Source: Gammaproteobacteria bacterium (GTDB taxonomy: Bacteria; Pseudomonadota; Gammaproteobacteria; Pseudomonadales; Azotimanducaceae). From it: 64,000 bases of DNA. Location: assembly GCA_026707735.1 (NCBI GenBank), contig JAPOWH010000007.1, positions 1-64,000 of the forward strand, given 5' to 3'. This document shows positions 1-64,000 of this stretch, piece by piece. Made by a program: the position numbers and the translations under genes. The notes under the pieces were generated by a model, which made no database searches, was not told the DNA's origin, and saw only the letters and a list, made by a program, of their open reading frames with translations. The stretch's first letter is position 1, and every line of letters begins with the position of its first letter.

Positions 1-217
1 AGTTTCTGGGCAGCACCTCCTCCACATCCAGCACGGCCTCGATTTGATTGCTGACTGTCGCGCAGTCGTCAACGTCTACGCCGCGCTCCGAATCGATAAA
101 CAAGCAAAGAGTGGCTCGTTGGCCCCGGCTCGAATAATCTATTCCCCAAACGTCGAAACCCATCGCTTCGACAGTTGGGGTCAGCAGCTGTTCCAATCGT
201 GTCTTCTGCCTTTCCAT
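1..217 (-). CDS. rimP: Ribosome maturation factor RimP (N-terminal part, cut by window edge)
   Basis: Reading the minus strand from an ATG at 217 gives an open frame of 72 codons that runs off the window. It begins MERQKTRLEQLLTPTVEAMG and continues with a GVDVDDCATVSNQIEAVLDVE-like stretch. The leading 'LEQLLTPTVEAMGFDVWG' and the 'VDVDDC...VS.QI..VLDVED' pattern are typical of RimP, which helps mature the 30S subunit. The neighbourhood agrees: in Gammaproteobacteria rimP follows tRNA-fMet and precedes nusA-infB, which would lie just outside this window. The usual family length is about 150 residues, so roughly half is visible. Confidence 0.85.
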   Translation of the reverse strand, partial: MERQKTRLEQLLTPTVEAMGFDVWGIDYSSRGQRATLCLFIDSERGVDVDDCATVSNQIEAVLDVEEVLPRN

Positions 218-340
218 TGCAACTCATTGATTGCTACAACACACACTCGCGCCTCCTGCGGAAGCGCAAGTTCCATGATTTGGAGACACAGAATCGACCC
301 TACGCAAAGACCAAAAATTTTCTCTGCGTTGTTCGATAAC

Positions 341-384
341 AAAAAACGCCTTGCGCCTGCGTCTCCCGTCGTCCGATGCGGGAG
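341..384 (-). terminator. Possible intrinsic terminator between tRNA-fMet and rimP
   Basis: Downstream of the tRNA-fMet gene on the minus strand there is a perfect 6-bp stem (CTCCCG/CGGGAG, 363-384). It is followed by a short ACGC/GCGT stem (346-362) and a run of six T on the minus strand (341-346). The rest of 218-446 shows no coding sequence. A terminator or attenuator here would separate or tune tRNA and rimP expression, as happens downstream of metY in enterics. The stems are short, so this is tentative. Confidence 0.35.
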
Positions 385-446
385 GCAATCACAAGACGGT
401 CTGAAAATGGTGCGGCGCTTCAGCGAAGTCGCAACTTCGACCATCG

Positions 447-523
447 TGGTAGCGGGGGGAGGATTCGAACCTCCGACCTATGGGTTATGAGCCCATTGAG
501 CTACCAAACTGCTCCACCCCGCA
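447..523 (-). tRNA. Initiator tRNA-fMet (CAT anticodon)
   Basis: A 77-nt cloverleaf on the minus strand with an encoded CCA end. The anticodon loop is CTCATAA (anticodon CAT). Two initiator hallmarks are visible: three consecutive G:C pairs closing the anticodon stem (GGG...CCC), and an unpaired first acceptor position. Base 1 is T and base 72 is T, where E. coli has C1:A72. The T arm GGAGGTTCGAATCCTCC is intact. Its place before rimP matches metY of E. coli. Confidence 0.95.
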
Positions 524-633
524 TCAGCAACGGCGAAGATTATAGAGATTCCTAAGACAATAGGCAAGCTGGGGCAGCGTATAACTGCCTGTGCACGCTG
601 GCTGGGGAGATGCCATGTGCCAACACAAAGACC

Positions 634-720
634 TGGTGCCGAAGAGAGGACTCGAACCTCCACGGGCATGAGCCCACTACCCCCTCAAGGTAGCGTGTCT
701 ACCAATTCCACCACTTCGGC
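634..720 (-). tRNA. tRNA-Leu (GAG anticodon)
   Basis: An 87-nt class II tRNA on the minus strand with encoded CCA. The acceptor stem GCCGAAG pairs with CTTCGGC, the anticodon stem-loop is CTACC-TTGAGGG-GGTAG (anticodon GAG), and a long variable arm (GGGCTCATGCCC) is present as expected for leucine tRNAs. It sits between secG and tRNA-fMet, as leuU does in E. coli. Confidence 0.95.
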
Positions 721-762
721 CACGTTGGCCAGTCGAAAGGACTGACGTCGTAAGTTATTTCA

Positions 763-1245
763 TTAGATATCCGGTATTTCCGTAGAATCCCCGGCTTCAC
801 TCGACTCGGCGTCGTCAATGTTGGTCTCGCCGTCCGAGCTTGAGTCTGGGAAATCCGGCAGGTCGTCCCCCTCAAGGGGCAAGCCAAGATCTGTTTCGTC
901 GTCTCCGACAGTTTCCATTTGATCTTCTTCCGGACCCATGAGGTCATCGCCAACCTGCTGAAGCGAAGGCAGACTGTCTGTATCAAAGCCCTTGAGACTG
1001 TCCGCTCGCTCTTTAGCTGTAAAAGCGAGGCCAAAAGCAATCAAAAAATAACCAATGGCCAAGGTAGCAGTGAACTTGACCACAAAGGACGTCGCACCCG
1101 ACGACCCAAACAATGTGTTGGCGGCACCACTGCCAAATGCTGCTCCAATGTCAGCACCCTTGCTCTGCTGAATGAGCACCAATGCGCCTAAGGACACGGA
1201 CACAACAACAAGCAATATAAGGAGAATAGTTTCGAATAATTCCAT
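763..1245 (-). CDS. secG: Preprotein translocase subunit SecG with long acidic tail
   Basis: SecG is the small membrane partner of SecYE that assists SecA-driven protein export. The protein has 160 residues. Two hydrophobic helices (about residues 4-24 and 53-76) flank the family's conserved cytoplasmic loop with LIQQSKGADIGAAFGSG and the GSSGA segment. The first 85 residues match the whole SecG domain. The remaining about 75 are strongly acidic and Ser/Asp/Glu-rich, clearly longer than the about 110-residue E. coli protein. It starts 3 bp after the tpiA stop, so the two are cotranscribed, and the tRNA-Leu gene follows. Confidence 0.93.
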   Translation of the reverse strand: MELFETILLILLVVVSVSLGALVLIQQSKGADIGAAFGSGAANTLFGSSGATSFVVKFTATLAIGYFLIAFGLAFTAKERADSLKGFDTDSLPSLQQVGDDLMGPEEDQMETVGDDETDLGLPLEGDDLPDFPDSSSDGETNIDDAESSEAGDSTEIPDI

Positions 1246-1248
1246 GAT

Positions 1249-2040
1249 TTAGTTACCAGAGGCAATTTGACAGATGCTATTGAATTGCACTATGTCGAGT
1301 GATGCACCACCAACCAGAAACCCGTCCACGTTGGCTTGCGCAATCAATTGAGAGGCGTTGTCAATCTTTACGCTGCCTCCATACAAAATTCGCAACTCCT
1401 CGCCCGTCAGCACCGTTGAATCGGCAATCATACTACGAAGATGCCCATGCATGTCTTCGGCATCTTCTGGTGTCGCAACGACTCCTGTGCCAATTGCCCA
1501 AATCGGTTCATAGGCAAGTTGCGCACGGCCAAAGACAGCAGGATCGCATTTTTCTAGCACTTCAGCAACCTGATTCCAGACTACTTCCTTCGCAATTCCC
1601 TCTTCACGCTGATCAAGGGTCTCTCCGACACAGAGAACCGGCGTCAATTCAGCTTCGCAACATGCTAGAAATTTCTGTGCGACTACCTGATCGGTCTCGT
1701 GAAATAGCGTGCGTCGTTCAGAATGCCCAACAATGGAAAAAATGCCTCCTAGATCTCTTACCATCCCCGCGGCGATTTCGCCCGTATATGCCCCCGCCTC
1801 ATCAAAGTGCACATTTTGCACCCCGACCTTTGCCGAAGTCGGTTGGCCCGAAACCAAACTGTCCAAGTACAGTGCAGGTGGCGCAATCCAAACTTCGACA
1901 TTGCTGGGTATCCGCAATTCCGATTTGAATTTGCCGCACAGATCACGACTGCCCTGCAATTTCCAGTTCGCAATTACAAGAGGCGTGCGCAGCTGAAAAG
2001 TCCAAGGGGCGAAGCGGGTCCATAGTATAGCTAGCAGCAA
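1249..2040 (-). CDS. tpiA: Triosephosphate isomerase
   Basis: Interconverts glyceraldehyde-3-phosphate and dihydroxyacetone phosphate in the cytoplasm. With the TTG start at 2040 the protein has 263 residues. The catalytic residues are all visible: Asn25/Lys27 in ANWKLQG, His106 in VGHSERR, Glu178 in YEPIWAIGTG, and the phosphate-binding YGGSV and VGGASL loops. The start is unclear. No in-frame ATG or GTG lies upstream of the fold, and the family usually begins close to 'RTPLVIANWK', which would point to a CTG codon at 1992 (247 residues). The TTG at 2040 is the only common start codon upstream. It lies between glmM and secG, as in Pseudomonas. Confidence 0.95.
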   Translation of the reverse strand: MLLAILWTRFAPWTFQLRTPLVIANWKLQGSRDLCGKFKSELRIPSNVEVWIAPPALYLDSLVSGQPTSAKVGVQNVHFDEAGAYTGEIAAGMVRDLGGIFSIVGHSERRTLFHETDQVVAQKFLACCEAELTPVLCVGETLDQREEGIAKEVVWNQVAEVLEKCDPAVFGRAQLAYEPIWAIGTGVVATPEDAEDMHGHLRSMIADSTVLTGEELRILYGGSVKIDNASQLIAQANVDGFLVGGASLDIVQFNSICQIASGN

Positions 2041-2091
2041 GTTCGAGGGATTGCGCAGGCAGTAAGCAAGTCGTCGCGAACCCCAAGGATG

Positions 2092-3465
2092 TCAACGTGG
2101 ATCTCCAATCGCGTGCGCACATTGATAGGCAATCTCATCCACCAATTGTGGATCCTCTCCTTCGACCATCACTCGAACGACCGGTTCGGTACCTGACGGC
2201 CGAATGACAATCCTCAGGCGGTCCCTTATCGCTGGATTGATGGCGGCTATTGCGCCATCTATTGCCTCGCAGACCGCAACTTTGGATGAATTGTCAACGT
2301 CAACATTCACTAACACCTGCGGATGGAGAGTGAGATCTTCTACGATATCTGACAAGCTCCAGTCGTTCGCTTGGCAGGACGCAAGCACCTGCAGTGCGGA
2401 AATAATTCCATCGCCCGTGGTAGTGTTCTCGTGACACATGATGTGCCCTGAAGATTCACCGCCCAATCTCCATCCCAATTCCGTCATTTTGGATTGAACG
2501 TGACGGTCGCCAACATCTGCACGCACAAAAGGCACGCCAAGCTTCTTTAGGGCGATCTCGAGTCCGTTGTTTGTCATTACCGTTCCCACGACTCCACCGA
2601 AATCACGGTTGGCGCGTTGACCTGCCTTGGCTAGACAGTACAGTATGTGATCTCCGTCCAAGAGGCGGCCCGATGCATCGACCATGGCAATTCGATCACC
2701 GTCTCCGTCGAAGGCAATCCCAAGATCGGCGCGTCGCTCAACCACTTCCTTTATCAAGCCGCGAGTATCGGTTGTCCCGCACTCTAGATTGATGTTTCTA
2801 CCATCAGGCGATGCTCCAATGCTGAGGACTTCAGCGCCGAGTTCGCTGAAGACAACCGGTGCAATCGCGTAAGTCGCTCCATGTGCACAATCCAATACGA
2901 TCCTCAGTCCTTTGACGTCCAGGGTACCATTCACCGATTGCTTGCAAAAGTCCACGTAGCGACGCGAGGCGTATCCCGGTCTAGTGGCTTTCCCAAGAGC
3001 GTCCGCATTTTCAGTCTCCAACTGACTTTGCATCAATTTCTCAATGTGAGATTCGGTCTCGTCTGACAGTTTCATACCCGCATAGTCGAAAAATTTGAAA
3101 CCGTTGTCTTGAAACGGATTGTGTGAAGCGCTAATGGCGACGCCCAAATCCGCCTTCATGGACTTCGTCAGGAACGCAACGGCTGGAGTCGGCATTACCC
3201 CAAGCAAGCTGACATCTAATCCGGAAGCTATGAATCCCGCCTCCAAAACAGACTCCAACATGTAGCCGGAAACTCTGGTGTCCTTTCCAATAAGAACGTT
3301 CCGTCCGCCATTCTTTCGGACCACGCTTCCAGCCACCCAAGCGATCTGCAAACAGGCTTCTGGCGTAATGGGATATTGGCCTACACGTCCTCGAATTCCA
3401 TCTGTTCCGAAGAGAGGGCAGTATTCAGAATCTGAATGCGATGGCGAACGAGGCGTGAATCTCAC
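2092..3465 (-). CDS. glmM: Phosphoglucosamine mutase
   Basis: Converts glucosamine-6-phosphate to glucosamine-1-phosphate for UDP-GlcNAc, and so for peptidoglycan and LPS. The protein has 457 residues and is full length. The N-terminal FGTDGIRG motif, the phosphoserine loop ISASHNP (active Ser about residue 114), the metal-binding DGDGDR loop and the C-terminal sugar-phosphate-binding RPSGTEPVVRVMVE are all present. About 18 residues precede FGTDGIRG, more than usual, so a later start is possible. The gene begins 11 bp after the ftsH stop; the folP gene that normally sits between them is absent. Confidence 0.96.
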   Translation of the reverse strand: MRFTPRSPSHSDSEYCPLFGTDGIRGRVGQYPITPEACLQIAWVAGSVVRKNGGRNVLIGKDTRVSGYMLESVLEAGFIASGLDVSLLGVMPTPAVAFLTKSMKADLGVAISASHNPFQDNGFKFFDYAGMKLSDETESHIEKLMQSQLETENADALGKATRPGYASRRYVDFCKQSVNGTLDVKGLRIVLDCAHGATYAIAPVVFSELGAEVLSIGASPDGRNINLECGTTDTRGLIKEVVERRADLGIAFDGDGDRIAMVDASGRLLDGDHILYCLAKAGQRANRDFGGVVGTVMTNNGLEIALKKLGVPFVRADVGDRHVQSKMTELGWRLGGESSGHIMCHENTTTGDGIISALQVLASCQANDWSLSDIVEDLTLHPQVLVNVDVDNSSKVAVCEAIDGAIAAINPAIRDRLRIVIRPSGTEPVVRVMVEGEDPQLVDEIAYQCAHAIGDPR

Positions 3466-3476
3466 CCCAGGCGCTG

Positions 3477-5387
3477 CTACGAATCTTCAGCGGGAGACGT
3501 GAAAGGCGATGGTTCGTGTTCTTCAGCGGGACTTTCAGTTGCTGATTCGCCCGACACGGTGGTTTGTTCGGAAGGAGTTGGAGCGCGCGGTTGCCCCCCA
3601 GCCATTATGTCGCCCACCTGCTCGGGAGAGAGTGTCTCGTATTCGATAAGGGCGTTTGCCATGACATGGAGCTTTTCTATGTTGTCCTGAAGAATGCCCT
3701 TTGACCTTTCGTACAGTTTGTGAACGATTGAACGAACCTCTTCATCGATCTTTCGGGCGGTATTGTCGGACAATGTTGTGCTTGGTGTGCCCGCGGACAT
3801 GCCAAGAAACACTTCGCCTTCGTTCTCATCGTACTTCAGAGGACCCAATTCCTCCGAAAATCCCCATTTTGTGACCATATTGCGTGCGAGTTGCGTAGCA
3901 CGTTCCAGATCGTTTGAAGCGCCAGTGGTGATTCCGTCTATGCCATTTACCAGCTCTTCCGCTATTCGTCCACCATACAACGTGCATATTTGGGACTCCA
4001 CAGCCGTCCGACTAAGACTGTACTTGTCCTCTTCAGGAAGGAACATGGTCACACCGAGAGCGCGTCCTCTCGGAACAACCGTAATTTTGTACAGAATATC
4101 GTGCTCCGGCATGCAATAGCCGACTATAGCGTGTCCCGCTTCGTGGTAAGCGGTCACCCGTTTTTCCTTGTCAGACATGACCATCGATTTCCGCTCGGCG
4201 CCCATCATGATCTTGTCTTTGGCCTTCTCGAACTCCTCCATGCCAACAAGCCTTCTGCCAGCTCGCGCCGCGAACAGGGCTGCCTCGTTGACAATGTTCT
4301 CCAAGTCCGCACCGGAAAAGCCTGGAGTTCCCCGGGCGATCGTCAAGGAATTCACATCCTCCGCAATCGGCACTCGTCGCATGTGCACTTTCAAGATTTG
4401 GTCGCGGCCTCGAATGTCAGGGAGCGGAACAACTATTTGACGATCGAAGCGACCGGGACGAGTCAGCGCGGGGTCCAACACATCGGGTCTATTGGTGGCG
4501 GCGATCACGATTACACCGTCGTTGGGCTCAAACCCGCCCATTTCGACAAGCAGTTGGTTCAAGGTTTGTTCGCGCTCGTCGTGACCATTTCCCAGCCCAG
4601 CACCGCGGTGGCGTCCAACTGCGTCGATTTCATCGATAAAGACAATGCAGGGCGCGTGCTTCTTTGCTTGTTCAAACATGTCTCGGACGCGGGATGCCCC
4701 CACTCCGACGAACATTTCCACGAAATCGGACCCTGAAATCGAGAAGAAGGGTACTTTGGCTTCGCCCGCAATGGCCTTTGCAAGCAATGTCTTGCCGGTT
4801 CCAGGCGGACCCACCATGAGAGTCCCGCGCGGAATTCTGCCTCCTAACTTCTGGTATTTGCCGGGGTCACGGAGGAATTCGACTAGCTCCTGTACATCTT
4901 CCTTGGCTTCTTCAACCCCTGCAACGTCAGCGAATGTAGTCTTGACATTCTCGTCCGAGAGCATCTTTGCCTTGCTCTTACCAAACGCGAGTGGACCGCC
5001 ACGACCTCCAACACCTTGAACTTGGCGCATTAGAAGCATGAAAACGGCCAAAATTATGAGAATGGGCAGTACGGCAAAAAACAATTGCATCCAAAAACTG
5101 TTACCAGTGTCTTCCGTACCTCGAATTTCTACGTTGTGTTCTTCGAGATTCTGCAGCAGCTCGGCATCGTCAATGGGTATGCGGACAACTTTGAATGTGT
5201 TTCCTTCGCGGTTTTCGACTTCTATGATGTCGCGCTTGAACGTGACCATCTTGATATTGCCTTCCGCGACGTGCGTTCGGAAGGCCGAATAGCTAATTTC
5301 GTCCGGTTCGGCTTTGCCAACAAAATTGTTGAAAAGGGTAAGGAGCACCAAGGCCACAATCACCCAAAGCAACAGATTTTTCGCCAT
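3477..5387 (-). CDS. ftsH: ATP-dependent zinc metalloprotease FtsH
   Basis: Membrane-bound AAA+ protease that degrades unassembled membrane proteins and regulatory proteins such as sigma-32 and LpxC. I chose the ATG at 5387 ([10 protein letters not shown], 636 residues) because the first transmembrane helix starts there; a TTG 15 codons upstream is open but unlikely. Two membrane helices (about 4-23 and 101-122) flank the periplasmic domain. They are followed by Walker A GPPGTGKT (193-200), Walker B VFIDEIDA, the second region of homology ([18 protein letters not shown]) and the zinc site HEAGH (415-419). The C-terminal about 50 residues are disordered. It heads ftsH-glmM-tpiA-secG. Confidence 0.97.
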
Positions 5388-5736
5388 TGTGCTCAAAACA
5401 CAATTCCCCCTGCCGACCGCATGTCGGCGCAATTAAAGTATACAAGTGTTGAGCAACCGAATCGGATCAAAATCATTATCTTGTACCTTTGTTCATATCA
5501 TGTTAGATTGTGTCAATTACAGTTTTTTGAAGCAACAATTGCTGTGCGACACCTAGTTCTCCATTTACTAGTAGACTCCACAGAGCTTTAATAAATCCCT
5601 CCGTGGCAAGTCGGATCGTGCTATTGGGCAGCAAGCCCTGTTGAGAATTTCTACTACTTGTACTTAGATGCTCTTTTCGCCCTAGTGGTCACATAGAGAA
5701 TCCCGCCAAACCTACGCACCAACTCCATATTGGGGC
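5388..5736. other. Intergenic region between greA and ftsH, no gene seen
   Basis: This 349-bp stretch has no convincing coding sequence on either strand. In related Gammaproteobacteria yhbY and rlmE (ftsJ) occupy this position, and I see no trace of either. It is AT-richer than its surroundings close to ftsH and contains TATACTTTAAT on the minus strand about 50 bp before the ftsH start, which could be a -10 element. No good -35 is visible, so I do not call a promoter. Confidence 0.5.
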
Positions 5737-6207
5737 TCAAATGTGCTCAATATTGCGAATTTGGTACTCCTTCTCGGCTGGCCCCTCCCCCACTAGAAAG
5801 ATGTCATCCAGTCTCTTTCCGATCATCGCTCGACCAAGCGGCGACGCATTGGAAATTGTGCCCAATTTGACGTCTGCTTCATCCTCGCCGACTATCCGAT
5901 ACTTTACAGATGCTCCGGTGTCCACATCCTCCAAAGTGACTGTTGAACCAAAGATCACCGTCCCGTTGTTGCTAATCTTGGTGACATCGATCACGCGGGC
6001 ATCAGAGAGTCTGGACTCCAAGTAGCGGATCCTGGCTTCCATCATTCCTTGTCGTTCCTTTGCGGCGTGGTAGTCGGCATTCTCGCGCAAGTCACCCAGC
6101 TTCCGGGCTTCACCGATGGCCTTGGAAGCTGCCGCCCTTCCGTTCCGCAATTCCTCCAACTCGGTGCGCAGCTTGAGCTGTCCCTCTACCGTCATGGGTT
6201 TAGGCAC
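5737..6207 (-). CDS. greA: Transcription elongation factor GreA
   Basis: Rescues backtracked RNA polymerase by stimulating transcript cleavage. The protein has 156 residues, normal for the family. The N-terminal coiled coil carries the tip motif LGDLRENADYHAAKERQ (about residues 38-54) with the acidic residues that reach the polymerase active site. The C-terminal FKBP-like domain includes GTISNASPLGRAMIGK. The gene starts 13 bp after the carB stop and closes the carA-carB-greA group. Confidence 0.97.
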   Translation of the reverse strand: MPKPMTVEGQLKLRTELEELRNGRAAASKAIGEARKLGDLRENADYHAAKERQGMMEARIRYLESRLSDARVIDVTKISNNGTVIFGSTVTLEDVDTGASVKYRIVGEDEADVKLGTISNASPLGRAMIGKRLDDIFLVGEGPAEKEYQIRNIEHI

Positions 6208-6220
6208 GGATTCCTTCCTC

Positions 6221-9200
6221 CTATAGTTCTTGCAATCGTCGAACGGAACTAGAGTTTCCGTATCTTATTGCTTGGCAAATCGCCGCTCCGCCCGCCAGTG
6301 TAGTCGTGTAAGTCACGTTATTTTGCAGTCCAAGTCTACGTATCACTGCTGAGTCCGCGATGGATTGGCGTCCTTCCGTCGAATTGACAATGAGCTTGAC
6401 GTCTCGGTTCTTCATCAAGTCGGTAACATCCGGGCGACCTTCTGTTACTTTGTTTACTACCTCGGACTCAATCCCATGTCGACGGAGAACAGCGGCGGTG
6501 CCTCGGGTAGCAACAAGATCGAAACCTAGGTCCCTCAATTGTCCCGCGACATCGGCAACATGAGGACGATCGGACTCCTTGACGCTGACAAATGCCAACC
6601 CCCCGCTGGGCAACCGTGTGCCGGCAGCGAGGGTTGCCTTGGAAAACGCTTCGGCAAAGGACTTGCCAATTCCCATCACTTCGCCAGTTGATTTCATTTC
6701 CGGTCCCAATATGGGATCAACGCCTGGAAACTTGGCAAACGGAAACACCGATTCTTTGACGAATATGTGGGACGGCACTGCTTCCTCCATGAACCCCTGG
6801 GACTCAAGCGACACGCCGGCCATGCATCGTGCAGCGACCTTTGCTAGTGAAAAGCCTATGCACTTCGACACAAAGGGTACTGTGCGAGACGCGCGTGGAT
6901 TGACTTCCAGAACGAAGATGTTGCCTGCTTGGACTGCCATCTGCACGTTCATCAGACCTACAACGTTTAATTCATATGCAAGGGCTTTCACCTGACGTCG
7001 AATCTCTTCCTGAATCGCGGGAGCTAGACTGTGAGGCGGCAATGAACATGCCGAATCTCCGGAGTGTATTCCTGCCTGTTCGATATGCTCCATGATCGCA
7101 CCAATGAGAACGTCGTGCCCATCCGAGACCAAGTCCACGTCAACTTCAACAGCCTGATCCAAGAATCGATCAAGAAGCACCGGAGCCGTATTGGACTCAG
7201 GAATGGCGCTGGCCAGATAGCGAGCAAGCTCTGATTCGTTGAACACGACCTCCATGGCTCGTCCCCCTAGCACGTAAGAGGGTCGCACGATCAGTGGAAA
7301 ACCAATTTCGCGTGCGGCTTGCAGTCCATCCTCGATGGAATTGACAGTGCGGTTGGAGGGTTGATGCAAGCCCGCCTGCTCTATGACATCTTGAAATCGT
7401 TTTCTGTCTTCGGCGCGGTCGATAGCGTCCGCGCTAGTACCGATGATTGGCACACCCAATGCTGTGAGTTTGTCAACCAGCTTGAGAGGGGTTTGACCGC
7501 CGAATTGAACTATTACTCCAGCTGGATTTTCAACGTCGATGATTGCCAAGACATCTTCTAACGTTACAGGTTCGAAATACAGTCTGTCGGATGTGTCATA
7601 GTCGGTTGAAACAGTCTCAGGATTGCAGTTGACCATGATGGTTTCGTAGCCATCTTCACGCATGGCGAGAGCCGCGTGGACACAGCAGTAGTCAAATTCA
7701 ATGCCTTGGCCAATGCGATTTGGACCACCACCGAGCACCATGATCTTTTTCTGGTCTGACGGATTGGCCTCACAATACTCCTCGTAGGTTGAATACAAAT
7801 ATGCTGTGGTGGCGGGAAACTCTGCCGCGCAAGTGTCAACGCGCTTGTAGACCGGCTTAATGTCCCAAGCTCGCCTGCGCCCGCGGACGTTGTCCTCTTG
7901 GCACTCAAGCAGCTCTGCCAGTCTGAGATCGGAAAACCCGTCCCGCTTCAACCGCAATAGCTCTTCAGGTCTAAGGTCTTCAATCGATCTCCCAAGCAGC
8001 GCTTGTTCCGTTTGAACTAGGTCATGGATTTGCGCAAGGAACCAAGGGTCAATTCGAGTGGCCTCATGCATCTCCTCCAGCGAAATGTTGTAGCGGAATC
8101 CGTCGGCCACATAAAGGATTCGGTCGGCTCCTGGTTGTCGCAATTCAGCAAAGAGATCGCGCAATTCGTCCTGACTTTGAACGCTCAAAATGGGTTGCAG
8201 TCCACTTATCCCCGTTTCCAAACTGCGTAACGCTTTTTGGAACGATTCCTTGAATGTTCTGCCTATTGACATCGCTTCGCCCACAGACTTCATTTGGGTC
8301 GTGAGTCGATTTTCGGCTTGTTGGAACTTCTCGAACGTGAACCGAGGGATCTTGGTGACCACGTAGTCAAGTGTGGGTTCAAAGGAAGCCGGCGTGACGC
8401 CTGTAATGTCGTTGGCCAGTTCGTCAAGCGTGTACCCCAATGCAAGCTTCGCAGCGACCTTGGCAATGGGAAATCCCGTTGCTTTGGAAGCCAACGCTGA
8501 AGAGCGGGACACTCTTGGATTCATTTCGACAACAATCATCCGCCCAGAATTGGGATCCACCGCGAACTGCACATTGGAACCACCTGTTTCCACTCCGATT
8601 TCGCGTAACACGGCAATCGATGCGTCTCGCATGAGTTGGAACTCTTTGTCGGTGAGCGTCTGCGCTGGCGCTACCGTGATGGAGTCCCCTGTGTGAATGC
8701 CCATTGGATCCACATTTTCGATGGAGCAAACGATGATGCAGTTGTCGCTCATGTCTCGCACCACTTCCATCTCGTATTCCTTCCATCCAAGCAACGACTC
8801 ATCAATGAGCAGTTCGTTAGTTGGAGACAGCTGAAGACCTCGGTTGCAAATGTCAACAAATTCCTCTCGGTTGTAGGCAATGCCGCCACCTGATCCTCCT
8901 AGTGTGAAAGATGGTCGGATGATGCATGGGTAGCCCAATTCTTGCTGAACGCGCAAAGCATCCTCGAGACTGTGGGCTATCCCCGATTTAGCGGTTTCCA
9001 ATCCGATATTGGCCATCGCTTTATCAAAGAGTTCACGGTCTTCTGCCTTGTCTATGGAGTCGCGGCTAGCCCCAATTAGCTCCACTCCGTTCTCTGCCAA
9101 CACACCTTCACGAACGAGATCTAAGGCACAGTTGAGAGCGGTTTGGCCTCCCATGGTTGAAAGCAAAGCATCCGGTTTCTCCCGTTGAATGATTCGAGCG

Positions 9201-9421
9201 ACTGTCTGCCATTCCACGGGCTCAATGTATATTGCTGACGCCATGGTCGGATCGGTCATGATGGTCGCAGGATTGGAGTTCACCAAAACTACTCTCAATC
9301 CTTCTTCCATCAGCGCTTTGCAAGCTTGAGCTCCTGAGTAGTCGAATTCGCACGCCTGGCCTATTACTATCGGGCCGGCGCCCAGTATCAGGACCGATTC
9401 GATGTCGGCGCGCTTCGGCAT
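6221..9421 (-). CDS. carB: Carbamoyl-phosphate synthase large subunit
   Basis: Uses ammonia delivered by CarA, bicarbonate and two ATP to make carbamoyl phosphate for arginine and pyrimidine synthesis. The protein has 1066 residues, full length. Two homologous ATP-grasp halves are visible: the first begins with [20 protein letters not shown] and has [12 protein letters not shown], the second has [19 protein letters not shown] and [12 protein letters not shown]. The last about 130 residues form the MGS-like allosteric domain ([10 protein letters not shown].., [15 protein letters not shown]). It begins 7 bp after the carA stop. Confidence 0.98.
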
Positions 9422-9428
9422 TGTCTTG

Positions 9429-10562
9429 CTAAGTCCTGTTTCGCATCAACTCGATGAAGTGATCGAATAAATAGCGACAATCTTGAGGTCCGGGACTTGC
9501 CTCTGGATGCCCCTGAAACCCAAATGCTGGCAGGTGCTTGTGTGCAATTCCCTGCAATGTTCCATCGAACAAGGACGAGTGGGTCATTTCGATTGCATCA
9601 GGAAGACTCGAGGTGTCCACACAAAAGCCATGGTTTTGACTGGTAACGATTACTTGGCCGGTCTTGAGGTCCTTGACGGGGTGATTGGCGCCGTGGTGAC
9701 CATGCTTCATCTTCACCGTCTTAGCTCCCGCTGCCAATGCGAGAAGCTGACAACCAAGGCAAATTCCAAATATCGGGATTTGAGCATCCATGAAGTTGGA
9801 AATTGCATCTATTGCGTAGGTGCACGGATCCGGGTCGCCGGGACCATTGGATAGGAATATGCCATCTGGTTCGTGTGACAATGCTTGAGAAGCGCTGGTG
9901 TTCGCGGGAACAACAATGACCTCACATCCTCGGTCTACGAGCAAACGCAAAATGTTTCTCTTAATACCGAAATCGTATGCAACGACTCGCAGCTCGCCAC
10001 CTGTGGAATCCCTGTAGCCGGTTTCTAGGTCCCAACCGCCCTCCGTCCAATGGTCTTCAGACTGTCGAGTTACCACCTTTGCCAAATCCATGCCGACTAG
10101 GCCGGGAAAGCGTTGAGCAAGCTCAATGGCCTCCTGTTCCCTAAACCCCGCGCCTGCGACTATGCAACCGGCCATTGCACCTTTTTCGCGAATGAGGCAA
10201 GTCAATTGGCGAGTGTCAATATCGGAGATGGCGACAACATTTTCGCGTCGCAGGAATTTCCCGAGCGAATGCTGCGAACGAAAGTTGCTCAACAGTGGTG
10301 GAGTATCTCTCACCACCAATCCCTCAGCCCATACAGCGTTGGACTCGTAGTCTTCCTGATTTGTACCGGTGTTGCCAATATGCGGATAAGTCAGCGTGAC
10401 AATTTGGCGGGCATAGGAGGGGTCCGTAAGAATTTCTTGATAGCCGGTCATGGCTGTGTTGAAAACGACCTCGCCGGCCGCCGAACCAAATACCCCGATT
10501 GATGTGCCTCGAAAGATCGTTCCATCCTCAAGAGCGAGCAACGCGGGGATTGGTGGATTCAC
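9429..10562 (-). CDS. carA: Carbamoyl-phosphate synthase small (glutaminase) subunit
   Basis: Class I glutamine amidotransferase subunit that hydrolyses glutamine and channels ammonia to CarB. The protein has 377 residues. The N-terminal CPSase_sm domain contains the '[21 protein letters not shown]' region. The C-terminal amidotransferase domain has the nucleophile Cys in [20 protein letters not shown], and the His/Glu pair in [12 protein letters not shown]. Most CarA proteins read GICLGHQ, so the Cys two residues after the nucleophile is a small deviation. The gene lies 82 bp downstream of dapB, with no obvious promoter between. Confidence 0.97.
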
Positions 10563-10644
10563 TCGCAGCTTTCCAAATTCGCAGTTACTTCAAACGAAGT
10601 GGGAACTCTGTGAGATTTTGAGGTCCATGCGTCAAGACTCCTCG

Positions 10645-11460
10645 TCATGGCAATCCCAACACTTGGCTCATGTCGTACAAGCCGCTCATTCCGGCCGCTG
10701 CCTTTCTTGCAATGAACACGCTGCCCCGCAATGCCCCAGCGGCAAAGATGGACCGACTCGCGGAACGATGCGTAAGCTCAATCCGCTCGCCAATTCCCGC
10801 AAAGGTCACCGTGTGTTCGCCTACAACATCGCCACCGCGCGAGGAGTGAAAACCAATTTCGCCGTGGACACGTTCTCCAACGATACCCTCACGTCCGAAT
10901 GAAGCTACTTCATGAAGGTCGCTCTCTCGAGCGTGCGCGATCGCTTGCCCCATCTGCAGAGCTGTCCCTGATGGTGAATCGACCTTGTTGCGGTGATGCA
11001 GTTCGTGAATTTCGACGTCGAACTCGTTACCCAAAGCCTTTGTGGCGAGTTCAAGCATCTTGAGCGACACGTTCACGCCTACACTCATGTTGGGAGCCTG
11101 CAGTACGGGAATGTGTTGGGATGCAGATTGAATGCTTGATTGCTGTAGATCCGTAAAGCCGGTAGTGCCAACTACCATGCCGATTCCTCGATCAACACAC
11201 GGATCTAACAATTCCATCGTGCTCGTCGGAGTACTGAAGTCAATGGCTACAGCAGTTCCATTCAGCGCTGCGGGGACTTCGTGAGTCACAATCACGCCAA
11301 TGGCACCACACCCTGCTACTAGCCCAACGTCAGAACCCAAGTGGGAAGAGGAGCTGGAAGCCAGAGCGCCGCCAATACGAAGCTCGGAATGGTCTTGAAG
11401 TGCGTGAATGAGCATGCGGCCCATTCTTCCTGTTGCGCCGCAAATTGCAACCGAAATCAT
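10645..11460 (-). CDS. dapB: 4-hydroxy-tetrahydrodipicolinate reductase
   Basis: Second step of the diaminopimelate/lysine branch. The protein has 271 residues, the usual length. The N-terminal Rossmann motif is AICGATGRMGR, the NAD(P)-binding VVGTTGF is present, and the catalytic/substrate segment is ELHHRNKVDSPSGTAL. The family usually has DAPSGTA; Ser replaces Ala here without touching catalytic residues. It follows dnaJ by 12 bp, so heat-shock read-through is likely. Confidence 0.97.
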   Translation of the reverse strand: MISVAICGATGRMGRMLIHALQDHSELRIGGALASSSSSHLGSDVGLVAGCGAIGVIVTHEVPAALNGTAVAIDFSTPTSTMELLDPCVDRGIGMVVGTTGFTDLQQSSIQSASQHIPVLQAPNMSVGVNVSLKMLELATKALGNEFDVEIHELHHRNKVDSPSGTALQMGQAIAHARESDLHEVASFGREGIVGERVHGEIGFHSSRGGDVVGEHTVTFAGIGERIELTHRSASRSIFAAGALRGSVFIARKAAAGMSGLYDMSQVLGLP

Positions 11461-11472
11461 TGATTGGAAAGT

Positions 11473-12621
11473 CTATTGAGTCAAACTATCTATGAAGTCT
11501 CGCACGCGGGAAACAAATGACTTCCCTTTGGGTGTGTGTTTGCTATCCGCGCCCTCAAGTGTAGTCTCCAACTGCTCAAGAAGCTCCCGTTGCTTTGACG
11601 ACAAATTGACAGGAGTCTCCACTACAACCCTGCAAAGCAGGTCTCCCTTGCGTCGGTCTCGCAGCGATGGGACACCACGGCCACGCAATCTGAATAGCTT
11701 GCCGGTCTGCGTCTCCGCCGGCACTCGCAATTTTACGCTACCTTCGAGTGTCGGAATGTCAACCTCGTCACCCAATGCCGCTTGGGTAATCGTAATGGGC
11801 TTCTCGCAAAGCAGGTCATTGTTCTGACGTTCAAACACAGGGTGGGGTCTGACATTGAACACTATGTAAAGGTCGCCAGTAGGTCCACCGCGAATACCGC
11901 TCTCACCTTCGCCACTGACACGCAGGCGAGTTCCCTGGTCTACTCCTGGAGGAACAGTTACGGAAAGGGTTTTCTCGCTACTTGCTCGTCCTTGGCCGCG
12001 ACAATTGTGGCAGGGATTCTCGATGGTTCTTCCCGTGCCCCCGCACCGCCGACAAGTCTGTTGCATCAAGAACATGTGCTGACGAATGGAAATCCGTCCC
12101 GATCCCTCGCAGTCCGGGCATTCTCTGGCAGACGTTCCGCGAGCAGCTCCGCTTCCGTTGCACTCTAAGCACGTCCGCAACGCCGGAATGCGCACTTCAA
12201 TCTTGTCGCCTCGGACCGCTTGCTCCAAGTGAATACTCAACTCATAGCTTAGGTCCGAACCTCGTTGCTGTTGCGAATGAGATCGGCTTCGCTGCGATCC
12301 CATGAACATGTCGCCGAAAACACTATCGAGATTTCTCAGAATGTCGTCAATACTCGACCCGTTGGCGAAGTCGCTGAACCCGCCGCCGTGCATTCCGTCA
12401 AGGCCGGAATGGCCAAACCGATCATATGCGCCACGCTTTTCGTCATTCGAAAGAACTTCGAACGCTTCCGTTGCCTCTTTGAATTGCTCTTCGGCATCGG
12501 GTTGATCGGGATTGCGATCGGGGTGGTACTTCATCGCCAGCCGACGATAAGCACGCTTTACTTCGTCGTCGCTTGCGGACCGGGATACACCCAGAACTTC
12601 GTAGTAGTCGCGCTTAGCCAT
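11473..12621 (-). CDS. dnaJ: Chaperone DnaJ (Hsp40, type I)
   Basis: J-domain co-chaperone that stimulates DnaK ATPase and delivers unfolded substrates. The protein has 382 residues. The J domain (about 1-70) has the HPD motif in [10 protein letters not shown] Gly/Phe-rich linker follows, then the zinc domain with four CxxCxGxG repeats ([32 protein letters not shown]) and the C-terminal substrate-binding beta domains. It lies 85 bp downstream of dnaK and overlaps nothing. Confidence 0.98.
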
Positions 12622-12706
12622 GCCATTGCCTGTATTGCGAAACTAAGCGGCTCGCAACCGTGCCGCGATATAGCCTCGAGAATCCCACATCCACATGGAG
12701 TGGTAG

Positions 12707-14638
12707 TTACTTGTCGTCCTTTACCTCCTCGAATTCTGCGTCAACGGCATCGTCCGTTCGTTGCGTGTCGCCAGTCGAGGGCTCAGGCTCTGCTTCAGCA
12801 CCTGGCCCCGTGTTTGCGGATGCGTCTTGATACATCCTTTGCACAACGGGTTCTGCCACTTTGCTCAAAGCTTGCAGCTTCTCCTGAATGGCATCCTTGT
12901 CGTCGGTTTTCATCGCCTCTTCAAGATCTGCAATCGCCCCTTCGATGGACGATTTTTCGCTCTCAGTGACCTTGTCACCCAAGTCCTCGACCATCTTGCG
13001 GGTGGAGTGGATCATTGAGTCGGCTTGGTTTCGCAGTGTAACCAACTCCTCAAACCGTGCGTCTTCCTCGGAATGAGATTCCGCATCCTTGACCATGTTC
13101 TCGATCTCTTCCTCCGACAGCCCGCTTGACGCTTTGATCACGATCGACTGTTCCTTGTTCGTGGCCTTGTCCTTAGCCGTAACGTTCAAGATTCCATTCG
13201 AGTCGATGTCGAAACTAACCTCAATTTGAGGAACTCCACGCGGAGCTGGGGGAATGTTGGCCAAGTCAAATTGACCAAGTGACTTATTTTGCGAAGCTTG
13301 CTTTCGTTCGCCCTGCAGCACATGAATGGTAACCCGGGTCTGATTGTTGTCTGCAGTCGAAAAGACCTGTTGCTTCCGCACGGGGATCGTGGTGTTCTTC
13401 TCAATCAACGGGCTCATTACGCCTCCAAGCGTCTCGATTCCCAATGAGAGCGGGGTCACGTCCAGCAGCAACACGTCATGAATGTCTCGGGAAAGCACGG
13501 CACCTTGAATGGCTGCGCCCATCGCAACCGCCTCGTCCGGATTGACGTCTTTGCGTGGCTCTCGTCCAAAAAACACCTTTACGCGTTCCTGAACGAGAGG
13601 CATCCGTGTCTGTCCCCCAACCAAGATTACATCGTCGATTTCGTTTACCGAAATGCCTGCATCCTTGATGGCAGTGCGACAGGGGTCGATTGTTCGATCA
13701 ACCAGATCTTCAACCAAGGATTCCAATTTCGCACGTGTAAGTTTGACCACTAGGTGTTTCGGACCCGTGTTGTCTGCGGTAATGTAGGGCAGATTCACGT
13801 CGGTTTCCTGACTCGAGGATAGCTCGACTTTCGCTTTTTCCGCAGCTTCCTTCAGGCGTTGCAGCGCGAGTGGATCGTTGTGCAAGTCAATTCCGTTTTG
13901 CGTCTTGAACTCTTCAGCCAGGTAATCGATGATTCGCAGATCAAAGTCCTCACCGCCGAGGAAGGTATCGCCATTGGTTGACAACACTTCGAATTGGTGC
14001 GAACCGTCGACGTCGGCAATTTCAATGATGGAAATGTCGAACGTGCCTCCACCTAGATCGTAGACAGCAATTTTCGAATCGCCCCTCTCACGGTCCATGC
14101 CATAGGCCAACGCGGCGGCAGTGGGTTCATTGATTATTCGCTTTACATCTAATCCAGCGATTCTCCCCGCATCTTTTGTTGCCTGGCGTTGCGAGTCGTT
14201 GAAGTAGGCGGGAACAGTTATCACGGCTTCCGTCACAGACTCGCCCAAGTAGTCTTCGGCGGTTTTCTTCATTTTCTTCAGCACTTCTGCTGAGACTTGC
14301 GGCGGCGCTTTCGCCTCCCCTCTGGCTTCCACCCAAGCGTCTCCGTTGCTCGCCTCGACGATTTTGTAAGGCACCATTTCGGTATCTCGCTGTACAACTT
14401 CGTCCTTGAACTGACGCCCAATCAAGCGCTTAACCGCAAAAAGAGTGTTGTCAGGATTGGTTACCGCCTGTCGTTTTGCGCTTTGTCCTACGAGCACTTC
14501 ACCCTTTTCAGTGAACGCAACAATTGAAGGGGTCGTCCGATCTCCTTCAGAGTTCTCCACTACCCGTGGCTTTGTGCCCTCGAGCAGCGCAACGCACGAA
14601 TTCGTCGTGCCCAAGTCAATTCCAATTATTTTTGCCAT
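12707..14638 (-). CDS. dnaK: Chaperone DnaK (Hsp70)
   Basis: Central ATP-dependent chaperone. The protein has 643 residues. The N-terminal nucleotide-binding domain starts [17 protein letters not shown], with the Hsp70 signatures [13 protein letters not shown] and [11 protein letters not shown]. The substrate-binding domain and helical lid follow, and the C-terminus ends in EEVKDDK, the typical bacterial tail. A sigma-32-like promoter sits just upstream, in the 99-bp grpE-dnaK gap. Confidence 0.99.
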
Positions 14639-14700
14639 TTATTGTTCCCAGATTCAAACCCGCGCTTGGGGTTTTCTTTATTTCAGTTTCAGCCCTAGAG

Positions 14701-14727
14701 GTATGGTCGTTCACCATTTTTTTCAAG
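14701..14727 (-). promoter_or_regulatory. Sigma-32-like heat-shock promoter upstream of dnaK
   Basis: On the minus strand CTTGAA (14727-14722) is followed after 13 bp by GACCATAC (14708-14701). The sigma-32 consensus is CTTGAA-N13-15-CCCCATNT, so the -35 is perfect and the -10 matches at the central CCAT. The site lies immediately after the grpE stop and about 60 bp before the dnaK ATG. A small inverted repeat (AAACCC...GGGTTT) lies between it and dnaK. Confidence 0.5.
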
Positions 14728-14737
14728 CGCCGTCTGC

Positions 14738-15421
14738 TTATTCATCGGATTCGTCAGCTGAGCTGATTTCCTTGGCGACAATGACCTCCGCCTCGCGCAG
14801 AAGGCGGTCGTGGATAAGGTAACCCTTTCGAAACACTTCAATCACCGTACCTGGCTCTGCATCCGGATGCTCTATCGAAGTCATCGCCATGTGTCTCTCG
14901 GGATCAAAGATTTGGCCCTGCGGGTCGAATTCTTGAATCCCATTCTTGTTCAGCGCATCGGTCAGTGCTTTCACAGAGAGTTCGATGCCTTCAATGACAC
15001 TGTCGGAAACTTCCTGCTCCTTGGCGATCTTGACGGCCGTATCAAAGTTGTCCAATGCCGGAAGCAATTCGCGGGCGAAACTCTCTAGCGCGTAACGCCG
15101 CACGTTTTCATACTCTCGCGCACTTCTCTTTCGCACGTTTTCGGCTTCTGCACGAGCACGCAGGACTTGATCCTTGGCATCATCAACGACGCCGCGCATC
15201 TCCTCCAACCGCGCCATCAGTTCTTCAACAACGAGACTCGCGTCAGGAGCTTCTTCTTCTGCGGACGCGCCTTCCACTGCGGACTCGCCGTTCGAAGATG
15301 CTTCCGCTTCGCCACCGTCCGACGAACTCTTGCTAAGTTCCGCCTCCTCGCTGGATTGATTGTCCTGCGTAGTCGCGTCTTCGCTAGTTGCTTGTGCCTT
15401 CTTTTCGTCGGAGTCATGCAT
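14738..15421 (-). CDS. grpE: Nucleotide exchange factor GrpE
   Basis: Releases ADP from DnaK. The protein has 227 residues. The first about 70 are a low-complexity Ser/Glu/Ala-rich acidic segment. The conserved part begins with a long coiled coil (VVEELMARLEEMRGVVDDAK...RARAEAENVRKRS) and ends with the beta domain carrying HMAMTSIEHPDAEPGTVIEV and VFRKGYLIHDRLLREAEVIV. It is the second gene of hrcA-grpE-dnaK-dnaJ. Confidence 0.97.
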   Translation of the reverse strand: MHDSDEKKAQATSEDATTQDNQSSEEAELSKSSSDGGEAEASSNGESAVEGASAEEEAPDASLVVEELMARLEEMRGVVDDAKDQVLRARAEAENVRKRSAREYENVRRYALESFARELLPALDNFDTAVKIAKEQEVSDSVIEGIELSVKALTDALNKNGIQEFDPQGQIFDPERHMAMTSIEHPDAEPGTVIEVFRKGYLIHDRLLREAEVIVAKEISSADESDE

Positions 15422-15483
15422 TGTCTAAAACCATTAGTGCAAGGAACAGCGGAATCTAGGTTATGGGGACGCTATGTCTGAAT

Positions 15484-16560
15484 TCAAGAATCGTGCTGTT
15501 TGAGAGCTGACCCCAAATGTCGGGCAGTGGCATCAACTAGAGGAATCACCGCCTTGTATTGCATGCGTGCCGGTCCGACTACTCCGACGACTCCTGCGAT
15601 GACCCCGTCGATTTCGTACTTCGCGGTGATAAGGCTGTAGTCGTCAAGGGGCGCAAATCCCGGTTCTCCACCAATATGCAACTGTACGCCTTCCGAAGCA
15701 ATGCATTTGTCGAGGAGGTGCACGATGCTGCTCTTGCTTTTCAAGGCGTCCAGGAGAACCTGAGCTTCTTCGGATGAGGAGAGAAGACCAACCAGATTCG
15801 TTTCGCCTGTAACCACATAATCGTGGTCCACATCGATGTCCTCTTCAAAGGTCTTCGAGGCAACGTCAAGCGCCGTTTGCATGAGATCGTTCATCCTGAA
15901 CTGGTCATCTCGCATGCTCTCAAGTATCTTCTTTCGGATTTCAAACAGAGAGTGCCCGCAAAACTCTTGGTTAATGAAGTTTGCAGCTTGCTGCAATTCC
16001 GTCTCGGTATATTGCCGTTCAGTCTCAATTACTCGATTCTGCACCTCCCGTTCGTTCACCACAAGCACTGCCAGAACTCGAGATCCAGAAAGTGTCAAGA
16101 AATGAATCTGACGCAATTCGATTTGATCAGGTCGAGGCGTAGTCACCAACCCCACCAAGCTGGATCCTTCGGCCAACAATTGGGATGCCGAAACTACCAG
16201 TTCGCTCGGAGACAAGTCTGACTGCAGAGTTGACCGAAGAATGGCGTCGGAAGACCGGTCCAAAGGGCCCAAGGAAATCAGGTGGTCCACGAAGAATCGC
16301 AAACCTCGGTTCGTCGGCACACGTCCGGCGGAAGTGTGCGGCGACGAGACCAAGCCCTTGCCCTCAAGGTCCGCCATGATGTTACGCACCGTGGCGGAGC
16401 TTACGCGCATTCTTGCTCTATCAGCTATATGCCTTGAGCCAATGGGGGTTCCAATCAGCAGGTACTCGTCAACCAATAGCTTGAACAGCTCCAATGCCCG
16501 CTCATCGATTGTCGGAATGGGAGACATGTGAACTAATGGTTGGCTACTAGACTCCTTCAT
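15484..16560 (-). CDS. hrcA: Heat-inducible transcription repressor HrcA
   Basis: Represses heat-shock operons through the CIRCE operator and is kept active by GroEL. From the ATG at 16560 the protein has 358 residues; an ATG at 16527 (347 residues) and a TTG at 16593 are alternatives. The winged-helix domain shows IGTPIGSRHIADRARMRVSSATVRNIMADLE, split over about residues 27-57. It is followed by SPHTSAGRVPTNRGLRFFVD, the HrcA signature. HrcA is patchy in Gammaproteobacteria, where RpoH dominates. It heads the grpE-dnaK-dnaJ operon and is divergent from recN. Confidence 0.95.
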   Translation of the reverse strand: MKESSSQPLVHMSPIPTIDERALELFKLLVDEYLLIGTPIGSRHIADRARMRVSSATVRNIMADLEGKGLVSSPHTSAGRVPTNRGLRFFVDHLISLGPLDRSSDAILRSTLQSDLSPSELVVSASQLLAEGSSLVGLVTTPRPDQIELRQIHFLTLSGSRVLAVLVVNEREVQNRVIETERQYTETELQQAANFINQEFCGHSLFEIRKKILESMRDDQFRMNDLMQTALDVASKTFEEDIDVDHDYVVTGETNLVGLLSSSEEAQVLLDALKSKSSIVHLLDKCIASEGVQLHIGGEPGFAPLDDYSLITAKYEIDGVIAGVVGVVGPARMQYKAVIPLVDATARHLGSALKQHDS

Positions 16561-16567
16561 AATGTAA

Positions 16568-16576
16568 TGAGCACTC
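16568..16576. promoter_or_regulatory. Possible degenerate CIRCE half-site upstream of hrcA
   Basis: The plus strand reads TGAGCACTC here, eight of nine bases of the CIRCE left arm TTAGCACTC. Nine bases further on, CAAGTCAAT matches the right arm GAGTGCTAA poorly (about 3 of 9). The site lies between hrcA and recN, where an HrcA operator would be expected, downstream of a TTGACT hexamer on the minus strand. A full operator is not present. Confidence 0.25.
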
Positions 16577-16626
16577 TTCCTGCTGCAAGTCAATACGCTA
16601 TCACAACAAAGCGATAACTTCAGATC

Positions 16627-18276
16627 ATGCTGGTCAATCTCTCGGTGCGAAACTTCGCATTGGTCAAGAATCTGGACATTTCCTTAGACCCCGGGCTAAC
16701 TGTCATCACCGGTGAATCCGGAGCGGGCAAGACGATATTGCTACAGGCCTTGTCACTTGTACTGGGAAGTCGAGCACGAAAAGAGCAGACGCGGCCCGGA
16801 GAGCAGCAGTGCGAGGTCTTGGCCGAGTTCGACATCACAACCGCTCCGGTAGCGCTGTCCTACTTGGAGAAAAACGAACTTGCGGACTCGAGCGAGCCCA
16901 CACGCTGCCTGATACGTCGCGTTGCCAGAATCGATGGTCGCTCGAGAGCATGGATAAACGGCGTACAAGTGACCAATGACATACTGCGAACGCTGAGCGA
17001 GCCGCTTGTCGCACTTCACGGACAGTTCGAGCAGACACGCATGGTGGACAAGGGCGTCCAACTTGAGTGGTTTGATGACTTTGGAGTAGACGACGAATTG
17101 CGCCTGCAGGTAGAGAGCAGGTTTGCTCGGTGGCGAGAGTCGCTATCCGAACTCGAAAAGACACGAGCTCGATTAGGCGTGGAGCTAAGCGAAATCAGCC
17201 TAATTCGATATCAGGTGGAGGAATTAGAGGAGCTGAAGCTCGAAGAGCAGGAGTTCGAACGACTGAATCGGCACTTCAAGCGGGCGTCCCAAGCGCATGA
17301 AGTTCGGCATGCCATCGGACAGTCAATGGAGATTCTTGATGCGCGAATCCGGTCTGACTTGACAAGCATATCCAAGCTAGTAGCGAGGATCGACGATGAG
17401 CACGAGTCGCTTGCCGAAGCCAAGAAACTGCTCGAATCAGCACACATTCAAGCCGAAGAGTGCTCCTCCTATTTGAGCACCTACGCCGAATCCTTGGCTC
17501 TCGACGAACGGGAATTGGAGCAAATTGAAATCCGTCTAAACTCGATCTACGAAATGGCTCGCAAGCATAAGGTCGCACCTGCTCAGCTCTTTGAACACGT
17601 CGACCATATGCAAGGCCAACTCAACTCGCTCGAAGCATCACAAGGAAGGTTGAAGCAACTTGAGCAAACCGTGGAAAGCTGTCGTCAAGAGTTCTTTGTC
17701 GCCGCCGAGAACCTTCGAGCACAGCGCAAGGCTCAGGCACCTCTGTTCTGTGAACAGGTGATATCGACGCTTGCCCAAGCTGCACTCGCCGATGCCCAAT
17801 TCGAGTTGTCGTTTGACGACGCCGTGAATGCACACGGAATCGACTCCATCGAGTATCTCGTGTCGACCAATGCAAGCTATCCGCCAATGTCCATGGGAAG
17901 AATTGCATCGGGTGGAGAGTTGTCTAGAATCGCACTGGCCATATTGGTGGTAGTGGCACAGCGTTCAAATTTGCCTTGCTTGGTGTTGGATGAAGCCGAC
18001 ATTGGCATTGGCGGAGTAACAGCCGACATGGTGGGTAGAATGCTCCGCTCTCTAGCCGCCGACAATCAGGTTCTCTGCGTGACTCATGCTCCGCAGGTCG
18101 CAGCACTAGGAAAGTCGCACCTTCATGTGTTCAAGACAAACGATCAGGAAATTCGGGTGACCAGATTGAAGGACTCTGAGCGAATTGATGAAATTGCACG
18201 TATGGTTGCAAGCAGAGCGGTTGACGACGAGAGCCGAAGCTACGCAAGAACTCTTCTTGCAAGTGCACGGTCTTAG
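16627..18276 (+). CDS. recN: DNA repair protein RecN
   Basis: SMC-like ATPase used in double-strand break repair. The protein has 549 residues, the usual length. Walker A is ITGESGAGKTILLQ (about residues 28-41). Two long coiled-coil stretches surround the hinge-like middle. The C-terminal half has the ABC signature SGGELSRIALAI and Walker B VLDEADIGIGG, then an LCVTHAPQVAA switch His. It is divergent from hrcA with only 66 bp between the start codons. No LexA box was recognised. Confidence 0.97.
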   Translation: MLVNLSVRNFALVKNLDISLDPGLTVITGESGAGKTILLQALSLVLGSRARKEQTRPGEQQCEVLAEFDITTAPVALSYLEKNELADSSEPTRCLIRRVARIDGRSRAWINGVQVTNDILRTLSEPLVALHGQFEQTRMVDKGVQLEWFDDFGVDDELRLQVESRFARWRESLSELEKTRARLGVELSEISLIRYQVEELEELKLEEQEFERLNRHFKRASQAHEVRHAIGQSMEILDARIRSDLTSISKLVARIDDEHESLAEAKKLLESAHIQAEECSSYLSTYAESLALDERELEQIEIRLNSIYEMARKHKVAPAQLFEHVDHMQGQLNSLEASQGRLKQLEQTVESCRQEFFVAAENLRAQRKAQAPLFCEQVISTLAQAALADAQFELSFDDAVNAHGIDSIEYLVSTNASYPPMSMGRIASGGELSRIALAILVVVAQRSNLPCLVLDEADIGIGGVTADMVGRMLRSLAADNQVLCVTHAPQVAALGKSHLHVFKTNDQEIRVTRLKDSERIDEIARMVASRAVDDESRSYARTLLASARS

Positions 18277-18321
18277 CTATACGAAATGCTAGTTCCCCTG
18301 TCCCCTAGAGCAAGAAAAACT

Positions 18322-18738
18322 ATGACGACGTCTGATATGAAGAAATCATTCCGGTGTGGCGTCATTCTGTTTATCCTCGCATCGACTTTGCTTCTTGTCT
18401 CCAGTTGCGGTGTTGTCAGGATGCATAGACCAGTGCTTCAGCAAGGCAACTTGATCACGCAATCGATGGTCGATGAACTAAAGCCCGGCATGACAAAGGA
18501 GCAAGTGGAATTCGTACTTGGCAAGCCGGTGCACTTAAACACGTTCAATGTGGATCGTTGGGACTACATCTACACTCTGGAGGACCGCGAAGGAAATCTG
18601 TCGCGCAAGCATCTTTCAGTCGTCTTCGAGGACGACAAACTAGCCGAAATTGGTGGTGATTTCAAACCACAAGAACCCTCCGAGAGCGAAGGCGAAGCTG
18701 AGGAGATTGGAAACGACCAGCCAGTAGAACTCGAATAG
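18322..18738 (+). CDS. bamE: Outer membrane protein assembly factor BamE (SmpA/OmlA)
   Basis: Lipoprotein subunit of the BAM complex that inserts outer-membrane beta-barrels. From the ATG at 18322 (another at 18337) a lipoprotein signal ends in LLLVSSC. The SmpA/OmlA fold follows: RPVLQQGNLITQSMVDELKPGM, 'TKEQVEFVLGKP', 'WDYIYTLEDREG' and 'LSVVFEDDKLAEIGGD'. A Glu-rich tail of about 25 residues is extra. It lies 45 bp after recN. In Pseudomonas fur would be divergent here; it is absent. Confidence 0.93.
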   Translation: MTTSDMKKSFRCGVILFILASTLLLVSSCGVVRMHRPVLQQGNLITQSMVDELKPGMTKEQVEFVLGKPVHLNTFNVDRWDYIYTLEDREGNLSRKHLSVVFEDDKLAEIGGDFKPQEPSESEGEAEEIGNDQPVELE

Positions 18739-18789
18739 GCGCCCTCGATACCCAACATGCGGCTGCCTGCACAACCAGTTGGACCCGAA

Positions 18790-19071
18790 TCACTTGGTTG
18801 CACCGTCCTTGGCGTGCTCGCGACGCATATCCATTGGTGCCTGCCGTAGCTTTCTCAAGATTTCCACTCGATCTCCAGCGCACAGCACATGGTCCAAATC
18901 TACTTGCTCTCCCCAAACTGAGAATCCATCAGCGTCCGCTAGGGGGGCATCGGCAAAGGCATCCAACTGCTTAGCCAATTCAAAGATCTCGCGAACAGTT
19001 GTTCCTTCGTCGCAGTCGAGGTTGGCGGACCATTCTCTAGAAGTTACCGCCGCAACCACTTCTATTCGCAC
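18790..19071 (-). CDS. rnfH: RnfH family protein (UPF0125)
   Basis: Small ubiquitin-like-fold protein of unknown function that is nearly always paired with ratA. I place the start at the GTG at 19071, giving VRIEVVAAV..., which is where the family fold begins. This overlaps the ratA stop by 10 bp and yields 93 residues. The conserved features are the pattern 'EGTTVREIFELA', 'VWGEQVDLDHVLCAGDRVEILRKL' (about residues 50-75) and a basic tail. The longer open frame starting at 19167 lies inside ratA and is unlikely. Confidence 0.9.
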   Translation of the reverse strand: MRIEVVAAVTSREWSANLDCDEGTTVREIFELAKQLDAFADAPLADADGFSVWGEQVDLDHVLCAGDRVEILRKLRQAPMDMRREHAKDGATK

Positions 19072-19505
19072 GACTTGAGACTCTTGCGTGCCTGGTCCGT
19101 GAACGCCGTGAGAACCCTGTCTATGGCAATTTCGATGGCTCGAGGTCCCACAAGCCGCAACAACCATCCATGAAACTCGAAACTAAGGTCCAACGTCGCC
19201 TTGCATCCAATTCGCAAGTCAGAGAAACGCCATTCGCCAGCAAAGCTGGAAAAAGGGCCTTTAACAAGCTCCAATCCAATCCTTGTATGGGGTTCGAGGA
19301 TATTGCGTGTGACCATTTTTTCGCTGTGCCCTGCGACGACAACTTGAATACTGGCAACGAGTTCGTTGTCATTCTTGTCGATAACCCGAGACTCGCGACA
19401 CCACGGAAGGAATTCTCGATAACCCTCTACATTTGCCACCAAACCAAAAATGTCGTCGATGGCATAGGGCAGCAGCACACTGCGGGTTACGTGGTGTCGC
19501 TTCAA
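19062..19505 (-). CDS. ratA: RatA / START-like polyketide cyclase family protein
   Basis: Family known as RatA (reported to affect 70S association) and as the bacterial Coq10-like ubiquinone-binding protein. The protein has 147 residues. It starts MKRHHVTRSVLLPY and shows VANVEGYREFLPWCRESRVI, the LVKGPFSSFAGEWRF segment and the C-terminal amphipathic helix with RAIEIAIDRVLTAFTDQA. It is followed directly by rnfH, as in enterics. The family assignment is firm; the cellular role is debated. Confidence 0.93.
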   Translation of the reverse strand: MKRHHVTRSVLLPYAIDDIFGLVANVEGYREFLPWCRESRVIDKNDNELVASIQVVVAGHSEKMVTRNILEPHTRIGLELVKGPFSSFAGEWRFSDLRIGCKATLDLSFEFHGWLLRLVGPRAIEIAIDRVLTAFTDQARKSLKSCE

Positions 19506-19523
19506 TCAACTAGCGCAACAGCG

Positions 19524-20903
19524 CTACCCGCCAGCAAAATGCTGGACGATCGTCAGTGCGAATACCACGAGAATCGAAATTGGAGCGACAACCGAAATCA
19601 ACGCTACCCACACGTAGCGAGCCCACTGTGACTTGATTTCGAGGTAGTCCCACACCTTTTGCCATGGCAGGAAGAATCCGACAAATACTGCAATTGCCAG
19701 CCCACCTAACGGCAGGAAAAACCACTGTGTGAGCTTGTCAAAGATGTCAAAGATGGTCCAGCCAAATATCGGTTGGAAATCGCTCCAAAGGTTGAATGAA
19801 AAGACGCTGCCAACTCCGAGAACCCATGTTATTGCCCCGATGACTAGCGCGACCACCCAACGTCTGGCGTTCATTTCCTCGACAAAGTACGCAATGGCTG
19901 GCTCCGTTAGCGAAATGGCGGACGTAAACGCTGCAAACGCGACAAACAGGAAGAAGAGTCCTCCAAATATTGAACCCAACGGCAGGTTTCCGAACGCTAC
20001 TGGAGCCGTCACAAACAATAGACCGGGGCCGTCGGAGGGACTCATACCGTGAGCATAGACTATCGAGAAGATTGCAAGGCCAGCCACTAGCGCTACGAGT
20101 GTGTCCACGATCACGATCACACTGACTGCCGACTTAACTGATTCGCGTTGAGGCATATAGGCACCGTAGGCCATGATTGCTCCCATGCCAATCGACAGCG
20201 TAAAGAAGGCATGGCCCATCGCAACTAATAGCCCATTCAACTTTAGCTTACTGAAGTCAACGTGAAACATGTATTTAAAGCCGTCCCAAAATCCACCCTG
20301 CAGGATTCCATAGACGAGCATCACTAAGAGCAATACGAAGATCAGCGGCATGCAAATCCGAATTGCGATCTCCAATCCTTTGTTCACCCCTCTTGCGACT
20401 ACGAATATGGTCACTGCCATGAACAACGTAAACCACAAGAGCACCTGAGCCGGGGAATCTGTGAATTTCTTGAATGCTTCACCGGTAGCTCCGCCGTCGG
20501 CACCCTGAAAGGCTCCAGAGAAGAGTTGGTAGATATAGGCGGAAATCCAGCCCGCTATCACGGCATAAAAGGAGAGAATGATGATTCCACCAACCATTCC
20601 CGCCCAACCGATCAATGACCACTTCGAAGAGCGATTGTTTTCGTGAGCCAACTTCAGGACCGAATTTATGGGGCTCATTCTTCCCTGCTTCCCCAACATG
20701 ATTTCGGCCATCATCACGGGAAATCCAATCAGGCAAATGCAAATGAGGTAGACGAGGAGAAACGCACCTCCACCGTTCTCACCCGTAATGTAGGGAAATT
20801 TCCAGATATTTCCGAGACCTACAGCCGAGCCCACGGCTGCTAGCACAAACAACGCACCGCTGGACCACATGCCGTGCTGGGACTGATTCTGACTCTCTGC
20901 CAT
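19524..20903 (-). CDS. Sodium-dependent transporter, neurotransmitter:sodium symporter (SNF) family
   Basis: LeuT-fold secondary transporter, probably for an amino acid or related amine. I chose the ATG at 20903 (MAESQNQSQHG, 459 residues) rather than the longer frame to 21020, because the family starts about 10-15 residues before the first helix. The hallmark of helix 1 is clear: VLAAVGSAVGLGNIWKFPYI. It is followed by ENGGGAFLLVYLI and about ten further helices, and helix 6 shows TLSIGMGAIMAYGAY. The substrate cannot be told from sequence. It lies just downstream of the ECF sigma gene and 18 bp upstream of ratA. Confidence 0.93.
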   Translation of the reverse strand: MAESQNQSQHGMWSSGALFVLAAVGSAVGLGNIWKFPYITGENGGGAFLLVYLICICLIGFPVMMAEIMLGKQGRMSPINSVLKLAHENNRSSKWSLIGWAGMVGGIIILSFYAVIAGWISAYIYQLFSGAFQGADGGATGEAFKKFTDSPAQVLLWFTLFMAVTIFVVARGVNKGLEIAIRICMPLIFVLLLVMLVYGILQGGFWDGFKYMFHVDFSKLKLNGLLVAMGHAFFTLSIGMGAIMAYGAYMPQRESVKSAVSVIVIVDTLVALVAGLAIFSIVYAHGMSPSDGPGLLFVTAPVAFGNLPLGSIFGGLFFLFVAFAAFTSAISLTEPAIAYFVEEMNARRWVVALVIGAITWVLGVGSVFSFNLWSDFQPIFGWTIFDIFDKLTQWFFLPLGGLAIAVFVGFFLPWQKVWDYLEIKSQWARYVWVALISVVAPISILVVFALTIVQHFAGG

Positions 20904-21056
20904 TCCCTCTAAGTGCCCCTCCACACTTCCCGAGATTGAGAATGGCTTGATTCTATCAGCGTTGATCGATTTAGCACGCCGGATTCGCGGAGGCGCAAAC
21001 AAACTCAACACGCATGCCAAGCCCTCGCGCGTTTAGCAAGAATTGCATAGGGAAGC

Positions 21057-22427
21057 CTACTGGCAAGTGGCTACGACCATCGCACGAGCCATTGCTTCAC
21101 TTTTCGTGAACAACAGTCCTTCCTCCGGCCAAAATGCTCCAGCAAACTCATTGTCAGAACTTTCCCATATAGACACTTCCTGGCCGACTTCACCCTGCAG
21201 GTTTGCAAACTCAAATAGATGTCCCATCTTCATGGGTTCACCCATTCTCCCGCCACATTTCACCGTCACCGGCAGAGCAAGCCAATTTAGCTTGGCAGGC
21301 GAACTCTTATCGTCTTTGTACCTGCCTAGGAGTCGGAGCGACCACCGCGTTTCAACCTTTCGATTAGCACCAAAAAGAACCAACGGCAATTGCGGGTTCA
21401 TAACCAGTGGTCCTTCTCCTGGAGCATCAAGAAAGCTTTCGCCCCATTTGCTAGACACTACCTTGATTCGGCTATCGGATATCGGAGTGAATTCGCATTC
21501 ATCTGCACCGAGCTCTTCCTGCGATTTCCCGGTAGCTCCAAATTCTGCAGTAAGTCGCGTCCACGAAAAGGATTGCACGTCGGTAAGAAAGACTTCGGTC
21601 TCGCTCCACTGGCGACTTCTTGCTCTCTCCGGAAAACCCTTGTCGTCAGCCGGCACGGTGTCCGGATAGTCTTCGCGCCAATTCACGGTCACATGCCCAT
21701 TCGCATCGATTCTTGATGTGACTCTGCCCATGCTCCGTCCAGAGACGAACCATAAGCTCTCCCATTTCTTGGCGAATTGTTGGTTTTCATTGACAACGGA
21801 CTCGTTCAACGTGTGCACTTCTTTATCCTCCTTTGGAGATTCTGGTTGTGAATAGATTGACGGGAGAGCTGATTGGCTGCGTAGTTCAAATTTGTTGTGG
21901 ATTTGTTGAATGCCTCGATGAATTCGTGAGGACACGGTTCCCAACCGAATTCCAAGCAACTTGGCAATTTCGCGATAGGTGAGACCTTCGACGTAGTGCA
22001 ATGCAATAGGCTCGCGAAAGTCACTCTTCATGCAACTGATCTCGCTTCGAATCAACTCCAGTTGCTGGTGCAACGAAACGTTTGCCTCGAGATCGCTCGC
22101 ATCCATTGATCCCTCAAACTGCGGTTCCGCCGAACGGGATTCCCGCTGTTTGCGCTGTTTCTCGGATCGAAGATAGTCGATTGCGGTTGCGACGATTATC
22201 TTGCGCCACCAGCCTATGGGTCTTTCTATTGGGAGCTGGGTCGGAACCGTCTTGATCAACCGCAGGATCGACGTCTGAACGATGTCTTCGGCAGAATCCC
22301 TAGAGTATCGAGCAGCATGTCGAACTGCCCAATCCCGGTGCCTCCGAATGAACTCCTCCAATGCATTGAAGTCTCGATTCTGGTAGAAACGAGAAATTAG
22401 ACTCTGGTCGAGTTCGTACTTCAACAT
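21057..22427 (-). CDS. ECF-type RNA polymerase sigma factor with large unknown C-terminal domain
   Basis: The first about 185 residues are a complete ECF sigma factor. Region 2 has 'RHAARYSRDSAEDIVQTSILRL' and 'PIGWWRKIIVATAIDYLRSE'. Region 4 has 'REPIALHYVEGLTYREIAKLL' and 'GTVSSRIHRGIQQI' as the helix-turn-helix. Residues about 186-456 are an additional, Trp-rich, probably beta-structured domain I do not recognise (RSMGRVTSRID..., WSLRLLGRY, MGEPMKMGHLFEFANL). It does not resemble the SnoaL or TPR extensions of ECF41/ECF42. No anti-sigma gene is adjacent. The extension may act as a built-in regulator (inference). Confidence 0.85.
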   Translation of the reverse strand: MLKYELDQSLISRFYQNRDFNALEEFIRRHRDWAVRHAARYSRDSAEDIVQTSILRLIKTVPTQLPIERPIGWWRKIIVATAIDYLRSEKQRKQRESRSAEPQFEGSMDASDLEANVSLHQQLELIRSEISCMKSDFREPIALHYVEGLTYREIAKLLGIRLGTVSSRIHRGIQQIHNKFELRSQSALPSIYSQPESPKEDKEVHTLNESVVNENQQFAKKWESLWFVSGRSMGRVTSRIDANGHVTVNWREDYPDTVPADDKGFPERARSRQWSETEVFLTDVQSFSWTRLTAEFGATGKSQEELGADECEFTPISDSRIKVVSSKWGESFLDAPGEGPLVMNPQLPLVLFGANRKVETRWSLRLLGRYKDDKSSPAKLNWLALPVTVKCGGRMGEPMKMGHLFEFANLQGEVGQEVSIWESSDNEFAGAFWPEEGLLFTKSEAMARAMVVATCQ

Positions 22428-22672
22428 TGTTGATTGGAAACGCAGTTTGGATTGTGCTCTTTGTTCATAGTCGTAGCGTTGGAAGCACTTGTTCCAAAAT
22501 CCTCACCAACAGTATTGAATGGTAGTGTCATGGCAGTGTAGATTCGAAATCCTAATTGCTCGGCCGTTAGCTAACTCCATAGAATGTTCCCAGATGTGCA
22601 GTCAATGTGACTGCGATCAGTGATTTGTCCGACTAATTCCTACTAAGCCTTCAAGTCGGCGACTCCAGACAC

Positions 22673-23146
22673 ATGGCAAAAAAAACCTCAAAACCCGGCG
22701 TAATCGCTCGGAATCGAAAAGCGCGTTTCGACTATGAGCTAGAGCGAACTTTCGAAGCTGGAATTGTGCTTGAGGGATGGGAAGTGAAGAGTATCCGTTC
22801 CGGAAAAGCAAGTCTCGTCGATTCCTACGTCACAATGCATGATGGAGAGGCATTCTTGAATGGCTCACGCATCGAACCACTGGCGAGTGCATCCACGCAT
22901 GTGGTCGCCGCTGCCGATCGATCCCGAAAGCTCTTACTCCATGACTACGAACTAGGCCAAATCTATTCCGCCGTCCAAACACGAGGTCGGACGTGTATTG
23001 CTCTTTCGCTGTATTGGAAAGGGCAACGAGTCAAATGCGAGATAGCGCTAGCGACCGGGCGAAAGAAATACGACAAGAGGCAGCTGCTTAGAGAACGCGA
23101 TTTGAAACTCGAGCAGCAACGCGAAGCGCGTGAATCGTCCTATTGA
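22673..23146 (+). CDS. smpB: SsrA-binding protein SmpB
   Basis: Binds tmRNA and is essential for rescue of stalled ribosomes. The protein has 157 residues. Conserved blocks are visible: 'VIARNRKARFDYELERTFEA', 'GIVLEGWEVKSIRSGKASL', 'FLNGSRIEPL', and the basic C-terminal tail starting at GRKKYDKRQLLRERD. The start ATG at 22673 is in MAKKTSKPG, normal for the family. In Pseudomonas smpB is divergent from ratA; here a transporter and a sigma factor separate them. No tmRNA gene is visible nearby. Confidence 0.98.
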   Translation: MAKKTSKPGVIARNRKARFDYELERTFEAGIVLEGWEVKSIRSGKASLVDSYVTMHDGEAFLNGSRIEPLASASTHVVAAADRSRKLLLHDYELGQIYSAVQTRGRTCIALSLYWKGQRVKCEIALATGRKKYDKRQLLRERDLKLEQQREARESSY

Positions 23147-23181
23147 TTAGACGCGCTAGCTGCAGTTTAGATCTGGAGTCT

Positions 23182-23928
23182 TCACCCTCGTCCTGTGTAG
23201 GGCATCTTGGAAGCAAGAATCGTTAGAAACTGTACATTGGCGTCGAGCGGCAACCCATCCATGTATAGTATGGCCTTTGCTACTGCATCCACATCGAATG
23301 TCGGTTCAGGCTTTCGTTCTCCATTCGGTTGCAGAGCTCCCTCACCCATTTTCGAAGTCATATCCGTCCCGGCATTTCCAATGTCAATCTGTCCGCAGAC
23401 TATGTCAAACTCTCTTCCGTCCAAAGCTGTGGATTTGGTCAATCCGGTTAGCGCATGCTTCGTCGCCGTGTAGGGTGCGGAAAAAGGCCGTGGCACATGT
23501 GCCGAGATCGATCCGTTATTGATAATCCGCCCTCCCCGAGGGGATTGATACTTCATGACTTTCATGGCGGCGCGGGTACAAAGGAATGCGCCCGTTAGGT
23601 TGGTCGCGACGACGCCTTCCCACTGCGACACCGTAAGTTCCTCCATGGGGACTGGAGGAGCACCGGTTCCTGCGTTGTTGAACAGCAAGTCAATGCGCCC
23701 GAACGCAGATACAGTCACATCGAACAATCGAACTACATCGCTCTCCTTGCCAACATCTGTAGGTACGACGACCAATTGATTGCCCGCTTTTGCCTCGTCG
23801 TCCAATTCCTCTAGCCGTGACGCTCGTCTGCCGGCAGCCACTACTGAGTAATTGTTTTCTAAGAGTCTGAGTGTCGTTTGCTTGCCGATTCCCGTGCCGG
23901 CACCTGTAACAACGGCGACCTTTCCCAT
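23182..23928 (-). CDS. Short-chain dehydrogenase/reductase (SDR) family oxidoreductase
   Basis: Classical SDR of 248 residues. The NAD(P)-binding motif is [12 protein letters not shown] (about residues 6-17), the structural NNAG is at about 89, the catalytic Ser is in [10 protein letters not shown], and the catalytic Tyr/Lys are in [12 protein letters not shown]. An acidic/basic coenzyme selector is not clear ([12 protein letters not shown] suggests NADP). The substrate is unknown. It is convergent with smpB, 35 bp away, and stands upstream of nothing obviously related. Confidence 0.9.
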
Positions 23929-24017
23929 ATTGCTTCTACTTTCCCAGTTTGTTTAATCTCGAATTAGAGGAACGTCGAGTATGAATAAAGCCAATTCAAG
24001 CTGAATGCCTGCACAGC

Positions 24018-25091
24018 CTATAGCTCCAGAGCCAGCGAAAAATCGGGGACGTTCTCCCATCGCTGTGCGTTCTCAGACCGCATCCGAACAATAGTTCGGA
24101 TCACCTCTGGATTGGCAAGTCCATGGGGAGGAGAGCCCTGCAGCACACGAATAACATTCTCGGCTTGGCGAATTGGGCACTCTTCAAGAAAGCGGGGCGA
24201 CATTCCGGCTGCATGTGGAGTCAGGATCACATTGGGAAGATCGAGAAGAGGATCATCAGCAGGAATTGGTTCAACTTCCATCACATCCAACGCCGCTGCA
24301 GCGATATGGCCAGACCTCAACGCTTCAGCTAATGCCGTACCATCGACAATGGAGCCCCGTGCGGTATTGACCAAAAACGCAGTCGACTTCATTTGACTAA
24401 GCGCTCTTTCGTCAATCAGGTGCTGGTTTGCCGTGGTGGCCGAGCAATGAATGGTCACAAAGTCGGACGACTCTAACAACTCTTCAAATTCGACCATCCT
24501 CACGCCATAGAGATCTCCGGACAGCTGATCGACATAAGGGTCATACGCGATTATTTGCGCCGGTCCAAACCCTCTTATTCGCTGAGCAAAGGCGCGACCA
24601 ATGTTTCCGAATCCAATGATGCCCATAGTGCTGCCCGCAATGCAACAGACCGAAGTCTGGATTGATCTCATGCCTTCCCGATCGCGTCCCCACGAGCCTT
24701 TCTTCACAAGGTTCGAAGAGTCGACAACCCTTCGTGTAAGGGCAAGCAGCAAGCTCATGGCGTGGTCAGCAACCTCAACGGTATTGACACCTGGAACATT
24801 GCATGCAAGAACACCTAGTTCTGTAGCCGCATGCAAATCGATAGAGTCCACACCAACCCCCATTCGGCTTACCACTTTTAGCCGGGGGCACGCTTCGAGA
24901 ACTTCGCGACTCGTAAGAGGCATGATGTTGACCAACGCACCATCTGCATCTTTCAACAGTTCGATCATGTCTTGGGTAGAACGTACGGAACCTTCAATTA
25001 CTTCAATTCCCGCTTCCTCAAACAAATCAGCGCGGTTGTAAGGATTCGGCATTAAGGCGGCTTTCAATGTACTCTCCCACTTGCTACTCAC
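24018..25091 (-). CDS. D-isomer-specific 2-hydroxyacid dehydrogenase family protein
   Basis: NAD-dependent dehydrogenase of 357 residues, related to phosphoglycerate dehydrogenase SerA. The Rossmann motif is MGIIGFGNIGRAFAQRI, with the cofactor-selecting Asp in AYDPYVDQL. The catalytic Arg is in NTARGSIVDG, the Glu in DVMEVEPIP, and the His in ILTPHAAGMS. No ACT or ASB regulatory domain follows, and residues after about 320 are a short tail. The substrate (3-phosphoglycerate, glyoxylate or another 2-keto acid) cannot be decided. About 90 bp separate it from the SDR gene on the same strand. Confidence 0.9.
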   Translation of the reverse strand: MSSKWESTLKAALMPNPYNRADLFEEAGIEVIEGSVRSTQDMIELLKDADGALVNIMPLTSREVLEACPRLKVVSRMGVGVDSIDLHAATELGVLACNVPGVNTVEVADHAMSLLLALTRRVVDSSNLVKKGSWGRDREGMRSIQTSVCCIAGSTMGIIGFGNIGRAFAQRIRGFGPAQIIAYDPYVDQLSGDLYGVRMVEFEELLESSDFVTIHCSATTANQHLIDERALSQMKSTAFLVNTARGSIVDGTALAEALRSGHIAAAALDVMEVEPIPADDPLLDLPNVILTPHAAGMSPRFLEECPIRQAENVIRVLQGSPPHGLANPEVIRTIVRMRSENAQRWENVPDFSLALEL

Positions 25092-25222
25092 AGACGATGC
25101 GATTCTGCCTAGGCAGCATCGCTCAACAAGGTCTTGTCGACGAACTACCAGCGCATCGGCGAATGCACAATGTTACTCGTGAATGAATCTCGCCGCTTGA
25201 CAAACCCGCCACTAGTCGCCCC

Positions 25223-25969
25223 ATGACCAAGCAAATGAACCTCAGGCAAAAACGACCGATCCAAGCGGTAATGTTCGATTTGGGCGATACGTTGTTCGAG
25301 CCGCTTCCACGTTCCCACGTAGAAGAGAATCTTTCCATCATTGCAGCAGAAACGCCCCTTCAAACTACCACACCGGAAATGCTTAACTTGTTTCGGGCTA
25401 CGCGGGCCAATTTGGAGATAGAGCTGTCCAAAACCGGTTTCTACCTACACCGTACCTTTATCGCAAAAGTAATTTCTCGCCTATTCGACTCAATGGGTCA
25501 TCCATTGCCAACGAAATTGGTGCACCGGTTTTGCGACGCTCAACGGGATGCCGTCGTTTCACATCTGCGGCCCCGTCCAGATTGCTTTGAAACCCTCGCT
25601 CACCTTCGCGAAATGGGATTCAAGCTCGCGATTGTGTCCAATATTGACAACGAGTGGTTCGACCCATTACGTAGCAAATGGCGCTTAGATGACTTTGTTG
25701 ATGTCTGCTTGAGTTCAGAAAGCGCTCGATCATGCAAGCCGGATGAGACCATATTTGCAAAAGCGTGCGCTCTTACCTCAGTGACTCCCGTCGACACCGT
25801 GTTCGTCGGTGATTCACAACTTAACGATTTCTTTGGTTCGGAGAATGTTGGGATGCACCCCATTTGGTACGATGGGAATGAGCAATCTGTCGATGGATCG
25901 GTTGTGTCTCCAAGGGTCACTTCCCTTCTTGGAGTCATACGAGAAGTGCAACTGTTCCTCCGCCATTAG
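25223..25969 (+). CDS. HAD family hydrolase
   Basis: Haloacid-dehalogenase-type phosphatase of 248 residues. Motif I is VMFDLGDTLFEP, with the nucleophile Asp and GDT in place of the usual DxT. A helical cap follows at about 40-110. Motif II is in AIVSNIDNEWFDPL, motif III Lys in SCKPDETIFAKAC, and motif IV in VFVGDSQLNDFFGS. The substrate is unknown. It is isolated: upstream is the divergent dehydrogenase, downstream the convergent sqdC. Confidence 0.88.
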   Translation: MTKQMNLRQKRPIQAVMFDLGDTLFEPLPRSHVEENLSIIAAETPLQTTTPEMLNLFRATRANLEIELSKTGFYLHRTFIAKVISRLFDSMGHPLPTKLVHRFCDAQRDAVVSHLRPRPDCFETLAHLREMGFKLAIVSNIDNEWFDPLRSKWRLDDFVDVCLSSESARSCKPDETIFAKACALTSVTPVDTVFVGDSQLNDFFGSENVGMHPIWYDGNEQSVDGSVVSPRVTSLLGVIREVQLFLRH

Positions 25970-26120
25970 GACACGTTTTACGAGCCCCGCAGTGACGTTC
26001 CACACAACATATCAAGATCCAACGAGATCGACTGTGCACGCTGCCGTGGACTAGTCGACGGCTGAGCACGAGGTGGAAGTTGGATTCGCTAGACGGGATT
26101 TGACGGATTGCCGATGAGAC

Positions 26121-27065
26121 TTAGCCCGACTTGTAGACGTCGCTCAATCCGGCTCGGTCTACGATCTCGATGAGAGTCTTCCATAGTCGATGGAATCCGC
26201 CTGGATTCCACCCAAGAGAACGTAACCTAGAACAATCCATGGTGTTCTGTGGCGTTGGAGGACTTGGAAGATTGTCCGGATAGAGCGATGCACCATCCTG
26301 CAATATCCTTCGAACAAGCTCCACCAACCACTGATCGCTCACAACAATATCGGAACAATTGAACGCACGTCCTCGAACCGACGCTTCGCTCGCTTGCAAA
26401 AGAATGAAGGCGGCACAGGCCACGTCGCCTCCATGCACCTCAGTTCTGCTCGACGAGTCAAGGGAAGAATTGCCGTGCCCACTGAAATGATTGGCAAGTA
26501 GGCTCCACCACTTGGTCCGCTCACAAGGCCAGGTCAAGCCATAGATTCCTGTTGGTCGGAGCGAGCAGATCACAGTGTCGTCGTAGAGTGAAGCCAATTG
26601 CTCGTTGGTGTACTTCAACAACCCGTAGTGAGTGTTTGGTCGAGGCCGTACGTCGTCGTGCAACTCCGCATCAACAAACTTTAAGCCATCAAAGACTGCT
26701 CGGGAAGAAAAAAGAACCACACGTTCTACCGCGGCGTGGCGAGCAATCTCAATACACCGGATCGTCCCACCGTGATTCCGTTCCCAGAAGCGAGTAGGAT
26801 CGTTCCCTTCTCCCCCGCGAAATCGATCGGGTATATGGTCAAAGGCGGCATGGATCAAACCATCGCAGTTCGCTAGCAAAGAGCGCAAACTGTCTTCGTC
26901 GGCCATGTCGCCGTAGTGCCACTCGATAGACCCAACACATTCCTCAAACCCTTGAGTTCGTTCTGGAGAACGAGCTAATGCACTAACTTCGCATCCTCGG
27001 TCACTAAGCTCCTTGACAACGAAGCGACCGACAAGTCCCGTCGCCCCTGTGACCGCAACTCTCAT
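26121..27065 (-). CDS. sqdC: NAD-dependent epimerase/reductase-like protein, SqdC position
   Basis: Extended SDR of 314 residues. The Rossmann motif is VTGATGLVGRFVVKEL, and the catalytic Ser and Tyr-x3-Lys lie in FSSRAVFDG and HYGLLKYTNEQL. It overlaps the end of the preceding glycosyltransferase gene by 4 bp (ATGA). In Rhodobacter sphaeroides the sulfolipid operon runs sqdB-sqdD-sqdC, and SqdC is an epimerase/reductase-like protein, so I assign SqdC by position and family rather than by diagnostic residues. Its exact step in sulfoquinovosyl lipid formation is not settled. Confidence 0.65.
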   Translation of the reverse strand: MRVAVTGATGLVGRFVVKELSDRGCEVSALARSPERTQGFEECVGSIEWHYGDMADEDSLRSLLANCDGLIHAAFDHIPDRFRGGEGNDPTRFWERNHGGTIRCIEIARHAAVERVVLFSSRAVFDGLKFVDAELHDDVRPRPNTHYGLLKYTNEQLASLYDDTVICSLRPTGIYGLTWPCERTKWWSLLANHFSGHGNSSLDSSSRTEVHGGDVACAAFILLQASEASVRGRAFNCSDIVVSDQWLVELVRRILQDGASLYPDNLPSPPTPQNTMDCSRLRSLGWNPGGFHRLWKTLIEIVDRAGLSDVYKSG

Positions 27066-27862
27066 CTAGTGATAGTCAAGGGATCTAACTTTGCGGGGAT
27101 CGGCTTTCCGTCCAAGATGGTATGCCAGAGGTCGATAAGAGGCTGCAACTGCTGGGTTCGCGGGTGATTCTCTTCCCAAGGCTTCTCATATTGATAGTGA
27201 ATGACACGAATGGACTCCCATCGCCACAAATCGGGTAGATGAAAATAAATGTATTGAAGGGCGTTGAACACGTATGGAAGACCATGCCAGTCGGGAAAAA
27301 AGCTCTCGAGAAAGGTCTGGTCAGTTCGCCGCCAGAACTTTCCCGGTACGTCGAGGCTTGCCATCATTGAATCGAAGGTTCGCCGCGAGGGTTCAGCGAC
27401 GAACACTCCTGAATTCAATCGATGCATGTCATTCAATGTTTCATACAGGTTGGGTGCGGCGGCAAATTCGGGATACCGAAACAGCTTCTCGATGTTGCGG
27501 ACGACGACCGTATCGGCATCCAGAAACACCACACGGTCGAATTCCTCGTACTCCCATAGTCGGAGCTTGCAGAAATTGTCGAGAGGACTGTGAAACTTGG
27601 GTTTCGTGCCCTTTGTGTACGGTGCGGCCGCATGCAACGCTGACCGTGCATGACGTCGCGCAAACTCATCCGAAACGGGAATTGCTTCTACGGGGCGTAT
27701 TTCGCACCCTGCCTTCTGCAGCGAGTCAAGGTCCACGTCAGTTCGCGTCGTCATGACGACTAGCCGATGGCGGGGATTTGACAATCTCAATGATCTGGCG
27801 AGGGCAAGTGCGCCCAATGCGTAGTCTTCGTTCGTGACTAAGGTCACGAACGCAGCATTCAT
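27062..27862 (-). CDS. sqdD: Glycosyltransferase family 8-like, probable sulfoquinovosyltransferase SqdD
   Basis: Glycogenin-like GT-A glycosyltransferase of 266 residues. The start MNAAFVTLVTNEDYALGALA is the typical GT8 opening. The metal-binding DxD is in RVVFLDADTVVVRN (Asp115, Asp117), and a second conserved element is LNSGVFVAEPS. R. sphaeroides SqdD is also glycogenin-like and is thought to transfer sulfoquinovose from UDP-sulfoquinovose to diacylglycerol. The gene starts 4 bp after the sqdB stop and overlaps sqdC, which fits cotranscription and a shared pathway. The acceptor could also be a non-lipid glycan. Confidence 0.72.
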   Translation of the reverse strand: MNAAFVTLVTNEDYALGALALARSLRLSNPRHRLVVMTTRTDVDLDSLQKAGCEIRPVEAIPVSDEFARRHARSALHAAAPYTKGTKPKFHSPLDNFCKLRLWEYEEFDRVVFLDADTVVVRNIEKLFRYPEFAAAPNLYETLNDMHRLNSGVFVAEPSRRTFDSMMASLDVPGKFWRRTDQTFLESFFPDWHGLPYVFNALQYIYFHLPDLWRWESIRVIHYQYEKPWEENHPRTQQLQPLIDLWHTILDGKPIPAKLDPLTITR

Positions 27863-27865
27863 GAG

Positions 27866-29086
27866 TCAGGCCTCGCCGTTGAAGCTGTCGATGTCTTTAC
27901 CCGCAGAAATCTGTGAGCGGATTTCCGAAGTCCAGGCCGATTGTGCGGGGATTTTCGACCTATCAATTCGGTGGGCAAACTTTCGAGCCACGTCCACCAT
28001 TTCTTCCAGCATGCCGACTTTCAGAGTGGTGGGCTCTAATCCAAGATCCAGGAATTGGTCGTTAGCTACACGAAGATCGTTCTCGCTAGCCTCATTGCGC
28101 GGATTGGGCACATTCACGATTTCTGCGCCGCTCATTTCCGCGATTAATTTGGCCAAGTCCCTTACTCGGAAGGTCTCCGTCATTTGGTTGAATATTTTCG
28201 GCCGTTCGCCGCGGGTAGGTGGGTTTTTTAGCGCCAATTCGATGCATCGAACCGAGTCTTGAATGTGTATAAACGCCCGCGTCTGGCCTCCCGTGCCGTG
28301 CACCGTCAAAGGATGCCCGATAGCAGCTTGAATCAAGAAGCGATTGAGCACAGTTCCATAATCGCCGTCGTAGTCGAATCTATTCACGAGCTGATCATGG
28401 AGACGGGTCTGCTCCGTGTGTGTGCCCCACACGACTCCTTGGTGGAGATCCGTTATTCGAAGCGAATCGTTCTTTGCGTAATACCCAAACATCAGTTGAT
28501 CCAGACACTTTGTCATGTGATAGACGCTACCGGGATTTGCTGGATAGAGGATCTCTTTCTGGATCACTTGTCCGTCGTCGTTGGGAATTCCAACGTTCAG
28601 GTAGCCTTCTGGGATGGTTGCACCGATGTCGCTGTAGCCGTACACGCCCATCGTTCCCATGTGTACGAAATGCGCGTCCATTTCCAAGTCCGCGAGGGCG
28701 TTTAGTAGATTGTGCGTGGCACTGACGTTGTTATTGACCGTATATGTCTTGTGCCAGTCACTCTTCATAGAGTAGGGGGCGGCCCGCTGTTGAGCCAAGT
28801 GGATGAGTGCATCCGGTCGATAGAGCTCGATCCAGCGCTTTACGCGAAAATAGTCCGTGGCAATGTCTAACAGCTCGAATCGGATTGTGCGACCGGTGAC
28901 CTCCTTCCAGATTCGAAGCCGTTCCTGGATCGAATCCATGGGGGTAAGCGATTGGACACCAAGTTCGGTGTCGATTCGCCGACGACTCAGATTGTCGACA
29001 ATCACAATGTCGTGGCCGGCGTTGGAAAGGTGTAGGCACGTTGGCCAACCAATGAATCCATCGCCACCGAATACTGCAATGCGCAT
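27866..29086 (-). CDS. sqdB: UDP-sulfoquinovose synthase
   Basis: Makes UDP-sulfoquinovose from UDP-glucose and sulfite, the dedicated head-group step of sulfolipid synthesis. The protein has 406 residues and follows plant SQD1 closely over its length: FGGDGFIGWPTCLHLSNAG, VDNLSRRRIDTELG..SLTP, HLAQQRAAPYSM, the catalytic Thr in HMGTMGVYGY (about 145), the Tyr/Lys in VYHMTKCLDQ (about 189/193), 'DLHQGVVWGTHTEQT', 'GTVLNRFLIQAAIGHPLTVHG' in two parts, and 'PNPRNEASEND'. The QRAAPYSM and LNRF blocks are specific to this family among extended SDRs. It heads a three-gene operon. Confidence 0.92.
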   Translation of the reverse strand: MRIAVFGGDGFIGWPTCLHLSNAGHDIVIVDNLSRRRIDTELGVQSLTPMDSIQERLRIWKEVTGRTIRFELLDIATDYFRVKRWIELYRPDALIHLAQQRAAPYSMKSDWHKTYTVNNNVSATHNLLNALADLEMDAHFVHMGTMGVYGYSDIGATIPEGYLNVGIPNDDGQVIQKEILYPANPGSVYHMTKCLDQLMFGYYAKNDSLRITDLHQGVVWGTHTEQTRLHDQLVNRFDYDGDYGTVLNRFLIQAAIGHPLTVHGTGGQTRAFIHIQDSVRCIELALKNPPTRGERPKIFNQMTETFRVRDLAKLIAEMSGAEIVNVPNPRNEASENDLRVANDQFLDLGLEPTTLKVGMLEEMVDVARKFAHRIDRSKIPAQSAWTSEIRSQISAGKDIDSFNGEA

Positions 29087-29376
29087 AGCCTTTTAACTCC
29101 AATAATTGGGTCGGTTGCTTGGTCGTTCCTGTCGCTAAAAATTGAGAGTCTTGATGCAAAGAGAACGATTCAATGGCCCTATGTCAAAAGCCGTCTTCTC
29201 ATAAATGATTGTAATGTCTAGCTGGTTTGGATTCCTAATAGGCGAACTGGCATCGTGACCGGTTAAACCATGCGGCGACGAATTCGCTACCATTTCCAGC
29301 ACCATCTCATGTTTGTAGATTTGCCGTTGACGACATCGATTCCCGCTACTTCCAGCATTTTCTCAAGACGAGCTCC

Positions 29377-29832
29377 ATGATCCTGGAACCAGGTGTCTGG
29401 ACATTGTCAGGCTCGTGGCGGGCCACGGAAGAAACAGCGCTTATCCATTTCGATGGCGAGTGCGTTGTTAGCGACCAGCAAGATGGGCGCTATGCCATCG
29501 ACGTTACTGCCAAAACCGAGACTTCAAGCCATCTGGAATACGGAATATGGGTCGCGAGGAATGAAACCGGGCTCTACGATGCCACGATCATGGGAACTGA
29601 TGTCGACCTGATTGGAACCGCGAAACTAGAGAGCATTCCGCATGTTGCAATGTTGCTAAACAGAGATGCTACTGTCTGTTTGACTGTAGCAGTGTTTTCC
29701 CTGCCGGAAGTCTTTGGCGCCCGAGGATTTCTTCGCAGCGCGGACACCACATTCACCTTCGAAATCGCCATTTCACCCAAGCACGTCGACATTCAAGCTG
29801 ACAACATTGTCGAGTTCAAGCCGCGTCGGTAA
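29377..29832 (+). CDS. Hypothetical protein, probably beta-rich
   Basis: I do not recognise this 151-residue protein. It begins MILEPGVWTLSGSWRATEE and alternates short polar and hydrophobic stretches in a way that suggests a beta-sandwich. There is no signal peptide or membrane helix. The reading frame is clean, with an ATG start and normal composition, and no longer frame competes on the other strand. It is divergent from sqdB across a 290-bp gap in which I see no gene, and 305 bp from the next plus-strand operon. Confidence 0.55.
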   Translation: MILEPGVWTLSGSWRATEETALIHFDGECVVSDQQDGRYAIDVTAKTETSSHLEYGIWVARNETGLYDATIMGTDVDLIGTAKLESIPHVAMLLNRDATVCLTVAVFSLPEVFGARGFLRSADTTFTFEIAISPKHVDIQADNIVEFKPRR

Positions 29833-30137
29833 AACAACGGAGTTCGGGCGACTTCTACGAAGTCAGCTGGGACCAAGGATAAGCAAGCGTGGGCATTGAT
29901 TGATCAGGTACTGTGCCACCTCGACCACCGTTGAGAACGTCAGAGGACCATATCGCTTCAAGTTCCTGACCTACGACACGATGAACCTCAGGTCGATGCT
30001 CCTGCGTGCATTGCCGCTGCGAACCACCTGTTAGAATCTCGGTAGGTAAATCGGCATTGGACGCTGGATTGCCACCTTTCCCATCTACCACTGCCGCTTT
30101 CTTCGATTTGCACTAACAGCTTCAGCAGAACGGTTTC
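29833..30137. other. Intergenic region upstream of the DUF1538 operon
   Basis: No convincing coding sequence. On the plus strand an extended -10-like element TGTTAGAAT (30029-30037) follows a TTGCCG hexamer (30011-30016) with a short 15-bp spacer, about 100 bp before the GTG start of the DUF1538 gene. This is the best promoter candidate here but is weak. Confidence 0.3.
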
Positions 30138-30872
30138 GTGACACAAGTCCTCAAGGTGCTTGCAGGACGCATTCTTGGTGCGATGCGCGACCTTGCACCC
30201 ATCATAGTCGTGATCGCGTTCTTCCAAATCGTTGTTCTACAGCAGCCCTTTCCAAACCTAGGAGACGCGCTGATTGGCCTTCTCTGCGTTGTACTCGGGC
30301 TCGCCTTATTCATTCACGGCCTAGAAAGTGGCTTGTTCCCACTAGGAGAGGCTATAGCCCAAGCATTCACCAAGAAGAGCAGCGTTGTGGCTTTGCTGAG
30401 CTTTGCGTTCTGCTTGGGCTTTGGCGCAACCGTTGCAGAACCAGCGCTGATCGCTATTGCAGCAGAAGCGGCGGAAATCGTCGCACTGGCTGGTCACATC
30501 GAAAACGTGGAGAGCGTTCGAGAAGCTTACGCTCTAAACCTGAGAATCGTCGTAGCTCTGTCAGTTGGGACGGCCGTCGTAATTGGCGTTGTGCGAATCT
30601 TGAAAGGTTGGCCAATACACGTAATGATCATTTCAGGCTACGTGATCGTCACTGTGCTCACGTTCTTCTCGGCTCCGGAAATCATTGGAATTGCTTACGA
30701 TTCCGGCGGTGTTACGACTAGCACCATAACGGTGCCTCTTCTTACTGCTTTGGGTGTGGGATTGGCTACCAGCATCAAGGGTCGCAATCCGATGGTTGAC
30801 GGATTTGGACTAATTGCGTTTGCGTGCCTTGCTCCGATGATCTTCATACTCCTGTACGGAATGATCGCCTGA
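30138..30872 (+). CDS. DUF1538 family membrane protein (first copy)
   Basis: Polytopic inner-membrane protein of 244 residues starting at a GTG. About six hydrophobic helices are visible. The conserved blocks of DUF1538 are present: '[14 protein letters not shown]', '[17 protein letters not shown]', and '[20 protein letters not shown]' followed by [21 protein letters not shown]. The Asp-Ser-Gly-Gly-Val-Thr-Thr block inside a membrane region suggests a discontinuous, ligand-binding helix as in transporters (inference). The second copy starts 1 bp after its stop. The transported substrate is unknown. Confidence 0.88.
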
Positions 30873-30873
30873 C

Positions 30874-31650
30874 ATGGAGTTCCTTTTCGAACTGGCAAAG
30901 TCCTTCGGTTCAACATTGCGGGATGTTGTACCCATAGTGTTGGTTCTTGTCGTGTTTCAACTGCTCGTGTTGCGCCAAAAACTCCCTCGGTTGAAGCAGA
31001 TCATTACTGGGTTTGCTCTGGTTGTCATAGGGTTGTCGCTGTTCCTAGTTGGACTGAACGACGCCTTGTTTCCCATTGGCGAGACGATGGCGGCGCAATT
31101 GACCGCATCCAACGTCGCTACGACAGAGGAGCAAGTTCGATGGATGGACTATATGGTTGTCTATGCTTTTGCGGCTGCCATTGGATTTGCTACAACCATC
31201 GCCGAGCCTCCGTTGATTGCAGTTGCGCTCAAGGCGCAAAGCGCTTCGGGTGGTGCGATTAGTGCTTGGGGGCTAAGGCTGGCAGTGGCGACGGGAGTCG
31301 CCATCGGCGTGTCGCTGGGGTGCTTCCGAATCGTAACGGGAACGCCATTGCAGTGGTATATCATGGCATCCTACGTCATCGTAATGATCCAAACCGTATT
31401 TGCCAGTAGAACGATAATGCCCCTAGCGTACGACAGTGGAGGGGTTACTACTTCGACCGTAACCGTGCCTGTCGTCGCCGCATTGGGATTGGGGTTGGCC
31501 AGCAACGTTCCAGGCAGAAGCCCTTTGATTGATGGTTTTGGATTGATCGCATTCGCGAGCGTTTTTCCCATTATGACCGTGTTGAGTTACTCCTTGATCA
31601 TCTCCAAACTTGGAAAAGGAAAAACACCTCCAGCTAAGGGGGATCACTAA
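30874..31650 (+). CDS. DUF1538 family membrane protein (second copy)
   Basis: Paralogue of the preceding gene, 258 residues. The same blocks appear: 'GLNDALFPIGETMA', 'GFATTIAEPPLIAVALKA', '[20 protein letters not shown]', then [20 protein letters not shown]. The two probably form a heterodimeric, pseudo-symmetric channel or transporter, since each is one repeat and they are always encoded side by side here (inference). The loop at about residues 65-85 is polar and longer than in the first copy. The P-II-like gene follows by 4 bp. Confidence 0.88.
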   Translation: MEFLFELAKSFGSTLRDVVPIVLVLVVFQLLVLRQKLPRLKQIITGFALVVIGLSLFLVGLNDALFPIGETMAAQLTASNVATTEEQVRWMDYMVVYAFAAAIGFATTIAEPPLIAVALKAQSASGGAISAWGLRLAVATGVAIGVSLGCFRIVTGTPLQWYIMASYVIVMIQTVFASRTIMPLAYDSGGVTTSTVTVPVVAALGLGLASNVPGRSPLIDGFGLIAFASVFPIMTVLSYSLIISKLGKGKTPPAKGDH

Positions 31651-31654
31651 GACT

Positions 31655-32002
31655 ATGTTGAAGCTCATTGTTGTCATTGTGACCGTAGACAAGACGGATG
31701 AAATTATTGAAACGGCGCGCAAGGCGGGCGCCACCGGTGCAACTGTTATCCATGAAGTCAGAGGCGAGGGATTGAAGGCATCCAAGACATTCCTTGGGTT
31801 AGATTTCACGTCAGTGCGCGATGCCATTTTGTTTGTAGCTGCCGACGGCTGTGCGCAAGACGTCATGAATGGGATACAAGAAGTTGGTGGCTTTGACGAC
31901 AACCCAGGTTCCGGCATTGCGTTTCAGTTGGCCATTGAGGACGCAGTCGGACTTCGATCCCAAATGCCATACATTCTTGAATCCATGGAAGACGATACAT
32001 GA
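31655..32002 (+). CDS. P-II-like (GlnB-fold) regulatory protein
   Basis: Small trimeric signalling fold of 115 residues. I chose ATG 31655 (MLKLIVVIVTVDKTDEIIET); an upstream ATG at 31610 lies inside the DUF1538 gene. The ferredoxin-like pattern of P-II is clear: 'AARKAGATGATVIHEVRGEG', then a short T-loop region and 'GSGIAFQLAIEDAVGL'. The uridylylation Tyr of GlnB is not present and the T-loop is short, so it probably senses a ligand without covalent modification. It sits between a membrane pair and a CBS protein and likely gates the former. Confidence 0.82.
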   Translation: MLKLIVVIVTVDKTDEIIETARKAGATGATVIHEVRGEGLKASKTFLGLDFTSVRDAILFVAADGCAQDVMNGIQEVGGFDDNPGSGIAFQLAIEDAVGLRSQMPYILESMEDDT

Positions 32003-32400
32003 CAGACGACGGCATCGCTAGAGTGGCGGATTACATGTCCATGACCTTTCAATCGATAGATCGTGAAGCGACCGTGCACGAAGCCATTGCGCAACTAAAA
32101 GAACACGATCTCAATGCACTGATCGTGGACCGTCGCGATGAAGATGATGAAATTGGGTTGGTAACGGTGACTGATGTTGCACGAGAAGTCATGGGCAAGC
32201 ACAGGCCACCGGACCGAACATACGTGTTCGAGATCATGACTAAACCTATAGTCACCCTGCCGGCACGTATGAAGGTGGTTTATGCGACAAGGCTCCTGGC
32301 CAATCTAGATCTGTCTCAAGCCGTTGTAACGGATGAAACAAATCACCCCATTGGAATCGTCAATCGAAGGGATTTGGTATTTGCCTGTTTGGAAGACTAA
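31999..32400 (+). CDS. CBS-domain pair protein
   Basis: Cytoplasmic protein of 133 residues made almost entirely of two CBS motifs: about 10-65 (ADYMSMTFQSIDREATVHEA... EIGLVTVTDVAREV) and about 78-130 (EIMTKPIVTLPARMKV... NHPIGIVNRRDLVF). CBS pairs bind adenine nucleotides. It overlaps the P-II-like gene by 4 bp (ATGA), so translation is coupled. I infer nucleotide-dependent control of the DUF1538 pair together with the P-II-like protein. Confidence 0.88.
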   Translation: MTDDGIARVADYMSMTFQSIDREATVHEAIAQLKEHDLNALIVDRRDEDDEIGLVTVTDVAREVMGKHRPPDRTYVFEIMTKPIVTLPARMKVVYATRLLANLDLSQAVVTDETNHPIGIVNRRDLVFACLED

Positions 32401-32434
32401 AAGGCTACGTACTGCTCATTCGTGATCAAAACTA

Positions 32435-32510
32435 GCCCCGATGGCACAGTGGATAGCGCGGCCGCCTCCTAAGCGGCAGGTCGAAGGTTCGAATCCTTCT
32501 CGGGGCGCCA
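32435..32510 (+). tRNA. tRNA-Arg (CCT anticodon)
   Basis: A 76-nt cloverleaf with encoded CCA. The acceptor stem GCCCCGA pairs with TCGGGGC, the anticodon loop is CTCCTAA (anticodon CCT), and the T arm GAAGGTTCGAATCCTTC is intact. It reads rare AGG codons. It follows the CBS gene by 34 bp on the same strand. Confidence 0.95.
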
Positions 32511-32533
32511 CACCACCAATAGAGTTAGATCAC

Positions 32534-33376
32534 TCATCGTGGGTACACGACGCGGGAGGTGAGGTAGCCGATGGAGTATAGCGAGCACATTTCAACGACG
32601 AATAGGTAGACGACACCTACGCCAACAGCGATCCAAAAAAAATTTTCGAATAACGGCCCTATCAGTGGAATGGCCAATCCCAAGGGAACCCACTGCCCAA
32701 TGAACAAAGCCTGAGTCACTAACCAATTGCGAGAAAACCGGATTTGAGTATTAGCGTTTCTGTTGACAACCCAAGAAATGTGAGAATCCTCGAATATAGC
32801 GTGCGTCTCTTGCTTTCGATCCTCAGTCTTTGGTGATGACCCACCAAGCGAGTCTTTCTTCTTCTGTGAGACCGTTGTTGCCACAAAAGAAAAGATTGCA
32901 AATACCACTATGCCGATCGAGATTGCCACGGAAAGATAGAAATAGACGGCACTTTGATACACAAAGCCAAGAATTACTACAGCCACGTAGAGCACTAGCA
33001 TCAGCAATAGGCTGCCCATCCTGCGCGGCATTTCGAATTCCCTCGAACTTTCGGTCCGAAATATTCCAAATGCAGGTAGACGTTCTTTAATTTCAGTTGG
33101 ATTCTTTATGTCGTCAACGAATTCGACTCGTTTACTACGATTCAAGGATGCTCGGCCCAACGGCTGGACCAATTTCATAACGCCCAAGGTGATTATTGGA
33201 ATTCCAAGTATGACCAATGCGTTTGTCGCTAGCATATGGCTCTCAAGGGCCATTGTCCCAGTGCCAATCACAACCACTGCGCTTAGGGCAGACAACCACA
33301 AAATGTTGCACTGCATATCTAACTCCATATCGCTACGGAGTAAACGCTTTTTGGCAGGTGAAGATTCTGTGATCAC
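32534..33376 (-). CDS. Hypothetical membrane protein
   Basis: Not recognised. The protein has 280 residues with about six hydrophobic segments in two groups: an N-terminal pair at about 27-70, a middle pair at about 120-168 (SLLLMLVLYVAVVILGFVYQ...), and a C-terminal pair at about 225-270. A charged cytoplasmic-looking loop lies at about 170-215. No motif suggests an enzyme or transporter. It is convergent with the tRNA-Arg gene. The residue composition and length favour a real gene. Confidence 0.6.
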   Translation of the reverse strand: MITESSPAKKRLLRSDMELDMQCNILWLSALSAVVVIGTGTMALESHMLATNALVILGIPIITLGVMKLVQPLGRASLNRSKRVEFVDDIKNPTEIKERLPAFGIFRTESSREFEMPRRMGSLLLMLVLYVAVVILGFVYQSAVYFYLSVAISIGIVVFAIFSFVATTVSQKKKDSLGGSSPKTEDRKQETHAIFEDSHISWVVNRNANTQIRFSRNWLVTQALFIGQWVPLGLAIPLIGPLFENFFWIAVGVGVVYLFVVEMCSLYSIGYLTSRVVYPR

Positions 33377-33464
33377 GACTCGCTCCGGAAAGTCTTGTAG
33401 TGTTCCTTCTCTACTTGATTGACCAAATCGATCGCCAATTCAATCATGCATGAATGGTTCTAAA

Positions 33465-33785
33465 TCATCGCACCACTGATCGCAGTGTCGGCACTATTCG
33501 TTGAACGCTCACCGAAGTCATGTCCATGAGCTCCGCGACGCGGGGTTGAATTGCTTCACGCCACTTTTCGCTGCCATAGACTTCCCGATACAGTCGCTCA
33601 CGTTCAGCTTCGGAGTCGAAACGACGCATCCACACATATACAGTGTCGTCCACTTCACCCCGAAAACTGCCAACGATCACCATTCCCTTGGCTACTTGAA
33701 AGGGAATAATGACTTCCTCCATCAAAGCAACCCATTCGTCCATCTTGCCGGGCTGAATCTTGTACTGTCTTAACTCGTAGAACAT
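33465..33785 (-). CDS. NIPSNAP family protein
   Basis: Small dimeric alpha/beta-barrel protein of 106 residues from the ATG at 33785. The start MFYELRQYKIQPGKMDEWVA is the NIPSNAP signature, followed by VGSFRGEVDDTVYVWMRRFDS. The family function is unknown in bacteria. Its start region adjoins the end of the glycosyltransferase gene upstream, and it closes a four-gene minus-strand run that begins at 35931. Confidence 0.85.
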   Translation of the reverse strand: MFYELRQYKIQPGKMDEWVALMEEVIIPFQVAKGMVIVGSFRGEVDDTVYVWMRRFDSEAERERLYREVYGSEKWREAIQPRVAELMDMTSVSVQRIVPTLRSVVR

Positions 33786-33805
33786 TGTTTCACTCCACTG
33801 GGGCC

Positions 33806-34402
33806 TCACGAAGTGCAAGGGACGATAGTTGGTTCATCTGGTCGCATTTCAAGCCACCGCTGATAGTCGCAGTAATCGTCGACATCCCAAAGCAAGGGAA
33901 GCACTTCGCATTTAATTCCTATTCGTCGGCAAACTTGCACCGTTTCATCGAATACGTGAGAAGTGCTCCAACTAATTCCATGAAAGAGTTCGTCATGCGG
34001 ATGCCCCATTCCGATTAGGCAATATCCACCATCCTCGGTCGGTCCCAAAACCACATCTGTAGTTCGCAACAACTCAAACGCCTGAACAATATACCTCTTG
34101 GAAATCAAAGGTATATCGGAACCTATAACCAGCGTAACGCCATCTACAAACGCCCCGTGCATCCGTTCACCCAAATCTTCACCAGATTGCTGCCGAATTG
34201 CCAAGCCCCTCTCATTCCAATCAGCTCCAACATCACCATCGAACCAAACTTCAGTGTCAAAGTCAGCCGTCGCTTCAATAGCTAGGTCCAACAACCGCAA
34301 GTAGCAGGCAAGAGCAGCTTCAGGACCAATAGCCGACGCTAACCGCGTCTTGACTCTGCCAACCGAGGGCACCCTTGCAAAGACCGCAATACGAGGACTC
34401 AT
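33806..34402 (-). CDS. TIGR04282-type (DUF2064) glycosyltransferase-like protein, 'arsenosugar biosynthesis'
   Basis: GT-A-fold nucleotidyl/glycosyltransferase-like protein of 198 residues, starting at ATG 34402 (MSPRIAVFARVPSVGRVKTR). The VKTRL motif, the 'VIGSDIPLISKRYIVQAFELL' region split over about 95-115, and 'DVVLGPTEDGGYCLIGM' are typical of TIGR04282. The family was linked to arsenosugar synthesis by gene neighbourhood, but neither ArsM nor ArsS is present here, so the true substrate is uncertain. It starts 4 bp after the stop of a TIGR04283-type partner, the usual pair. Confidence 0.85.
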   Translation of the reverse strand: MSPRIAVFARVPSVGRVKTRLASAIGPEAALACYLRLLDLAIEATADFDTEVWFDGDVGADWNERGLAIRQQSGEDLGERMHGAFVDGVTLVIGSDIPLISKRYIVQAFELLRTTDVVLGPTEDGGYCLIGMGHPHDELFHGISWSTSHVFDETVQVCRRIGIKCEVLPLLWDVDDYCDYQRWLEMRPDEPTIVPCTS

Positions 34403-34406
34403 CGGA

Positions 34407-35129
34407 CTACTTGGAATCGTAGTACCTTCCGTACAGCTCGTTCGGATCGGCACCAAAGAAATAACGCAAGCGAAAAGACCACATCCTAACAACCGTTGAC
34501 ACTATCCCCTCAGCTTTCCACCTTCTTGCAGAAGTCGCAAGGGGAACACGAATCCGCATTGGTTTTGCTCTCTTTCGCAATCTCTTGCTCAGTTCGATGT
34601 CCTCCATGAGCATTTGATCAGGGAAACCTCCAATTTCGTGCAAGAGTTTGCGACGCACGAATATGCCTTGATCCCCAGTACAGATCCCAGTCAGTGCAGA
34701 TCGAGAGTTCATGAACCATTCAATCACTCTGTACGCATAGCGCGTACCGTCAAGACGAATGTCGAACCGCCCCCAACAACATCGAGCAAGCGAAAGTTTC
34801 AACTCGGTGATGTTATTTTTGGTCAGAAGTGAATCCGCATGCAGTATCCAAATCCATGACCGTTTTGTCGACGAAATTCCATAGGAAATTTGAGGACCAC
34901 GACCGAAGTGTGGCGAAACCAGGTAACGTACAGGATCAGAAAGCAGCGATAACCGTTCATTACGTTTAGAGTCCACCACGACAATATCCAAGTCCGAGTA
35001 AGATTCCAAGTTCTTGAGCAGTGCAAGAAGGCACTCTTCATCATTGTGAACGGGCACAACTACGGATACGTCCCGAAGTCCAAACTCCACATCCTCACGC
35101 AAGACAACCATCGTTGCGTCTTGCACCAC
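34407..35129 (-). CDS. TIGR04283-type family 2 glycosyltransferase
   Basis: GT2-family enzyme of 240 residues (GTG at 35129; an ATG at 35111 is also possible). It shows DVSVVVPVHNDEECLLALL, the first Asp block VVVDSKR, 'WIWILHADSLLT' (a HADS form of the metal motif) and 'GDQGIFVRRKLLHEIGGFPD'. It also has the MEDIELSKRL acceptor motif, all characteristic of TIGR04283. Together with the TIGR04282 protein downstream it may build a sugar on an unknown acceptor. It starts 1 bp after the stop of the upstream membrane-anchored protein. Confidence 0.87.
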   Translation of the reverse strand: MVQDATMVVLREDVEFGLRDVSVVVPVHNDEECLLALLKNLESYSDLDIVVVDSKRNERLSLLSDPVRYLVSPHFGRGPQISYGISSTKRSWIWILHADSLLTKNNITELKLSLARCCWGRFDIRLDGTRYAYRVIEWFMNSRSALTGICTGDQGIFVRRKLLHEIGGFPDQMLMEDIELSKRLRKRAKPMRIRVPLATSARRWKAEGIVSTVVRMWSFRLRYFFGADPNELYGRYYDSK

Positions 35130-35130
35130 T

Positions 35131-35931
35131 CTATGGATGATTGTGTTCGTGGTGTGCGTGGGGATCGGGGTTTTCTACAAAGTGATCGGGAAGCGTGTAA
35201 TCTACATGATCGTCCATGTTGGCTGAAGGCATGAGCCAGCCATAGGTTAGGTTCGCAAAGAGCTCGTAGTTTCCAGTCGATGTTGTGATGGTTGCAAACG
35301 TCGAGCCTTTTCCCAACGTAAGCACAAAGGGATATTTGTTGCCTTCGTCGTCGACCTCGCCTTTGATCGATCGAGCCCTGGGTGGGCCGCCAACCTCGGT
35401 AACCTCGCCACGCAACACGACCCCGCGTTGAGGTATAGGAAATTGAATTTCGTGCCCTTCCGCCATTTCCCTGACCGAAGCGTTGAGACGCACCAATGCG
35501 CGGTCGACGACGACTCGAGGAAAACTCGGAATCTGAGACTCCTGCACCGTTGTCTCGTCCACACGAGCCCAAGAAACGCTTGAGTCCATAGTTTCGGCAG
35601 AGTCTTCACTTTCCTCCAACGCCACATCCTGACTGGTACTGACCTGATCGGCATCCTCGTCAATATTCTCAAGTGCCGGGAGAGCTTGTTCTGGCACACG
35701 TATTGAATGTTCGACGATCGCTTCCAAGTCCTCAGCGACAACCGCACTACTCGTCCTTGCGTCGGTCTCATCTGTCGGTACCGTTTCGTAGGTTCTATCG
35801 CGTTGGGCGAAAAACGCGCCTACAAACAACAATACGACCGAAACCATAACGATGAGGATTCCACCGAGCAGTATCCACTTGGAAGTGTTGGATTGCTGAT
35901 CGTCGCTCGATTGAGGCGGCGTGTCAGACAT
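35131..35931 (-). CDS. Membrane-anchored protein with possible metalloprotease-prodomain-like C-terminus
   Basis: 266 residues. A single N-terminal helix (about 18-41, ILLGGILIVMVSVVLLFVGA) should anchor it. An acidic, disordered stretch follows to about 130. Residues about 150-235 (VVLRGEVTEVGG...FVLTLGKGSTFATITTSTG, YELFANLTYGWLMPS) resemble the N-terminal propeptide-like domain of secreted reprolysin/adamalysin-type proteases, but no zinc-protease domain follows. The C-terminus is His-rich (HAHHEHNHP), suggesting metal binding. It heads the glycosyltransferase operon. Function unknown; the resemblance is from memory of the pattern. Confidence 0.6.
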   Translation of the reverse strand: MSDTPPQSSDDQQSNTSKWILLGGILIVMVSVVLLFVGAFFAQRDRTYETVPTDETDARTSSAVVAEDLEAIVEHSIRVPEQALPALENIDEDADQVSTSQDVALEESEDSAETMDSSVSWARVDETTVQESQIPSFPRVVVDRALVRLNASVREMAEGHEIQFPIPQRGVVLRGEVTEVGGPPRARSIKGEVDDEGNKYPFVLTLGKGSTFATITTSTGNYELFANLTYGWLMPSANMDDHVDYTLPDHFVENPDPHAHHEHNHP

Positions 35932-36060
35932 TGCTAGTCATGCTGGTAAGTTGGCCGGCATTTTCCGTCTGGATCATTCTCTCACTGGCCATAGTTCATT
36001 GGACAAGACTCGTTCGAATTGTGTCATACAATCGGCTCAATTCAGAAAATCCCCGAGAAC

Positions 36061-36462
36061 ATGTTCGACTTCACTTCACTGAATTGGCTGGCGATTCTGG
36101 CAGCTACGGTCGCTTCTTTCGTATTGGGTTACCTTTGGTATGGACCCATATTCGGCAAAGCTTGGCTCGCCGCGCTCGGCAAGACAGCCGACGAAATAAA
36201 ACCTTCGCCCACTCCCTTCATTATCACCTTTTTCACTACATTGATCACTTGCATCGCTATGGCGGTCATACTCTCCATGCTGCAGGTTACTTCGTTGCTG
36301 GGCGGCGCACTCCTGGGGTTGGCCGTAGGAATAGCCTTCATTTCCTGCTCCACAATTTCTGATGGCGCATACTGTGGTTGGTCGTGGTCTCTGGTAGCCA
36401 TTCAGAGCGGCTATCGAACCGTGTACTGCGTGCTCATGGGAATGGTTCTCGCGGTTTGGTAG
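36061..36462 (+). CDS. DUF1761 family membrane protein
   Basis: Small integral membrane protein of 133 residues from the ATG at 36061. It begins MFDFTSLNWLAILAATVASF. The first helix contains 'LGYLWYGPIFGKAWLAALG', the hallmark of DUF1761, and three more helices follow, the last one ending at the C-terminus. No function is known for the family. It is convergent with the following gene, 16 bp apart. Confidence 0.85.
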   Translation: MFDFTSLNWLAILAATVASFVLGYLWYGPIFGKAWLAALGKTADEIKPSPTPFIITFFTTLITCIAMAVILSMLQVTSLLGGALLGLAVGIAFISCSTISDGAYCGWSWSLVAIQSGYRTVYCVLMGMVLAVW

Positions 36463-36478
36463 ACATCAGGCTGCAGCC

Positions 36479-38389
36479 TTAGTCAACGTGGGTTCTTGCC
36501 GCTGCATGCCGAGCCTCTGCTGCTTGCACCAGTGATTCACGGTCTTCGTCCAACACAAAACGTTCTTCAACGAGCTGACTCGCGACAGCTTGCACTGCGC
36601 GCAAATAGCCGGATTTCGAATAACGTCCTGCAAGACCTTTATTGAAGACCGAAAACCCGACAAACTGGGCAATCTGGTCCGGCGCACCGTGGGCGCTGTG
36701 ACGAGGGTTCCAGCCTGTGTGGACTCCTAGTGGAACAGCAAGATCCGGCAATCGGATACCAGCCAATTCGTTTAGATCATCACCAACATCGCTAACCACC
36801 GCTGGGTAGGAACGCCCTTGAATTGCGGGAAACTGACAAATCCCCTTTTTGGACCGTGGACCAAGGTTCAAGACTGAGAGTTGCGTAAGCGCATTTGGAT
36901 CCGGCAAATACTCAAACCTTCCCGACTGCGCAAACTTCTCGATCACAACATCTCGAGGCACAAGCGTTCCTTCTGCAATGCTCGGTATTCGAGATGGTGG
37001 CGGACTTGAATTGCCTTCCACCCACTCAATCAGGTTCATGAGCGAGGCGCGTAAGAGCGGCGAATAGCTAACCGTATTCATCGGGTAGCGCACTTGGTCG
37101 CCCGTCAAGGCGAATCTGTTGGTCACCGGCAATACGGAATTGATGTGATGAGTTCCGGCAAAGAGATAGATCCTCTCGTTCGGGAGAGGATCTACGTCAC
37201 ACATTCCATCCGTAGAGATGTGGGAAAGCGCTGCATCTCCGCGCCAATATTCCCAGGAAGTGTTGGTAATCATGACCTTCGGAACGTTTTTGCGGTCGCG
37301 ATAGAGTCCCTCCGTAATACCGGTTAACGAATCGGTTGTCGTTCTTCCCGCAAAAGGAAATGTCTGCCCGCACGCCGGAACTCCAATGCTCGAAGGCTGT
37401 GCAAACCTATGGTTGAAATCCCCTCGCTGACCGCCAGCGATGTGGGGCATTAACCCATCGAAGGCTGGCCCACCATCCTCGGATTTCCATAATCCCTCAT
37501 AAAGCATGTGTCGCAGTACCCGACCAGTCTGCGATGCGCCAAATCCAATCACTACCGGCGGTGGAGACGTTGAACCGGGATATTTGTCCGATCGAAAATA
37601 CGACGCTGCATCGCGTAATGCGAGGAGACCGAGTCCTACGATAGGGGCTCCCGTGGTGTTGTAGACGAGCGTGTATACGGTTCCGGCAGTGAACCCCTTT
37701 GGCGAGCAAATGTGATCGTCACTTGCTTGCACCTCGCCCTCCACCCATCTTCCAAACTCCCAATCCGAGCAGTTCCAGGCGCATTGATCTTTGTTGGTGT
37801 TCGGTCTCTCGAAAAGACGGGCAACGGACTGAGCGTTTTCGTTCGGCCGATACGAGGCTGGACCCAGCTGGCCCAGAAATAGGCTGTTGGTGTTCTTGGA
37901 AGGCTGAATCTGGCACACAACTTCACCAACTATCGACCGACCACTCTCTAATGCCTCAGGAACCTTCAAACGCATGCCCGCGGCATCAAACTGCCATCCC
38001 ACCGAAAGAAGCGCGATCCCATGTCGAAACAGAAAGCCATCGCCTGGTGAACAAGGATCCGCTAGTAGTTCCTGTGGATTCGCTTGATTGAAAATGCGAA
38101 AAGAGAGGCGATTTCCCCGATTCGGTACTTCTAGCAGAAGGCATCGCGGTGGCCGTCGAATAGGTGTTACCAAAGTGAAGTCACCTGAAAATCGAACTAG
38201 GCCGTCGCTTTCGGTGGGAGCCAATCCAATGTCGACAATGCAAGCGTTTTCCTTGCCATGTGGATCGACGGCATAGTGCAGTCTTCCATCAATCCGCTCG
38301 AAGGGTCCGAATTCCCCGAAGTCTCGACCCCCAGCGTAGGAGGTTTCGCGATGTATCTCAACAGCAACTACAGCCATTTCACTGTCCAA
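36479..38389 (-). CDS. Alpha/beta hydrolase domain-containing protein (Abhydrolase_10 type)
   Basis: Large protein of 636 residues without a signal peptide. The nucleophile elbow GFGASQTGRVLRHM lies at about residues 283-296, with an upstream strand VVIGF. Other family-like blocks are 'VYTLVYNTTGAPIVGLGLLA', 'FDGLMPHIAGGQRGDFNHRF', the WEYWRGDAAL segment, and 'RIYLFAGTHHINS', whose His is a likely catalytic residue. Substrate unknown; related proteins are annotated as hydrolases of terpenoid or steroid degradation regions, without firm evidence. It is divergent from sufB across about 95 bp. Confidence 0.75.
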   Translation of the reverse strand: MDSEMAVVAVEIHRETSYAGGRDFGEFGPFERIDGRLHYAVDPHGKENACIVDIGLAPTESDGLVRFSGDFTLVTPIRRPPRCLLLEVPNRGNRLSFRIFNQANPQELLADPCSPGDGFLFRHGIALLSVGWQFDAAGMRLKVPEALESGRSIVGEVVCQIQPSKNTNSLFLGQLGPASYRPNENAQSVARLFERPNTNKDQCAWNCSDWEFGRWVEGEVQASDDHICSPKGFTAGTVYTLVYNTTGAPIVGLGLLALRDAASYFRSDKYPGSTSPPPVVIGFGASQTGRVLRHMLYEGLWKSEDGGPAFDGLMPHIAGGQRGDFNHRFAQPSSIGVPACGQTFPFAGRTTTDSLTGITEGLYRDRKNVPKVMITNTSWEYWRGDAALSHISTDGMCDVDPLPNERIYLFAGTHHINSVLPVTNRFALTGDQVRYPMNTVSYSPLLRASLMNLIEWVEGNSSPPPSRIPSIAEGTLVPRDVVIEKFAQSGRFEYLPDPNALTQLSVLNLGPRSKKGICQFPAIQGRSYPAVVSDVGDDLNELAGIRLPDLAVPLGVHTGWNPRHSAHGAPDQIAQFVGFSVFNKGLAGRYSKSGYLRAVQAVASQLVEERFVLDEDRESLVQAAEARHAAARTHVD

Positions 38390-38484
38390 ATATTCAGATT
38401 TCTGCCAGTTGGTCCGCCATTCTGCGCCACACTAGCATGCCATAGGCTTGAATTAAAATTAGTTACGAACAACATCAACCAAGC

Positions 38485-39957
38485 ATGACTACCGATACAA
38501 CCCCGACGCCGAAAGACTTAGTCCAACGCGAGTACGAAGCCGGATTCGTTACAGACATTGACTCCGTGACACTGCCTCCTGGGCTCTCGGAGAGTATTGT
38601 GCGCCGCATTTCTGCAATCAACTCTGAACCAGACTGGTTGACCGAGTGGCGATTGGATGCCTTCCGCCGATGGAGCGCAATGAAGGAACCTCGATGGGCT
38701 CACGTGAAGTTTCCGCCCATCGACTATCAGGCAATTTCCTACTTCTCTGCCCCAAAAGGCGACAAGCCCAAGAGCTTGGATGAGGTTGATCCCGAACTGC
38801 TTCGCACCTACGAGAAGCTAGGGATTCCTTTGCACGAACAGAAGGCGTTGGCTGGAGTTGAGGAGGATCCGGAACAAAGCCCTGTGGCAGTCGATGCAGT
38901 GTTTGACAGTGTCTCCATCACAACAACATTCAAGGGAACTTTGAGAGAACACGGCGTCGTATTCTGCTCAATCTCAGAAGCTGTTCGGACGCATCCGGAG
39001 CTCGTCAAAAAATACATGGGTTCGGTTGTACCAAAGTCTGACAACTTCTATGCGGCATTGAACTCCGCTGTGTTCAGCGATGGTACGTTTGTGTACGTTC
39101 CAGAAGGTGTGCGCTGTCCAATGGAGCTCTTGACGTACTTTCGCATCAACGCTGCAAACACCGGACAATTCGAACGGACCTTGATCATTGCTGACAAGGG
39201 TTCCTACGTGAGCTACCTAGAGGGTTGCACTGCTCCCATGCGCGACGAAAATCAGCTACACGCTGCGGTTGTAGAACTAATCGCGCTCGACGATGCGAAG
39301 ATCAAGTACTCGACCGTTCAGAACTGGTATCCGGGAGACGAGTCCGGCGAGGGCGGCATTTACAACTTTGTGACCAAGCGAGGCTCGTGTCGGGGCGCAA
39401 GATCACACATCAGCTGGACACAGGTCGAGACAGGTTCAGCCATCACTTGGAAATACCCTAGTGTGCTGTTGCGTGGCGACGGTTCAAAGGGCGAGTTCTA
39501 CTCTGTTGCATTGACAAACAATTTTCAGCAGGCTGACACTGGCACCAAAATGACCCATATCGGCCGCAACACCACCAGTACCATTGTCTCGAAAGGTATC
39601 AGTGCAGGACAGAGCTCTAACGCCTACCGTGGGCTGGTACGGATGAATCCTGGCGCAAAGAATGCGCGCAACCATACTCAATGCGATTCGCTGCTGATCG
39701 GGTCCAAGTGCGCCGCACACACCTTTCCGTACATTGAATCACGCCGTCAGGACGCCGTAGTCGAGCACGAGGCGACAACGACTAAGGTGAGCGACGACCA
39801 ATTGTTTCTATGCCGCCAGCGAGGAATCGCCCCTGAGAAAGCAGTTTCTATGATCGTGAACGGATTCTGCCGCGAGGTCTTCCGCGAACTTCCAATGGAA
39901 TTCGCCGTGGAGGCGTCAAAGCTGCTCGAAGTAAGCCTAGAAGGGGCTGTCGGTTGA
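38485..39957 (+). CDS. sufB: Fe-S cluster assembly scaffold SufB
   Basis: Core scaffold of the SufBCD complex on which [Fe-S] clusters are built. The protein has 490 residues, full length. Characteristic blocks: '[20 protein letters not shown]', '[20 protein letters not shown]', '[17 protein letters not shown]', and the C-terminal '[20 protein letters not shown]'. It heads the suf operon and overlaps sufC by 4 bp. No SufR or IscR gene precedes it, and I see no clear IscR box in the 95-bp leader. Confidence 0.98.
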
Positions 39958-40703
39958 GTCTGCTCGATATCTCGCGTCTCGTAGTTAGCGTTGATGACAA
40001 GGAGATCCTTAAAGGACTAGACCTGCAAGTAAATCCCGGCGAGGTCCACGCGATCATGGGGCCAAATGGGTCGGGCAAGAGCACATTGACAAACGCCTTG
40101 GCTGGCAGAGATGGCTACACAATAAAGCACGGCCAAGCGCTATTTGACTCCACTGATCTCACCGAACTTGAACCGGAAGAGCGATCGCACGCTGGACTCT
40201 TCCTAGCTTTCCAATATCCCGTGGAAATTCCCGGTGTGACAAACATGGAATTTCTCAAAACTTCCGTCGACAGCCACCGAGAGATAAAAGGATTACAGGA
40301 ACTCACGGCAGTGGAGTTCATGCGGAATCTCCGTAACTTGGCGAAGCGATTGGAGCTAAATCCCGATTTCTTGAAACGTGGAGTGAACGAGTCGTTTTCG
40401 GGTGGCGAAAAGAAACGCAACGAAATTCTGCAAATGCTCTGCCTCAACCCGCGGTTAGCCCTGCTAGACGAGACTGATTCGGGCCTCGATATTGACGCTT
40501 TGCAAATCGTTGCCAAGGGAATCAACGAATTCCGCACTTCCACAAATGCAGTAGTGTTGGTTACACACTACCAGCGTCTCCTCAACTACATCACGCCGGA
40601 TTTCGTTCATGTTCTCATTGAGGGACGGATTGCAAAATCTGGAGATGCCACACTCGCTCTCGAATTGGAGACCAAGGGCTACGGCTGGCTGAATGGTTCC
40701 TAA
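39954..40703 (+). CDS. sufC: Fe-S cluster assembly ATPase SufC
   Basis: ABC-type ATPase of the SufBCD scaffold, cytoplasmic, 249 residues. Walker A is [10 protein letters not shown], the signature [10 protein letters not shown], Walker [13 protein letters not shown], then the switch VTHYQRLL. The start is a TTG that overlaps the sufB stop (TTGA), giving [13 protein letters not shown], which is where the family begins. The overlap implies coupled translation. Confidence 0.98.
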
Positions 40704-40733
40704 AGCCAGCGTCTCCAACTGTGCTTTACCACT

Positions 40734-41852
40734 ATGACAACTAGCGAAACTTCAACCCTGATACCAAGCTTTGCGCCTTGGCTAAACAGGACTGAAGCGC
40801 AAAGTGTCCTAGATGAGTTGGGTCTGCCGAGATATAGATCGGAACCGTGGAAATACACCAATCCTCAACCCCTGATTGACGAAATTGCAAATTTCGTCGA
40901 AGTCGACGGCGACACAATCACAAGCCTCGACGATGAAATTGAAGTGTGCTCTCTCTCGTCTCCTAGGGCGAAATCTCTTGCCAAGACAAAGCTCGGCTCC
41001 TCGGTCGAACGAGAGCAGTATTCGCCAATGCTTGCGCTCAATTTGGTGAACCTAACCGGAGGATTCTTGATTCGCGCTGAACCGAACGACAGGAGCTCGA
41101 CTCCACTGGTAACCATTGAACCAGCAATGAATCGTTGCGAGCGATTCATAGTAATCGTCGAGTCCGGTGCAACCTTGCAACTGGAGGAGACATGCGATGG
41201 TGGAAATCGAGTATTTGAATGTCTGATCGAGGAGGGGGCCACACTAATTCACAAACGATTTCAAAAGCCCTCTGAAACGGTGGAATACGGACACATATGC
41301 GTTCAAGTTGGAACGAACTCATCGTATAGGCTGGATCAGTTTTCCACTGGCGCCGCATTGCGGAGAAACGAGATAGTGGTGGACATTCAGGGTGAAGGAG
41401 CGAGAGTGTCCGTGGAAGGCGGATGGAGACTGATGGATCAAACGCATGTGGACTCGCAAATTTCGGTCAATCATCTTGCACCGCGGTCTGAAAGCGGAAT
41501 GAAATTCCATGGGGTAGTTGGAGGACGATCACGAGCAGTATTCAATGGACGCATCCACATCGCGCGCGATGCTCAACATACTTCTGCACACTTGACCAAC
41601 AAGAACATTCTGACAAGCGACACAGCCGAGGTCTACACCAAACCGGAGCTTGAAATCTACGCGGACGATGTTGCATGCTCCCATGGCGCAACGTCCGGCC
41701 AGCTCGACGAAGATCAACTGTTGTACATGCGCACAAGAGGAATTTCCAAAAACCGGTCTCGTGAAATGCTGCTCAAAGGATTCCTCAATGAAGTGGTGAC
41801 CGATACGGCAGGTAGTCGACTCCTAGGCGTGTCGAATACGGCGCAGCCATGA
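40734..41852 (+). CDS. sufD: Fe-S cluster assembly protein SufD
   Basis: Paralogue of SufB within the SufBCD complex, 372 residues. The N-terminal helical part includes PRYRSEPWKYTNPQPLID. The beta-helix core follows, and the C-terminal region has 'CSHGATSGQLDEDQLLYMRT' and RGISKNRSREMLLKGFLNEV, the SufD signature. It lies 30 bp after sufC and overlaps sufS by 4 bp. Confidence 0.97.
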   Translation: MTTSETSTLIPSFAPWLNRTEAQSVLDELGLPRYRSEPWKYTNPQPLIDEIANFVEVDGDTITSLDDEIEVCSLSSPRAKSLAKTKLGSSVEREQYSPMLALNLVNLTGGFLIRAEPNDRSSTPLVTIEPAMNRCERFIVIVESGATLQLEETCDGGNRVFECLIEEGATLIHKRFQKPSETVEYGHICVQVGTNSSYRLDQFSTGAALRRNEIVVDIQGEGARVSVEGGWRLMDQTHVDSQISVNHLAPRSESGMKFHGVVGGRSRAVFNGRIHIARDAQHTSAHLTNKNILTSDTAEVYTKPELEIYADDVACSHGATSGQLDEDQLLYMRTRGISKNRSREMLLKGFLNEVVTDTAGSRLLGVSNTAQP

Positions 41853-43063
41853 GTAGCCCTTTCGTTCCGCCCCGGCAGGAGTTTCCTCTGCTCAGCAATC
41901 GAGAGCAGATCGCGTATCTTGACAATGCGGCTACGACACAAAAACCCAAGGTGGTTCTCGACGCCCTCGCGAACTTCTACTCGAATCACAATGCAAATGT
42001 TCATCGCAGCGCCCATGCAATAAGCGACGAGGCAACCAAGCTTTTTGAGGACGCGCGTCAGCACGTGAGCGAGTTCCTCGGTGCTCGCACACGGGAAGAG
42101 GTCATCTGGACCCGAGGTACAACTGAGTCCATCAACCTGGTTGCGCAATCGTTTGCACCAAAGGTGCTATCTAAGGACTCGACCATCGTCATTTCGGTGA
42201 TGGAACATCACTCAAACATTGTCCCTTGGCAACTTGCCTGTGAGAGAACCGGGGCACGACTTCGAGCTGTACGGGTTACACCTAGCGGGTGTTTGGACCT
42301 CGATCACTATCGAGAATTGCTCCGGGAAAACGTCCGGATCGTTGCCTTGGGGCACGTTTCCAATGCTTTGGGCACAGTTAATCCCATCGAAGAAATAGTC
42401 GAAATGGCTCACTACGCTGGCGCCAGAGTCTTACTTGACGGCGCCCAAGCCGCCGCACATGTTCCTATCGACGTGTCGTCGATTGACTGCGATTTCTACG
42501 CGTTCTCAGGACACAAGGCATATGGGCCCACAGGCATTGGGGTTCTTTACGGCAAACTTGACCTGCTTGAGTCCATGCCGCCATGGCAGGGAGGCGGCGA
42601 AATGATCGAGCATGTAACAGTCAAAAAGTCTATATTTCAGCCCCCACCATTTCGATTTGAGGCGGGAACTCCAGACATTTCCGGTCCTGTGGGATTGCAG
42701 GCGGCATTGAGTTTCTTAAGCTCGTGTGTTGAAAATGGGCTGTACGAATACGAAAATTCATTGCTTCAATACGCAACCTCGTCTCTCAAGCAGATTGAAG
42801 GTCTCAGAATAGTTGGGGAAGCGGCTCAGAAGAGTCCAATCGTCTCGTTTTTGGTAGAAGGAACCCATCCAAACGACTTGGCGACCATGCTTGACCAGCA
42901 GCACGTCGCCATTCGCGCAGGGCATCATTGCACCATCCCGCTTATGGAGCACTTTGGCATTCCCGGCACCATTCGAGCTTCATTCGGTCTATATAATTTG
43001 ACAAGTGAAGTCGACCGATTGGTAGAAGCGATACACGTAGGGTCCCGAATCCTAAAGGGCTGA
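41849..43063 (+). CDS. sufS: Cysteine desulfurase SufS
   Basis: PLP-dependent enzyme that mobilises sulfur from cysteine for Fe-S assembly. The protein has 404 residues. Visible features: YLDNAATTQKP at the N-terminus, the PLP-contacting His in VMEHHSN, the LLDGAQAAAH strand, the PLP lysine in FSGHKAYGPTGIGVLYG, and the catalytic Cys in AGHHCTIPLMEHFG. The Cys lies on a short loop, typical of group II desulfurases that need SufE. Overlaps sufD. Confidence 0.98.
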   Translation: MSSPFVPPRQEFPLLSNREQIAYLDNAATTQKPKVVLDALANFYSNHNANVHRSAHAISDEATKLFEDARQHVSEFLGARTREEVIWTRGTTESINLVAQSFAPKVLSKDSTIVISVMEHHSNIVPWQLACERTGARLRAVRVTPSGCLDLDHYRELLRENVRIVALGHVSNALGTVNPIEEIVEMAHYAGARVLLDGAQAAAHVPIDVSSIDCDFYAFSGHKAYGPTGIGVLYGKLDLLESMPPWQGGGEMIEHVTVKKSIFQPPPFRFEAGTPDISGPVGLQAALSFLSSCVENGLYEYENSLLQYATSSLKQIEGLRIVGEAAQKSPIVSFLVEGTHPNDLATMLDQQHVAIRAGHHCTIPLMEHFGIPGTIRASFGLYNLTSEVDRLVEAIHVGSRILKG

Positions 43064-43070
43064 TTGCAAT

Positions 43071-43433
43071 ATGCAAACAGAAACATACGATCCAAGACAG
43101 CTCTCTCTGACCGCAAAAGCGCAAGCTCATGTTCAACAGCAGCTAGCCAAAGAGGATGCGCGTGCCCTGGTTCTCGGTGTGACCGAGACTGGGTGCAACG
43201 GATACATGTACGAGCTCGACTACTTGCGGGACCGGCAAGAAATGGCCGATGGCCGATCCTTCGAGTTTGGCGAGGGAGTGACAATATTCGTGTCCAACGA
43301 AGACTGGGAGCTGTTGAGAGGAACCCAAATCGACTACGTGACCGAAGGTTTGAATTCGTCTCTGAAGTTCAAGAACCCCAATGCGGACACGTTGTGCGGA
43401 TGTGGAGAGAGCTTCTCGATCCGTGGAACGTAG
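43071..43433 (+). CDS. sufA: A-type Fe-S carrier protein (SufA/IscA/HesB family)
   Basis: Delivers assembled clusters to target apoproteins. The protein has 120 residues. The three cluster-ligating cysteines are visible: Cys42 in ETGCNGYMYEL and Cys109/Cys111 in DTLCGCGESF. The residue after Cys42 is Asn, where the family usually has Ser or Gly; this does not alter the ligands. It is 7 bp downstream of sufS. Which A-type subfamily (SufA, IscA or ErpA) cannot be told from this alone; the operon favours SufA. Confidence 0.92.
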   Translation: MQTETYDPRQLSLTAKAQAHVQQQLAKEDARALVLGVTETGCNGYMYELDYLRDRQEMADGRSFEFGEGVTIFVSNEDWELLRGTQIDYVTEGLNSSLKFKNPNADTLCGCGESFSIRGT

Positions 43434-43947
43434 ATTAATTGCCGTTGGTCGTCCTGTAGAGGCCCGGCTGGTGCCAACGGGAACCAGTATCACCATTCCC
43501 GACGGCGTCTTTGTGACGTTGACTCAAGCATTGGGTGGCACTTATACCGTCGTATACAAAGGGAACATGGCTCGGATCGAAGCCGAGAATGCTGATGCTT
43601 TGGGTTTCGAGCCGGAAGTGCTTGCGTTCGAGCCGCCTTCCGATGGCAGGATTTCGTCCGATCAGGTGTGGCAAGCGCTACGCACAATTCACGACCCGGA
43701 AATACCCGTGAACGTTGTGGACTTGGGTCTCATCTACGATGTAGCCATAGCTCGCGATCAAGTGGATATCACGATGACTTTGACGGCACCAGGGTGCGGT
43801 ATGGGGCCAGTGCTGGTGAAGGATGTCGAAGAACGAGTCAGCAAAGTTCCTCATGTTCAGCAAGTAGCAGTGGATTTGGTTTTCGACCCGCCGTGGTCTC
43901 GAGACTTGATGTCTGAGGAAGCTCAGCTCGAGCTAGGCTTGTTCTAA
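43423..43947 (+). CDS. sufT: SufT-like Fe-S assembly protein (DUF59/MIP18 type)
   Basis: Maturation factor with a DUF59 domain. I chose the GTG at 43423 (MERRLIAVGRPVEARLVPTG, 174 residues), which overlaps the sufA stop by 11 bp; an in-frame ATG at 43381 lies deep in sufA. The N-terminal part has 'VTLTQALGGTYTVVYKGNMA'. The DUF59 domain (about 80-170) has 'TIHDPEIPVNVVDLGLIYDV' and 'TMTLTAPGCGMGPVLVKDVE' with its conserved Cys. Confidence 0.93.
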   Translation: MERRLIAVGRPVEARLVPTGTSITIPDGVFVTLTQALGGTYTVVYKGNMARIEAENADALGFEPEVLAFEPPSDGRISSDQVWQALRTIHDPEIPVNVVDLGLIYDVAIARDQVDITMTLTAPGCGMGPVLVKDVEERVSKVPHVQQVAVDLVFDPPWSRDLMSEEAQLELGLF

Positions 43948-43951
43948 TGCT

Positions 43952-44374
43952 ATGGTTGATCTCGAGGAGATCAAGGACTCGTTTGCGTTTTTCGACGACT
44001 GGGAAGACAAGTACCGTTTTGTCCTAGACCTAGGCAAGTCACTCCCCGATCTTCCAGACCTCAAGAAGACGGAAGATAGCATTGTCCGAGGCTGCCAAAG
44101 CCAAGTGTGGCTCTTGGCTCACTTTGACAAATCAGCAAATCGACTTGAATTCGAAATCGACAGCGATGCACACATAGTTCGCGGGCTCATAGCGATCATT
44201 CAATCTGCTTACGCAGATCGCTCACCCGATGCCATCCTCAAGTACGATATCGAAGGGCTCTTTGCTGAACTCAATCTGTTCTCACATCTTAGCGTCGCGC
44301 GCGGAAACGGATTGCGCGCCATGGTGCATCGTATTCGTACGGAAGCTCAGGCGTACCAACAACTCTCGGCGTAG
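43952..44374 (+). CDS. sufE: Sulfur acceptor protein SufE
   Basis: Accepts persulfide sulfur from SufS and passes it to SufB. The protein has 140 residues. The catalytic Cys48 is in SIVRGCQSQVW; the start MVDLEEIKDSFAFFDDWEDK and the C-terminal RGNGLRAMVHRIR are typical. It follows sufT by 4 bp and ends 10 bp from the convergent uvrA stop. Confidence 0.97.
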   Translation: MVDLEEIKDSFAFFDDWEDKYRFVLDLGKSLPDLPDLKKTEDSIVRGCQSQVWLLAHFDKSANRLEFEIDSDAHIVRGLIAIIQSAYADRSPDAILKYDIEGLFAELNLFSHLSVARGNGLRAMVHRIRTEAQAYQQLSA

Positions 44375-44384
44375 CAGTTGCGCG

Positions 44385-47300
44385 CTAATTGAGAGCAACA
44401 TGCTCCCTTAGAAATCTTCCCGTGTGCGAACGCTGGGTGTTTGCAACGACTTCAGGCGTCCCATAGGCGATCACTTCGCCTCCCCCTCGGCCACCTTCGG
44501 GACCCAGATCAATCACGTAATCCGCAGACTTGATCACATCTAGGTGATGCTCTATCACCAATACCGTATTTCCAGCCTCCACCAGTCTGTCGAGGCAAAC
44601 AAGCAACTTCGATATGTCGGCCAAATGAAGTCCTGTGGTAGGTTCGTCCAAGATGTACAAAGTGTGTCCTCGACGCTGAAGCTTCGACAGTTCTCCAGCC
44701 AGTTTGACGCGTTGAGCTTCTCCGCCGGACAAAGTGGTCGCCGATTGGCCCAACGTCAGATAGCCCAAGCCAAGTTCATTTAAAACCTCAATTTTTCTTG
44801 CGATTGCTGGTTCGGGAACAAAGAACTGCGCGGCTTCTTCAATCGGCATTTCCAAAATGTCGGCAATGTTCTTTTCCCGGTAGACTATTTCAAGTGTTTC
44901 ATCGTTAAAGCGTCTGCCTTTGCACGTCGAGCAGACAACTTCGACATCGGGCATGAAGTACAGCTTGGTCGCTATGACGCCTTCTCCCTGACACTCCTCG
45001 CACCGTCCACCTTTCACATTGAAGCTGAATCTTCCCGGCTTGTAACCACGCTCTTTGGACTCTTCCGTCTTCGCGAAGAGGCTACGTATTAGGTCGTAAA
45101 CCCCAATGTAAGTCGAGGGATTTGAACGACTATTCCGCCCGATCGGAGTTTGGTCGATATTGATTACCTTGGTGATGTGCTCCGTTCCCTCAATGGTCTC
45201 GTGGGCACCCGAGAGAGAGCGCGTGTCCACCAATCGCTTCCACAGTTCTTTGTAGAGAATCTCGTTGACCAGCGTAGATTTGCCTGAACCCGATGCGCCG
45301 CTTATGCAGACAAAGAGACCCAAGGGTATTTCCACGTCGATGCGCTTCAGATTGTTCTCCGCTGCGCCTCGAATCATTAGCGACTTTCCGTTCAGCTCTC
45401 TGCGAGATTCTGGCGTTTCAATCCTCTTCGCACCGGAAAAGTACTGGCCAGTGGGGGATTGCTTGCACTTCAGCACATCGTTGAGCGACCCGCTTACTAC
45501 CACTTCGCCTCCATGGATCCCAGGACCTGGGCCGAGCTCGACAATGTGGTCTGCGGAACGTATGGTCTCTTCATCGTGCTCGACAACGATCACTGTGTTT
45601 CCCAAGTCGCGCAAGGAGCGCAACGTATTGATCATTTTGACGTTGTCTTTAGGGTGCAGTCCTATGGAAGGTTCGTCGAGTACATACAGCATCCCCATGA
45701 GACCAGAACCGATTTGAGTAGATAGGCGTATCCGCTGCGCTTCCCCGCCCGATAGAGTCCCCGAAGTTCGATTGAAGTTGAGATAGTCGAGCCCGATCCC
45801 AAGCAAGAGATCCAAGCGCTTGCGAATCTCAGTCAGAACTTGCCTGCCCGCTTCAGCGTGAGGTCCGGTCGGCTCGATCGATGCAAGTGTTGGCGCCAGT
45901 TCGTCAAAGTTCATTTGACCTAGATCGTGGATCGAGTAACCATCGATCTTGAACAGCATGCGTGTGCTTCTAAGTCGAGAGCCCTTGCAATCAGCACATT
46001 CGTACTCGACCATCACACGGTCCAGATAGGCTTCCATCCCAGAATTCGGCACATTGCGCTGCCGATACCACCTGTAGTGGTGCTCGATCTGACCTGCCAC
46101 TCCCTGGAAATTCGAAGGCCAGCGCAACCAGCGCTCCTTCGGGTCCTTCGCGTCGGGCGGAATCTTCAACTGCAGAAGCTCGCCTTTCGTTCCAAACATG
46201 ACCAGCTGACGCTGCTCTTCGGTCAAGTCCCTCCATGGCGTGTCGAGCGAAAACCCATGCTTGTCCGCGAGTGAATACAGCACGTAGCCGCTGTGATTGT
46301 CAGTCTTGTAGCTGTAGGCATCTCGAAGAAAGCACCCTTCCCGAATGCTGCGTTCTGGATTGGTAACCAGCAACTCAGGATGGGTCTGCTTGTCTCTACC
46401 TATTCCGCCACACGTTCTGCATGCGCTTTCAGGATTGTTAAACATGAAGAAGTCCGGGACGATGTCTCCGTACACCAGTCCGTACGTCGAGCTCCCGAAT
46501 TCCTCAATGAACTTCTGTGATGCTTTCTTGGCTGATGTCTTGACGATACCTACCATCATGAGAGAATCGCCAACTCGCAGCGTGTGCTCGATCGCTGCTT
46601 TGAGCTGCTTTTCCACACCCGGCACTAGCGTAAATCGGTCCACCACTGCCAGAATTTGAGAATCGCCTCCCAGAGCTTCCGGAAGTTCCTCAGTCAGATC
46701 GATACGTTCACCGTCGATTAGCACAGTGCGGCACCCCATCTTGCGCACTTCTGTGAAAAGCAGTTTGGGTTCTTCGCCATAAATCTGAAAAACTGGCGCA
46801 AGGAGCTCCAACTCCGTGTCCATCGGCAGCGTAAGAATCGCCTCAACGATGTTTCCACTCGTTTTAATGGGAACCGGTTCGTTGGTGTAGGGGCAAAACG
46901 CTTCCGCAATCGTTGCGTAAAGCAGATTGAGATAACTTGATATGTCAGTGAGAGTTCCGACAGTAGACCTCGGATTGCGAGCGATTGTTTTCTGTTCGAT
47001 CGAGACCACCGGAGACAAACCGTAAACGAAGTCGACATCGGGTTTCTCTACCTGCGCAATGAATCTCTTGGCATAGGTAGAAAGGGACTCCATGTAGCGG
47101 CGCTGCCCCTCGGCATAGATCGTGTCAAAGGCAAGCGAAGACTTGCCCGAACCCGAAAGACCGGTAATCACCACCAAGTTGTCGCGTGGAATTTCGACCG
47201 ACACATCCTTCAAGTTGTGAACTCTGGACCCCTGGACCGCAATCGTGGTCCTGTAGCCCGCCTTGGTGGAAGAATCAGAACGACTGCTTGCCTGAACCAT
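44385..47300 (-). CDS. uvrA: Excinuclease ABC subunit A
   Basis: Damage-recognition ATPase of nucleotide excision repair, 971 residues. First Walker [16 protein letters not shown], then [20 protein letters not shown] and [14 protein letters not shown]. Second Walker [16 protein letters not shown], and two LSGGEAQR signatures. The second zinc module is intact (CEECQGEG...CSTCKG). In the first, the usual CPICG pair before the FSFNNP block is missing: the sequence reads [18 protein letters not shown], while ACRTCGG remains. This suggests a divergent UvrA subtype. An ATG start with MVQASSRSD is assumed. Confidence 0.95.
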
Positions 47301-47330
47301 GCTGCTAATCTGACCTTTGATTGTCCTTTG

Positions 47331-48248
47331 TCAACGCGAATAGAAAAAAGCAAGTTCATCGACCTGAACTTGGCTACGAGTTGTCAATTTGACTGGCGTA
47401 GACGCTTTCTCAATGCACCCAATGTCAGAGAGCCATTCACATGCCGTAGTGACTCCATGCACACCAAAATTTCTTTGAAAATAGTGCTCAATCTGGGTAG
47501 CCGAACGCGGTTCTCCAAACGCGCCTCTCAAGTACTCCAAGATAGGCTCGAACAGGAACTCAGCCTTTGATTCAAGATACTCATCGATCGCATTAATCGC
47601 GGTCTCCAATCCTTCTTTGCAGACGGGTCTCTCAAACATATTCGTGTAAATCAGACGAAATAGACTCGGATTGAGATTCAAAGCGCGGGTTAACGCTTCA
47701 CGATCCACTAGTTCCCCTGCTAGACTTACCTCGATTTCTGCGAGAAATGTCGCGGTACCCACGATCCACCTGGCGGTATAGTAGGGATCATCTTTGACCT
47801 CGTGCCATTTTCGTGCCTTGTAGAGGAGAGAAAGTGTGTGCTGCGCCGAGCCCATAAGCTGCAACCTCAGATCGTGATCTCCCAGAGAGGTCAACTGCTC
47901 GAATAGTTCATCTATAGATGGATCCTTGCTGTAAAGCAGCTTGCCCCTTGCGAATACCGAGTGCTCGAATGTATTGCGGACCGAGGCCTCAATCTGCCTT
48001 CTGAACTCAGATCGCGGCTGTACGGTCGCATGAATGTTTATGTCGTCCTCGACAAGCGAAACAAAGTGCGTGTTGGTCTTCTTGTCGTCAGTGCAGACTA
48101 GCACGAGGTCGATGTCGGACTTATCCCACACCAGATCGTACGCAAGACTTCCACAAAGCACCGCGGCAAGAATGTGGTCGTCCTCAACAACGCGCTCGAC
48201 TAAGGAGTCGAGAGCTTGTTCGAAGCGGATTTTCTGCGAGACGGCCAT
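47331..48248 (-). CDS. Nucleotidyltransferase-fold protein
   Basis: From the ATG at 48248 the protein has 305 residues; a GTG at 48356 would add 36. The N-terminal domain has the NTase core: AAVLCGSLAYDLVWDKSDIDL, with the GS pair and the D-x-D metal site, and later a third Asp candidate in DDINIHATV. The C-terminal about 170 residues are helical, as in minimal nucleotidyltransferases of the aminoglycoside or kanamycin type. The substrate is unknown, and no adjacent HEPN or toxin partner is visible. It starts just upstream of uvrA on the same strand, 30 bp apart. Confidence 0.75.
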   Translation of the reverse strand: MAVSQKIRFEQALDSLVERVVEDDHILAAVLCGSLAYDLVWDKSDIDLVLVCTDDKKTNTHFVSLVEDDINIHATVQPRSEFRRQIEASVRNTFEHSVFARGKLLYSKDPSIDELFEQLTSLGDHDLRLQLMGSAQHTLSLLYKARKWHEVKDDPYYTARWIVGTATFLAEIEVSLAGELVDREALTRALNLNPSLFRLIYTNMFERPVCKEGLETAINAIDEYLESKAEFLFEPILEYLRGAFGEPRSATQIEHYFQRNFGVHGVTTACEWLSDIGCIEKASTPVKLTTRSQVQVDELAFFYSR

Positions 48249-48589
48249 TGGCGGGAAATAGATCTGCTTTCGGACGCGATCTTGCGTTAAAGGCAATTTC
48301 GGCAGAATTGTACGGATTTGATTGTCGCGGATACGATTGGCCAGTGCCACTAGCACGACCCAACCTTGCGTTTCTGCGTCCAGAGCGTAGCAATGCGTTG
48401 ATTAACCAATACAATCGGGTTAAACTTACATGTGACGATGCGGGAAAATCTGGATCGAATCGAAGGTGAGCTACTGGCACATCGGGGTCAGTCTCGCCTA
48501 CACCTTCACACATCCATTTGGCACCCGTGTCAATGCCCGGGCGGGTTAGACAAGTAGCAGAGTTCTGCTATACGACAGGGGGAGAAACT

Positions 48590-51004
48590 ATGTTGCAAGC
48601 GCTTCGACGCTTACTGCCATTTGCGATGATCATGTTCGTCGCATCTTTCGCGCCAAACGTGACGTTGGCTCAAAGCACCCAAACGGCCGATGCCGACCAG
48701 GAAATCGACGAGCTCGTTGTTATCGGATCACGCAACACCGCACCACGAACAGTCGAAGACTCGACTGCGCCGATCGATTTCATTAAGTCGGATGATCTGT
48801 CCGCCATTGGCAACACAGCCGACATAACAGACTCGCTACGTTCCGTTGTGCCTTATTTCAATGCCTCGATGGCCTCTGGCGACGGAGACACCTTCGTTCG
48901 TCCAACCTCGCTACGGGGATTGGCACCAGATCAATCGCTAGTCATGATCAACGGAAAGCGTCGCCATCGTGCCGCGCTCATCGCAGAATTTGTCCCGGCG
49001 GCTGGCAAGGGTGCACACGGACCCAACATCGGCATGATCCCGAGCATAGCCATCTCCAATGTTCAGATTTTGCGCGACGGTGCGTCCGCTCAGTATGGAT
49101 CCGACGCTATATCTGGCGTAGTTAACTTTCAGATGAAGCGCAATAGCGAAGGCGGCATGCTCAGAACGCAAGTCGGGCAGTTTTACGAGGGCGAATCCAG
49201 CTTCAAAATCGATGGCAACTTTGGAATGGAGCTTGGAACGGACGGCTTTGCGAGCCTCAGTTTCGAGCGCGTGTACAACCAAGCCCTCTCCCGTGGCAAG
49301 CAACGACCTGATGGCCAAGCACTCATCGACGCGGGCGTAGCCGGAGTGGGACAAGATTCTCCCTTTGAAGACAAGCCTTTCGTGCAGACTTGGGGACGCC
49401 CCAGGAACGACGGATTGCGGCTTTTTCTCAATGCCGGCCACCCTGTCTCCGAAACAACCGACGTGTACGTGCAAAGCAATTACGCAGACGTTCATGGACG
49501 GTATCGATTCTTCTACCGTGGACCGGGACATGCGACTTTGGCTTCGTTGGCTGGATTGGGCTTCACAGGTCTGCCTCAAGGATTCACTCCCTACTTTGAT
49601 GGCGAGACATCGGACTACTCGGTGGTTTCTGGATGGAAAGGAGTCTTGGCTAACGGGACCTACTTCGACGTAAGCGCTGGAGTGGGCAACAACGAGATCG
49701 ACTTTACCCTCTACAACACCATCAATCAGTCGATTGGCTTGAATTCCAACGGTGAACCCCTGCAGCGCGATTTTGATGTAGGCGAGTTGGAACAGACAGA
49801 ATTCTCTGCAAACCTCGATGTAAGCCGTCAGGTTTCGGAAGTGTGGCATGCGGCAGGCGGCTTCGAATGGAGACGGGAAATATTTGGTGTCAAATCGGGC
49901 GTGCCAACTTCCTACGAGGGAGCAGGCTCTAGTGGATTCAAGGGTTTCGAACCCCAGAACGCCGGCACTTTTTCTCGTCATAACATCGCAGCCTATGGTG
50001 AATTTGAAAGGGAATCGGGTGGACTGATCACCCAATACGCGGTGCGCTATGAGGACTATTCCGATTTCGGAGACACATTGAACGGCAAGTTTGCGCTCCG
50101 CTATCACTTCGATGACCGCATTACCGGACGTTTCGCCGTGTCGACCGGCTTTCATGCACCCACGCCCGGACAAGCAAATATTCAGAAGGTAACGACAACT
50201 TTCGACGCCAATGTTGGTGACCAAGTGGAACAGGGGCTCGTCCCCGCCGATCATCCACTGGCCAAGGCAGCCGGTGGCGCACCACTGAAAGAAGAAGAGT
50301 CATTTAACGTGAGTCTTGGTTTCGCCTTCGATCTGGACGAGGTGTTTCAGGATGCGAGAATGACGTTCGACGTCTACGACATCGCGATCAAGGATCGAAT
50401 CTACAAGACACAGACTGTTCCATCCATTGATCCCAACACAGGAATTGGAACGAATGTCTCGTTCTATACCAATGCTCTTGACATTGAATCCAGGGGATTC
50501 GACATTGTGTATACGGCGCCGATCGAGTTCCGCAACTTTTACTCCGATATGAGCATTGCGCTGAGTCGCAATCAAGTTGAAGTCAAGGATCAAAACTTGG
50601 TCAACGGCATCGCACCCGTACCGGTCGCCGACGTCGAAGATATTGAGAACAGTTATCCGAAACTCAAGATCGTTGTCACATCTACGTCTAACCTGAACGA
50701 GAATGCATCATTGATGATTCGGGCCAACTACTATGGCGAACACTACGACGAACGTGGCCGAATCGGTGGGAACCCGCCTACCAAGTTGCTTGATCCAACC
50801 CTCTTCTTTGATGTAGAGCTCCGTTACCACTTTACGAACAGCGTGCGCGGCACCTTGGGCTTCGTGAATATTTTCGACTCATATGTGGATGAAATTTCAA
50901 GCCCCTATGCCAATCGACAAAATGTGGGTCTGCCATACGCACGGCGTACTGCAGCTAATTTCGAAGGAGGGTCAGCATACTTTACGCTGGACTTCACCTT
51001 TTAG
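48590..51004 (+). CDS. TonB-dependent outer-membrane receptor
   Basis: From the ATG at 48590, with GGGGGAG 8 bp upstream, the protein has 804 residues. A signal peptide (about 1-28) ends in TLAQS. A short TonB-box-like segment DELVVIGSR follows, then the plug domain with PTSLRGLAPDQSLVMINGKR and 'VQILRDGASAQYGSDAISGV'. The 22-strand barrel ends in the terminal YFTLDFTF with the C-terminal Phe required for BAM insertion. Substrate unknown. The gene stands alone between the nucleotidyltransferase and a methyltransferase. Confidence 0.95.
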   Translation: MLQALRRLLPFAMIMFVASFAPNVTLAQSTQTADADQEIDELVVIGSRNTAPRTVEDSTAPIDFIKSDDLSAIGNTADITDSLRSVVPYFNASMASGDGDTFVRPTSLRGLAPDQSLVMINGKRRHRAALIAEFVPAAGKGAHGPNIGMIPSIAISNVQILRDGASAQYGSDAISGVVNFQMKRNSEGGMLRTQVGQFYEGESSFKIDGNFGMELGTDGFASLSFERVYNQALSRGKQRPDGQALIDAGVAGVGQDSPFEDKPFVQTWGRPRNDGLRLFLNAGHPVSETTDVYVQSNYADVHGRYRFFYRGPGHATLASLAGLGFTGLPQGFTPYFDGETSDYSVVSGWKGVLANGTYFDVSAGVGNNEIDFTLYNTINQSIGLNSNGEPLQRDFDVGELEQTEFSANLDVSRQVSEVWHAAGGFEWRREIFGVKSGVPTSYEGAGSSGFKGFEPQNAGTFSRHNIAAYGEFERESGGLITQYAVRYEDYSDFGDTLNGKFALRYHFDDRITGRFAVSTGFHAPTPGQANIQKVTTTFDANVGDQVEQGLVPADHPLAKAAGGAPLKEEESFNVSLGFAFDLDEVFQDARMTFDVYDIAIKDRIYKTQTVPSIDPNTGIGTNVSFYTNALDIESRGFDIVYTAPIEFRNFYSDMSIALSRNQVEVKDQNLVNGIAPVPVADVEDIENSYPKLKIVVTSTSNLNENASLMIRANYYGEHYDERGRIGGNPPTKLLDPTLFFDVELRYHFTNSVRGTLGFVNIFDSYVDEISSPYANRQNVGLPYARRTAANFEGGSAYFTLDFTF

Positions 51005-51067
51005 CGATTGAGCTTGAATTAGGAGAGTGACTGGCTAGTAACGTAGCTAGCGCACATCGCCAAGATA

Positions 51068-51110
51068 GCGAAGCCGCGGTCCTTCAGAGAGGGGGTCCGC
51101 GGCTTCTCGC
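51068..51110 (+). terminator. Strong inverted repeat, probable terminator after the TonB-dependent receptor
   Basis: GAAGCCGCGG (51070-51079) and CCGCGGCTTC (51097-51106) form a perfect 10-bp stem that extends inward with one mismatch around a 10-nt loop. It lies 66 bp after the receptor stop. No T-run follows, so it may be a Rho-assisted terminator or RNA-stabilising hairpin. Confidence 0.55.
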
Positions 51111-51200
51111 ATTTGGCTACGACATTACGTGTCGACGCACGAATGCGCTTCCTCAGGACGTGTGCCTATGTGCACTCACTTGCCTCCTGATTCGTAGGTC

Positions 51201-51836
51201 ATGCCAGAACTTATAGAAATTCCCGACCCAAACGTATATGTGGCGTACGGGGTTTACTTTCTAAAGGTTAAGCATAAGTTCGTGCAGCGGCTCAAGCGGC
51301 ACCATCAGCCGGGTGCGCACGGCTACCGCACGTGGGGAACAAGCTTTGTACTCATGGACTATCTGCAGCACTATCCTCCGAAGGCTAGGAGCAGAATCAT
51401 GGATGTCGGTTGCGGATGGGCGCCAGTCGGCGTATTTTGTGCAAGCCGCTTCAAAGCAAAGGTCGTAGGCGCGGATATGGACTCGCATGTTGTTCCATAC
51501 ATGGATTTGCTGGCCGCCCTCAATGACGTGAAAGTGGAGAAATTGACAGCTAGATTCGAAAGAATCACGACTAAGCAATTGAGCGAAATGGATCTCGTCG
51601 TTGGCTCCGACATATGCTTTTGGGACGAGATGGTAAAACCGCTCTACAACCTGATTCAGCGTGCTCTACGTGGAGGTGTGTCTCGCATTGCCATAGCGGA
51701 CCCCGGGCGCGCTCCGTTCTTCAAGCTTGCCGAGCGCTGCGGTGCGAAATGGAAAGCCGAACTAACCCCTTGGTATTCGCTCGAACCTAGGCGTCAGAAT
51801 GGAGATGTATTGGAGATTCGCAATCTGGATACGTAA
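51201..51836 (+). CDS. Class I SAM-dependent methyltransferase
   Basis: Rossmann-fold methyltransferase of 211 residues. Motif I is SRIMDVGCGWAPVGVFCA (about 64-81), the acidic motif II VVGADMDSHVV, and 'EMDLVVGSDICFWDE' at about 130 is where a catalytic or substrate motif sits. It resembles the Methyltransf_16 / EEF1A-lysine methyltransferase type in the 'GSDICF' region, but I cannot assign a target. It ends 1 bp before the convergent lipoprotein gene. Confidence 0.8.
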   Translation: MPELIEIPDPNVYVAYGVYFLKVKHKFVQRLKRHHQPGAHGYRTWGTSFVLMDYLQHYPPKARSRIMDVGCGWAPVGVFCASRFKAKVVGADMDSHVVPYMDLLAALNDVKVEKLTARFERITTKQLSEMDLVVGSDICFWDEMVKPLYNLIQRALRGGVSRIAIADPGRAPFFKLAERCGAKWKAELTPWYSLEPRRQNGDVLEIRNLDT

Positions 51837-51837
51837 C

Positions 51838-52527
51838 TTACTTGGATGGCTCGGGGTCGATGAATTCCTTGAGCTGTTTCGACATCGCCACACATGCGGC
51901 CGCCTGAGTCCGCGCAATGAACGGCAACGGAACGATAATCGCCGGCACGAAGCTCATCCCTTTCGCTTCCGAACTAACTTTTCCGGCCGACACGCCACTA
52001 TGTATGTCCCAAATGGTGGCCTCGTAGTTTGACCCGGCCTCCCACGTGAGAAATCCAAAGCACGCCGGCACACCTCCAGTTGCCACAGCGCACTGAACGG
52101 TACCACCTTGGTCGGTGCGTTGCGTGGTTCCGTCTACCCACACGATATAACGAAGATTGATTTCGTCGACTTTTTGCGTGATCTTGTCTTGCTTGAGGAT
52201 GTTCGTCATATCGCCTACTTCGAGTGGCGCTGTGCGCGGCTCGAACCAAGGAAAGAACTGGTCTACAAACTCCTCATTGGATATGACGTTAACCGATTTG
52301 GATCCACTGGACGTCTTGTCGACTAGGCAATCAATGAAAGCTGATTCGGTTTGGTCTTTTCGACTGTCCTTTCGCCCAAGAACTGCGATTGTTTCATGAG
52401 GAAGGATTCCCGTGTCCGCTTCCCGTATCTCTTGCAAAGTGTTTGAGACACACCCAGAAAACAACAATGGAATGAGGGGAATGCATGCGATCAACAATAC
52501 TGTTGATCCTTTTTTAAGGTGTTTCAT
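51838..52527 (-). CDS. Hypothetical lipoprotein, last gene of the envelope cluster
   Basis: From the ATG at 52527 (MKHLKKGSTVLLIACIPLIP) a lipoprotein signal ends in LLFSGC. The mature part is about 205 residues. It contains a possible nucleotide-free alpha/beta segment IAVLGRKDSRKDQTESAFID and later a beta-rich part 'IVWVDGTTQRTDQGGTVQ' and 'GSNYEATIWDIHSGV'. No known family recognised. It overlaps the upstream lipoprotein gene by 4 bp (ATGA), so the two are translationally coupled. Confidence 0.75.
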   Translation of the reverse strand: MKHLKKGSTVLLIACIPLIPLLFSGCVSNTLQEIREADTGILPHETIAVLGRKDSRKDQTESAFIDCLVDKTSSGSKSVNVISNEEFVDQFFPWFEPRTAPLEVGDMTNILKQDKITQKVDEINLRYIVWVDGTTQRTDQGGTVQCAVATGGVPACFGFLTWEAGSNYEATIWDIHSGVSAGKVSSEAKGMSFVPAIIVPLPFIARTQAAACVAMSKQLKEFIDPEPSK

Positions 52528-53150
52528 GGCGATTGTGTACTCCCAATCCAATCATAAACAGCTTGCTGACGGACATACCTAAACGAAATAAAAGCAGCAG
52601 CATCGCGGAAAGCCCCCTTGGTGGCATCCCTTAGCGCTTTGCTCGCACGATCTAGAGGATTGCCATAGTTGTTTCGATTGGCACTACCGTAGCCCTGAAC
52701 CGTCCAATCGTGGATGGATTTTCCAGTTTCAGCGTCCAACAGGCTGATCGCATAGCTTATCCAGACCTCGTAGACATCGTCGCCGCTCAAATGCGGGAGG
52801 CTAATCTGGGTCAGCTCTATCTCAGGAACTATGATCGCAGAAATGCCATCGGGAATGTCATTGAGAGACTCCACTACAACGACATCATCAAAGACTGCCC
52901 CGAATACCTGACTAAACAGGTGCTCCTGCGACTCTCCAATTTCTATTGTGTAGGTACCGTGGCCGGGCACGGACTCTTGATGCACTGTGCTCGCAAGATT
53001 ATCCGAAATGTGCAATCCAACGGTAACGGGAACCGATTCAATCAACGGTTTTGGGATCGCAATAGCCTTGTTCACGTTAGCACCAGACACGCATCCCAAC
53101 ATCCCAAAGCACATCGCGATGACTACTATCGAGCGCTTGGGACCTAGCAT
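52524..53150 (-). CDS. Hypothetical lipoprotein of the envelope cluster
   Basis: I chose the ATG at 53150, which has AGGTAGGT a few bases upstream; it gives a lipoprotein signal MLGPKRSIVVIAMCFGMLGC with the lipidated Cys at 20. The mature 188 residues show 'GISAIIVPEIELTQISLP' and 'EVWISYAISLLDAETGKSIH' followed by WTVQGYGSA. This is a beta-alpha pattern like that of periplasmic lipoproteins that oligomerise at the outer membrane (GNA1162 or TolB-N style; inference). It is 47 bp downstream of the second VWA gene. Confidence 0.75.
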   Translation of the reverse strand: MLGPKRSIVVIAMCFGMLGCVSGANVNKAIAIPKPLIESVPVTVGLHISDNLASTVHQESVPGHGTYTIEIGESQEHLFSQVFGAVFDDVVVVESLNDIPDGISAIIVPEIELTQISLPHLSGDDVYEVWISYAISLLDAETGKSIHDWTVQGYGSANRNNYGNPLDRASKALRDATKGAFRDAAAFISFRYVRQQAVYDWIGSTQSP

Positions 53151-53197
53151 ACAACTACCTACCTTATCGTTCACAATGATTTTCCATCACCTATATG

Positions 53198-54190
53198 CTA
53201 ATTCAATGAGGGCAACGCTACAAATGTTCCGCAGTTTCTAACAGTTAGCAGCCTCATCAGCGAACCGAAGTGGTAGATGTTGAAATCTGCGGATCCCTGA
53301 GTGAAATAGACGGGAAACCCCACGGCATGGATTCGCACTCGACAGTTCCCGTCCGCATCTTTTGGATTGACGATTGCAATTCGATCAACAACATATTCGA
53401 TAGATTGACCTTGATAGTCGTCTCCAAAAACGTAGATGCTAATGCGCTTGTTTGGATCGTAATAGGTATTAATCGCCTCTTCGATTCCCTCGACAGGGCT
53501 TGAATTGGATTGCACCGCCCACGTTCTAAGCCTCTCCACTATGGCGCGCCGCATCATTGGAGTGTCGGCAATCCACTTGCCACGAAAACGTGTAAACATG
53601 TAATCGCCCATGTCATTCATGACTTGAACACCCTTTACCACGGGATAGATGTTCAAAACCTCGTCGACCTTTTGCACTACCAACGGCCAAGCATAAGTCT
53701 TCATGCTGCCGGATGTGTCAATAACGAATATCACGTACTCGCTGTCGACTGTGATGCCACCAATCAAATTGTTCTTTCGAACAGGGTCCGTGCCTAACAG
53801 GCGGATCATTTCGTCAGTAAGCGATTGTTTTGCTCGAGCGAGGTCTACCTGCTTCTCCTCCTGCTCTTTGGTGATTTGCCGAACCGTATCGTAGCGACTG
53901 GTCAATTCGATAAGTTCGTCCTGCAATTCCCGCAATCGCAATAATTCACGTTCGATGTTCTCTTCGGTCTCGATTTTCGTTCGCTCAAGAATTGCTGTTT
54001 CACCCAGAATCTTTTCAATCTCATCCTGACGTTTCGCAATCTGCGCAGCTATGTCCTCAAGTGAGATTTCCAAGATCGTAGGTAGACTAATCTTGGTGAT
54101 CATTAGCAGCATGATGATTGCGCCAAATCCACAGCAGATGACATCCAAGAACGCAAGGCTCAGCTCATTGCCTTCACGTCGTCTTTTCAT
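53198..54190 (-). CDS. Membrane-anchored coiled-coil VWA-domain protein (second)
   Basis: From the ATG at 54190 the protein has 330 residues. The N-terminal membrane helix reads LSLAFLDVICCGFGAIIMLL, with an Asp at 16. A long coiled coil spans about 45-130. The VWA domain starts at about 150 with a MIDAS-like DTSGSM (Asp158, Ser160, Ser162). The usual MIDAS Thr is not evident, while an Asp lies in YVFGDDYQ. The start overlaps the stop of the first VWA gene (ATGA). The helix with its early Asp resembles ExbD/MotB-type stator helices, which fits a MotA/ExbB-type gene two places upstream. Confidence 0.88.
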   Translation of the reverse strand: MKRRREGNELSLAFLDVICCGFGAIIMLLMITKISLPTILEISLEDIAAQIAKRQDEIEKILGETAILERTKIETEENIERELLRLRELQDELIELTSRYDTVRQITKEQEEKQVDLARAKQSLTDEMIRLLGTDPVRKNNLIGGITVDSEYVIFVIDTSGSMKTYAWPLVVQKVDEVLNIYPVVKGVQVMNDMGDYMFTRFRGKWIADTPMMRRAIVERLRTWAVQSNSSPVEGIEEAINTYYDPNKRISIYVFGDDYQGQSIEYVVDRIAIVNPKDADGNCRVRIHAVGFPVYFTQGSADFNIYHFGSLMRLLTVRNCGTFVALPSLN

Positions 54191-55275
54191 GGCCAATCCT
54201 TCGAGGGTGCCATAAACGTCCCGGAAGTAACATGTGCCAAGTTCCAGTATGCACCTGTAGCCCATCGGTCACCTTCCAACGGCAGCATGACAACGTTAAT
54301 GGGAATTCCAGCTGGCAGGGACGGCACGGCTCGCCTGAACATCGCTAACCGCTGGCGACCGTCAACCACTGTGCGTCGGGAGGCTCTGTTTTCCAATGTG
54401 GGCAGTCCGTCTGTAATCAGAAAGATGTTGTCCGGCACAGGCTGCATTTTGGATATGGTCACAAACAACTGTTCAAGATTCGTGCCTTCCGTGGGCGGCT
54501 TATTGCGCAGCGAGTCAATCGCGTCATGAACGGCCTGGGTGTCCGTCGCAGGATGCCAATCTGCCAAACCCACAACCAATTCCGATTCGTTGTTGTATCT
54601 GATTATCTGAAAATTGCTTTCAACGGGAATGTTGGCAACCAACCACTCCGTGGCGTCTACAGCCTGTCTCCATTTCGGAGCTTGCAGCTGCATGGGGACG
54701 GGCATGTGCATTCGACGCCGAATATTCACAAGCGACGAATCCAGCATGCTTGCAGAACCGTCGAGTGCAATCAGTATGTAGCTTCCTCCCATGAAGAGGC
54801 CAGTCAGGTATTGCCTATCACCCTCTCCTTCTATAGCTATGACATCAGGCCCACGATCGGACTCCTCGCGCTCTTGAAGAAGCTTCACTTCTTCCTCTCG
54901 AGTTTCGATTTCGGACTGTTCCCTCTCTAGCGTCTCGCTTTGGTCCAGTGCAATCTTCTCAATTTCTTCAACTGCTTCCTCCTTTTCCTCCACCTCTTCC
55001 TGCAACGACTCGACACGCTCGCGGGCCTCCGCAATGCGGAGCGCCAACTGACCCACGATCTCACGTAGTTCAGCCAGGTCCTGCTCGCGTTCCCGTGCTC
55101 GATAATCCAGCAAGCGCGACTCAGCCAGCTGATCACGGTTGATCGTGCTTATCTCTTCCTCGGTCTGGTGATTGATGATGAGGAAAATCATCACGACGGC
55201 GCCAAATCCACCTGCCATGACGTCCAGGAACGACAACGTAAACACGTTCATTTGACGTTTCTTCGACCTAGCCAT
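54187..55275 (-). CDS. Membrane-anchored coiled-coil VWA-domain protein (first)
   Basis: From the ATG at 55275 the protein has 362 residues. The N-terminal helix is VFTLSFLDVMAGGFGAVVMI with Asp18 at the same place as Asp16 in its downstream paralogue. A charged coiled coil covers about 40-140. The VWA domain follows with a complete MIDAS set: LDGSASM (Asp172, Ser174, Ser176), a Thr in PPTEGTNLEQLF, and an Asp in IFLITDGLPT. The start overlaps the end of the actin-like gene by 8 bp and the stop overlaps the next VWA gene. It likely binds a protein ligand via Mg2+ on the periplasmic side. Confidence 0.9.
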   Translation of the reverse strand: MARSKKRQMNVFTLSFLDVMAGGFGAVVMIFLIINHQTEEEISTINRDQLAESRLLDYRAREREQDLAELREIVGQLALRIAEARERVESLQEEVEEKEEAVEEIEKIALDQSETLEREQSEIETREEEVKLLQEREESDRGPDVIAIEGEGDRQYLTGLFMGGSYILIALDGSASMLDSSLVNIRRRMHMPVPMQLQAPKWRQAVDATEWLVANIPVESNFQIIRYNNESELVVGLADWHPATDTQAVHDAIDSLRNKPPTEGTNLEQLFVTISKMQPVPDNIFLITDGLPTLENRASRRTVVDGRQRLAMFRRAVPSLPAGIPINVVMLPLEGDRWATGAYWNLAHVTSGTFMAPSKDWP

Positions 55276-56539
55276 TTTCGCCAACCGCAATAAGCTGGTA
55301 CGCGATGGAACCAGCCACAATGGAATCGCCAGTTTTGGTTGGAGCTTCACCATGGATGCGTTCACCGTTCAGCAGCACGGTAGCGTGACTACTAGGAACG
55401 ACGACGAGTCCGCGAGCATTCCTCCTTATGGCGAAGTCGGTCGTGCCATCACGCTGGTCCGTAGCAGCAAACTCTGTACCAATCGCATGTGCGATGGATT
55501 GTCTCAACACATGCGTGGCATCGGGAAGAGAGTGCGATTCGTGATGAATTTGGGAGCGTGCCTTGTTCACATGTGGGATTTCTACGTGCAAGGACCGAGC
55601 ATCCGAAGTGCCTTTTGAGGCACTCGTTCTCGAGGCCGCCGCCGCAATGTCGCTGACCGTACAGGAAAAGCACTTACTGCCTTCGTCGTTCAAAGCCTCT
55701 ACGATTCCAGGCAGCGCGGCTGAATCATCGGAGAGCAGCACCGGGCAACCGTGTTCCACTGGAGCCAAAACATCAGTCATTCTCGCTTTCGTTGCCGCTA
55801 CCAATTCGGCACGCGAGACTTCAACCTGCCGTGAGTTGCCCTGATGTTCCACATGTATTACGTGGATGTCTTCGTCAAGCGCCACGAATTCCAGCAATTG
55901 GTTGAAGACCTGCTGCTCAGTTTCGGCGAACTTTCTCGGATCGAATCGAGCGGTATCGAGAAACTTGTCTGTTGCTAGCTTGATCCAGGAGTTCATCAAA
56001 GACAGCAATCCGGTTCGGGGCGCAATGCTGGTACGATTCTTGCTAACGACGTTGTCGACTTGAAGCTTCGTCACCACACTTCGGTGAAGTCCAATTTCGA
56101 CAAAAGCGCATGTGTCCCCAACATCGACGCTCGCGGCTGCGGCAACCCCTCTGTCGAGGAAGTCCAAAACGTTAAGCTCGGCTTGCACCGCTATGCCATA
56201 GAGCAACGCCAACTGAGTATTCGACAAGTCACTCGGAACCGCCACCCACAATTGATCATCGCTGGAAAGTCCGCTCTGCTCCTTCATAGAAAGGAGTTGC
56301 CGATAGACTAAGTCGGCCTGCGTTTCGACAGCGAAACCTGGCGGATGCACTGCGCTCTGATCCATGCGCTGCCAGTATTGGCTCTGTTCGCGATCGGGAT
56401 GCAACTTGATTTGCGCAAGCGCTTCGCTGCCAAAGACAAGAGACTTGGGGTCAACAAGCGCTAACCCGGGCTCGTCGTATACGACCTCGCCATCATCGCT
56501 TAACTTGATGCCGGCATCTGCAAGGTCTAGGATCCACAT
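55268..56539 (-). CDS. Actin/Hsp70-fold protein with C-terminal FHA-like domain
   Basis: 423 residues, apparently cytoplasmic. The first about 280 residues have a disguised actin/Hsp70 layout: MWILDLADAGIKL opening strands, 'LWVAVPSDLSNTQLALLYGI' like the VPASF-type turn, then 'CAFVEIGLHRSVVTKLQVD' in the second phosphate region. ATP-binding residues are not clearly conserved. The last about 75 residues read RRNARGLVVVPSSHATVLLN and GDSIVAGSIAYQLIAVGENG, like a short FHA domain that binds phosphothreonine. It sits between the channel gene and the VWA pair, so a cytoplasmic regulator or assembly platform is likely. Confidence 0.65.
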   Translation of the reverse strand: MWILDLADAGIKLSDDGEVVYDEPGLALVDPKSLVFGSEALAQIKLHPDREQSQYWQRMDQSAVHPPGFAVETQADLVYRQLLSMKEQSGLSSDDQLWVAVPSDLSNTQLALLYGIAVQAELNVLDFLDRGVAAAASVDVGDTCAFVEIGLHRSVVTKLQVDNVVSKNRTSIAPRTGLLSLMNSWIKLATDKFLDTARFDPRKFAETEQQVFNQLLEFVALDEDIHVIHVEHQGNSRQVEVSRAELVAATKARMTDVLAPVEHGCPVLLSDDSAALPGIVEALNDEGSKCFSCTVSDIAAAASRTSASKGTSDARSLHVEIPHVNKARSQIHHESHSLPDATHVLRQSIAHAIGTEFAATDQRDGTTDFAIRRNARGLVVVPSSHATVLLNGERIHGEAPTKTGDSIVAGSIAYQLIAVGENG

Positions 56540-56540
56540 G

Positions 56541-57338
56541 CTAACGAACCTGCAGGTGTCTCAGCAAGTTTTCGTCGCACCAAACCTCAACCGCGATAAC
56601 CGTTTCCTCCTGATAGCGCTGCAGCTGATACACGAAAAACATGATCACGATGCTGATGACCAATGCCACAAAGGTAGAGTTGAATGCCACGCCGAGACTT
56701 TCCGTCACGCCAGCGATGTCTCCTTGAACCGCCTCATAGGCATGCCCCAACGCTTCTCCAATTCCGCGAACGGTGCCAATGAAGCCGATCGAAGGTATGG
56801 CCCAGGCGATATAGCGAATCATCGCCAATTCGCTGTCCAATCGGTCTGCCTCGGCCTCGCACACGGAACGAACGACCTCCGATACGTTCTGGACAGCTTG
56901 CGTTGACTCAAATCGTTGAAGCGCAGTCAAAACAGTTCTTGAAAGAAGCAGGTTCTGGGCTTTGGCGGGCAGGGACTGGATGGGACGCATATAACGTCGT
57001 GCATCTTCCGGTAACACGCTAACTCCCTCGCCTACTTGCAGCACGTCGCGATCGAGCAGTCGTCGTTCCGCCATTGCGGACATGGCTTTCGTTCCCATGA
57101 TCGCGAACGCCCAGAACATCAAGATAAAGCAGGTTTCCTGTTCATAGTCGCGCAGCGTTACGAAGAGTGAGCGTTCCGGAGTGAAGTTCTCGTCGTTCTG
57201 GAGGCGTTCCGCTCGATCCGCAAGAATTTCGTTAGCTGTCGGTCGTATTACGCTCGCATATACCAAATGCACAACGAGTATTGAAATCAACAAGGCGATT
57301 AGTTGGGTCAGTAGCGACGATGCAAAACGTCCCTTCAT
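56541..57338 (-). CDS. MotA/TolQ/ExbB proton channel family protein
   Basis: 265 residues. Four hydrophobic segments: about 9-30, 69-88, 176-192 and 217-238. The third carries AWAIPSIGFIGTVRGIGEAL and the fourth GVAFNSTFVALVISIVIMFF, the ExbB/TolQ signature in which the proton path between helices 3 and 4 is lined by small and hydroxyl residues (Thr189, Thr222). A large cytoplasmic loop lies at about 90-175. It starts 9 bp after the acidic-protein gene stop. In this operon it should form the stator channel with single-helix partners, for which the two VWA proteins are the best candidates. Confidence 0.9.
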   Translation of the reverse strand: MKGRFASSLLTQLIALLISILVVHLVYASVIRPTANEILADRAERLQNDENFTPERSLFVTLRDYEQETCFILMFWAFAIMGTKAMSAMAERRLLDRDVLQVGEGVSVLPEDARRYMRPIQSLPAKAQNLLLSRTVLTALQRFESTQAVQNVSEVVRSVCEAEADRLDSELAMIRYIAWAIPSIGFIGTVRGIGEALGHAYEAVQGDIAGVTESLGVAFNSTFVALVISIVIMFFVYQLQRYQEETVIAVEVWCDENLLRHLQVR

Positions 57339-57347
57339 AGATACTTC

Positions 57348-57743
57348 CTAAATGTCCACTGGAAAGGGCACGGAGATATCTTCAGAAATCTCCTCAGATG
57401 GATTGAAGATTTCTACAATATCCTCCTCGTCGGATCCGTCTTCGTCTGTTTGAGACGATTCTTCTTTTGACGAATCTACTGCCGATTGGTTCTCTGCGTC
57501 GGATTGGTCTGCATTAGACTCGTCCTGCGTTGGTCTAGCGCTAGCACCGTTGTCTGTTTCCTCATCAGCCGAAGAAGGGTTTGCCTCGTCTGTAGACGCA
57601 ATTTCTTCGGAATTAGACGCCTGCTCCTGATCTGTTTGAGAAACAATTGCCGTTGAATTGAGCAAAAGCAAACAGAGTGAAAGGCTCACTAGCGCAACAT
57701 TTCTGAAGCTGAGTCGCTTGCGATTCCTACTTTTATTCAGCAT
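57348..57743 (-). CDS. Small acidic exported or anchored protein
   Basis: From the ATG at 57743 the protein has 131 residues; a frame to 57779 lies inside the neighbouring gene. A signal or anchor helix at about 14-32 (VALVSLSLCLLLLNSTAIV) is followed by about 80 residues of Ser/Asp/Glu/Gln-rich sequence. The only ordered-looking part is the C-terminus, IVEIFNPSEEISEDISVPFP, which may be a docking peptide. Not recognised. It overlaps the upstream PEGA/SUMF1 gene by 11 bp. Confidence 0.7.
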   Translation of the reverse strand: MLNKSRNRKRLSFRNVALVSLSLCLLLLNSTAIVSQTDQEQASNSEEIASTDEANPSSADEETDNGASARPTQDESNADQSDAENQSAVDSSKEESSQTDEDGSDEEDIVEIFNPSEEISEDISVPFPVDI

Positions 57744-59784
57744 ATCGAGCGATTCGAAAACCAACGTCTTGCCTTCCATCTATCCCATAGTCCCGAAATG
57801 ACAATCTCACATCCGTAATCGTTCCGTCCAGGAAACTTGAACCGCGAATTACGTGGTACTCACCTTCCGTCGGGCCTAGTACATTCACAGTGCTATTAGC
57901 TTCTGGCACGGAGTAGAAGTCGTGCATCCATTCCGAGACATTGCCACCGATGTCAAACAGCCCCTTTGAGTTTGGCGGAAACGTCCCGACCGGTGCTGTG
58001 ACCGTGTAGTTGTCGTTGTAATCGAACAGAATTCTGGGGACGACATGCTGCGCCGCGCGATCCGCGTAATTTCCATGCCTTGTTGGAGGTGGAAGGTCAT
58101 CGCCCCATGGAAAGTGCAATAACTCTTGAGCACCATCAACATGACGCGCCGCCCAGGTCCATTCCGACTCTGACGGCAATCTGTAGCCCAACGCAGTTGG
58201 GTTGAATCCAATTACCTTTGCTCCGCGCATTGTGTAGAAGGGTTCCAAGCCCTCCTTTTCGGAAAGAAAATTGCAGTAGAAGGCCGCTTCCGTCCACGAC
58301 ACACTAACCGCCGGCTGGTCGTCCTCATTGAGCGATGACCCTTGGTACATGCCAGAATCATGTCCCGGAGCGAACTCCCGGAAATGCGCGTTGGTAACTT
58401 CACGAGTGCCGATATAGAAGAGTCGGTTCTGGACGGCAGTGCGAAACACTTCGTTTGCTCGTCGACCAGGTTGCCGTCGCGAGGCACCCATAAGTATCGA
58501 CGTTGGCTGCAATAGGACAATTTCCTGACCATCAGGTGTTGTGCGAACCTGCCGTAATGCTTCTAGTCGAGCTTCCTCCAACGTTAGGAGACGAACACGC
58601 AAGTTTTGGGCTAGTCCCGGTTGAATGGTTATGTGATTGCTGTAACCGGCGTAACCTTCCTTTCTTAGTTCCACCGAGTGGTCTACTGCATGCAATGCAA
58701 ACGACTCGTTGCTGACTCCGAGCAGTTCGCCATCCACCCACACTTCCACACCCTCTGGTTCGGTCGTCACAATCAACGTCCCCATGACTTGATCAAGGTC
58801 GAGGTCGAGTGTCTGCCGTTCGCCGGGCTCTAAAGTGATGTCGCGTTCCACTTGTTCATACCCGGCCAGCAATACGCTCAACGTGTGTTTCTCGGTTGGT
58901 TCGACTGATACTGTCAGTGGTGTGGTACCTTGAAACTCGCCATCGATGTTTACACTTGCACCAGTCGGTTGGGAGGTCAACGTCAACACGCCTCCCTTTA
59001 GTTCAAGCTCTACGGGACCCAGCTGAACAACTTGCCCAGCTTCTACATAAATAATGTCTGTCCAATCTGCATAGCCAGACTTGCTAAGTAAGATCGTATG
59101 CTCCCCTGCGAGGACCTCTACTGGGCCAGGTGTCTGAAACCCTGAATCGGTTCCATCGATGTAAACAGTTGCTCCCTCTGGTTTCGTCGGCATAGTGACC
59201 ATTGCCCAGTTTGGGCTTAACTCGACATCAATGGATTGCTCTCGTCGCAATCCTTCAATCTCCTCTTCAATCGATTTTGAGATAAAACGCGGCGCGGTGA
59301 ATTCAAACTCTGTCGTGCCCGCTTCGACGTCCAATTGCAACGGAGTTTTCCCTTTTGCAACGCCATTGACGCTGACGTCAGCTCCGATGGGGTCCGATGT
59401 GATCAAGACGTCACCGGGCAGGCGGACAAGCCTTAATTCGAAGACTTGATCGCCCTCGGGTGCAACTTCGATAGGCATAGACAAATCGTGGTAGCCCTCA
59501 ACTTGAGCACTAACCTGGTAATTGCCCGGACGCAAGAGATAAGTCTCCGCAGTTCGTATCACAATTCCACCAGAGACGTTAACTTTGGTGTCGGCAACAT
59601 TCGACTCAAATCTAACAGCCTTCGCCGTGAACAGAAACCACAGCACTGCGCCTGCTACCACCGCTACCAACAATGTCAAGACTTGGAGCCATGGCACCAA
59701 TCTGCTGCGCCTAGGTGGTCTTGATGGAGTGGGCTTGAACTCCTCCGGTCGTAGAATTGGCGGCGTTTCCGTGTTCATGAGCAA
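57733..59784 (-). CDS. Membrane-anchored PEGA-repeat protein with SUMF1/FGE-fold domain
   Basis: 683 residues. A short cytoplasmic Pro/Arg-rich segment is followed by a membrane helix (about 30-53). At least four PEGA-type repeats follow between about 130 and 400, each with the pattern 'TSDPIGADVSVNG..G.TPL', e.g. 'TLTSQPTGASVNIDGEFQGT', 'VTTEPEGVEVWVDGELLG'. The C-terminal about 250 residues have the SUMF1 fold (IGTREVTNAHFREFA, SVSWTEAAFYCNFLSEKEGL, YRLPSESEWTWAAR, DIGGNVSEWMHDFY, VGFRIAR). The active-site cysteines of formylglycine-generating enzymes are absent, so it is probably a binding module. Likely periplasmic. Confidence 0.85.
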   Translation of the reverse strand: MLMNTETPPILRPEEFKPTPSRPPRRSRLVPWLQVLTLLVAVVAGAVLWFLFTAKAVRFESNVADTKVNVSGGIVIRTAETYLLRPGNYQVSAQVEGYHDLSMPIEVAPEGDQVFELRLVRLPGDVLITSDPIGADVSVNGVAKGKTPLQLDVEAGTTEFEFTAPRFISKSIEEEIEGLRREQSIDVELSPNWAMVTMPTKPEGATVYIDGTDSGFQTPGPVEVLAGEHTILLSKSGYADWTDIIYVEAGQVVQLGPVELELKGGVLTLTSQPTGASVNIDGEFQGTTPLTVSVEPTEKHTLSVLLAGYEQVERDITLEPGERQTLDLDLDQVMGTLIVTTEPEGVEVWVDGELLGVSNESFALHAVDHSVELRKEGYAGYSNHITIQPGLAQNLRVRLLTLEEARLEALRQVRTTPDGQEIVLLQPTSILMGASRRQPGRRANEVFRTAVQNRLFYIGTREVTNAHFREFAPGHDSGMYQGSSLNEDDQPAVSVSWTEAAFYCNFLSEKEGLEPFYTMRGAKVIGFNPTALGYRLPSESEWTWAARHVDGAQELLHFPWGDDLPPPTRHGNYADRAAQHVVPRILFDYNDNYTVTAPVGTFPPNSKGLFDIGGNVSEWMHDFYSVPEANSTVNVLGPTEGEYHVIRGSSFLDGTITDVRLSFRDYGIDGRQDVGFRIARYAE

Positions 59785-59790
59785 TGCGGA

Positions 59791-61356
59791 CTAAATCTGT
59801 TCCTCACAGACAATGCGGACAGGCTCCATGTTTAATTCGACGTTAATTGTTTTGCGGACATCTACCCAGCCGTCCCGGCTGCCAACCAACTGATAGTGAC
59901 CGGGACGCAATTGGAGTTCTCGTCTCTCAAACAATCCGAGGTTGCCCTTGGAACTTAGCGTTACTTCGGTTGCATTGTCCGAGACCAGAACCACCGTGAG
60001 GTGTTGGGAGGCAAATTCAATCAAGCTGGTAAATGCGTCCAAGGATCGATCATATTCGGTACTGTGACCGCGGAGATTCTCTGCTCGTTCCAATATTTCT
60101 ATAGCTTTGCTCAGTTCTTCGTCAGCCGACAACGCACCAGGTCCGTCGAGGACATCCTGCATTTGCTGGGTTACGGTAATGATCTCAAACACGCGTTGCT
60201 TGCCTTTGATCGCGAAATCCAATTTGGCGTCGATCTCGAGAACCTCGTTGTAAGTGTCAAGAGCGGCTTCTAGTTCAAGCAAACTCTCCTCTCTTTGTGC
60301 CCGTTCCCTGAGCTCCTCGATGCGAGAGGCCACTTTGGAAATTGCGCTCTGCTGCAGACCTGTCGTTGCGGCTACGTTGGCAGGCTGGCGTTTCAGCACT
60401 TCGTTAAACAATCTATCGGCTTCGTCGAAGTCTTCCCCATTGAGGGCTTGATGACCTTGCGACAACAATTCATTCAGTTCTTCTTCCGCCTGGGCCAGAC
60501 TAATACGCGAACGTCTATCGTCAATACCCGGCGTTCGCGAATCCAAGTCTTCAGCCTGGGACAGATATGCAAGTGCATCGTCCCACTGGCCTCTCAGCAC
60601 CGCACGATCACTTTCACGTAGCAACTCATTGATCTTCGGTAGATGGCCCACACGCTGCAATCCAATTTGCGCTGCCTGAACGAGCGGCTTAATCGCAGAC
60701 GCGTTTTGAAACGCGACTTGTGCAGCTTCTGCGTCTCGTTCGTGCAACGCAACAGTGCCCGCTTCCATCCATTCGTTGAATTCTTCGTTGACATCGTCCA
60801 GCAATTGGGCCAATTCTTCTAAGGCAGAATTGAACTCGCTCAATGCTAAGTCGTACTCTCCCTGCCCAAACAGAATGTCGCCTTCGTTTGCTTTGTCCAA
60901 TATCGCGTTATAGCGCTCTTGATGCGACTCCGATCCGTACGCATTTTTCTCAAACGTGTCCTGCAGAGCGCTGAATTGCTCGACGATTTCCTCAGCTTGC
61001 GCACGTGCGCGATCCAACTGAGATTCCAAGAATGGAGCCACTTGGTTGTCGTCGTTGGTTGATGGGTCGCTCCGACCACTTGTAGGGTCGCTTGAAGCGT
61101 CTGTCGTGTTGCTGCCAGTCCAGAAACTGGTCACGTCTCGCTGCTGGATCCAAACGAATATCGCAGCTGCACAAGCCACGACAAGTATCCCAGCCAGAAA
61201 CTGCTGTTGACGTGCTGTTACACGAAAACGCGAACGTTGCCGAGACGATGACTCAGATGCTAATTTGGGAACTACCGGTTGTATTTGAACCGGTTTCGCC
61301 GAGCTATCCGTTGTCTTGGAAGAATTCTTCAGTGATGTTCTCCCCAGACTCATCAA
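59791..61356 (-). CDS. Membrane-anchored helical (TPR-like) protein with PEGA-like C-terminus
   Basis: 521 residues. A Ser-rich N-terminal 45 residues precedes a single membrane helix at about 52-70 (QQFLAGILVVACAAAIFVWI). Residues about 110-430 are alpha-helical with TPR-like spacing, for example 'GEYDLALSEFNSALEELAQ', 'GQWDDALAYLSQAEDLDS', 'EDFDEADRLFNEVLKRQPAN'. The last about 75 residues resemble one PEGA module (VTLSSKGNLGLFERRELQLR, HYQLVGSRDGW). The start overlaps the upstream lipoprotein gene by about 50 bp; an ATG one codon later is equivalent. It probably scaffolds the periplasmic part of the complex. Confidence 0.8.
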   Translation of the reverse strand: MMSLGRTSLKNSSKTTDSSAKPVQIQPVVPKLASESSSRQRSRFRVTARQQQFLAGILVVACAAAIFVWIQQRDVTSFWTGSNTTDASSDPTSGRSDPSTNDDNQVAPFLESQLDRARAQAEEIVEQFSALQDTFEKNAYGSESHQERYNAILDKANEGDILFGQGEYDLALSEFNSALEELAQLLDDVNEEFNEWMEAGTVALHERDAEAAQVAFQNASAIKPLVQAAQIGLQRVGHLPKINELLRESDRAVLRGQWDDALAYLSQAEDLDSRTPGIDDRRSRISLAQAEEELNELLSQGHQALNGEDFDEADRLFNEVLKRQPANVAATTGLQQSAISKVASRIEELRERAQREESLLELEAALDTYNEVLEIDAKLDFAIKGKQRVFEIITVTQQMQDVLDGPGALSADEELSKAIEILERAENLRGHSTEYDRSLDAFTSLIEFASQHLTVVLVSDNATEVTLSSKGNLGLFERRELQLRPGHYQLVGSRDGWVDVRKTINVELNMEPVRIVCEEQI

Positions 61357-62572
61357 TGCCCGTTTCGGATTCTAGATCTGCCTCGCCATCATTCTCGGGT
61401 AGACCTAAGTATTCAAAGTAGAGTTGCTTCAAGGTTTCGCGTGCCTTCAAGAACTGCTCGGATGCAGTTCCTTCTAGTCGAATCGTTGAATTCTCAAGTT
61501 CGATCGTATGTGGATCAATTTCCTTGGCCGCCACAACTCCCAACTCTTGCAGAGCTGCTGCGTGGATCTTCATGTTTGCGCGGTTTTGAATTCCGCCGAT
61601 GATCTCGGTAGCTCCGCCTATCACGGAGGCATATCCGGCATATTCGGTTACGGTGCTGCTGCTACGTTGTGCGACGGCCCCTCCAAGAACCATGACGGTT
61701 CCTGCAATCAATCGACTTCGCGACTTGTTCCGTTCCTCGCGTATGGCAATTGCTTCGTTGTAAGTGCCTTCGCGCCAGTTCTTGTACGGACTGCGCATGT
61801 CCCCTGCAAAGCGAGAAAAGTATTCGGCGAGCGTGTCAATTACTAGAAATTCTCGTTCGCGAACCTCACGAACTCGCCGCATGTTCGGATCGTCTGATGC
61901 AGGCAAGCGAACAACCTCGTACTCCTCGCCAGATTTCTCAGCGACATAATCGTCGAACGCGTCAGGATTCATGTCCCGGGCGTATCGCATTAGGGTCGTA
62001 AGTCGAATCTCCTCAATTTCGTCCAGAGAAAGTTCCTCGATGTACTCGAGCATTTCATCTGCCAACAAGCGGTATGTGGTTTGAAACGGCTCAACATTCG
62101 ACGCGACTTCGAGGTCGTAATGGTATTTGCTGGCCAATGTCTCATAGACGCGCTCGAACCAGACTTTGCCGCGAGAATCCTGAACTCGCACTGCCAAGAC
62201 TTGGCGTTCGCCATCTGAATGGAGAATGCCACCAGTCACCAATACATCCACGGCATAGGTGGCTTGCGGCAGTACCCGTACTGCTCCCCAATTACCTGTT
62301 GACTGCAACAGGTCCGATGCGTAACTGGCAATGTAGTTGGCTTCAGCTCTGCGTATCTCCGGCGTGATGTTTCGCGTTACCAAGTCATCGTACGCTTCTG
62401 GGATATTGGATTCGAATACGACCACGCCGACATCAAGCAAGAGATCGTCTGGCAATGCGCGGTCAGAGGTTCTGGGGGCCTGAGTGTCAACCACGCGCAG
62501 AGTAGTGACTGAGCATCCTACGAGGAACAAGCAAATTGAGAGTCCGATGCATAGAACGCTCGCTTTCTTCAT
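61304..62572 (-). CDS. Lipoprotein of the envelope cluster
   Basis: 422 residues. The signal MKKASVLCIGLSICLFLVGC has the lipidated Cys at 20. The mature protein is alpha/beta: 'LLLDVGVVVFESNIPEAYDD', 'WGAVRVLPQATYAVDVLVTG', 'DEMLEYIEELSLDEIEEI'. A hydrophobic Gly-rich stretch at about 290-335 (LIAGTVMVLGGAVAQRSSS) could be membrane-active. It is followed by 'MKIHAAALQELGVVAAKEID' and an acidic C-terminal tail. No known family recognised. It overlaps the upstream gene by 4 bp (ATGA) and the downstream gene by about 50 bp. Confidence 0.82.
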   Translation of the reverse strand: MKKASVLCIGLSICLFLVGCSVTTLRVVDTQAPRTSDRALPDDLLLDVGVVVFESNIPEAYDDLVTRNITPEIRRAEANYIASYASDLLQSTGNWGAVRVLPQATYAVDVLVTGGILHSDGERQVLAVRVQDSRGKVWFERVYETLASKYHYDLEVASNVEPFQTTYRLLADEMLEYIEELSLDEIEEIRLTTLMRYARDMNPDAFDDYVAEKSGEEYEVVRLPASDDPNMRRVREVREREFLVIDTLAEYFSRFAGDMRSPYKNWREGTYNEAIAIREERNKSRSRLIAGTVMVLGGAVAQRSSSTVTEYAGYASVIGGATEIIGGIQNRANMKIHAAALQELGVVAAKEIDPHTIELENSTIRLEGTASEQFLKARETLKQLYFEYLGLPENDGEADLESETGIDESGENITEEFFQDNG

Positions 62573-63744
62573 TTCAGACCCTCGATGTAATCCTCGTAGT
62601 CTTCCCAGAGTTTCTCCTTCAAATCGGGATCCTCTTCGGCCATGGCGGCTTCCCGCAATTGTCGGGCATACACTTCCTTATCTCGAGCATCCGGAGTGTC
62701 CGCAACCGCACGCGTTGTCGGCGGCAGGTTGGGCTGTCCACCATCTCCTTTGTTCGATGCGTCGTTGGTGGCGCCGCTTTCCTCAGTGTTTCCCGAGTCG
62801 GCGGATCCGCCCTCAGTTTGAGACTGGGACTCAGCTTCTTCCAAGCCCAAGGGACCACCCGCGGCAGCGGCACGCTCATTGGCCCGCGCCAAATCATCGT
62901 TACGCTCCTCCATGATCTCGCCATCAAGGATTCCAAGCACTCGTCTCAATTCCGCATCCTCAGGATTTAGGCCGCGATCACCTGCCTCGTCATCAAACTC
63001 TCCTGGAAGTTCTCCAATGCCGCTCTGATCATCTTGCGAGGCCAAACCACCCGGTTCAGGCAGCTGATTGCTGATTTCCCAGCCGCCACTCCTTTCATCG
63101 TCGCTTGTACCCGGCATCGGTGAACCAGCAGGCATTCCTCCTTCGCCAGCATCGTCTCCGTCGCTTGCCTCGTCACCTTCTGGTTCGCTTGTACTTAACG
63201 GTCCACCTGTTTCCAATGAGCCAGGCTCTGGAAATTCCATTCCACCTTCTGGGCCACCCTCGCCTTCTCCTTCTTCCTGATCTTGCTGCGCGCCACCCGT
63301 TGTCGGCATGCCCGGCATGTCAGCATTGGTTGGTCCGTCGCCATCAGTTGGCAATGACGGTGGCGAAGGCATGCCAGTCGACGACTCGGAGCCGGGTAGA
63401 GTGGTACTAGGAGGAATCGGCAATGAGGGGCTGCTTGTAGAAGATGGTATCGGCAGTGACGGCGTTGGCAATCCGGACGACTGTCCCTGACCGGTTCCCG
63501 CTCCGCCAGAGGGCTGAGTACTTGACTGCGAAGGCGGCAACGGGCTTGGCGTGGAACTAGGCAGCTGGATCGTGGGAAAGTTTCGAGGCGTACTTGACAA
63601 ACAGCCGCTCAACAACACAATCGCGATTCCAACCACCAAGAAGCGGATTGGCGTCAATACACGCTTCCTGCGACGACTATGGGTTGCCGTCGAGTCGGCC
63701 AGATTCAATTTGGTTTCAATTGTGTCGAGAGAAACGATGTTCAT
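62569..63744 (-). CDS. Low-complexity lipoprotein of the envelope cluster
   Basis: 391 residues from the ATG at 63744. A lipobox VVGIAIVLLSGC puts the Cys at 48, which makes an unusually long basic n-region. A TTG at 63657, preceded at 6 bp by AGGAAG, would give a standard 18-residue signal. About 200 residues of Pro/Ser/Gly then Gly/Glu/Asp-rich sequence follow. Only the C-terminal about 130 residues look ordered, with helices 'GLNPEDAELRRVLGILDGEI' and RDKEVYARQLREAAMAEEDP. The protein may span the periplasm or cell wall as a flexible tether. Confidence 0.75.
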   Translation of the reverse strand: MNIVSLDTIETKLNLADSTATHSRRRKRVLTPIRFLVVGIAIVLLSGCLSSTPRNFPTIQLPSSTPSPLPPSQSSTQPSGGAGTGQGQSSGLPTPSLPIPSSTSSPSLPIPPSTTLPGSESSTGMPSPPSLPTDGDGPTNADMPGMPTTGGAQQDQEEGEGEGGPEGGMEFPEPGSLETGGPLSTSEPEGDEASDGDDAGEGGMPAGSPMPGTSDDERSGGWEISNQLPEPGGLASQDDQSGIGELPGEFDDEAGDRGLNPEDAELRRVLGILDGEIMEERNDDLARANERAAAAGGPLGLEEAESQSQTEGGSADSGNTEESGATNDASNKGDGGQPNLPPTTRAVADTPDARDKEVYARQLREAAMAEEDPDLKEKLWEDYEDYIEGLK

Positions 63745-63851
63745 TACAGCCTGTTCCCGCCCTCTAGGCTTGATTTCTCAGCTACTACATTTAGAGACAC
63801 CTGCGCGACAACAAGGTTCATTGCTGTAACGCGAAATTTGCCCCCCGAAAT

Positions 63852-64000
63852 CTACTCTCCGCCGTTGACATCCGGAAAGAAGATGTACTCATGTGTCAAT
63901 ATTACCCCGTCTCGGGATGTCCTCTGTCCGTCTCGCATCACGGGACGGTATCGGGCCTCTTCCATTGCAGCCACGAACTCCTCGACAAATCTGTCGTCAG
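63852..64000 (-). CDS. C-terminal end of a protein with TonB-C-like fold (cut by window edge)
   Basis: A minus-strand frame enters from the right edge and stops with TAG at 63852-63854. The 49 visible codons read DDRFVEEFVAAMEEARYRPV then MRDGQRTSRDGVILTHEYIF and end FPDVNGGE. The 'AAM..ARYRPVMRDGQ...GV.LTH.Y.F' pattern resembles the C-terminal domain of TonB-like energy transducers or TPR/TonB-C proteins. Only a fragment is seen, so the call is tentative. It would be the gene immediately upstream of the envelope cluster, 107 bp from the next start. Confidence 0.45.
   Translation of the reverse strand, partial: DDRFVEEFVAAMEEARYRPVMRDGQRTSRDGVILTHEYIFFPDVNGGE

Follow-up and report, generated by a model that had tools for sequence, protein, structure and literature searches.

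An operon read from the minus strand at positions 51838-63744 of the window (the whole 64,000-nucleotide stretch analysed here), and continuing with a TPR/TonB_C gene to contig base 65153, probably encodes an envelope-spanning proton motor, in which a vWA1-vWA2 pair would occupy the pore of a channel and pull on outer-membrane lipoproteins; we put the probability of this reading at about 0.6. The cluster comprises about twelve adjacent genes (Table 1). All eleven minus-strand ORFs of an earlier note on this DNA were recovered in place (11/11), neighbours overlapping or lying ≤23 bp apart by ORF coordinates, and its set of domains was borne out: MotA_ExbB (PF01618) scored 59 bits in the channel subunit (cut-off 22.9), PEGA 194 bits and FGE-sulfatase/SUMF1 128 bits in an anchored protein, and VWA_2 34 bits in vWA1 (cut-off 27), against only 15 bits in vWA2. 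The adjoining "possible TonB-C" gene is real as well (TPR_12 39 bits, TonB_C 30 bits), and lies mostly beyond the window end.

Table 1. Genes of the operon, with window coordinates.
Gene	Position	Strand	Features
lp1	51838..52551	-	lipoprotein, without Pfam family; in-frame ATG at 52527
lp2	52524..53174	-	lipoprotein; faint LptE-like signal
vWA2	53198..54265	-	N-terminal helix with Asp41, coiled coil, vWA domain (DTSGSM)
vWA1	54187..55365	-	N-terminal helix with Asp48, coiled coil, vWA domain (DGSASM)
ACT/FHA (Hsp70-FHA)	55268..56539	-	Hsp70-fold, C-terminal FHA domain, degenerate phosphate loops
Channel subunit, MotA/TolQ/ExbB-type	56541..57338	-	PF01618 match
Small acidic protein, Ser/Glu/Asp-rich	57348..57779	-	one N-terminal hydrophobic segment
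PEGA-SUMF1 protein	57733..59784	-	anchored; PEGA repeats, then SUMF1-fold domain
Anchored TPR protein	59791..61356	-	TPR_2 and one hydrophobic segment
lp3	61304..62572	-	lipoprotein; TolB-N-like domain and long helical hairpin
lp4	62569..63744	-	lipoprotein, Gly/Ser/Pro/Glu-rich; lipobox
TPR + TonB_C gene, 3' end	63852..64000 (contig 63852-65153)	-	extends beyond window

The core of this putative motor has a precedent. A motor built from a TolQ-like channel and a pair of vWA proteins with Asp-bearing helices, but lacking ExbD, has been proposed (TPH-vWA; PMC12204202, Mol Biol Evol 2025, msaf138), for which Idiomarina loihiensis serves as reference and for which the AF3 models place, according to the text of that paper, the vWA Asp helices inside the TolQ-like pore. 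By description, the operon shares with TPH-vWA motors a tolQ-like gene, a heterologous vWA pair, the helix Asp, the absence (in this genome) of a nearby tolR/exbD and an occurrence in Proteobacteria. In section 8 of that paper, the text on TPH-vWA motors names no PEGA-SUMF1, Hsp70-FHA, TolB-like or other lipoproteins, and its main text mentions PEGA, SUMF1 and sulfatase not at all and FHA once. No description of the surrounding machine was found in the open-licence literature, nor of its two types or of the Hsp70-FHA, PEGA-SUMF1 and TolB-like parts. The statement that this is not a described system thus fails for the motor core and may stand for the surrounding parts: what appears new here is the gene set around a predicted vWA motor core, the core itself having been proposed in 2025.

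The genes were found to recur together. Their canonical order was kept in 127 of the 129 loci having enough flank, and it extends to no fewer than 16 further families within the class, plus one family elsewhere in the phylum. Six gene trees contained an identical 19-locus paralogue clade, with pairwise distance correlations of 0.84-0.96, which indicates at the level of sequence that the operon is inherited and duplicated as one unit. Both the proposal that the genes form a unit and the expectation that they co-occur across genomes are therefore upheld. Among 97 related genomes the operon was present in 60, and all strong Hsp70-FHA matches (60/60) lay within 4 kb of a vWA1 match. The Hsp70-FHA gene was present at 113 and absent at 16 of the 129 loci; lp1 accompanied it at 89/113 loci vs 1/16 loci without it, and lp2 at 93/113 vs 1/16. 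Since loci without Hsp70-FHA mostly lack lp1 and lp2 too, these components are not needed for the core. Carriers, by record title, include Halioglobus, Parahaliea, Seongchinamella, Microbulbifer and Marinibactrum, with no Idiomarina record among the 80 named loci; carriers in named genomes were found with the vWA2 alignment, a single vWA1 sequence as query having given no match.

This distribution bears on whether the operon could encode a Zorya-like motor that defends against phage or stress, a reading that we consider highly improbable. Zorya uses a MotA-type channel, and the operon channel matches the ZorA2 model (E 8.6e-4). However, presence in 60 of 97 relatives and inheritance as a unit contrast with patchy defence islands, and PADLOC, run on ten proteins (acidic and TonB_C proteins left out), otherwise returned only LmuB and JetC, at E 0.006-0.007 and on the vWA coiled coils, while the other Zorya models (ZorB, effectors) matched none of the ten. 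The defence reading was rejected on these PADLOC results. On plasmids, vWA2 had no match and the channel had three distant ones (Rhizobium, Anabaena, Microcystis), of which the two inspected belong to other gene sets: the Rhizobium match has PP2C-like and FHA-like ORFs as neighbours (by eye), and the Anabaena match adjoins CRISPR genes.

In the channel, Thr189 and Thr222 were each conserved in 126/126 sequences and align with Thr residues of TolQ that we take to be its pore Thr. The channel profile matched TolQ in the PDB (E 0.004), and the TolQ model TIGR02796, whose cut-off is 221, gave only 32 bits. Four helices can be recognised by eye, of which a crude hydropathy cut flags only two. Of six ExbD matches in the genome, five adjoin other channels and one adjoins none; none lies beside the operon channel or its paralogue, and neither MotB_plug nor PF02472 had a match in the operon. 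The channel therefore appears to lack an ExbD/TolR of its own, which supports the earlier reading.

The two vWA proteins are the likely single-helix partners, in agreement with the earlier note. A conserved Asp stands at the start of each vWA helix: Asp48 of vWA1 in 121/126 sequences (the remainder being four gaps and one Ser) and Asp41 of vWA2 in 125/126. The DxSxS site was kept in 126/126 sequences of either protein. Homologues of vWA1 start near Met31, i.e. at the ATG at 55275. VWA_2 was detected in 9 of 19 vWA2 homologues at E 0.05, and the vWA2 profile retrieved mainly proteins named as coiled coils from among solved structures (best E 0.007). Profile comparison found no sequence kinship between the vWA helices and ExbD (hhalign E 0.022 and 0.042 vs 0.025 for a control helix), and the parallel is accordingly kept as a functional one only, resting on gene context and on the conserved Asp. 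The negative profile test would also suit an arrangement in which some other single-helix protein fills the pore, with the vWA proteins acting as regulators or as side transducers resembling TonB/TolA; the first vWA family of PMC12204202 is, per its text, of this type and bound to the motor edge, and the acidic, TPR and PEGA proteins each offer one hydrophobic segment. We regard this arrangement as improbable, given the near-invariant Asp at the start of the vWA helices, for which sequence inspection found no counterpart in the PEGA and TPR helices of the window, and given that no ExbD lies near the channel.

The earlier call of an actin/Hsp70 plus FHA protein was confirmed by structure prediction. 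The AlphaFold model (pLDDT 94) has Hsp70s as its best Foldseek matches, at E 1e-16 and with a TM-score, taken over the query length, of about 0.6. Of the 61 homologues, 6 carry a Pfam FHA match, the strongest at 4.7e-13; the window copy itself has none. At positions 8/10 and 148/150, which we read as the Gly-rich phosphate-loop motifs of Hsp70/actin, the acidic residues are kept (Asp8 59/61, Asp/Glu148 59/61), while Gly occurs at position 10 in 18/61 and at position 150 in 13/61 only. As modelled, the nucleotide-binding-domain fold of Hsp70/actin ATPases is thus present and the Gly-rich phosphate loops are not. With no hydrophobic segment, the protein is probably cytoplasmic.

Four lipoproteins had been proposed, and all four find support. 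An invariant Cys was present in lp1 (Cys34, 26/26 aligned), lp2 (Cys28, 30/30) and lp3 (Cys20, 61/61), and lp4 carries the lipobox LLSGC in the window copy and a lipobox-like pattern in 69 of 108 homologous ORFs. Neither lp1 nor lp4 had a Pfam match; LptE was detected in 3 of 30 lp2 homologues (best E 0.004). Profiles of lp1, lp2 and lp3 found nothing below E 0.1 among solved structures. The lp3 model (pLDDT 88) had TolB/Pal as best Foldseek match (E 3.4e-4, probability 1.00), the sole match below E 0.001, covering 152-175 columns of 422 residues with whole-model TM-scores of 0.17-0.20. The predicted N-domain of lp3 thus resembles TolB-N by fold; support at the sequence level was found neither in profiles against solved structures nor in Pfam searches of the 61 homologues, in which no family matched more than one member at E 0.05 or better. 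In this genome TolB_N is confined to C18, where it has channel and ExbD matches as neighbours.

Among the anchored proteins, the TPR protein carries TPR_2 (28 bits) and its hydrophobic segment at residues 52-70; the counts for the acidic protein are soft, its family model being low in complexity. The PEGA-SUMF1 protein has an N-terminal anchor, PEGA repeats and no lipobox. Its SUMF1 domain was rejected as a formylglycine-generating enzyme because the catalytic Cys pair is missing: there is a single conserved Cys column (Cys504, 119/126), and in place of the RCAxR-like motif of this enzyme the operon protein reads RLSFR.

The same domain raises the question of a secretion or gliding motor like GldKLMN/PorKLMN, in which the channel and vWA pair would replace GldL/GldM, and the SUMF1-fold protein and lipoproteins would assemble, beneath the outer membrane, into a ring resembling that of GldK/GldN. 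GldK/PorK is its best NCBIfam model (E 3.4e-22), solved PorK chains match at 2.8e-9, and in a second cluster of this genome a channel and an Asp-helix protein adjoin a SUMF1 protein; the likeness is that of a proton motor with a SUMF1-fold envelope protein. According to PMC8986121, GldK is an outer-membrane lipoprotein and belongs to a ring complex that GldLM drives. However, the GldK score (79.3 bits) is far below the cut-off of 350, formylglycine-generating enzyme chains match better (5e-15), the operon has vWA partners and its SUMF1 protein PEGA repeats and an N-terminal anchor in place of a lipobox, and no outer-membrane pore gene was seen in the operon. The GldN model had 0 matches in this genome, its controls being silent too. 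We consider this reading unlikely, though less so than the two alternatives above.

The operon also differs from the other motors that it recalls. With the 5:2 motors MotAB, ExbBD and TolQR it shares the MotA_ExbB subunit, the pore Thr and an Asp-helix partner, but for this partner no sequence kinship to ExbD, TolR or MotB was found. It resembles Tol-Pal in its TolQ-related channel, the fold of the lp3 TolB-N-like domain, its lipoproteins and a TPR protein, but has no TolR match and no Pfam match naming TolA or Pal. In AglRQS-Glt of Myxococcus, too, a single channel has two unlike partners with Asp helices, within a trans-envelope complex, but AglQ and AglS are described as MotB homologues (PMC9389320), and its vWA protein CglB as a surface protein (PMC13104615).

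The trans-envelope layout suggested in the earlier note is supported, and we propose the following for the envelope-spanning vWA motor. Five copies of the MotA/TolQ-type subunit would, by analogy with the family, form an inner-membrane ring, its pore filled by two unlike helices, one from vWA1 and one from vWA2. The vWA Asp residues, seen in the sequence, may carry protons past the ring Thr, and proton flow would turn or cock the vWA pair. From its periplasmic coiled coil, each vWA domain would then use its metal site to grip a partner. Candidate partners are, in the periplasm, the PEGA-SUMF1 and TPR proteins and, at the outer membrane, the lipoproteins; lp3 is the foremost of these, as its TolB-N-like domain and extended helical hairpin would suit a pulled load. 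On the cytoplasmic side, the Hsp70-fold/FHA protein may gate or assemble the motor, probably via phosphothreonine binding. The output would most likely be outer-membrane or surface remodelling outside the work of the cell's own Tol-Pal; motility or secretion is possible.

More tentatively, and with somewhat less than even odds, the operon may represent a distinct trans-envelope machine of at least 12 parts, with a metal-binding vWA heterodimer as both pore axle and arm acting on TolB-like lipoproteins, phospho-control by a pseudo-Hsp70/FHA protein and a reduced second version that this genome also encodes, and thus a general further route of proton energy to the outer membrane beside TonB/TolA and GldM. 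Few such routes are known, namely TonB, TolA, GldLM and Agl. As several carrier records are titled as strains, its role is testable by deletion. The conserved gene set narrows the search for the load of the vWA motor, which the 2025 proposal left open, and, if our reading is true, the operon would be another proton-energy route to the outer membrane, carried by named marine bacteria.

The operon lies on contig C6 (328,250 bases) of a 3.37 Mb genome assembled in 29 contigs. It is transcribed in the order TPR-TonB_C, lp4, lp3, TPR, PEGA-SUMF1, acidic, channel, Hsp70-FHA, vWA1, vWA2, lp2 and lp1, where lp1 to lp4 are lipoproteins, TPR and PEGA-SUMF1 are anchored proteins, and the channel is of the MotA/TolQ/ExbB type. 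A methyltransferase gene converges on it, and convergent ORFs of about 210 aa, judged by position and size only, occupy the corresponding place in many of the loci compared. Many other loci carry an ORF of about 450-540 aa after lp1 on the same strand (size and strand only); at one of them, L121, the ORF in this place could be assigned to a family.

Coordinates of the operon, its flanking genes and other channel clusters
Feature	Position	Strand	Description
Eleven ORFs, lp4 to lp1	window 51838-63744	minus	overlapping or at most 23 bp apart
Twelfth ORF	contig C6 63852-65153, mostly past the window end	minus	TPR and TonB_C; 107 bp upstream of the eleven
Methyltransferase	window 51201-51836	plus	lysine-methyltransferase match PF10294, 24.6 bits
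828 aa ORF	window 48518-51004	plus	resembles a TonB-dependent receptor, judged by eye
ORF after lp1, L121	12310-13764		M48 metallopeptidase (121 bits)
Third channel cluster, L041 (G000:C9:170000-189000)	11329 down to 4861	minus	MotA-type protein (345 aa), a protein with a hydrophobic segment (182 aa) and one of 585 aa
Different channel set, L269 (G185 contig C1)	11750 down to 7122	minus	MotA-type channel, FHA protein, PP2C phosphatase, one vWA-like protein, trypsin-like and FHA protein
L318 (Rhizobium leguminosarum plasmid NZ_CP125637.1)	9638-12431		channel and ORFs that by eye resemble PP2C and FHA proteins
L319 (Anabaena cylindrica plasmid NC_019773.1)	8539-10405		466 aa channel, distantly of the MotA type, followed by a small protein

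The earlier note had asked whether the same gene set recurs in order in other genomes, and it does. Three sets of stretches were compared: 56 (54 from relatives, together with the paralogue on contig C2 and the C9 locus of the window's own genome), 80 named records (594 stretches gave 560 confirmed ones, of which the best 80 were taken), and 40 (39 from the class and phylum samples, some chosen for weak matches, and one short stretch of the own genome). Of these 176, 129 were counted, each having a vWA2 match above 60 bits preceded by 8 kb or more and followed by 1.9 kb or more, and 47 were dropped; since some places are present in two sets, the 129 loci are not 129 independent genomes. Selection by the vWA match builds in the presence of the vWA genes, but not that of the others: the channel, PEGA-SUMF1 and TPR genes were each found in 128/129 loci, lp3 in 126 and Hsp70-FHA in 113. 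With TonB_C and acidic genes not considered, 127 of the 129 keep the canonical order on the strand of the vWA genes; the two deviants (L249 and L272) have the channel after vWA2. In a further locus, L051 (G051 contig C108), dropped from the count for its short flank, Hsp70-FHA, lp2 and lp1 stand between PEGA-SUMF1 and acidic, as if moved as a block.

A search of 97 genomes, own included, with the Hsp70-FHA profile gave 60 strong matches (E below 1e-40, one per genome), every one of which starts less than 4 kb from the start of a vWA1 match; eight weaker rows, matching chiefly the FHA part, were excluded. The strong Hsp70-FHA list and the vWA1 list cover the identical 60 genomes, the latter list being hand-picked: it keeps contig-edge fragments (G021, G026, G052) and one match to the shorter operon version, type B (G047), and excludes 18 weaker rows, including the sole match of G013, that were taken as second type B copies.

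Hsp70-FHA is absent from 16 of the 129 loci, and lp1 and lp2 are present in just one of those 16. Both types occur in the window's genome: the full one lies in the window, type B on contig C2 (L040). Of 133 complete loci, 125 were non-identical and served for tree building; 22 of these lack Hsp70-FHA. Those of channel, vWA1, vWA2, PEGA-SUMF1, TPR and lp3 each contain the identical 19-locus clade (supports 0.86-1.00), outside which fall three loci without Hsp70-FHA (L157, L238, L240). This common clade in all six trees shows that the operon genes moved together; pairwise tree distances were correlated at 0.84-0.96, to which shared species history contributes.

The residues expected of a motor core are conserved. 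Channel Thr189 and Thr222, kept in 126/126 sequences, are profile-aligned with the Thr of the TolQ GTV and ATA stretches. Both vWA proteins begin with a mostly basic stretch followed by a helix of the form SFLDVxxxGFGA, whose Asp is kept in 121/126 vWA1 sequences (4 gaps, 1 Ser) and 125/126 vWA2 sequences (1 Ala); the DxSxS metal-site residues are kept in 126/126 of each. The basic N-terminal stretch suggests that the vWA domains would face the periplasm. The channel had been taken to lack an ExbD of its own, and this was borne out: among eight MotA_ExbB matches in the genome, those on C18, C25 and C7 are adjoined by ExbD matches, and none was found beside the window channel, the C2 paralogue or the C9 channel. 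Homology of the vWA helices themselves to ExbD was not supported, hhalign giving E values of 0.022 and 0.042 against 0.025 for a control helix (other controls 0.056-0.29). At C18, a separate locus has consecutive matches to channel, ExbD and TolB_N and is read as the genome's Tol-Pal locus; the vWA operon is therefore not the genome's only system of this sort. The genome probably lacks a conventional flagellar stator, since no MotB_plug match was found in it (4/14 controls gave one).

A 2025 paper (PMC12204202) describes, in its accessible text, vWA proteins that have a conserved Asp and a helix in the pore. Most occur as heterologous pairs adjoining tolQ-like genes, with no tolR/exbD, and its AF3 models set the vWA Asp within the Thr ring; for a related first vWA family it states that no deletion phenotypes are reported. 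Its motor core is the core found here, matched to its Idiomarina loihiensis family by description only. In the accessible text of PMC12505986 and PMC9389320 neither "von Willebrand" nor "VWA" appears. The searchable open-licence literature yielded no description of the full operon; Fig. 4c of PMC12204202, outside that search, may draw some neighbours.

Among the other parts, the Hsp70-FHA model (pLDDT 94) had Hsp70s as best structural matches (E 1e-16). It is expected to be a pseudo-ATPase, because the Gly residues of its phosphate loops are mostly lost. Pfam detected FHA in 6/61 homologues. The SUMF1 domain keeps a single Cys column and lacks the catalytic pair. In lipoproteins lp1, lp2 and lp3 the lipobox Cys is invariant. 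The lp3 model consists of a small alpha/beta domain and two helices of 74 and 46 residues; its Foldseek top ten comprised eight TolB and two LptDE entries (best E 3.4e-4, the sole one below 0.001), with whole-model TM-scores of 0.16-0.20, low because one domain alone aligns. No sequence-profile support for the likeness of lp3 to TolB was found.

Channel clusters of other composition were also seen. The 585 aa protein of L041 has an N-terminal helix with Asp too (LVDILANGVAVLV) and is present in 16/17 other same-genus genomes and 1/40 others searched; the cluster further includes an anchored SUMF1 protein, matched over two stretches, and a protein homologous to the TPR/TonB_C one. The vWA-like protein of L269 bears an Asp helix (SALDLFASAMGAF), and one protein of L318 a similar helix (SVLDLFASALGGF); these two sets suggest phospho-control of Asp-helix motors elsewhere too. 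The L319 channel and the small protein after it lie next to CRISPR genes of type III-B and a few kb from a viperin gene; they perhaps form a defence motor.

Counting the own genome, the vWA2 profile matched 28 of 369 class genomes at E below 1e-80, from 16 families in addition to that of the window; seven further matches were weaker or partial. The phylum sample (398 genomes, own included) gave 15 others at E below 1e-70 and three more weak ones. Thirteen of the 15 belong to one family outside the class, and no Hsp70-FHA gene was seen in the nine fetched loci of these 13. Named carriers, among the best 80 of 560 matches, include Halioglobus, Parahaliea, Seongchinamella, Kineobactrum, Microbulbifer, Marinibactrum and Chromatocurvus.

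The gene unit, the key residues and, from models, the folds of two parts are shown here. As for mechanism, we infer that a channel pentamer would surround one vWA1-vWA2 pair, protons passing over Asp and Thr; the resulting motion may be transmitted through the vWA domains to PEGA-SUMF1, TPR and the lipoproteins, under putative cytoplasmic control via FHA. The operon is genuine and conserved, and encodes an envelope machine that is largely uncharacterised and probably a variant of the 5:2 proton motors.
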